This document shows positions 1-25,485 of a DNA stretch of 25,485 bases, piece after piece. The stretch lies in assembly GCA_009699025.1 (NCBI GenBank), contig WLOZ01000003.1, forward strand, positions 1-25,485, written 5' to 3'. The first letter of the stretch is position 1, and each line of letters starts with the position of its first letter. The translations under genes and the position numbers were made by a program. The notes under the pieces are model-generated. The model saw nothing but the letters and a program-made list of their open reading frames with translations. It was not told the DNA's origin and ran no database searches. The DNA is from Actinomycetota bacterium (GTDB lineage Bacteria; Actinomycetota; Actinomycetes; S36-B12; CAIYMF01).

Positions 1-153
1 AACCCCCGCGTACGACGTGAACTGGGCTACCCAGGCCCGGTACCCATGCGTCAACCAGCCCTACCCGACGAAGCCGACGCCTACCTCGAAGACGGCATCC
101 TCGACGTCGTCATCGCCCGCGGCCCCATCTACCGCCCCACCCCCGAGGCCTGA
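1..153 (+). CDS. C-terminal fragment of an unrecognised protein
   Basis: Frame 1 is open from the first base of the window to a TGA at 151-153, giving the last 50 residues of a gene that starts outside the window. The tail is proline-rich and acidic and includes the stretch LEDGILDVVIARGP near its end. I do not recognise the family and could not match it by eye to the YhfZ or YhfT tails that might be expected beside this cluster. The stop lies only 4 bases before the stop codon of the minus-strand phosphotriesterase gene, so the two genes converge. A much longer reading frame in another phase over the same bases (17-937) is a shadow of the opposite-strand gene. Confidence 0.5.
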   Translation, partial: NPRVRRELGYPGPVPMRQPALPDEADAYLEDGILDVVIARGPIYRPTPEA

Positions 154-157
154 GGGC

Positions 158-1108
158 TCAGTCCTCGACGTCTGGCGGGCTGTGCCAGGTGAGCAAACGT
201 GCCGGGTTGTCCACGGTAATTCGTCGCACCGCCTCGTCGTCGAGGCCTTCGCGCCTAAGCCACGGCACGAACCGCCACGGAATGTAGCTGTAGCCAGGTC
301 CACCACCCCACGACACCAGCGAACTGCGCCGGGCAAGGTCGCCAGAGAGCGTGATGTGGTCGACCAGTCCCTCGTCGACGAGACGAAGGATCATCTCGAT
401 CCGCGCGGAGTCCGGCTCGTACCAGTCCTTCGACACGCAGTCGTAGCCGAGGGTGAACCCGTCGCGCGCCAAGGCGCGATGCTCGGCAAAGTTCAGTTCG
501 CGGTCGAGGTGGCCGAGTGTGACGCGACGCGGATCGGCGCCCGCACTTGTGAGCAGGCGCGCTTGATCAACGGCCATAGTTCCGGCCGTGGTGTGGGTGG
601 TGATGGGCGCACCGGTGACCATCTGAGCGCCCGCGGCGGCAGTGAGAACTCGAGCCTCGGCGGCGGTGACGACGTCGCGCGAACTGCCTGCCTTGATCAC
701 GCCCGCCCGGATGCCTGTCGTACCGATTCCGATGGTCAGCTCGACCGTCATCTCCTCGAGGAGTTGGTCAATTCCGCGATGCTCGATGTCGAGCACGCCC
801 GACCAGTAGTCCACCGATACGTGACCGGTGGTGGCCACGACATGCACTCCGGAGGCCTGCGAGATGCGCGCGAGCGCTGCCACGTCACGACCGAACTCGG
901 CAACCGTGACCTCGACGAGGGTGCCGCCACCTGCTGAACGGTAGATCGCGAGTTCGTCGATCGCCCGCACCTCGTCATCGAGGAGCAGATCATCGTGATC
1001 ACGAAGCCGAGGGGCGGGAGCCGTCACGAGATGTTCGTGGCACAGGGTCAGCCCGAGAGTTGCGGGCGGAATATCACCGAGCACAGTTCGAACGAACTCT
1101 TGACCCAT
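158..1108 (-). CDS. php: phosphotriesterase-family metallohydrolase (Php/YhfV-like)
   Basis: This is a 316-residue amidohydrolase-superfamily protein of the phosphotriesterase family, which uses a two-metal centre to hydrolyse phosphoesters, lactones or related bonds. Visible ligands, numbered from the chosen start, are the HxH pair H24/H26 in TLCHEHL, K139 in GVIKAG, H172 in PITTHTT, H200 in LGHLD and D257 in SGDLA; this is the complete set. K139 is the position of the carbamylated bridging lysine of true phosphotriesterases; from memory, E. coli Php has Glu there. An ATG lies 15 bases upstream at 1123, but the family usually begins VRTVLGDIPP close to its N-terminus and a good -10 hexamer covers that upstream ATG, so 1108 is preferred. 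The gene is divergent from the shikimate-dehydrogenase-like gene. Family is certain; substrate is unknown. Confidence 0.88.
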   Translation of the reverse strand: MGQEFVRTVLGDIPPATLGLTLCHEHLVTAPAPRLRDHDDLLLDDEVRAIDELAIYRSAGGGTLVEVTVAEFGRDVAALARISQASGVHVVATTGHVSVDYWSGVLDIEHRGIDQLLEEMTVELTIGIGTTGIRAGVIKAGSSRDVVTAAEARVLTAAAGAQMVTGAPITTHTTAGTMAVDQARLLTSAGADPRRVTLGHLDRELNFAEHRALARDGFTLGYDCVSKDWYEPDSARIEMILRLVDEGLVDHITLSGDLARRSSLVSWGGGPGYSYIPWRFVPWLRREGLDDEAVRRITVDNPARLLTWHSPPDVED

Positions 1109-1118
1109 CACCGCACTT

Positions 1119-1147
1119 ATCATAACGTAGTGACAACATGATGACGA
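1119..1147 (-). promoter_or_regulatory. candidate promoter for the phosphotriesterase gene
   Basis: On the minus strand TCGTCA (1142-1147) and TATGAT (1119-1124) are separated by exactly 17 bases, matching a housekeeping-sigma promoter at 4/6 and 5/6 positions. The -10 ends 10 bases before the ATG at 1108, so a transcript would be leaderless or nearly so; leaderless mRNAs are common in Actinomycetota. The repeated candidate operator at 1124-1146 fills the spacer and part of the -35. This is inferred from spacing and similarity only. Confidence 0.35.
1124..1146 (-). promoter_or_regulatory. candidate operator, copy 1 of a repeated intergenic motif
   Basis: Read on the minus strand, this 23-mer starts CGTCATCATGTTG and ends TCACTACGTT. 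It matches the motif at 12959-12981 at 18 of 23 positions. It matches the one at 2890-2911 at both ends (CGTCATCA and CTACGTT) with one base deleted between. It lies in the divergent region between the phosphotriesterase gene and the shikimate-dehydrogenase-like gene and could control both. The likely binder is the GntR/UTRA regulator encoded at 2095-2883, by proximity; there is no direct evidence. Confidence 0.45.
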
Positions 1148-1166
1148 GAGAAAGCGGAGGGACAGG

Positions 1167-2108
1167 GTGAAGCGGCTTTACTTCATCGGTGTCTCCACGG
1201 CTTCCTCCGGCATCATGACCATCTTCCCGGCCTGGGCTGAGGCACTTGGCCTGTCCGCCCAGATGCACGGCGTTGACCTGCCCGTCGCGGCCCGCCCCGA
1301 CGATGTGCGCGCGGTCATCGACACACTGGCCGCCGATCCGAGCGCCGCCGGAGCGCTGGTCACCACCCACAAGGCGGCCGTCTGGGACCACGCAGCGAGC
1401 CGCTTCTCGGTACTCGACTCCTGGTCCCAACTGTGTCGAGAGATCTCGTGTATTGCGGTGCGTGAGGAAGGTTTGATCGGGTGGGCGAAAGACCCGATCA
1501 CCGCGCGTCAGGCCTATACCCACCTCCTCGGCGAAGACCCGTGGCGTGGTGGCGAGCGAGACGTAGTGTGCCTCGGCGCGGGTGGCGCGGGCCTGGCACT
1601 GGCGACAGCCCTTCTCAACGGCGCGGATCAACCGCGAAGAGTCGTACTCGTTGATCGCAATCCGCAGCGCCTGGCCGTGTCACGTGAGGCGCTGAGCGAA
1701 CTCCAGATTCGGGCCGAACTTGAACTCGTCGAGATCAGCGACCCCCAGCAGGCAGGGGCACTGGTATCGGCGTCGGCCGAAGGATCGTTGATTGTGAACG
1801 CGACCGGGATGGGCAAGGACCTGCCCGGCTCGCCCATCGGGCCCGACGTGCAATTTCCGCGCGGTGCCGTGACCTGGGACCTTAACTACCGCGGCGAGTT
1901 GGCTTTCCTTGACATCGCGAGGGCACAGGAGGCCGAGCGGGGCCTGATCGTGGCCGACGGGTGGCGGTACTTCCTCCACGGCTGGACCGAGGTCATCGCA
2001 GAAGTATTCGGGATCGAGATGTCGCCCGCCGTGTTCACATCACTGGCATCTATCGCCGGCATGGTGTCAGGTCGCGAGGTGGGTCGTGACGCTGTCAGCC
2101 GTGGTTAA
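1167..2108 (+). CDS. shikimate dehydrogenase-like NAD(P)-dependent oxidoreductase
   Basis: This 313-residue protein has the two-domain plan of the shikimate/quinate dehydrogenase family. The catalytic lysine is K69 in VTTHK (usual VTxPxK). D109 in GWAKDP takes the place of the NTD aspartate. The Rossmann loop GAGGAG is at 137-142, NATGMG at 211-216 stands for the usual NATPxGM, and WDLNY follows. The N-terminal serine motif that binds the shikimate carboxylate is not present in normal form (GVSTASSGIM), so the substrate is probably not shikimate. The GTG start at 1167 has GGAGG 6 bases upstream. The stop overlaps the last 14 bases of the convergent gntR gene. There are no other aromatic-pathway genes nearby, which fits a catabolic role in this cluster. 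Confidence 0.8.
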   Translation: MKRLYFIGVSTASSGIMTIFPAWAEALGLSAQMHGVDLPVAARPDDVRAVIDTLAADPSAAGALVTTHKAAVWDHAASRFSVLDSWSQLCREISCIAVREEGLIGWAKDPITARQAYTHLLGEDPWRGGERDVVCLGAGGAGLALATALLNGADQPRRVVLVDRNPQRLAVSREALSELQIRAELELVEISDPQQAGALVSASAEGSLIVNATGMGKDLPGSPIGPDVQFPRGAVTWDLNYRGELAFLDIARAQEAERGLIVADGWRYFLHGWTEVIAEVFGIEMSPAVFTSLASIAGMVSGREVGRDAVSRG

Positions 2109-2883
2109 GGGAGGCGCCCGCCGAGTGACGGCTGTCGCGCACGACGTTCATTTCGATGCGCATCCGGTCGGCCCGGTGCCAGGCAAGAAAACATTCGATG
2201 ACCTCGCCCGCACTGTTCCGCGCCACCGACTCGATGTAGAGCAGCGGTTCGCCCGAGCCGACCTCCAGCAGTTTGCTCAGCATGCCCGACGCAGCGACGG
2301 CCTCGATGGAACGATGACCTGTGTCAATGCGCAGGCCAAACTGGTCGGCGAGGATTCGGTACAGCGACGCCGTGGAAAGGTCGGTGCCGCGCAACTGTTC
2401 GAGCATGGTCTCGTCGTCGCGCACAATGTAGGACTTCGTGAACGCGACGACCTCGTCATTAACTGCTCGGAGCCGGACGATCTCGATGCAGTGGGTACCG
2501 GGAGAGGCGCCGATCAACTCACGCGCCCGACCCACGACCTCGACGCGGTCAACCGACAGGACGCTGCTCAACACAGAGTGCCCGTGGCTGGTCATGTCTT
2601 CGAAGAAGCCGACCGTGCTTTCCATGAACTGCTCGGACAACTTGGGCTTGGCGACGAAGGTGCCTTTGCCACGCCGGCGCTGCAGAACGCCTTCGTTGAC
2701 GAGTTCGCCGACGGCCTGGCGCACCACAGTGCGCGAGACTTCGTAGCGCGCACACATCTCGGCCTCGGAGGGCATGAGATGGCCGGGCTCGAGGCTGTCG
2801 CGAGCGATTTCGCGAACGATCAACTGCTTGAGCTGCTCGTAGTAGGGCAACCGCGCATCATGATCGATCCCGAGGTCCGTCAC
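2095..2883 (-). CDS. GntR-family (HutC/UTRA) transcriptional regulator
   Basis: This 262-residue regulator has an N-terminal winged helix at about 11-78, with the typical LPYYEQLKQLI entry, the PSEAEMCARYEVSRTVVRQA recognition region and the RRRGKGTFV wing. A UTRA ligand-binding domain follows at about 95-245. UTRA regulators usually sense sugar phosphates, amino sugars or amino acids and repress neighbouring genes. The GTG start at 2883 is the first good codon before the helix. A copy of the repeated motif lies 7 bases upstream (2890-2911), in the divergent region shared with the yhfU-like operon, which fits autoregulation and control of that operon. In E. coli the yhf operon also ends with a GntR-like gene (yhfZ), but this protein is of the ordinary UTRA type. 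Confidence 0.92.
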   Translation of the reverse strand: MTDLGIDHDARLPYYEQLKQLIVREIARDSLEPGHLMPSEAEMCARYEVSRTVVRQAVGELVNEGVLQRRRGKGTFVAKPKLSEQFMESTVGFFEDMTSHGHSVLSSVLSVDRVEVVGRARELIGASPGTHCIEIVRLRAVNDEVVAFTKSYIVRDDETMLEQLRGTDLSTASLYRILADQFGLRIDTGHRSIEAVAASGMLSKLLEVGSGEPLLYIESVARNSAGEVIECFLAWHRADRMRIEMNVVRDSRHSAGASLNHG

Positions 2884-2889
2884 GGGTAG

Positions 2890-2911
2890 AACGTAGCATC
2901 AGGTGATGACG
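2890..2911 (-). promoter_or_regulatory. candidate operator, copy 2 of a repeated intergenic motif
   Basis: On the minus strand the site begins CGTCATCA and ends CTACGTT, the same ends as copy 1 at 1124-1146, with a one-base shorter middle. It contains a 12-base inverted repeat, CATCA-GG-TGATG (2897-2908), of the size bound by GntR-family dimers. It lies between the divergent gntR and yhfU-like genes. Confidence 0.45.
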
Positions 2912-2993
2912 TCACGTTGTCCACCCGCTGCCATCCACCAGGCGACAACACTCACCGCACGTCCATCAGGAAGCCACAGGGAAGGAAGAACCG

Positions 2994-3398
2994 ATGACCA
3001 AGGAACGGCTCGTCCGCGTCGTCGTGGCAGGTGTCGATGCACCTTCCATGGCGGAGCTCGCCACGAATGCAGGAGGTGGTCGCGTCGAGGCGGCCGCTCT
3101 CGGTGACATGCAGGGTGCTCGCCTGATCAAGAAGGGACAGGCCGACTACTACCTCGGAACGTGCTGGTCTGGAGGTGGCGGGGCGCTGGCTGCGGCCACC
3201 GCCATTTTGGGCGCCAACCTCGTCGGAATCGTCGGCACACCCGGCATGGTCGTGACCGACGAACGGGTGCGCACCGCCGTCGGCGAGGGCCGCATCGCTT
3301 TCGGGTTCGCCTATGAGCAAACAGCCGCCGCGATCCCCATCATCATCAGAGAAATCCTCGCCTACCGCGATGCGCACAGTGGAGGACAGGATGGGTGA
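2994..3398 (+). CDS. yhfU: DUF2620 family protein (YhfU-like)
   Basis: This small 134-residue protein without signal peptide or clear membrane segment matches my memory of the DUF2620/YhfU family. It has an N-terminal beta strand (VRVVVAGVD), then LGDMQGARLIKKGQADYY and a glycine-rich turn CWSGGGGALAAA, then LVGIVGTPG and a C-terminal helix. E. coli YhfU (about 117 residues) lies in the yhfSTUVWXYZ operon next to php; its activity is unknown to me. The ATG at 2994 follows a purine-rich GGAAGG site. The gene opens a six-gene operon with overlapping or nearly touching genes and overlaps the next one by 8 bases. The regulatory motif lies about 80 bases upstream. Family moderately certain; function unknown. 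Confidence 0.75.
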   Translation: MTKERLVRVVVAGVDAPSMAELATNAGGGRVEAAALGDMQGARLIKKGQADYYLGTCWSGGGGALAAATAILGANLVGIVGTPGMVVTDERVRTAVGEGRIAFGFAYEQTAAAIPIIIREILAYRDAHSGGQDG

Positions 3399-3801
3399 CT
3401 CATCGCTGAAGTCGGCCCAGGCGCAACTGGCCGCCGAGTTCACCGAGAGACTCGATCTGCTCGAGGAAAGCGGTCAGGTCACCAACCTGGCCCGCCGGCT
3501 GACCCTGATGTGCCTGACCGACCTCACGACCACCCTTGACCTCGCGCTCACCGAGGACAACGCCGCGCAGTTCGTTACGCACCTTGCCATCGCTCTCACA
3601 CGTATCAACCGCGGCGACCCCGAGATCGCGATGTCCGCAGTCGCGGCAGAGGAAATCGCCGACCGCACGCGTGAGCACGACGCCGTCACGGCCGTGATGC
3701 GCGACGCCTCGCGCTTGCTACAGCGCGACGTTCCGGAGTCGGAGATCACGTACATGACGGTCCACCTGTGCGGCCTCGTCGACGATGAGGCAGCGTCCTG
3801 A
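3391..3801 (+). CDS. yhfY: stand-alone PRD (PTS regulation) domain protein, YhfY-like
   Basis: This 136-residue protein appears to be a single PTS regulation domain with no DNA- or RNA-binding part. The two hallmark histidines are visible: H64 in FVTHLAIALTRINRG and H125 in TYMTVHL. In BglG/LicT-type regulators such histidines are phosphorylated by HPr or EIIB. The frame is open further upstream, but the ATG at 3391 has GGAGG 5 bases before it and gives a normal PRD length, so it is the likely start. It overlaps the yhfU-like gene by 8 bases. Genes for HPr and Enzyme I lie 2.4 kb downstream in the same operon, which suggests that this protein is the target or reporter of their phosphorelay. 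E. coli YhfY is a comparable lone PRD. Confidence 0.8.
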   Translation: MGDSSLKSAQAQLAAEFTERLDLLEESGQVTNLARRLTLMCLTDLTTTLDLALTEDNAAQFVTHLAIALTRINRGDPEIAMSAVAAEEIADRTREHDAVTAVMRDASRLLQRDVPESEITYMTVHLCGLVDDEAAS

Positions 3802-3806
3802 TCGTG

Positions 3807-5009
3807 ATGAAGCGCGCGGTCATCGTGGTTCTCGACGGCTTCGGAGTCGGGGCGACTCCAGATGGTGACTCGGCCGACCTCACGATGAACACGCTGGCTC
3901 ATATCGCTGACTCCGCAGATCTCCACCTACCCTGTCTCGCGTCGCTTGGTCTCGGTCACCTTGTTCCTGACGCAGTCGCCCCCGTGGCCGAACCGCGTGC
4001 GGCATACGGCCGGCTCACACCCGTTCACGTGGGTGCCGACACGTATATGGGGCATCAGGAACTCATGGGTGGCAGCGTGGCACGAGTCGAGTTCCGGCTC
4101 ATGGACGAACTCGGCGACGCCGTCACTGCAGCATTGGAATCCGCCGGGCACACGGTTGAGCCGCTCATTGTCGGACAGTCAATGCTGCTCGTCGACGGCG
4201 TAGCAGTGGTGCACGACAACATCGAGGCGCGCGCACGGCTGAACGTCAACGTCACCGCATCCCTCGACGACATCAGTTTCGACAATCTCACCGAGATCGG
4301 AATGATCGTGCGCCGCGCCATCAACGTCTCGCGGGTGATCGTCGTCGGCAGTCGCGGCTACGACGTCGATGGCATCCGTGCCCACATCGTGCATCGCGGC
4401 GATGGTCACATCGGTGTCGATACACCGAGTCTGGGCGTCTATAGCGAGCACTATCAAGTACGGCACCTCGGGCTCGAGCTGCCGGTCGAGCGCCAACTCC
4501 CGATGCGGGTGAGGAATCGCGGCGGAGACGTCGTCCTGCTTGGCAAGGCCGCCGATGTGGTGCGGTGCGAGGGGGCGACCCTCGAGAATCTCGTACCGAC
4601 GAACGACGTGTTCGACGCCGCAATACGGCATCTCGACGTGTTGCGACAGGGACTCATCGTGGCGAATGTGCAGGAAACTGATCTCGCCGGACATGAGCAG
4701 GATGCCAAGCGCTACGCACGCGTTCTGGGCACCGTCGATGCTCGACTGCCCGAACTGATCGATCGCCTCGGCCCTGATGACGTTCTTGTGATCACCGCCG
4801 ATCACGGCAACGACCCAACATCGGGTAGTAGCCGTCACACTCGCGAATACGTCCCGGTCCTTATTTATGGCCACCAGCTACAACCGGTCGATCTCGGGAT
4901 TCGTTCGTCACTGGCTGACGTCGGCGCCACCGTCGCTGACCTGCTCGGTACCGAGTCGCTCGACTCAGGTACATCCTTCGCTCAGGAGCTCACGTGTTCA
5001 TCGATGTAA
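3807..5009 (+). CDS. yhfW: phosphopentomutase-like metalloenzyme, alkaline phosphatase superfamily (YhfW-like)
   Basis: This 400-residue protein has the full metal and nucleophile set of phosphopentomutase: D10 in VVLDGFGVG, nucleophile T79 in GADTYMGHQELMGG, D292 and H296 in QETDLAGHEQD, D332/H333 in TADHGNDP and H344 in HTREYVPVL. Phosphopentomutases move phosphate between C1 and C5 of pentoses. YhfW-type proteins are a separate branch whose substrate is, to my knowledge, unproven. A GTG at 3804 directly precedes the ATG at 3807; either could be used, and there is no strong ribosome site, so translation is probably coupled to the PRD gene that ends 6 bases earlier. The gene overlaps the next by 16 bases. 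Its place between PRD and yhfX matches the E. coli-type cluster. Confidence 0.85.
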   Translation: MKRAVIVVLDGFGVGATPDGDSADLTMNTLAHIADSADLHLPCLASLGLGHLVPDAVAPVAEPRAAYGRLTPVHVGADTYMGHQELMGGSVARVEFRLMDELGDAVTAALESAGHTVEPLIVGQSMLLVDGVAVVHDNIEARARLNVNVTASLDDISFDNLTEIGMIVRRAINVSRVIVVGSRGYDVDGIRAHIVHRGDGHIGVDTPSLGVYSEHYQVRHLGLELPVERQLPMRVRNRGGDVVLLGKAADVVRCEGATLENLVPTNDVFDAAIRHLDVLRQGLIVANVQETDLAGHEQDAKRYARVLGTVDARLPELIDRLGPDDVLVITADHGNDPTSGSSRHTREYVPVLIYGHQLQPVDLGIRSSLADVGATVADLLGTESLDSGTSFAQELTCSSM

Positions 5010-6202
5010 CCCGCCGCCGCAACCCCGCACTCATCGACGCTGCGGTCGATCTTCACCAGTCTGGTCGGATTCCGTCCAACTGCTACGTGATCGACCTCGA
5101 CACCGTGTCTGCCAATGCGGCACTCGTCGCGCGAGCAGCTGCGTCGCACGGGCTTACGGCGTACCAGATGACCAAGCAGTTTGGCCGCAATCCGATTGTG
5201 GCCAGCGCAGTGGCAGCGGCGGGCATTGACAAGGTAGTCGCCGTCGACTTCGAGGAGGCGCGGCTGCTCGCCCACCACGGTCAGCGCATCGGTCATCTGG
5301 GGCATCTTGTTCAGATTCCGCGCGACGAGATCGGTCTGGCCCTTGAGATGGAACCCGACTTCATCACGGTCTTCGGTTACGACCAGGCCGCTCACCTCAG
5401 CCACGTCGCTCACGAACGCGGCATTGTTCAAGATGTCACGCTGCGCGTGGTGGGACCTCACGACACCTTCTACCCTGCGCAGCGCGGCGGTGTGCCGATC
5501 GATGAGGTGATCGAGGTGGCCAGCCGTATGCACGACCTTCCCGGCGTTCGCCTGCGTGGGGTCACCAGTTTTCCCGTGGTGCTGTGGGACGAGTCAGTCG
5601 GCGCATTCGCGCCCACTCACAACCTCGCGACACTCGGTGCGGTGTCGCAGTCGCTGCGGGCCGTGGGCATCGACGTCGATGTCCTCAATGCACCGAGTGC
5701 CTGCTGCACGGCAACGTTCGCAATGAAAGCGGCAGCCGGCGCCACACACGTTGAGCCCGGAAGTTGTCTCACGGGTCAAACTCCGCTCCATGCACTGAGC
5801 GACGAACCCGAACTTCCGGCGATGGTGTACGTGTCCGAGGTGTCCCACACCACCGCCGATGCCGCCTACGCAATTGCCGGTGGCCTCTACCCGCGGTGTA
5901 AGTCGCGCACCGCCCTCGTCTATCGCGAGGCGGGGGCAGCACCACGTGTGTGCCAGGTCGAACTCGATCCGGCCGAAGCGATCGACTACTACGGAACTCT
6001 GCGCACCGACAATCCACGATCGGTGCGGGTCGGAAGCACGGTTGTCTATGCTTTCCGGGCGCAGGCGTTCGTGAGCAGGTGCTTCGTCGCCGTCGTCAGT
6101 AACATCACGGGGACTCCGGCCGTCGAGGGCGTCTTCACCAACAGCGGATTCCGACTCGGACCCGACCTGCTTCCGGCCGCAAACGAAAGCGTGACGTTGT
6201 GA
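4994..6202 (+). CDS. yhfX: alanine racemase-fold PLP enzyme (YhfX-like)
   Basis: This 402-residue fold-type III PLP enzyme resembles the N-terminal alanine racemase family. The strand-lysine element reads YVIDLDTV followed by AYQMTKQFGRNP, with K61 the expected PLP-binding lysine. Further signatures are RGVTSFPVV, the cysteine pair in APSACCTATF, and EPGSCLTG near the phosphate-binding region. Fold III enzymes racemise or decarboxylate amino acids; the YhfX branch has no assigned substrate that I know of. The GTG start at 4994 has AGGAG 5 bases upstream and lies inside the end of the yhfW-like gene. The stop overlaps the HPr start in a GTGA. Confidence 0.83.
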   Translation: MFIDVTRRRNPALIDAAVDLHQSGRIPSNCYVIDLDTVSANAALVARAAASHGLTAYQMTKQFGRNPIVASAVAAAGIDKVVAVDFEEARLLAHHGQRIGHLGHLVQIPRDEIGLALEMEPDFITVFGYDQAAHLSHVAHERGIVQDVTLRVVGPHDTFYPAQRGGVPIDEVIEVASRMHDLPGVRLRGVTSFPVVLWDESVGAFAPTHNLATLGAVSQSLRAVGIDVDVLNAPSACCTATFAMKAAAGATHVEPGSCLTGQTPLHALSDEPELPAMVYVSEVSHTTADAAYAIAGGLYPRCKSRTALVYREAGAAPRVCQVELDPAEAIDYYGTLRTDNPRSVRVGSTVVYAFRAQAFVSRCFVAVVSNITGTPAVEGVFTNSGFRLGPDLLPAANESVTL

Positions 6203-6474
6203 GTGCCAGTCGTACGGCCATCATCGCCGATCCACTCGGCCTTCACGCACGCCCCGCCGCGGAGTTCGTGACGCGAGCCCGCACCTACGAGTCTGATCTC
6301 AGCATCGCGTCCGGTGACAAGACCGGCAACTGCAAGAGCCTCATCTCGATCCTCAAGTTGGGCATCGCCGTTGGCACCGAGGTGACGATCACTGCCGCTG
6401 GTCCCGATGAGGCGGCAGCCATCGAGGAACTCGGCTCATTCCTCGAAATCGTGCACGGGGACGACGCGCCGTGA
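6199..6474 (+). CDS. ptsH: HPr-like phosphocarrier protein of the PTS
   Basis: This 91-residue protein has the HPr site-1 motif DPLGLHARPAAEF with H16 as the phospho-accepting histidine. The second site is NCKSLISILKLG, with S47 at the regulatory serine position (Ser46 of other HPrs). The length is normal. It would take phosphate from Enzyme I, encoded immediately downstream. The GTG start at 6199 overlaps the yhfX-like stop, and its own stop overlaps the EI start, both as GTGA. Because it sits inside the yhf-like operon with a PRD protein and no EII genes, it is likely a dedicated copy rather than the general HPr, but whether the genome has another is not visible here. Confidence 0.92.
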   Translation: MSASRTAIIADPLGLHARPAAEFVTRARTYESDLSIASGDKTGNCKSLISILKLGIAVGTEVTITAAGPDEAAAIEELGSFLEIVHGDDAP

Positions 6475-8147
6475 TCGTGAGCGGCATTCCCGTTTCTGGC
6501 GGGACGGCTGTCGGACGCCTCGTCGTCATCGGCGTGCTGAAGCCCACTGACGCCCTGTCGTCGCACATCATCGCAAGTGCCGACGAGCAGCTGACCCGAC
6601 TGCTCGCGGCTGTTGCTGCCAGTCGCGACGAGATCGCGTCGATCGCCGACGACACACGACAGCGCATCGGAAGCGAACCGGCTGCGATTATCGAGGCCCA
6701 ATTACTCGTGCTCGACGATCCGGAGTGGTGGGATCAGATTCGAGACGATGTGCGCAATGGAGCCGAGCCCACGGCCGCGGTGTGGGAGGTCACCGAGGGA
6801 GTAGCCCAGGCTCTCTCGTCACTCGATGATCCCTACCTACGCGAACGATCGGCCGATGTGCTTGACGTCGGCCAGCGCGTCATCGGTCATCTTGAGGGCC
6901 GGTCGCGAACCAGTGCACTTCAGGGCCAGACCGGCGACGTGATCGTGGCAGCGCATGAGCTCACGCCCACTGACACACTCGACCTTGATCTCAACGTTGT
7001 TCGAGGCATCGTGACCGAGGCCGGAGCCCGAACGTCACACGCCGCCATCCTGGCGCGGCAGTTGGGAATCCCCGCTGTGGTCGGCGCGGCGGGCATTCTC
7101 AAGGCTGCTTCCCCTGGCGTCGTCGTCGTGCTCGACGGCGATGCGGGAACGTGCGAGATCGATCCGCAGCCGCGTGACCTCGATCGAGCGCGCGCCAAGT
7201 CGGTCCGGCAGATGACGCATGCGGTGATGAGCCACGCAGTGACGACCCGCGACGGAGTTGCAGTGCAGGTGCTCGCCAATGCGTCGAGTGTCGCCGACGT
7301 CACGCGTGCTGTTGCTGAAGGTGCGGACGGCATCGGGCTGTACCGAACCGAATTCCTGTTCATGCGCTCCGATACGGCACCGGATGAGCAGGCACAGACC
7401 GAGCACTACATGGCGGTCGCAGAGGCTGCCGGTGGGCGCCCGGTGACATTTCGAACCCTTGACGTCGGCGGCGACAAACCGGTTCCGGGATTGCAGGTCG
7501 AGGCTGAGGAGAATCCTTTCCTCGGCGTGCGCGGCATCCGTCTGACCCTCGCGAACCGTCCGGTGTTCGACGGTCAGTTGCGCGCCCTTGCGCGCACCGC
7601 AGCGGCTTTCCCCGGAGTGTCTGTCATGGTGCCGATGGTCTCGGGACTCGAAGAACTTGACGAGGTGCGCGGCATTCTGCGCGACGTAACCCCCCGGGCT
7701 GCATTCCGCTTTGGCGCCATGGTCGAGGTTCCTAGCGCCGCCCTTCTCATCGATGCTTTCGCCTCAGAAGTCGACTTCCTCTCCGTCGGCACCAACGACC
7801 TCACCGCCTATGTGCTCGCGGCTGATCGCGGTAACCGGCATCTGCACGAGCTCTACTCCGAGTTCCATCCGGCGGTCCTGCGGGCTCTGCAGCTTATCCG
7901 CGCCGGAGCCGGCGACACTCCGCTCAGCGTGTGCGGTGAGTTGGCCGGTGACCCACGGGCGACGGGTCTTCTCGTCGGTCTGGGCTATCGACAGTTGTCG
8001 GTGTCTGGGCCACTCGTTCCGGCTGTCAAGGAACGGATCAGCAGACTCAATGCAGGGGCGGCTGAGCGCGCCAGCGCTGACCTGATGCGTGCGCGTCGAC
8101 GTAGCGATGTCGACGCCGTCCTGAATTCGCTGACCTTCGAGGACTGA
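6471..8147 (+). CDS. ptsI: phosphoenolpyruvate-protein phosphotransferase (PTS Enzyme I)
   Basis: This 558-residue cytoplasmic protein has normal Enzyme I length and order: an N-terminal helical HPr-binding region (about 30-140), the phosphohistidine swivel domain with H190 in GARTSHAAILAR, and a C-terminal TIM barrel that binds PEP. In the barrel I see GLYRTEFLFM, GGDKPVPG, MVPMVSG, a metal-site region AMVEVPSA, SVGTNDLTAYVLAADR and SVCGELAGD with the active-site cysteine. All expected catalytic motifs are present. It transfers phosphate from PEP to HPr, encoded just upstream with a GTGA overlap. No EIIA, EIIB or EIIC gene lies in the window. It is the last gene of the plus-strand run and converges on the HAD gene with a 27-base gap. 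Confidence 0.95.
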   Translation: MIVSGIPVSGGTAVGRLVVIGVLKPTDALSSHIIASADEQLTRLLAAVAASRDEIASIADDTRQRIGSEPAAIIEAQLLVLDDPEWWDQIRDDVRNGAEPTAAVWEVTEGVAQALSSLDDPYLRERSADVLDVGQRVIGHLEGRSRTSALQGQTGDVIVAAHELTPTDTLDLDLNVVRGIVTEAGARTSHAAILARQLGIPAVVGAAGILKAASPGVVVVLDGDAGTCEIDPQPRDLDRARAKSVRQMTHAVMSHAVTTRDGVAVQVLANASSVADVTRAVAEGADGIGLYRTEFLFMRSDTAPDEQAQTEHYMAVAEAAGGRPVTFRTLDVGGDKPVPGLQVEAEENPFLGVRGIRLTLANRPVFDGQLRALARTAAAFPGVSVMVPMVSGLEELDEVRGILRDVTPRAAFRFGAMVEVPSAALLIDAFASEVDFLSVGTNDLTAYVLAADRGNRHLHELYSEFHPAVLRALQLIRAGAGDTPLSVCGELAGDPRATGLLVGLGYRQLSVSGPLVPAVKERISRLNAGAAERASADLMRARRRSDVDAVLNSLTFED

Positions 8148-8174
8148 GTCGCCGGCAGCGAGACCGCACTACCG

Positions 8175-8834
8175 TCACCCAGAGCGGCGCCGGACATCGA
8201 GATCGGCGAGCGAGTGGGCGCTCAGGACACCGGGTGGGAATGCGTGGCCCCGCGTCCATTCACTCGGAACCACCACGGTGGTGAGGCCCGCCGCCACTGA
8301 GGCAGCGGCACCGATGGCGGAGTCTTCGACGCCGACGGCGGCGTCGGGTGTCACTCCCAGTTGGCTCAGGGCATTGAGGTAGACATCCGGTGCAGGCTTG
8401 GGCGCGCCGCTGAATGAACCACCACGTCCGACCAGTACGTCGATCTGCGAGTTCAGGCCGAGCGCCTTGATCGCACACGTGACCACAGTGACGGGGCTTG
8501 ACGAGGCGACTGCCACGACGACGCCGCAGTTCACCGTGCGATGCACGAACTCGATTGCGCCCTGAATGGGGACGGGATCGAGGTAGAACCGGGCAAGCCG
8601 ATGCTCACGACGTCGCAGTAGATCGTCAACGGCGACACTCAACCCGAAGTGCGAGACGAGCGCGGTGTAGAGGTGGGAGCTCGAGAGACCGACACTCGTG
8701 GCGAATAGATCTCGGCTCAGACTCACCCCTTCTTGGCTGAAGATCTCGCAGGCAACCTCGAAAGCTGCCGACTCGCTGTCGACAAGGAGGCCGTCAAGAT
8801 CGAGCACGACGGCGTCCGCCACTAGCAGCATCAC
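8175..8834 (-). CDS. HAD-superfamily hydrolase, beta-phosphoglucomutase-like
   Basis: This 219-residue HAD subfamily IA protein has motif I DLDGLLVD (nucleophile D12, acid/base D14), motif II AVASSSP, motif III lysine in GAPKPAPDVY, and motif IV GVEDSAIG. The cap helix region at about 20-80 and the overall length fit sugar-phosphate phosphatases or beta-phosphoglucomutases; sequence alone does not separate these two. The chosen start is GTG at 8834, with an AGGT site 7 bases upstream, overlapping the end of the preceding gene's stop region; ATG at 8831 is an alternative. It is the last gene of the minus-strand operon that begins at 12939. It probably dephosphorylates or isomerises an intermediate of this pathway. 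Confidence 0.85.
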   Translation of the reverse strand: MMLLVADAVVLDLDGLLVDSESAAFEVACEIFSQEGVSLSRDLFATSVGLSSSHLYTALVSHFGLSVAVDDLLRRREHRLARFYLDPVPIQGAIEFVHRTVNCGVVVAVASSSPVTVVTCAIKALGLNSQIDVLVGRGGSFSGAPKPAPDVYLNALSQLGVTPDAAVGVEDSAIGAAASVAAGLTTVVVPSEWTRGHAFPPGVLSAHSLADLDVRRRSG

Positions 8835-8839
8835 GTCAC

Positions 8840-9781
8840 TTACCTCGTGACGTCGTAGAGCATCGGCTCGTTCGCGAGGCCGCGCATCAACTCCTCAACA
8901 GCAAGAACCCCTGCGCGCACGATGGCATCAACGGTGGCCGCCCCACAGTGCGGTGTGAAGATCACATTCGGCACGTCGCGCAGCGGACTGTCGGCGGGCA
9001 GTGGCTCCTGTTCAAAACTGTCGAGGGCTGCCGCGGCCAGAGGTCCGCTCACGAGCGCGTGCGCGAGGGCCACCTCGTCGACAATGCCACCGCGGGCGGA
9101 GTTCACGAGCAGGCTGCCAGGTCGCATCGCAGCGAGGAAATCCGCATCAACAAGGTGATGAGTTTCAGCGGTGTACGGCGCATGGATCGAGATCACATCT
9201 GAGCGGGCCACTAAGTCGTCGAGACTCACGAGCGGGATGTCGCCCTCCTGCGCCAGTGGGTCGTAGCCGATGACGGTCATGTCGAATGCGCGCGCTCGCG
9301 CGGCCACTTCGCGTCCGATGCGCCCGGTGCCCACGAGTCCGAGGGTGCGTCCGGCGAGTTCAATTCCGTTCGCGCGCGACCAGGATCCTGCCCGAACTGC
9401 GCGATCCATCATCGGTATCGACCGCGCCGCCGCGAGCATCAACCCGACGCTGAGTTCCGCAACCGAAGTGGTGGTGGCTCCCAGCGTGAGTGAGACGCGG
9501 ATTCCGAGTTCACGCGCGATAGCGAGATCGACGTTGTCGGTGCCGATGCCGAATCTCACGATCGTCGTGAGACTCGTGGCAGCACGCAATACAGATTCAG
9601 AGGCCTCATCCACTCCGAGAATCACACCGGCACAGCCCTCGAGAAGTTCGGACAACTCGTCGGCGGTGAGGGGTCGCTGTTCAGTCGCGAAGCGGACCTC
9701 AAGGCCGCTCGCCTTCAGCAGGTCGCGGTGCGGACCAGGCGTCTGGCGGAAGCCCCGTGGGGTGACGGCAACCGTGGTCAC
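8840..9781 (-). CDS. D-2-hydroxyacid dehydrogenase (phosphoglycerate dehydrogenase-like)
   Basis: This 313-residue NAD-dependent enzyme has FGIGTDNVD near residue 80 and the Rossmann loop GLVGTGRIG at about 148-156, followed by an aspartate in GYDP for NAD. The catalytic triad is R230 in NSARGG, E259 in FEQEP and H278 in TPHCGAAT. There is no C-terminal ACT domain, unlike many SerA proteins, so a catabolic hydroxyacid reductase or dehydrogenase is likely. The GTG start at 9781 overlaps the stop of the upstream cupin gene (GTGA). It lies third from last in the minus-strand operon, before only the HAD gene. The substrate, perhaps a sugar acid or a keto acid made by the neighbouring aminotransferases, is inference. 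Confidence 0.88.
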   Translation of the reverse strand: MTTVAVTPRGFRQTPGPHRDLLKASGLEVRFATEQRPLTADELSELLEGCAGVILGVDEASESVLRAATSLTTIVRFGIGTDNVDLAIARELGIRVSLTLGATTTSVAELSVGLMLAAARSIPMMDRAVRAGSWSRANGIELAGRTLGLVGTGRIGREVAARARAFDMTVIGYDPLAQEGDIPLVSLDDLVARSDVISIHAPYTAETHHLVDADFLAAMRPGSLLVNSARGGIVDEVALAHALVSGPLAAAALDSFEQEPLPADSPLRDVPNVIFTPHCGAATVDAIVRAGVLAVEELMRGLANEPMLYDVTR

Positions 9782-10344
9782 GACGACACGTATCGCGGAT
9801 TCGGTTGAACCTGCGGGCCATCGTTGCCCTCGACCACGATGACCGGGAACCCTCGTTCGGCGATCGTCGCGTAGTCATAGCCGGCATCACCGATGTACAC
9901 GGCGTAGAAGACCAGCGGTGTCGTGCCGGTGTTCACCGAGCGGTGCGCCCAGTGACCAGGCACGTAGTTGGCGACCCCCGGTCGCATGTCCTTGGTGACT
10001 GTTCTGCCGTCTTCGAGGGCCATCACGAGGATGCCTTCCCCCGACAGCGTCAAGTAGATTTCGGCACGATCACGGTTGGCATGGAAGTGTCCCTTGGTGA
10101 AGAAGTACTCGTCGCCCACCTTGCCAGGTGCCAAGACAGTTGTCGACGAGAGCAGGTTGTTGCCCGACTTGGGAACCCGGACTTCGTGCACCGTGTACGC
10201 ACCGACCTCCGGATCGGTGATGTCCGCAAGGAAGTAGCCGTCGAGGTCGGCGAGTCGACGGTCGAGGACGTCGGGGTCGGGAGCCAGAGCACCGGTGCCG
10301 AAGTCGATGGTCACTGAGAAGGGTTCAAGCAGGGCATCAGTCAT
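9778..10344 (-). CDS. cupin-type phosphoglucose isomerase-like protein
   Basis: This 188-residue protein matches the cupin glucose-6-phosphate isomerase family known from archaea and some bacteria. The metal-binding motif is clear: H86 and H88 in TKGHFHANRDRAEIY, E95, and H134 in HWAHRS. The family-typical tail GDAGYDYATIAERGFP is present. Such enzymes interconvert aldose and ketose phosphates using a divalent metal. The ATG at 10344 has GGAG 8 bases upstream. A 26-base gap separates it from the yhfS-like gene before it, and it overlaps the dehydrogenase after it. Most bacteria use the unrelated SIS-fold Pgi for glycolysis, so a cupin isomerase here probably acts on the cluster's own sugar phosphate. 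Confidence 0.82.
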   Translation of the reverse strand: MTDALLEPFSVTIDFGTGALAPDPDVLDRRLADLDGYFLADITDPEVGAYTVHEVRVPKSGNNLLSSTTVLAPGKVGDEYFFTKGHFHANRDRAEIYLTLSGEGILVMALEDGRTVTKDMRPGVANYVPGHWAHRSVNTGTTPLVFYAVYIGDAGYDYATIAERGFPVIVVEGNDGPQVQPNPRYVSS

Positions 10345-10370
10345 GGTGGGTCTCCGGTTTTAGTATGTGC

Positions 10371-11567
10371 TTAGGCGCGCACTGCGGCGTGGAAGTCTGA
10401 GTCGGCGAGGGCAGCGCGCAGCACGCGCATCACGGTCTGGGTGCCGCCTCGCAGGGGATTGATGCGCACGGCGTACTTCTCAAGTCCCGGTGTTGCTTTC
10501 AGGAAGGTGCTCGTGAGGTAGGTGAAGAGAGGGAGGAATTCGAACTGCGCCTCCTCGCCCACCGACTGACTCGGCGAGCCGTTGCGCCATGCCGATCTGA
10601 GGAACTCCTCGGCCACGGGGTGGTTGAACAGCAGGACGATGCAGCGGATACCAGGCTGCGCCGAGTACGCGCCGGCAAGGAATGGGAGGTCGCCGGCCGC
10701 GATTGCCGCGTTGATCTCATCGACCGCACGCAGGACGGTCTGGTTGTGAATCGCCAACGCCACCGGCGCGTAGATCAGAGAACGCAGCGCCGCCATGGCA
10801 TACGGGCCCTGGACCTGCGCGCCAGCCGACGCATTGTCGCGGCGAATCCGACCCGCAGAGTCAGCATCGGTGAGGACGGCGCCGATTGCCTGCGGCGCCA
10901 ACAACTTGAACAACGACAGCGCGGAGGCGTCGGCGCCCATCTCAACACCGATGCGGTGCGACCGCATCACGGCGTAGTTGTCGTCAACCAGAACCCGCAG
11001 ATTGTCGCCACCAGCGGAACGGGCACGTTCGATGGTCTGCTCAATGCTGTACGAGTCACCGAGTTGTTGGGGAACATGCTGAATAAAGACCGTTGAGGGA
11101 GACTGCGCACGTACCGTGTTCTCAAGCTCAGCACTGTCGTTGAAATCTGCGTACTGAATGTCCAGACCCATGTGCTGCATCGCAGGCAGGGTGGTCTTGT
11201 ACGGGTGCGCCTTATGCAGCAGGATTCGCGAGCCCGGTTCGACGAGTCCATTGAGCATGGCGCGAATCGATCCGGTGCCGGCTCCGTGCACGAGGATCGC
11301 ATCCTCGGCCCCGAAAAAGCGTGCCAACACTTCCTCGACCCGAGCGGTCGCCCTCGGCCTACCGCCACCGCCGAAGCCCACGGTGGCGAGTTCACGCACC
11401 TGGCCGTAGTCCTCGACGAAAACCTCGTCGGAACCCATCACCTGCGCGGCTATTTCAACCAGTCGGAACTGGTGCTCGGTGGCATCCTCGACCGACATGT
11501 GGTCGCGGACGGTGGTCTGCTCGAACTGACTCGCGAAGTCGGCGACACGCTCGTGGTCAGAGTTCAC
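10371..11567 (-). CDS. yhfS: YhfS-like PLP-dependent enzyme (aminotransferase/lyase fold I)
   Basis: This 398-residue fold-type I PLP enzyme has a glycine-rich cofactor loop VHGAGTGS at 93-100, the cofactor aspartates in VLVDDNYAV near 195, and K221 in LSLFKLLAP as the likely Schiff-base lysine. Its length and these features resemble YhfS, a distant relative of Cys/Met-metabolism PLP enzymes, which is the first gene of the E. coli yhf operon. The frame opens at 11603, but GTG at 11567 is the better start: GAGG lies 6 bases upstream and it overlaps the preceding aminotransferase stop by 11 bases. The reaction is unknown. Finding it with YhfU, YhfW, YhfX, YhfY and Php counterparts supports the identification. 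Confidence 0.78.
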   Translation of the reverse strand: MNSDHERVADFASQFEQTTVRDHMSVEDATEHQFRLVEIAAQVMGSDEVFVEDYGQVRELATVGFGGGGRPRATARVEEVLARFFGAEDAILVHGAGTGSIRAMLNGLVEPGSRILLHKAHPYKTTLPAMQHMGLDIQYADFNDSAELENTVRAQSPSTVFIQHVPQQLGDSYSIEQTIERARSAGGDNLRVLVDDNYAVMRSHRIGVEMGADASALSLFKLLAPQAIGAVLTDADSAGRIRRDNASAGAQVQGPYAMAALRSLIYAPVALAIHNQTVLRAVDEINAAIAAGDLPFLAGAYSAQPGIRCIVLLFNHPVAEEFLRSAWRNGSPSQSVGEEAQFEFLPLFTYLTSTFLKATPGLEKYAVRINPLRGGTQTVMRVLRAALADSDFHAAVRA

Positions 11568-12939
11568 CGAGCACCTCATCGATGGCACGACAGGTTGCGG
11601 CAACCATCTCCGCGGCGTCGGACATTGTGGTGACCAGTGCCGGGAACAGTGTGATCACATCGCCGGTCGCGCGGAGCATGAAGAGGTTCTTCATCGCTCG
11701 ATCCATCACCTGACGGCCAACGCCGAGTTCCTTGGGGAAGGCTGAGCGGGTCGCTGTGTCCTGCACCAGTTCAATTCCGATGAGCAGACCCTTTCCACGC
11801 ACGTCACCCACGTTTGGGTGGTCGGCATAGATACGTGCGAACTCCTCAATCATCCACTCACCCACCCGTTCGGCATTGCCGACGAGGTCCTCTTTCTCGA
11901 TGGCGTCGAGAACGGCAATTCCAGCTGCGCAGGCGGTGGGGTGCGCCGCGTAGGTGTGCCCGGAGACCTTCGCCTGGCCGCCCATCTGATCACCGTAGAT
12001 CGTCTCCATCACGCGCGAGGTGGCGATCGCGGCTCCCAGTGGTACGTAGCCGCCGGTGATTCCCTTGGAGGAGGTGACGATGTCCGGGGTCACACCGAAG
12101 TGTTGAAACCCAAACCATCGCCCGGTCCGCCCGACCCCGATGAACACCTCGTCGTCGATCCAGAGGATGTCGTACCGGTCGCAGATCTCGCGAAGTCGGT
12201 GCAGGTAGTTGGGCGGCGGAACCAGGACCAGAGCCGCCGGAATAGCCTCGGCCAGGATGCCGGCGATGCGTTCAGGCCCGACGCTGCGGATGGTGGCCTC
12301 CAGGGCGTCGGCGCAGGCATCGCCGTAGTCCTCCTCGGTCATGTGCTCAGGGCGCCGATAGGGGTAGCAGGCATCCACCTCGACAAACCCGGGCGCTAGC
12401 GGCGCAAACCAGGTGCGGAACTCAGCGTTGTCGCTCGCGCTCGCGCCGACCAGCGTCGTGCCGTGGTAGCCGGTCTTGCGGTAGAGGAAAATATTCTTGT
12501 CGGGGTTGCCACGGACACGATGGAAGCTTTTCGCCAGTTGTGTCGCGCTCTCGACGGCCTCCGAGCCGGACGAAACGAAAAAACTCGTCTGCAGGTCGGC
12601 GTCGGTCAGGCCCGCGAGACGCCGTCCGAGCTCGATCGAGGGTTCGTTAATGAACGTGCGAAGCGACACCCAGTGCAGTTGCGTCATCTGGGCGTGAACC
12701 GCGTCGGCGATGTCGACCCGCCCGTGACCGAGAGTCGCTGCAGCCGAGCCTCCCGAGAGCGCGTCGAGGTACTCGTTGCCATGGACGTCGGTGACGCGAA
12801 CCCCGCTTGCAGACACGGCCAGCGGCCCATTGTCCTCGCGGGTCGCAGCGGCTGAGACGCCATGGCGCCAGACGTATCTGATCGAATCCTCGACAAGGGC
12901 TTCTATTTGTTCGTTGGATGCCCTATTTTTGTCGAACAT
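11557..12939 (-). CDS. class III PLP-dependent aminotransferase
   Basis: This 460-residue enzyme of the omega-aminotransferase group has SGSEA at 124-128, GYHG at 157-160, the cofactor aspartate in WIDDEVFIGVGRTG near 263, and K292 in SSKGITGGYVPLGA. Class III enzymes move amino groups of omega-amino acids, amines or amino sugars to a keto acid. The frame also contains ATG at 12963 and GTG at 12945. The ATG at 12939 is chosen because GAGGAAGGA lies about 9 bases before it and the 12963 ATG sits inside a candidate -10 region. It is the first gene of the minus-strand operon and is divergent from the SIS gene. The specific substrate cannot be called. Confidence 0.9.
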   Translation of the reverse strand: MFDKNRASNEQIEALVEDSIRYVWRHGVSAAATREDNGPLAVSASGVRVTDVHGNEYLDALSGGSAAATLGHGRVDIADAVHAQMTQLHWVSLRTFINEPSIELGRRLAGLTDADLQTSFFVSSGSEAVESATQLAKSFHRVRGNPDKNIFLYRKTGYHGTTLVGASASDNAEFRTWFAPLAPGFVEVDACYPYRRPEHMTEEDYGDACADALEATIRSVGPERIAGILAEAIPAALVLVPPPNYLHRLREICDRYDILWIDDEVFIGVGRTGRWFGFQHFGVTPDIVTSSKGITGGYVPLGAAIATSRVMETIYGDQMGGQAKVSGHTYAAHPTACAAGIAVLDAIEKEDLVGNAERVGEWMIEEFARIYADHPNVGDVRGKGLLIGIELVQDTATRSAFPKELGVGRQVMDRAMKNLFMLRATGDVITLFPALVTTMSDAAEMVAATCRAIDEVLGEL

Positions 12940-12958
12940 AGACACTTGTCCTTCCTCA

Positions 12959-12981
12959 AACATAGTAACATCATGATCACT
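12959..12981 (-). promoter_or_regulatory. candidate operator, copy 3 of a repeated intergenic motif
   Basis: On the minus strand this 23-mer begins AGTGATCATGATG and ends TTACTATGTT, and it matches copy 1 at 1124-1146 at 18 of 23 positions. It starts 19 bases before the aminotransferase start, in the divergent region shared with the SIS gene. Its TACTAT (12962-12967) could be the aminotransferase -10; no good -35 accompanies it. Position, orientation and sequence all agree with copies 1 and 2. Confidence 0.45.
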
Positions 12982-13025
12982 CTAGTCCCATCCGCCGAAC
13001 CTGACAACGACCCGGAGCTCACCGC

Positions 13026-14069
13026 ATGCCCCTTACCTCCTCGCCTGGCCACTTCATGGCTGCCGAGATTGCCGAGCAGCCCGAGTGCGTTCGTGCCGCC
13101 TTGGCTGGCGTGCGCGAGCAGGCCGCTGTGCTGGCGCCTCTCGTCGCGGCGGCGCGCGAGGTGAGAATCCTGGGCCGAGGATCGAGCCGCTCGGCCGGCA
13201 CCTACGCGGCCGAGGCCCTGCGATCGTTCGCAGGGGTCCCGGCATCCGGAATGTCACCCGCACATCTGGCCTGGTCGCAGGTTCAGCGGATGGACGGCAC
13301 TCTGGTCGTCGCGATCTCGCAGTCCGGCGAGAGCACCGAAATCGTCGCGGCGGCCCGTCGTTCACTCGAACTGGGTGCGACCCTCATCGTCGTCACGAAC
13401 TCGCCGGCATCGGAACTCGCGGCGCTGGCGGGGCCGAGCCAGACGGTGCACTTCCGGGCCGGCAGCGAGGTGGCAGTGCCCGCCACCAAAAGTTTCACAT
13501 CGTCGCTCGCCTGTCTGCTGGGGTTAGCGATGGCACATGCACCCCAGAACCTCAGCGACGCCCAGGCCCAGCTTCCGCAACTCATGGCCGAGGTGCTGGC
13601 CAATCCAGACGCCACCTTCACTCTCGACGGTACGACCAACATCGTGTGCGCGGGTGAGGGCTTTGCCGAAGCGGTAGGCGAGGAAGGTGCGATCAAACTA
13701 CGCGAGACATTGCGCATTCCCGTCGCCTCGTTTGAGACCAGCGAATTCCTGCACGGCAACATCAATTCCGTCGGATCTCACACCACCGTGGTCACGGTCG
13801 GCGCCGATCTCTCGGGGACGAGCCTGGCAGAGCAGGCCGTGGTCGGCGCGTCGAGCCGAGGAGCTGCAACGGTGAGCATCAGCTCGTCGACATCGAGTTC
13901 CGCAGGTCACCACATTCGCCTGCCCGAGGTGCCTTCCCAGTGGGTACCTTTCCTCGCGATACTGCCGATACAGCGCGCGGCACGCGCTGCTGCACTCGCT
14001 CGCGGTGAAGATCCCGATCGACCACCGGGCCTGTCTAAGATCACCCGCATTGACGCAGGTGCCGCGTAA
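13026..14069 (+). CDS. SIS-domain sugar-phosphate isomerase/deaminase (GlmS isomerase-domain/AgaS-like)
   Basis: This 347-residue protein has two SIS domains like the isomerase half of glucosamine-6-phosphate synthase, without the glutaminase domain. Visible elements are FMAAEIAEQPE at 10-20, GRGSS at 50-54, SQSGES at 99-103, VPATKSFT at 151-158, the KLRETL region, EFLHGN and the C-terminal DPDRPPGLSKITR. Relatives include AgaS-type amino-sugar-phosphate deaminases and FrlB-type fructoselysine-phosphate deglycases, so an amino-substituted sugar phosphate is a reasonable substrate, though unproven. The ATG at 13026 has GGAG 8 bases upstream. The gene is divergent from the class III aminotransferase and shares the copy 3 motif; the ABC genes follow after 81 bases in which I see no clear promoter or terminator. 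Confidence 0.85.
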   Translation: MPLTSSPGHFMAAEIAEQPECVRAALAGVREQAAVLAPLVAAAREVRILGRGSSRSAGTYAAEALRSFAGVPASGMSPAHLAWSQVQRMDGTLVVAISQSGESTEIVAAARRSLELGATLIVVTNSPASELAALAGPSQTVHFRAGSEVAVPATKSFTSSLACLLGLAMAHAPQNLSDAQAQLPQLMAEVLANPDATFTLDGTTNIVCAGEGFAEAVGEEGAIKLRETLRIPVASFETSEFLHGNINSVGSHTTVVTVGADLSGTSLAEQAVVGASSRGAATVSISSSTSSSAGHHIRLPEVPSQWVPFLAILPIQRAARAAALARGEDPDRPPGLSKITRIDAGAA

Positions 14070-14150
14070 ATCCCGACCTTGTACGTCGACTGGCCTCGAC
14101 ACCCAGACGTCCTCGCGCCATGATGCCGTCTCAACCGAAGGGAAACGTTG

Positions 14151-15701
14151 ATGACCGAAGCGAAGTCACTCATCGACATGCGCGACATCACTGTGAGTTT
14201 CGGCGTGGTCAAGGCCCTCCGCGACGTCAACTTCGAATTGCGTCCGGGTGAGGTGCACGCACTACTTGGTCAAAATGGCGCTGGTAAGTCCACGCTGATC
14301 AAGGTGCTGTCCGGCGTCTATCAGCGCGATAGCGGTGACGTGCTGATCCACGGTGAGCAGACGCACTTCAAGTCGGCTCAAGACTCGCGGGAGAGCGGGA
14401 TCGCGATGGTCTACCAGGACCTGTCCCTAGTTCCGACCATGTCCGTCGCTTCGAATCTGTTTTTGGGACGCGAGCCGCACGGACCCATGAACCTCGTGCG
14501 CAATGGCGATCTCGTGTCAAGGGCGCAGGCGTACCTCGACGAGCAAGGATTTCCGGTGAAGGCGAAAGCGAGTGTTGACAGCCTCCCCTTCGCCTACCGT
14601 CAACTGACCGAAATTGCCAAGGCGCTCATGGGCGAGATCAAGATTTTGGTGCTGGACGAGCCAACCTCCGCCCTCTCCGCAGGCGAGGAGGAGATCCTCT
14701 TTGACGCGGTGAAGGAGGTGACCAAACGCGGGGTCGGTGTGGTGTATGTGACGCACCGCCTGCATGAGGTCTTTCGAATCAGCGACCGCGTGACGGTGCT
14801 GCGCGATGGGCTGAACGCGGGAACATTCGAGACCGCAGACATCACCATGGAAAAGCTCGTTCAGGCCATCGTCGGTCCAGGACACGAGAAGCTGACGCAA
14901 ACGACGCTGAGTCTCGAAGAGGGCAGGCGGCGCTCGGCCCTTCAAGACCCTTCCAGTGAACAGGAGCAGCTGCCGCCGGTCATCGAGTTGCGTGACGTGC
15001 ACAACGACCGCCTCCATGGCGTGAAACTCGCAGTGCGCCCGGGGGAGATCTTCGGGCTCGCTGGCATGGTCGGCAGCGGCCGCACCGAGATCCTTGAGAC
15101 CATGTTCGGACTTCGGCGAGCAACCGAAGGCGAGTTGCTCTACCAGGGTGAGGTCGTCGTGTGGCGAAGCCCCGCACGCGCGATCAGATCAGGTGTGGCA
15201 CTCATCCCCGAGGACCGGCACTTGCAAGGCCTCGTGCTCAGCCACACCATCGCAGCCAACGTGGCCCTACCCCAATTGCAAGGACTCACCAAGTTAGGCA
15301 TGTTTGCCAGTGGTGAGTCGAACCGTCGGGCGAAGGCGTCAGTGACTGAGCTCAATGTGAAGACACCGGGGATCGTTACCAAACTGGAGAACCTCTCCGG
15401 AGGTAACCAGCAGAAGGTGGTGTTTGGGAAGTGGCTCACTCCCGAGCCGAAGCTCCTTCTGCTTGACGAACCTACCGTCGGTGTCGACGTTGGAGCCCGT
15501 GACGAGATCTACGGAATCATCCGTCGCTTCGCCCAAAAGGGCTGCGCGATTGTCATCGTCTCGTCCGACCTCGTGGAGCTCGAAATGCTCTGCGACAACA
15601 TCGCCGTCGTCCACGACGGCCGCATCATGACCACCGTCCATTCCTCTGAGATCCAAGGCGAAGAGGGCCTCCACCAACTCGTACAGGAGTCAGCGCGATG
15701 A
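14151..15701 (+). CDS. sugar ABC transporter ATP-binding protein, ribose/xylose type (two nucleotide-binding domains)
   Basis: This 516-residue RbsA/XylG/MglA-type ATPase carries two fused nucleotide-binding domains. Domain 1 has Walker A GQNGAGKST at 40-48, a diverged signature region near 145-152 (LPFAYRQ) and Walker B LVLDEPTSAL near 167-175. Domain 2 has the P-loop variant GMVGSGRTE usual for this family, signature LSGGNQQKVVFGKWL and Walker B LLLLDEPTVGVDVG. Such proteins power import of monosaccharides or polyols through a CUT2 permease. ATG at 14151 is preferred over the adjacent TTG at 14148; AAGGG lies 8 bases upstream. The gene overlaps the permease as ATGA. No periplasmic or lipoprotein binding-protein gene is present beside it. 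Confidence 0.93.
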   Translation: MTEAKSLIDMRDITVSFGVVKALRDVNFELRPGEVHALLGQNGAGKSTLIKVLSGVYQRDSGDVLIHGEQTHFKSAQDSRESGIAMVYQDLSLVPTMSVASNLFLGREPHGPMNLVRNGDLVSRAQAYLDEQGFPVKAKASVDSLPFAYRQLTEIAKALMGEIKILVLDEPTSALSAGEEEILFDAVKEVTKRGVGVVYVTHRLHEVFRISDRVTVLRDGLNAGTFETADITMEKLVQAIVGPGHEKLTQTTLSLEEGRRRSALQDPSSEQEQLPPVIELRDVHNDRLHGVKLAVRPGEIFGLAGMVGSGRTEILETMFGLRRATEGELLYQGEVVVWRSPARAIRSGVALIPEDRHLQGLVLSHTIAANVALPQLQGLTKLGMFASGESNRRAKASVTELNVKTPGIVTKLENLSGGNQQKVVFGKWLTPEPKLLLLDEPTVGVDVGARDEIYGIIRRFAQKGCAIVIVSSDLVELEMLCDNIAVVHDGRIMTTVHSSEIQGEEGLHQLVQESAR

Positions 15702-16687
15702 GTACAACTACCCCCGGGGCCCCAGCAATGGTGAGCGAGACGAAAGTCAATCCCGTCAAGAGGATGCTCAACAGCGACAGGCCGTACACCGTGTTCGTGG
15801 CCTTGATCGTACTCATCGCATTCTTTTCGGTTCTATCTCCCGTCTTCTTCTCGACGGCCAACTTCGCGAATATCGGTCGCCAGACGACCCTCGTGACCAT
15901 CATCGCTGTCGGTATGACCTTCGTGATCATCTCCTCCGAAATCGATCTGTCGGTCGCCTCGATCCTCAAATTGTCCGGCGTCTGCGCTGCGCTATTCATG
16001 GAGAATTTCAGCGACAACTGGGTCTTAGGCGCCCTCGTCGGCCTTGCGGTGGGCACATTCATCGGCCTGGTCAATGGCTTGCTCACGACAAGGCTGGGTA
16101 TTCCGAGCTTCCTCGTCACGCTGGGCATGCTCGGGGTGGCGAAAGGTATCGCATTCGTCATCACCGATACGGCACCCGTGTTGATCGACAACACCGCCTT
16201 CTTCAAGGTGTTCTATGAGGGATCCATCCTTGGTCTTCCTGCCCCCATCATCTGGACAGCAGTGTTAGTGACCATCGGTGGCATTCTGCTGCACTTCTCG
16301 ACGTTTGGCCGCAAGGTCTACGCCACGGGTGGTAACGCGGTGGCAGCCCGATACTCGGGCATTAACACGTCGCGAGTGAAGATCTACTGCTTCATGCTCT
16401 CTGGCGTGCTGGCCGGCCTGGGTGGGCTGATCTTCGCGGCCCAAGCACACGCCGCACGACCTGACTTCGCCGATGGTCTCGAACTCGATGTGATCGCTGC
16501 GGTGATCTTGGGTGGTACCAGCCTGTTCGGCGGACGCGGAACAATCATCGGTACCCTCATCGGCTCGCTGATCATCGGAGTCCTCAACAACGGTCTGGTC
16601 ATCATCGGCGTGAGTTCGTCGTGGCAGATCGCCGTCAAGGGTCTCATCATCATTCTCGCCGTGGCCTTCTCAGCTCGCAGAAAATGA
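15698..16687 (+). CDS. sugar ABC transporter permease, RbsC type (CUT2)
   Basis: This 329-residue integral membrane protein has about eight to ten hydrophobic segments, beginning at residues 28-50 (VFVALIVLIAFFSVLSPVFF) and ending with a strongly hydrophobic C-terminus. Family features are IGRQTTLVTIIAVGMTFVIIS, EIDLSVASI, TRLGIPSFLVTLGML, the cytoplasmic loop GGNAVAARYSGI, and ILGGTSLFGGRGTIIGTLIG. It forms the channel for the ATPase encoded just upstream, with which it overlaps by 4 bases. AGGAG lies about 9 bases before the ATG. A single permease gene implies a homodimer, normal for this group. The next gene, the SDR, follows after 40 bases. Confidence 0.93.
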   Translation: MSTTTPGAPAMVSETKVNPVKRMLNSDRPYTVFVALIVLIAFFSVLSPVFFSTANFANIGRQTTLVTIIAVGMTFVIISSEIDLSVASILKLSGVCAALFMENFSDNWVLGALVGLAVGTFIGLVNGLLTTRLGIPSFLVTLGMLGVAKGIAFVITDTAPVLIDNTAFFKVFYEGSILGLPAPIIWTAVLVTIGGILLHFSTFGRKVYATGGNAVAARYSGINTSRVKIYCFMLSGVLAGLGGLIFAAQAHAARPDFADGLELDVIAAVILGGTSLFGGRGTIIGTLIGSLIIGVLNNGLVIIGVSSSWQIAVKGLIIILAVAFSARRK

Positions 16688-16727
16688 ACCGCTTTTCCCA
16701 CATTCGAGCAAGCAGGAGGAACAGGCC

Positions 16728-17513
16728 ATGAGCGGTCGACTTGAGGGCAGGGTGGCGATCGTCACCGGAGGGTCACGACAGATCGGCTTCGCGATCGCGC
16801 GGCGATTTGCCGTGGAAGGAGCGTCGGTCGTGCTTGCCGCTCGCGGCCGAGACGACGGACTCGAGGCAGAGCAAGCCATCCGTGCCGCCGGAGGTGAAGC
16901 GACGGCCATCGTGTGCGACGTGGCCGATGAAGCCAGCGTTGCGGCCACTGTTGATCGAACGCTCGAGCTGTACGGGCGACTGGACGTGATGGTGAACAAC
17001 GCGGGCACTGGAACAGCCGAGGACATCACTGACCTCTCGTGGGATGAGTACCGGCGCGTGATCGACATCAACGTGGGCGGCGTGCTGCTCGGAACGAAGT
17101 ACGCCGCGCGCGCGATGAAACTCGGTGGTCGCGGTGGGAGCATCATCAACATCTCGTCCATTCAGGGAGTCCTGCCACTCAAGCAGTCAGCCGTCTACGC
17201 CGGTAGCAAGGGCGCGGTGAACCTGATCACGCAGCAAACGGCGACTGACCTCGGGCCGTTTGGTATCCGGGTGAACACGATCGCACCGGGCTACATCGAC
17301 AGCCCGATGATGCACGGATACCACGATCTGGTGAGCACGTCGCCTGGCGAGGCCATCGGCGCGGCCAAGCGCTCGATCGTCCTAGGACGACTGGCAACGA
17401 CCGACGATGTCGCGGGCCCCGCGCTCTTCTTCGCTTCAGACGACTCGGTGTACGTCACCGGGACACTGATGCTGGTCGACGGCGGATCTCAGTGTCACGG
17501 GGCCATCGCGTGA
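16728..17513 (+). CDS. short-chain dehydrogenase/reductase
   Basis: This 261-residue classical SDR has the cofactor loop TGGSRQIG at 13-20 (Q in place of the usual second glycine), NNAG at 90-93, the catalytic serine in ISSIQG near 143, and Y157/K161 in YAGSK. The C-terminal FASDDSVYVTGTLMLVDGG is typical of 3-oxoacyl-ACP-reductase-like and sugar/polyol dehydrogenases. An A-R pair after the second strand leans towards NADP, but this is weak. ATG at 16728 has AGGAGGA upstream. It sits between the sugar permease and the Fe-S flavoenzyme, overlapping the latter as GTGA, so it likely oxidises or reduces the imported compound or its product. Confidence 0.92.
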   Translation: MSGRLEGRVAIVTGGSRQIGFAIARRFAVEGASVVLAARGRDDGLEAEQAIRAAGGEATAIVCDVADEASVAATVDRTLELYGRLDVMVNNAGTGTAEDITDLSWDEYRRVIDINVGGVLLGTKYAARAMKLGGRGGSIINISSIQGVLPLKQSAVYAGSKGAVNLITQQTATDLGPFGIRVNTIAPGYIDSPMMHGYHDLVSTSPGEAIGAAKRSIVLGRLATTDDVAGPALFFASDDSVYVTGTLMLVDGGSQCHGAIA

Positions 17514-19582
17514 GTATGGCCACACCGCCCGCCACCTCCGATTCGACCGAGTTTCCCCACCTGTTCTCCCCCCTTCGGGTGCGCGGAGTCGAACTGCGCA
17601 ACCGGCTCGTCTTTCAACCGCACTTCAACGCCCTGGCCGACGTCCACGGGCTGCCAACGCCGGACCTGACCGCGTACCTCGAGGAGCGTGCCTGGGGCGG
17701 CGCAGGGCTCATTGTCGACGGCTCGATGGCGACCATGTACGAGGGCCAGATGTCGCGCAAGTACGTCGCGGCGTGGGACGAAAGGTCGGTGGAACAGAAC
17801 CGACGAACGACCGACGCGGTGCACGCGCACGGAGCCTCGATCTTCGCGCAACTCAATCACGGCGGGCACACGTCTCTCGAGACACCGCCGCCGGTGCTGT
17901 GGGCGCCGACGCAGATGCCCGAGCCCTCGAGTACGCATACGACGAAAGCCATGGACGCAACTGACCTGCGGCGTGCAGTGGAAGGGTTCGCCGCATCCGC
18001 ACGCAATCTGGCGACCGCCGGGTACGACGGGGTCGAGTTGAAGATCGCGCACGACGGGCTGCTCCGCAGCTTTGCGTCACCGTTCTTCAACCGTCGCAAG
18101 GACGCCTACGGAGGTTCGTTCGAGAACCGCATGCGCTTACCGCTCGAGTGTGTTGCCGCTGTGCGCGAGAACGTGCCCGATGAGATGGCGGTGGGCATTC
18201 GGATCTGCCTGCACGAGTACACACCGTTCGGCTACGAACTCGACTACGGATTGCGGATGGCCGAGCACCTCGAGGCGAGCGGTCTGGTCGACTACTTCAA
18301 CTGCGACGCGGGAAGCTTCTCAAGCTTCTGGATGGAGATTCCGCCTGCTGCGGTGGCGCAAGGGTTCTTCCGTCCGCTCAACCAGGCGCTCAAGGCGCAA
18401 TCGGACCTTCCCATCGTCGCCTTCGGAAGAATCAAGGATGCTGGCCTCGCCGAACACATGCTGGCGAGCGCCGAGGCCGACCTCATCGGAATGGCGCGGC
18501 AACTCATCGCTGATCCCGAGACGCCGCGCAAACTGCTAGAGGGCCGGGCGAACGAGGTGCGCGCCTGCATCGCCTGCAACGACGGCTGCCTGCACGCGGT
18601 GGCGCAGGAGAAGCCAATCCGCTGCGTACAAAACCCCGCAGCCGGACAGGAACTGCTCTACAGCGAGCGGCTGCTCGTGCGAGCGTCAGAGCCGCGATCG
18701 GTTGTCGTGGTGGGTGGAGGTCCTGCCGGGTTGAAAGTGGCCGAGATCGCCGCCCGACGAGGGCACCGCGTCTCACTTTTCGAGCGTGAAACACACCTTG
18801 GTGGTCAGGTCAAGCTCGGTTCTCGCCAACCCCACCACGAGGAGTTCGCCGAGGTTGTTCACTACCTTGAAGCGGCCGTACGAAGGCTTGGCGTCGAGAT
18901 CTGGACAGGTGCGGAAGTTGATGCCGAGGGAGTTCTCGACCTCGAGCCGGATGTCGTCATCGTCGCGACGGGGTCGCAGCCCAATCTGCCTACCGCCCAC
19001 CGTCAGGGTGCCACGGACCCAGACGCGGGAACAATCGCTCGCGAGCGCGGTCTCACTATCGGCCCCGAAACTCCGGGCCTGGAGTTACCGTGCGTTTACT
19101 CAACCGACGAAGTCCTTGCCGGTGCAACCCTTCCCGGAACAGATGTGTTGGTGGTCGACGATCAGGGGCACTGGGAGGCTGCAGGGACAGCGGAGTTTCT
19201 GGCAGCGGCAGGACACCGGGTCACCATCGTGACGACGCGGTCGACGGTCGCCAGCGAACTCGAGGGGACGAACCTCGCGATGTTCCTTCAGCGTGTTGGA
19301 AAGGCACAGATCACGCTGCGGCCACTCACGGCACTGCGTGCTGTTGAACCCGGGCGGGCACTTCTGGTCGACGCTGTCACCGGGGAGGAATCATGGCTGG
19401 TGGTTGACGCCGTTGTGCCCGTGTCCTGGCGGCGGTCCCGCGACGACCTTTACTACAGGCTTCACGAACTGGTGCTCGAGTCCGGCTCGACAATCCAACT
19501 CGAGCGCGTCGGTGACGCTGCCGCCGCTCGCATGGTTCAGACCGTTCTTCTCGAGGCGCACCAGATCGCGACGGCTTTGTAG
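17510..19582 (+). CDS. FMN/FAD/4Fe-4S oxidoreductase of the 2,4-dienoyl-CoA reductase / trimethylamine dehydrogenase family
   Basis: This 690-residue three-part flavoenzyme has an N-terminal OYE-type FMN barrel (about 15-345), with QLNHGGH near 115-120, IAHDGLLRSFASPFFNRRKDAYGGSFENR-type residues at 179-207 and FGRI near 305. Four cysteines for a 4Fe-4S cluster follow (C353, C356, C360, C372), then a GGGPAG FAD-binding domain from about 398 and a second nucleotide-binding-like domain to the end. Relatives reduce enoyl-CoAs or oxidatively demethylate amines, passing electrons to ETF. ETF beta and alpha follow immediately, so electron export to ETF is likely. GTG at 17510 overlaps the SDR stop and has a GGGG site 7 bases before; ATG at 17516 is possible. 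The substrate is unknown. Confidence 0.88.
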   Translation: MSMATPPATSDSTEFPHLFSPLRVRGVELRNRLVFQPHFNALADVHGLPTPDLTAYLEERAWGGAGLIVDGSMATMYEGQMSRKYVAAWDERSVEQNRRTTDAVHAHGASIFAQLNHGGHTSLETPPPVLWAPTQMPEPSSTHTTKAMDATDLRRAVEGFAASARNLATAGYDGVELKIAHDGLLRSFASPFFNRRKDAYGGSFENRMRLPLECVAAVRENVPDEMAVGIRICLHEYTPFGYELDYGLRMAEHLEASGLVDYFNCDAGSFSSFWMEIPPAAVAQGFFRPLNQALKAQSDLPIVAFGRIKDAGLAEHMLASAEADLIGMARQLIADPETPRKLLEGRANEVRACIACNDGCLHAVAQEKPIRCVQNPAAGQELLYSERLLVRASEPRSVVVVGGGPAGLKVAEIAARRGHRVSLFERETHLGGQVKLGSRQPHHEEFAEVVHYLEAAVRRLGVEIWTGAEVDAEGVLDLEPDVVIVATGSQPNLPTAHRQGATDPDAGTIARERGLTIGPETPGLELPCVYSTDEVLAGATLPGTDVLVVDDQGHWEAAGTAEFLAAAGHRVTIVTTRSTVASELEGTNLAMFLQRVGKAQITLRPLTALRAVEPGRALLVDAVTGEESWLVVDAVVPVSWRRSRDDLYYRLHELVLESGSTIQLERVGDAAAARMVQTVLLEAHQIATAL

Positions 19583-20335
19583 ATGGCACTCACGATTGCG
19601 GTGTGCGTCAAGCCGGTGCCGGTGACGACCCGCCTCGATGCCATCACGGGACGGCTCGACCGTTCGGTGGCGCACCGGCTGAACTCAGTGGACGAAAACG
19701 CTGTCGAGGCGGCGCTCACCCTGCGCGAATCGGATCCCGGCAGCGAGGTGGTCGTCGTCTCCGTGGCACCCGCTGAGTTCGCCGAGTCACTGCGCCCCGC
19801 TTTAGCAATGGGGGCAGACCGAGCGATCGTCGTGTCGGCCCCGGAGCTCGAGGGAGCCGACCTGCTGGGTGTGAGCGCGGCACTTGCCACCACCCTCTCA
19901 GGTCTGCACCCCGATCTGGTGGTCTTCGGATCCTGGAGCAGCGACGGTTACGGAGCGATGCTGTGGTCTGCGGTCGGCGAGCGGCTCGGGTTCGCGGTCG
20001 CCTCGCGCGCTGTCGACTTCGTGCTCGACGCAGATCGTTTGACAGTGACCCGTCAGATTGAGCAAGGCACACAGGTTGTCGAGGTCGCGCTTCCCGCTGT
20101 TCTCGCCCTGTCCGGTGAGGTCAATACACCGCGCTACCCGTCGTTCAAAGACGTCATCGCAGGCAAGAAGAAGCCGATCGAACTCCTCACAATGACCGAC
20201 TGCACGGTTACTGCGGGAACGATGGTCCTCTCGGTCGAACCATCGCCAGCGCGAACCAGAGGCATCGTGATCGAAGACGACGGTCAGGCGCATGTGCAGT
20301 TGATTGACTTCCTCACGCAAAGGGGAATCGTGTGA
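19583..20335 (+). CDS. etfB: electron transfer flavoprotein beta subunit
   Basis: This 250-residue protein has the ETF-beta/FixA plan: an opening AVCVKPVPVT strand, SVDENAVEAALTLRE, the strand-loop VVVVSVAPAEFAESLRPALAMGADRAIVV, then FGSWSSDGYGAMLWSAVGERLG and a C-terminal LPAVLALSGEVNTPRYPSFK, the adenine-nucleotide-binding and subunit-contact region. The ATG directly abuts the TAG stop of the flavoenzyme gene, and its stop overlaps the alpha-subunit GTG start. Together the subunits carry electrons from a flavoprotein dehydrogenase to the quinone pool or another acceptor. No ETF:quinone oxidoreductase gene is in the window. The tight linkage points to the upstream Fe-S flavoenzyme as the donor. 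Confidence 0.92.
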   Translation: MALTIAVCVKPVPVTTRLDAITGRLDRSVAHRLNSVDENAVEAALTLRESDPGSEVVVVSVAPAEFAESLRPALAMGADRAIVVSAPELEGADLLGVSAALATTLSGLHPDLVVFGSWSSDGYGAMLWSAVGERLGFAVASRAVDFVLDADRLTVTRQIEQGTQVVEVALPAVLALSGEVNTPRYPSFKDVIAGKKKPIELLTMTDCTVTAGTMVLSVEPSPARTRGIVIEDDGQAHVQLIDFLTQRGIV

Positions 20336-21300
20336 CCACTCGAGCCCTGGTCCTCACCGAACTGCGTCGCGGCAGTGTGCCGCTGGGCAACCTCGGCGCA
20401 ATCGCTGCAGCCTGCGAATGTGTCGACGAGGTAGACGTGGTCGTCGTGTGCGAAAACGGGGAGGTGCTCAATGACGCCCTCCTCGAAGTCCTCGGTGGTC
20501 AAGGCGCGCGCACTGTGCACGTCGCTTACCTCTCGCCAGTACTCGCCGCGGTGTGCACCGACGTGCTCGACCAGCTCGTCTCAGAACTGAACCCTGACAT
20601 CGTCATCCTCGAGGGCTCGTCGCTCGCCTCGGATGCCGCGGCTGCGCTGGCGGCGCGCCGCTCCGCTGGCGTGAATTGGGATCTCGTCGGTCTCGAGCCG
20701 AGCGGCACCGGATCGTGGATCGGCACTCGGCTCGCACTCCAGGACAGCCTCGTCGTCAAAGTCGGATGGACCACCACGCTGGCCGTGGCCGTTCTGCGCC
20801 CCGGACACTTCGAACCGCGGGAAGCGATGCCACTAGCGCCCCTGGTGCGAACCCTGCAGCATGCCGACAACAGCAGCCGGGCCGGCAGGGTGGTGTCGTC
20901 AGGTGCCAGCGACGCAGAGTCGTCAGGATTGGAGTCGGCGGACATCGTGGTCGCTGGCGGCCGAGGTGTGGCATCTCGGCAGGAATTCACGCTCTTGCAG
21001 GAACTCGCCGAAACCCTCGGCGGTGCACTGGGGGTCAGCATGCCGGTGGTCGACAAGGGCTGGTACCCACACTCGTATCAGGTCGGTCAGACCGGTCGCA
21101 CGGTGCGCCCTCGCCTGTACCTCGCGTGCGGCATCTCCGGTGCCATTCAGCATCGGGTCGGCATGGGCAGGTCGGGCACGATTGTCGTCGTCAACTCCGA
21201 CTCGCAAGCCCCACTGTTTGGGGTCTGCGACTTCGGAATCGTCGGCGATCTCGCGCAGGTAATTCCGCGACTTACCCAAGCCCTGCGCGACCGAAGTTAG
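20332..21300 (+). CDS. etfA: electron transfer flavoprotein alpha subunit
   Basis: This 322-residue ETF-alpha/FixB protein has a less conserved N-terminal half. The C-terminal FAD domain begins at about residue 205 with VVAGGRGVASRQEF, then VVDKGWYPHSYQVGQTGRTVRPRLYLACGISG-type residues, IQHRVGMGRSGTIVVVN and APLFGVCDFGIVGDL. These are the standard FAD-contacting motifs, so the subunit should be functional. GTG at 20332 overlaps the beta-subunit stop. It ends the plus-strand operon, and its stop is 15 bases from the stop of the convergent oxidoreductase gene. Confidence 0.93.
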   Translation: MTTRALVLTELRRGSVPLGNLGAIAAACECVDEVDVVVVCENGEVLNDALLEVLGGQGARTVHVAYLSPVLAAVCTDVLDQLVSELNPDIVILEGSSLASDAAAALAARRSAGVNWDLVGLEPSGTGSWIGTRLALQDSLVVKVGWTTTLAVAVLRPGHFEPREAMPLAPLVRTLQHADNSSRAGRVVSSGASDAESSGLESADIVVAGGRGVASRQEFTLLQELAETLGGALGVSMPVVDKGWYPHSYQVGQTGRTVRPRLYLACGISGAIQHRVGMGRSGTIVVVNSDSQAPLFGVCDFGIVGDLAQVIPRLTQALRDRS

Positions 21301-21315
21301 CTGCCCCGATCGAGG

Positions 21316-22431
21316 TCAGATAGCTGGGGCTGCGAGGGCCGGCAACTCCTCAGGCACATCAACCCACTGGCCCTGTTGCGCCGAGTCGAGAACGGCTCGA
21401 GTGATTCGCGCCGCACGAAGGCCATCGCCGAATGCAGGCAACCCATCGACAGCCTCGCCTCGCACCGCGGCGTAGACATCGCCGACGAACGCGTTGAAGC
21501 AGTCCTGGTACCCCTGGGGGTGACCCGGAGGCAGCGGGGTGAGCAGCGGGGAGGCAGAGGGCATGGGTGTGATACCGCGCGGAACGACGGACGCGCTGGC
21601 GCGCGAACCCACCCACAGGGTCTCCGGCTGTTCCTGGTCGAAGGCAATCGACTGCTCAGCACCCTCGATCGAAAACCACAATCGGTTCTTGCGGCCAGGC
21701 GACACCTGGCTCACAACCAGCGACCCGATGGCCCCCTGACTCGTCTCAAACTGCACTGTCGCGAGGTCTTCGGTGGTGACCTGTTCCGATGCTTGCCTGG
21801 ATGCAATGGCGGTCTTCATCTGAGCCGATAGGCGAGTGATGCGGTGGCCACTCACAAACTCAACGACATCACACCAGTGCACTCCGATGTCGCCAAACGC
21901 TCGCGAGCTGCCGCCCAGAGCTGCATCGACGCGCCAGTTGATATCGGCGGAGCTCGATAACCAGTCCTGCAGATACGACCCGTGCATCACCCACAATGCG
22001 CCGACGTCTCCACGCTGCACGCGCATCCGTGCCTCGCGCACGGTCTGGTAGTAGCGGTACACGAAGGGCACGCCGGTGACAACGCCCTTCTGCCTCGCGA
22101 GGACGACGACATCCTCGGCGTCAGTCACCGTCGTTGCCAATGGCTTTTCACAGATAACGGCCTTGCCGGCACTGATCGCCTTGAGAGCCAACACGGCGTG
22201 CAGGTGGTTAGGCGTGCAAATGTGCACGACGTCAATGTCAGGCGACTCGATGAGCTCCTCGGCTGAGGCAGCAGCAGCACGGGCACCCATCCGCACCGCT
22301 GCAGCCGTTGCGGCCTCGGGGGTCACATCGGCCACAGCAGCTACGATTCCACCCGAAGCGCGAACGGCCTGGGCGTGCACGCTGCCGATGAAGCCGGCTC
22401 CGATAATGCCTGAGCGAAGCGGGTCACCCAT
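21316..22431 (-). CDS. Gfo/Idh/MocA family oxidoreductase (copy A)
   Basis: This 371-residue NAD(P)-dependent sugar or polyol dehydrogenase-like enzyme has the Rossmann loop GIIGAGFIGSVHA at 8-20, TPNHLH at 73-78, the family signature CEKPLA at 94-99, and the catalytic-region pair D181/H185 in FGDIGVHWCD. The frame extends upstream to 22545, but ATG at 22431 is preferred because the Rossmann fold begins right after it and it overlaps the preceding gene by 8 bases. It shares the SYLQDW and GDIG-H motifs with the neighbouring copy B, indicating related paralogues. It is last in a four-gene minus-strand run. Family members oxidise a ring hydroxyl to a keto group; the substrate is not determinable here. 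Confidence 0.88.
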   Translation of the reverse strand: MGDPLRSGIIGAGFIGSVHAQAVRASGGIVAAVADVTPEAATAAAVRMGARAAAASAEELIESPDIDVVHICTPNHLHAVLALKAISAGKAVICEKPLATTVTDAEDVVVLARQKGVVTGVPFVYRYYQTVREARMRVQRGDVGALWVMHGSYLQDWLSSSADINWRVDAALGGSSRAFGDIGVHWCDVVEFVSGHRITRLSAQMKTAIASRQASEQVTTEDLATVQFETSQGAIGSLVVSQVSPGRKNRLWFSIEGAEQSIAFDQEQPETLWVGSRASASVVPRGITPMPSASPLLTPLPPGHPQGYQDCFNAFVGDVYAAVRGEAVDGLPAFGDGLRAARITRAVLDSAQQGQWVDVPEELPALAAPAI

Positions 22432-23584
22432 CGACGTCAACCCACTGGTCGGTGCGTGAAGACTCCAGGATGGCATCGGCAATGAGTGAGATTCGGTAGC
22501 CGTCCTCAAAGTTAGGGGACACCGGGGTTCCATTGACGATGGCACTCACGAGGTCGTACGCCTCAATGATCTTCGTTTCTCCGTATCCGATTCCTAGGGC
22601 CGGGATCGGCCAGAGGCCCTCGCCGTACGGGTGCGCGGGACCGGTGTACACGGTGCGGAAACCGCGCCTGTCGCTGGGATCGTCAGCAAAGCACACCTGG
22701 AGTTCATCGCGACGCTCGTAGTTGAAGAACAGCGAACCCCGAGTTCCATGGATCTCAAAGGTGATGAAGTTGTTGCGGCCGTATCCGTTACGGGTGGCTT
22801 CGAGCGAGCCGACAGCCCCGTTGGCGAATCGAATCATTGTGACCATCTCGTCGTCGACATCGACCGGGCCGAGCTCGCCGCCGGACCGTGAGGTTCCGAG
22901 CGCATCGCGTCCGCCCGACTGCTGCGGACGCTCAGGCACGATGTTTCGGGCAATCCCGATCACCGATGTGATGGAGCCGGCGAGATAGCGCGCCATGTCG
23001 ATGATGTGTGTTCCGATGTCGCCCACGGCTCCTGAGCCCGCGATCGCGCTCTGGAAACGCCACGACAGCGGCGACGCTGGGTCAGCACTCCAGTCTTGAA
23101 GGTACGTGCCGCGGAAGTTGAGGATGTCACCGATCGCGCCTTCTTCAATGTACTTCTTGGCCAGCGCGACAGCGGGGGTGCGGCGGTAATTAAAGGCCAC
23201 CATGTGAACAACGTCGGCGGCCGTGACCGCGTCGAGCATCGCCTTCGCCTCAGCGGCAGTTCGGGCCAACGGCTTCTCGCAGATGATGTGCTTGCCAGCC
23301 TCGGCCGCAGCGATGGCCATCTCCGGGTGGAGGTGATTGGGAGTCGCGATGTCGACGATGTCGATCGAAGGATCGTCAATGATGCGGCGCCAGTCGCCGG
23401 TGCTCGACTCGAAGCCAAACCGAGCAGCACCTTCAGCGGCCAGTTCCTCCGTGGCTTCTGCGATCACCGCTCGCACGGGAATGGCAGGTGCTGGCCAGAA
23501 GAACATGGGCATCGCCGCGTACGCCAATGAGTGGGCCTTGCCCATGAAGCCGGCCCCGATGAGGCCTACGCGCAGTTCTCGCAT
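22424..23584 (-). CDS. Gfo/Idh/MocA family oxidoreductase (copy B)
   Basis: This 386-residue enzyme has GLIGAGFMGKAHS at 7-19, TPNHLH at 81-86, CEKPLA at 102-107, and D189/H193 in VGDIGTHIID. Compared with copy A it has longer central and C-terminal parts (for example the stretch around ERPQQSGGRDALG and GEGLWPIPALGIGYGETK), suggesting a larger substrate pocket or a different substrate. The ATG at 23584 has GGAG about 9 bases upstream. The two paralogues overlap by 8 bases and are probably translated together. Such pairs can oxidise and later re-reduce the same sugar position on two sides of a cleavage step; that role is inference. Confidence 0.9.
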   Translation of the reverse strand: MRELRVGLIGAGFMGKAHSLAYAAMPMFFWPAPAIPVRAVIAEATEELAAEGAARFGFESSTGDWRRIIDDPSIDIVDIATPNHLHPEMAIAAAEAGKHIICEKPLARTAAEAKAMLDAVTAADVVHMVAFNYRRTPAVALAKKYIEEGAIGDILNFRGTYLQDWSADPASPLSWRFQSAIAGSGAVGDIGTHIIDMARYLAGSITSVIGIARNIVPERPQQSGGRDALGTSRSGGELGPVDVDDEMVTMIRFANGAVGSLEATRNGYGRNNFITFEIHGTRGSLFFNYERRDELQVCFADDPSDRRGFRTVYTGPAHPYGEGLWPIPALGIGYGETKIIEAYDLVSAIVNGTPVSPNFEDGYRISLIADAILESSRTDQWVDVDG

Positions 23585-23659
23585 TGTCCGTTCTCCGTTC
23601 AGAGGTGTGGCTCCGCCGCCGGGATCACTCGAACCCGGTCCTGATTGCGATGGATGGGT

Positions 23660-24499
23660 TCAGTCGATCGTGATGCCCAGATCAGAAACGATCTGGTCGA
23701 GGTGTGCCTTCGACGTCTTAGCCGCTTCGAGGTTGGAGCCGGCGTACTCGTCGAGTTCGACCATGAGCCAACTGTCGTAACCGGTCTCGGTGACGGCGCG
23801 CACGATGTCGGTGAAATCGAGCGTTCCCTCACCCAGTGGTGTCCACGTGAATGGTTCGGGCTTCCAGTCCTTGAGGTGCACGTGCTTGATGCGGTCGGGA
23901 TAGGCACGGATGAGCGCTGCAGGGTCGCCACCCGCGGCAGCTAGGTGACCGGTGTCGGGGCAGAACCCAATGCTGCTGCAGCCCATAATGCGCTCGAGTT
24001 CTGCAGGGTTCTCGACGATCGTGGTCAGGTGGGGGTGGAAGGTGGCGACCAGCCCCTTCTCGGCAGCCATATCGCTGACCCGATCAAGGCCTCTACCCAG
24101 TGCGAGGTAGTCGTCGTCGGTGGTGCCTGCAGCACGTCGGGCACCACCACCCACCACCAGACGCTCGGCGCCGAACCTCACCGCGAGGTCGATCGCGCGT
24201 GAAATCTTGTCCATTTCATCAGGAAGAATGTCGGCGTACACGAAGTTCGCGCCGGTGTAGACGCTCACGAGCTCGAGGCCATTTCCCTCAAGCAACGCGA
24301 ACAGGTCATCGGGCCGGTCAGCGTATTTGGCGACATCGCCATCGAACATCTCTGTACCGGTATAGCCGGCTGCAGCGATGTCTCGCGCCGCCTCTGACAT
24401 GTCGCCGACCCCGCAGTAGAAGAGGTCCTTAATGCTGGTCACGCCCACGGGATGGCCAAGCACGCCTCCCCACGTGATCGAGTGGTATCCGAGCTTCAC
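23660..24499 (-). CDS. sugar phosphate isomerase/epimerase family TIM barrel, IolE-like
   Basis: This 279-residue xylose-isomerase-like barrel begins GYHSITWGG, the usual start of IolE/inosose-dehydratase-like proteins. Putative metal and active-site residues are E50, H155/H157 in FHPH, D182/H185 in PDTGH, H206/H208 in HVHLKD and E248 in MVELDEY. The loop GEGTLDF near 223-229 is also typical. Members isomerise, epimerise or dehydrate keto sugars and inososes with a divalent metal. The start is GTG at 24499 with AAGGAG 6 bases upstream. A 75-base gap separates it from oxidoreductase copy B, and a 48-base gap from the second barrel upstream, so all four genes probably form one operon. Confidence 0.88.
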   Translation of the reverse strand: MKLGYHSITWGGVLGHPVGVTSIKDLFYCGVGDMSEAARDIAAAGYTGTEMFDGDVAKYADRPDDLFALLEGNGLELVSVYTGANFVYADILPDEMDKISRAIDLAVRFGAERLVVGGGARRAAGTTDDDYLALGRGLDRVSDMAAEKGLVATFHPHLTTIVENPAELERIMGCSSIGFCPDTGHLAAAGGDPAALIRAYPDRIKHVHLKDWKPEPFTWTPLGEGTLDFTDIVRAVTETGYDSWLMVELDEYAGSNLEAAKTSKAHLDQIVSDLGITID

Positions 24500-24547
24500 G
24501 GGTTCTCCTTCGTCAGGGCTCTGGTGCCGGGTCTACGAGGCTGACTG

Positions 24548-25468
24548 TCAGCCGACGATGTGTGGTGAGAGCGTGCGATATGCGACCTCGAGGCCGGTCT
24601 TGATCTTGGCCTCGGTGCCACCCCAAATGGGGTCTTCGTGCTCGACGGACAGCACTCCGTCGAAGCCACCTTCATAGAGCGCATCGATGAGAGCAGTCCA
24701 GTCGACCTCACCCAGCCCCGGCACGCGGTAGCGCCACCAACCGACGTCCCAGGGATTCGGGCGATTGATCGCCTTACCGGGCCACCCATAGCGGTTGCGC
24801 AACTCGGGGAAGGTCTGAATGTCCTTAGCCTGTGCGTGCGGGATCTTGTCGACATAGGGCTTGACAGCAGCAACGGGGTCGATTCCCATCCACACCAGAT
24901 GTGACGGGTCGTAGTTGAGATAGAGGCCGATCGAGAACATCCATTCCCACAGTTCAGGGGAGTAGGCGAGGTTGCCCGGGTAGCCGTCGGGGTGCCACCC
25001 CTCCATCACGCAATTTTCGATGATGAGCTTCACGCCCTTCTGACCCGCTGAATCAACGAGGGGCTTGAAAACTTCCTCTGCCTGCGCCAAGTTCTCCGCC
25101 ACTGACTTCGAGGGGTCGCGACCGACAAAGGTGCCGACGGTTGGACAACCGAGCAGTGCCGCGGCGTCGATGCACGCAAGTACGTGCTTGTTGATTGCCG
25201 CGCGCTCAGTGAGGTCGGGGTGCAGGTTGTTGTCGTAGAAAGCGAGCGAGGACAGCGTCAGGCCAGCGGTATCAAAGCGTTCCTTGATCTCATCAGCAGC
25301 GGCACTGTCGAGCGACTCAGCGGTAATGTGAGTGGCGGTGAAGGGACGATCGCCCAGTGCCGGCCAGGCTGCCACCTCAAGGGCTTGGTAACCGGCCGCC
25401 GCCGCCCACTCAATGATGTGGTCAAGACTCCTGTCGGGGAGGCAGGCCGTCAGCAAGCCCAACTTCAT
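24548..25468 (-). CDS. sugar phosphate isomerase/epimerase family TIM barrel (second copy)
   Basis: This 306-residue xylose-isomerase-like barrel begins KLGLLTACLPDRSL. Likely metal ligands are E151 in IIENCV, D187/H190 in YDPSHLVW, H211 in IPHAQAKD and E276 in SVEHEDP, the usual E-D-H-E set. It differs clearly from the adjacent IolE-like barrel in length and in loops such as the tryptophan-rich WGKAIN-WDVGWW region around 229-246, so the two are not recent duplicates. The ATG at 25468 has AAGGAG 8 bases before it. It is the first gene of the minus-strand run visible here, and any promoter or further upstream gene lies beyond the window edge. Confidence 0.88.
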   Translation of the reverse strand: MKLGLLTACLPDRSLDHIIEWAAAAGYQALEVAAWPALGDRPFTATHITAESLDSAAADEIKERFDTAGLTLSSLAFYDNNLHPDLTERAAINKHVLACIDAAALLGCPTVGTFVGRDPSKSVAENLAQAEEVFKPLVDSAGQKGVKLIIENCVMEGWHPDGYPGNLAYSPELWEWMFSIGLYLNYDPSHLVWMGIDPVAAVKPYVDKIPHAQAKDIQTFPELRNRYGWPGKAINRPNPWDVGWWRYRVPGLGEVDWTALIDALYEGGFDGVLSVEHEDPIWGGTEAKIKTGLEVAYRTLSPHIVG

Positions 25469-25485
25469 GGTCCGTCTCCTTCGCT

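Follow-up and report, generated by a model that had tools for sequence, protein, structure and literature searches.

Linkage of an actinobacterial yhf gene cluster to PTS Enzyme I and HPr suggests an unrecognised transport system that takes up and phosphorylates a nitrogen-containing sugar

The yhf-type gene cluster of an Actinomycetota bacterium encodes its own HPr and PTS Enzyme I (EI), and a link of the yhf system to the PTS is well supported. Within the window (the whole stretch of DNA that was analyzed, 25,485 nucleotides), profile searches identified HPr at positions 6199..6474 (+ strand), with an intact phospho-His motif (LGLHARPAA), and EI at 6471..8147 (+ strand), with intact active-site His (TSHAAI) and Cys (CGE) motifs. 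The original prediction had named these two genes merely as partners of the cluster; in the light of the comparative data they are the genes that say most about it, since they tie the system to PEP-dependent phosphorylation. This link suggests an as yet unrecognised transport system with which the yhf set would import a nitrogen-containing sugar and phosphorylate it. We tentatively favor, at close to an even chance, a reading in which EI, HPr, a stand-alone PRD protein, and YhfU, possibly together with YhfT, form the PEP-dependent phosphorylation or uptake module of an actinobacterial yhf catabolic system, and we infer that the phosphate is transferred to the substrate.

Profile searches placed four core genes in one neighborhood of the window, as in the E. 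coli-type yhf cluster: YhfU (DUF2620; 2994..3398, + strand, E 9e-30), the PRD protein that is the counterpart of YhfY (3394..3801, + strand, PF00874, E 4.5e-9), the phosphopentomutase-like metalloenzyme YhfW (3804..5009, + strand, NCBIfam PRK12383, 437.8 bits versus a cut-off of 254), and YhfX, a PLP fold III protein with an alanine racemase-like N domain (4994..6202, + strand, YhfX-like_C 1e-24, solved relative 4kbx). The genes yhfU, PRD, yhfW, yhfX, HPr, and EI overlap or almost touch, with gaps of −5, 2, −16, −4, and −4 bp, and genome G402, which belongs to the same order as the genome of locus L001, is 87% identical to the window across positions 3-25485. Because of this coupling and this identity, the cluster is more than a chance arrangement. 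Across a set of 80 YhfU loci, the yhf cluster is spread over several phyla, and the partners that set the window apart recur in its relatives L001 (a Candidatus Nanopelagicales metagenome-assembled genome [MAG]), L002 (Microbispora), and G402, which supports the yhf-type actinobacterial cluster that had been proposed. Like the E. coli yhfSTUVWXYZ operon, the window encodes Php, YhfU, YhfW, YhfX, YhfY (PRD), and a member of the YhfS family, and YhfT is found in the window's nearest relatives. In contrast to that operon, the window adds EI, HPr, an AroE-like enzyme, a class III aminotransferase, a cupin phosphoglucose isomerase (GPI), a hydroxyacid dehydrogenase, and a HAD enzyme; it has a GntR-UTRA regulator and no match to YhfZ, and its YhfS comes from a distinct paralogue clade.

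The earlier observation of the cluster was only partly confirmed, since the membrane protein YhfT had been described as absent. No YhfT gene lies within the window, and the description is true of the window alone: in the two nearest genomes found (G001 and G402), YhfT is encoded on a contig other than that of the cluster. The end of the YhfT contig of G402 shares 141 identical bp with the start of its cluster contig, a point equivalent to window position 3. We attribute the lack of YhfT in the window to a probable edge effect and regard its reported absence as a likely artefact. The contig edge cuts a gene of which the C-terminal end remains (1..152, + strand), with YhfT beyond this edge in G402; the G402 copy of the cut gene has a very weak likeness to Gluconate_2-dh3 (Pfam E 0.12). 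YhfT was found in all seven relatives searched, and in 76 of the 80 loci its gene directly follows yhfU. For this membrane protein, no good fold match was found in the PDB.

Genes of the PTS occur in other yhf clusters as well. HPr lies within the cluster at 6 of the 80 loci (L001, L002, L003, L010, L023, and L037) and EI at 4, and the loci with HPr or EI come from Actinomycetota, Chloroflexi MAGs, a Treponema MAG, and a Ruminococcaceae MAG. In L023, HPr starts at the base right after yhfW; one protein (P0209) is a fusion of YhfX and HPr; and in genome G005, EI lies downstream of the yhf genes on the same contig and strand. The only EI, the only HPr, and the only PRD found in G001, G402, and G005 are all at the yhf locus. 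Searches for three EII families, namely PTS_EIIA_2 (which we take to be the family holding EIIA-Ntr), PTS_EIIC, and EIIA-man, found none in these three genomes or in G003.

Matches to the PRD protein, the proposed phospho-acceptor, occur at all 80 loci; in 79 of them they share the strand of YhfU and lie no more than 5 kb from it, and in 53 the distance is at most 50 bp. At L014, the PRD is seen only as a weak match inside a long ORF. A single His is invariant across 83 aligned PRD sequences (83/83), and its codon in the window lies at 3580..3582 (+ strand), in the motif THLAIALTR. The protein matches no EIIA family in Pfam. At two loci, PRD-YhfU-YhfT was repeated or moved as a block: L034 carries three such triads, one of them without enzymes in view, and in L072 the triad stands together as a unit at the cluster's far end.

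PRDs are classic targets of PTS regulation, and the relay could therefore be purely regulatory, a possibility that we put at about one in three. HPr would phosphorylate the PRD, and this signal of PEP or sugar status would be received by the GntR-UTRA regulator in the window, by YhfZ elsewhere, or by YhfT; the substrate would enter unphosphorylated through YhfT or an ABC transporter, and YhfU would be an enzyme. The YhfZ regulator gene at 72 of the 80 loci fits this account, as do two features of the window identified by profile search: the GntR-UTRA gene beside yhfU (2095..2883, − strand), which recurs in L001, L002, and G402, and a sugar-type ABC transporter with ATPase and permease (14148..16687, + strand). 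However, Pfam finds no DNA-binding domain in the PRD protein, the repetition of PRD-YhfU-YhfT as a unit in L034 argues against a role in signaling alone, and so do the EI and HPr encoded together in genomes without EII of the three tested families. In G402, a sugar-binding-protein-like gene is present on the other side of the contig gap.

YhfU matches DUF2620 alone in Pfam and no EIIB of a known family. One Cys is invariant across the 83 aligned YhfU sequences (83/83); in the window it is Cys57 (codon at 3162..3164, + strand), in a C-x-[ST]-G-x-G loop. The predicted fold of YhfU is RpiB-like, and the loop is of the catalytic C-G-T-G-x-G type known from the ribose-5-phosphate isomerase B (RpiB)/LacAB family. 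A weak hhalign match (E 0.068, probability 0.8 on a scale of 0-100) puts the Cys in register with that of E. coli RpiB. YhfU could accordingly be an RpiB-type isomerase or epimerase that acts on a phosphorylated substrate with Cys57 as the base, as in RpiB, but we consider this unlikely. RpiB uses a ring-opening His and a phosphate-binding Arg (the title of PDB entry 2vvr refers to an H99N mutant), whereas in the 83 YhfU sequences neither residue reaches 90% conservation at any position, and E. coli YhfU reaches 13.6 bits against the PF02502 gathering score of 24.7. Moreover, YhfU adjoins YhfT in the 76 loci noted above, even where no enzyme genes follow (L034). Finally, that EI and HPr are housekeeping PTS or PTS-Ntr genes of the host that merely settled beside yhf is improbable: within the order, 24 of 166 genomes have EI, and 22 of these 24 lack a match to YhfU, but EI and HPr are part of the yhf row, with differing gene orders, in Actinomycetota, Chloroflexi, and a Treponema MAG, the PRD at the yhf locus is the only one of the genome in 6 of 7 genomes (one of two in G004), and G001, G402, G003, and G005 are without PTS_EIIA_2.

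In the phosphorylation or uptake module that we favor, phosphate would pass from PEP to the EI His, the HPr His, the PRD His, the YhfU Cys, and the substrate, during or after its entry. Entry would be via YhfT in most genomes, and an ABC permease is also present in the window. The PRD may take the role of EIIA, the RpiB-fold YhfU that of EIIB, and YhfT that of EIIC in an unrecognised PTS-type permease. As in PTS permeases and in DhaKLM, a type of PEP-dependent kinase, EI and HPr are encoded together with a His acceptor and a candidate Cys acceptor; unlike in those systems, the yhf proteins include no EIIA, EIIB, or EIIC of a known family, and the phosphorylation of the substrate is presumed.

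A comparable arrangement exists outside yhf. The L006 YhfU exceeds the cut-off of PF14272 (Gly-rich SFCGS family), and at locus L140 the row PRD-SFCGS-DUF4312-DUF4311-DUF4310-PTS_EIIC leads on to genes for an EF_0837-type amidohydrolase, a lyase of the DgaE family, and DgaF. In such SFCGS/DUF4310-4312 clusters (EF_0829-EF_0839 type), as seen in L140, a stand-alone PRD of the EF_0829 family adjoins a Cys/Gly-rich protein related to DUF2620, together with membrane proteins and EIIC; the membrane proteins differ from YhfT, however, and the EF_0837 amidohydrolase, the DgaE family, and DgaF replace Php, YhfS, YhfX, and YhfW. Because its PRD-SFCGS pair stands beside PTS genes and a different enzyme set, L140 supports a PTS relay. 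Among the other SFCGS loci, the PRD is weak in L141 and was not found in L142. It is conceivable, at about the same level of confidence as the purely regulatory relay, that PRD-YhfU-YhfT is a new PTS permease family that extends from E. coli to Actinomycetota, with the PRD as EIIA, the Cys-phosphate RpiB-fold YhfU as EIIB, and YhfT as EIIC; in lineages that lack a general PTS, EI and HPr would travel with it, and the SFCGS/DUF4310-4312 systems would form another branch of the family.

The remaining enzymes bear on the substrate. The Php/YhfV-like hydrolase of the phosphotriesterase (PTE) family (158..1123, − strand, PF02126 1.9e-60) scores 170.5 bits against the cut-off of 486 of the Php equivalog PRK09875. 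It has all positions of the HxH, Lys, His, His, and Asp motif, which we take to be that of PTE/Php. The mouse N-acetyltaurine hydrolase PTER, an N-acyl hydrolase that shares the PTE family with Php as judged by name, has metal-binding His residues (PMC11374699); its likeness to Php gives no more than a hint of amide cleavage by Php. Family placement of YhfU, YhfX, and YhfS by profile search held, except that YhfS (10371..11603, − strand, PLP fold I, YhfS-like_C PF22475 3.6e-19, solved relative 4j8l) is not an ortholog of the E. coli type: in the tree, it falls into a separate clade of four (window, L001, L002, and L003) linked to the class III aminotransferase, and L003 has an E. coli-type YhfS as a second copy apart from this clade. 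Profile searches also bore out the identities assigned to HPr, EI, and the other partners, namely a HAD phosphatase or beta-phosphoglucomutase-like protein (8175..8834), a phosphoglycerate dehydrogenase-like D-2-hydroxyacid dehydrogenase (8840..9781), a cupin GPI-like protein (9778..10344, PF06560 5.9e-23), and the class III aminotransferase (11557..12963), all on the − strand. The proposed shikimate-dehydrogenase-like NAD(P) enzyme (1167..2108, + strand), which recurs in L001, L002, and G402, retains a weak AroE likeness (1nvt E 0.003; E 3e-12 with NCBIfam AroE models, whose cut-offs it misses by a wide margin) and has no match in Pfam.

Of the earlier interpretation, which is supported in part, the proposed chemistry, centered on an amino-modified, phosphorylated sugar, finds independent support. 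NagB lies directly downstream of 8 of 53 yhfW genes versus 1 of 656 other non-core ORFs, and all 7 NagB proteins checked, of the 8, exceed the nagB cut-off; this association suggests an amino-sugar phosphate. Weaker support comes from the window's double-SIS protein, a GlmS/NagB-II-like sugar-phosphate (de)aminase candidate and the first gene of the next row (13026..14069, + strand, PF01380), which stays below cut-offs (GlmS 153 bits; NagB-II 138 versus 430 for the NCBIfam equivalog). Php, YhfX, YhfS, and YhfW, with the class III aminotransferase in the window, may dismantle the phosphorylated nitrogen-bearing substrate and release its sugar half as hexosamine phosphate, which NagB would deaminate in some Firmicutes; in the window, this step would perhaps fall to the SIS enzyme, with the cupin isomerase acting next.

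Our literature search found no functional paper on the yhf genes, and the E. coli K-12 yhf operon is without a function there. The PTS link, the predicted YhfU fold, the named phospho-sites (PRD His and YhfU Cys), and the likely amino-sugar end product make the open yhf question testable at the bench. If the transfer of phosphate to the substrate is demonstrated, the PTS would gain a permease family built from parts that are not counted as EIIA, EIIB, or EIIC.

Searches with Pfam and NCBIfam profiles recovered the yhf families of the cluster at positions 158 to 12939 of the window, namely PTE/Php, DUF2620/YhfU, PRD, YhfW (NCBIfam PRK12383, 437.8 bits against a cut-off of 254), YhfX and a YhfS-family enzyme. 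The partners HPr, EI, a HAD enzyme, a 2-hydroxyacid dehydrogenase, a cupin GPI and a class III aminotransferase were also matched, while the proposed shikimate-dehydrogenase-like partner stands in part, with weak NCBIfam AroE-like matches and no Pfam match. The genes yhfU-PRD-yhfW-yhfX-HPr-EI lie on the same strand, with successive gaps of −5, 2, −16, −4, and −4 bp, and the active-site motifs of HPr and EI are intact at the residues that we take to matter.

The cluster is followed in the window (14148 to 25468) by a further sugar-type set that includes an ABC ATPase and permease, an SDR, an old-yellow-enzyme-type reductase with EtfB/EtfA, two Gfo/Idh/MocA oxidoreductases and two xylose-isomerase-like TIM barrels. 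This set is syntenic in the near relative G402 (87% nucleotide identity), and ABC, Gfo-like and TIM-like genes likewise lie upstream of the yhf cluster of a Neobacillus (L042).

Scanning GTDB representatives with a YhfU alignment confirmed at least 139 loci, of which 80 were kept. According to family HMMs built in this analysis, PRD is found in 80 of these, YhfT in 78, YhfX in 77, Php and YhfS in 76 each, YhfZ in 72 and YhfW in 64; because some contigs are cut, absences may be over-counted. YhfT lies directly 3′ of YhfU in 76/80 loci and PRD directly 5′ in 52/80. A PRD match falls within 5 kb of YhfU on the same strand in 79/80 loci (within 50 bp in 53/80); in L014, the nearest PRD match is weak and sits in a 693-aa ORF. 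No YhfW match was found in the Photorhabdus/Xenorhabdus clusters L029, L038, L044, L047, L051, L058, L061, L064, L070, and L073.

The extra partners recur in other genomes. The full set is common to a Candidatus Nanopelagicales MAG (locus L001, genome G001) and G402. A Microbispora locus (L002) carries HPr, EI and GntR and, of the enzymes, the AroE-like one, the aminotransferase, GPI and the hydroxyacid dehydrogenase. A Chloroflexi locus (L003) has HPr, EI, an ABC permease, SIS and the aminotransferase, the last accompanied by an additional YhfS copy. A tree built from 79 YhfS ORFs places this aminotransferase-linked L003 copy in a clade of its own with the proteins of the window, L001 and L002. 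At 4.5 to 5.8 kb of L003, YhfX occupies two open frames, perhaps through an assembly frameshift. Another Chloroflexi row (L037) includes, besides HPr and, further on, EI, an amidohydrolase of the M20 type (7411 to 8595), an MttB-like member of the trimethylamine methyltransferase family (15302 to 16714) and a transporter that by eye is of the ABC peptide type.

YhfT, noted as absent, is probably not lost from the system. It is present in 7/7 relatives searched, including G001 and G402, in both on another contig, and the two kept loci without a YhfT match are L001, where it is on that other contig, and L025, whose contig ends early. G402 belongs to the taxonomic order of G001 and shares 87% identity with the window over its whole length from base 3 onward. 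The end of its YhfT contig is identical over 141 bp to the start of its cluster contig, which is equivalent to base 3 of the window, and the start points of the window and L001 contigs nearly coincide. Across this gap, the order in G402 is a sugar-binding-protein-like gene, a KDPG-type aldolase (minus strand), an SDR, YhfT, a GMC oxidoreductase, a small protein, php and the rest. The three related assemblies start within about 10 bases of one point (window 1, L001 1, G402:C9 1). Elsewhere, the YhfT at L004:10421-11707 gave a confident model (pLDDT 90) for which the PDB offered no usable match, so that its membrane fold may be undescribed, and L041:10375-12681 is a single 768-aa open frame comprising YhfT and an amidase-like protein.

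The connection of the window's yhf cluster to the PTS is well supported. HPr lies within the yhf cluster in 6/80 kept loci and EI in 4/80, counts that leave out four Photorhabdus fruB-like matches. In L023, HPr starts one base past the yhfW stop, and one metagenomic protein (P0209) is a YhfX-HPr fusion. Whole-genome searches found a single copy each of EI, HPr and PRD in G001, G402 and G005, all at the yhf locus, with EI and HPr of G005 several kb from yhfU on the same contig and strand. Respective numbers of EI, HPr and PRD are 2, 1, and 1 in G003; 1, 2, and 2 in G004; 2, 3, and 1 in G002; and 1 each in G176, where EI and HPr are away from the yhf locus. Among PTS_EIIA_2, PTS_EIIC and EIIA-man, none was found in G001, G003, G005, and G402, EIIA_2 only in G004, and all three in G002 and G176; several of the seven assemblies are draft MAGs. 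Too simple a PTS-yhf story is countered by the presence of EI in 22/164 genomes that belong to the order of G001 and have no YhfU match and, further, by the non-adjacency of YhfT and YhfU in L001, L002 and L003. That phosphate passes to the substrate via YhfU is plausible, and we suggest it tentatively.

The original prediction pointed to an amino-modified, phosphorylated sugar or polyol. Of the 53 yhfW genes that have a non-core ORF after them, 8 have a NagB-like gene as the next gene on the same strand, compared with 1/656 other non-core ORFs (≥130 aa); the nagB cut-off of NCBIfam was exceeded by 7/7 NagB-like proteins compared, the eighth (L042) being outside the comparison. The SIS protein of the window is nearest to GlmS and NagB-II and falls under both NCBIfam cut-offs. 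From NagB after yhfW and this SIS protein we infer a hexosamine phosphate as the product, and an amino-sugar phosphate is a moderately supported reading, with chances about even. As a guess, YhfW would be a hexosamine-1-phosphate/6-phosphate mutase. In E. coli K-12 (L081), the fructoselysine frl operon adjoins yhf, and the window likewise has a SIS enzyme by its yhf set, which may be coincidence; FrlB is a fructoselysine 6-phosphate deglycase with a fold of the SIS type. An amidase-signature-like gene is present in 29/80 kept loci. By analogy with PTER (PMC11374699), amide hydrolysis is a conceivable activity for Php.

No functional study of yhf was found in the open-licence literature on yhf genes, DUF2620, SFCGS and DUF4310-4312. 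In the sections consulted, mentions of yhf genes are confined to tables, lists and mutants that had been removed (PMC5293155, PMC3423039, PMC7513527), and EF0838, DgaE or DgaF are named while SFCGS and PRD are not treated (PMC11135667, PMC7701990, PMC7396535, PMC10746210).

The PRD-YhfU-YhfT triad occurs three times in L034, once without yhf enzymes and a third time cut by the locus end; this locus is from Bacillus sp. T33-2, with the three triads in 20 kb and YhfT proteins scoring 405, 231, and 185 bits (the last one cut) against E. coli YhfT. In L072, the triad stays together as one unit at the cluster's far end. The SFCGS/Dga clusters are regarded as sister clusters of yhf, and the YhfU of L006 scores over the Gly_rich_SFCGS cut-off. 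The row of L140 (genome G567) opens with a PRD that exceeds the cut-off of the EF_0829 family, continues with SFCGS, DUF4312, DUF4311, DUF4310 and PTS_EIIC, and then has EF_0837 amidohydrolase, a DgaE-family protein (short of the cut-off set by the narrower DgaE equivalog model) and DgaF. PTS_EIIC is also present in L142, and in the SFCGS clusters of both L140 and L142 it has no obvious EIIA/EIIB alongside. The small ORF adjoining SFCGS matches PRD weakly in L141 (E = 0.015) and gives no PRD match in L142. D-Glucosaminate reportedly enters Salmonella by a mannose-family PTS permease (a 2013 title by Miller). The triad and SFCGS rows are consistent with a module for transport or phosphorylation that is joined to different catabolic sets, though they do not prove one.
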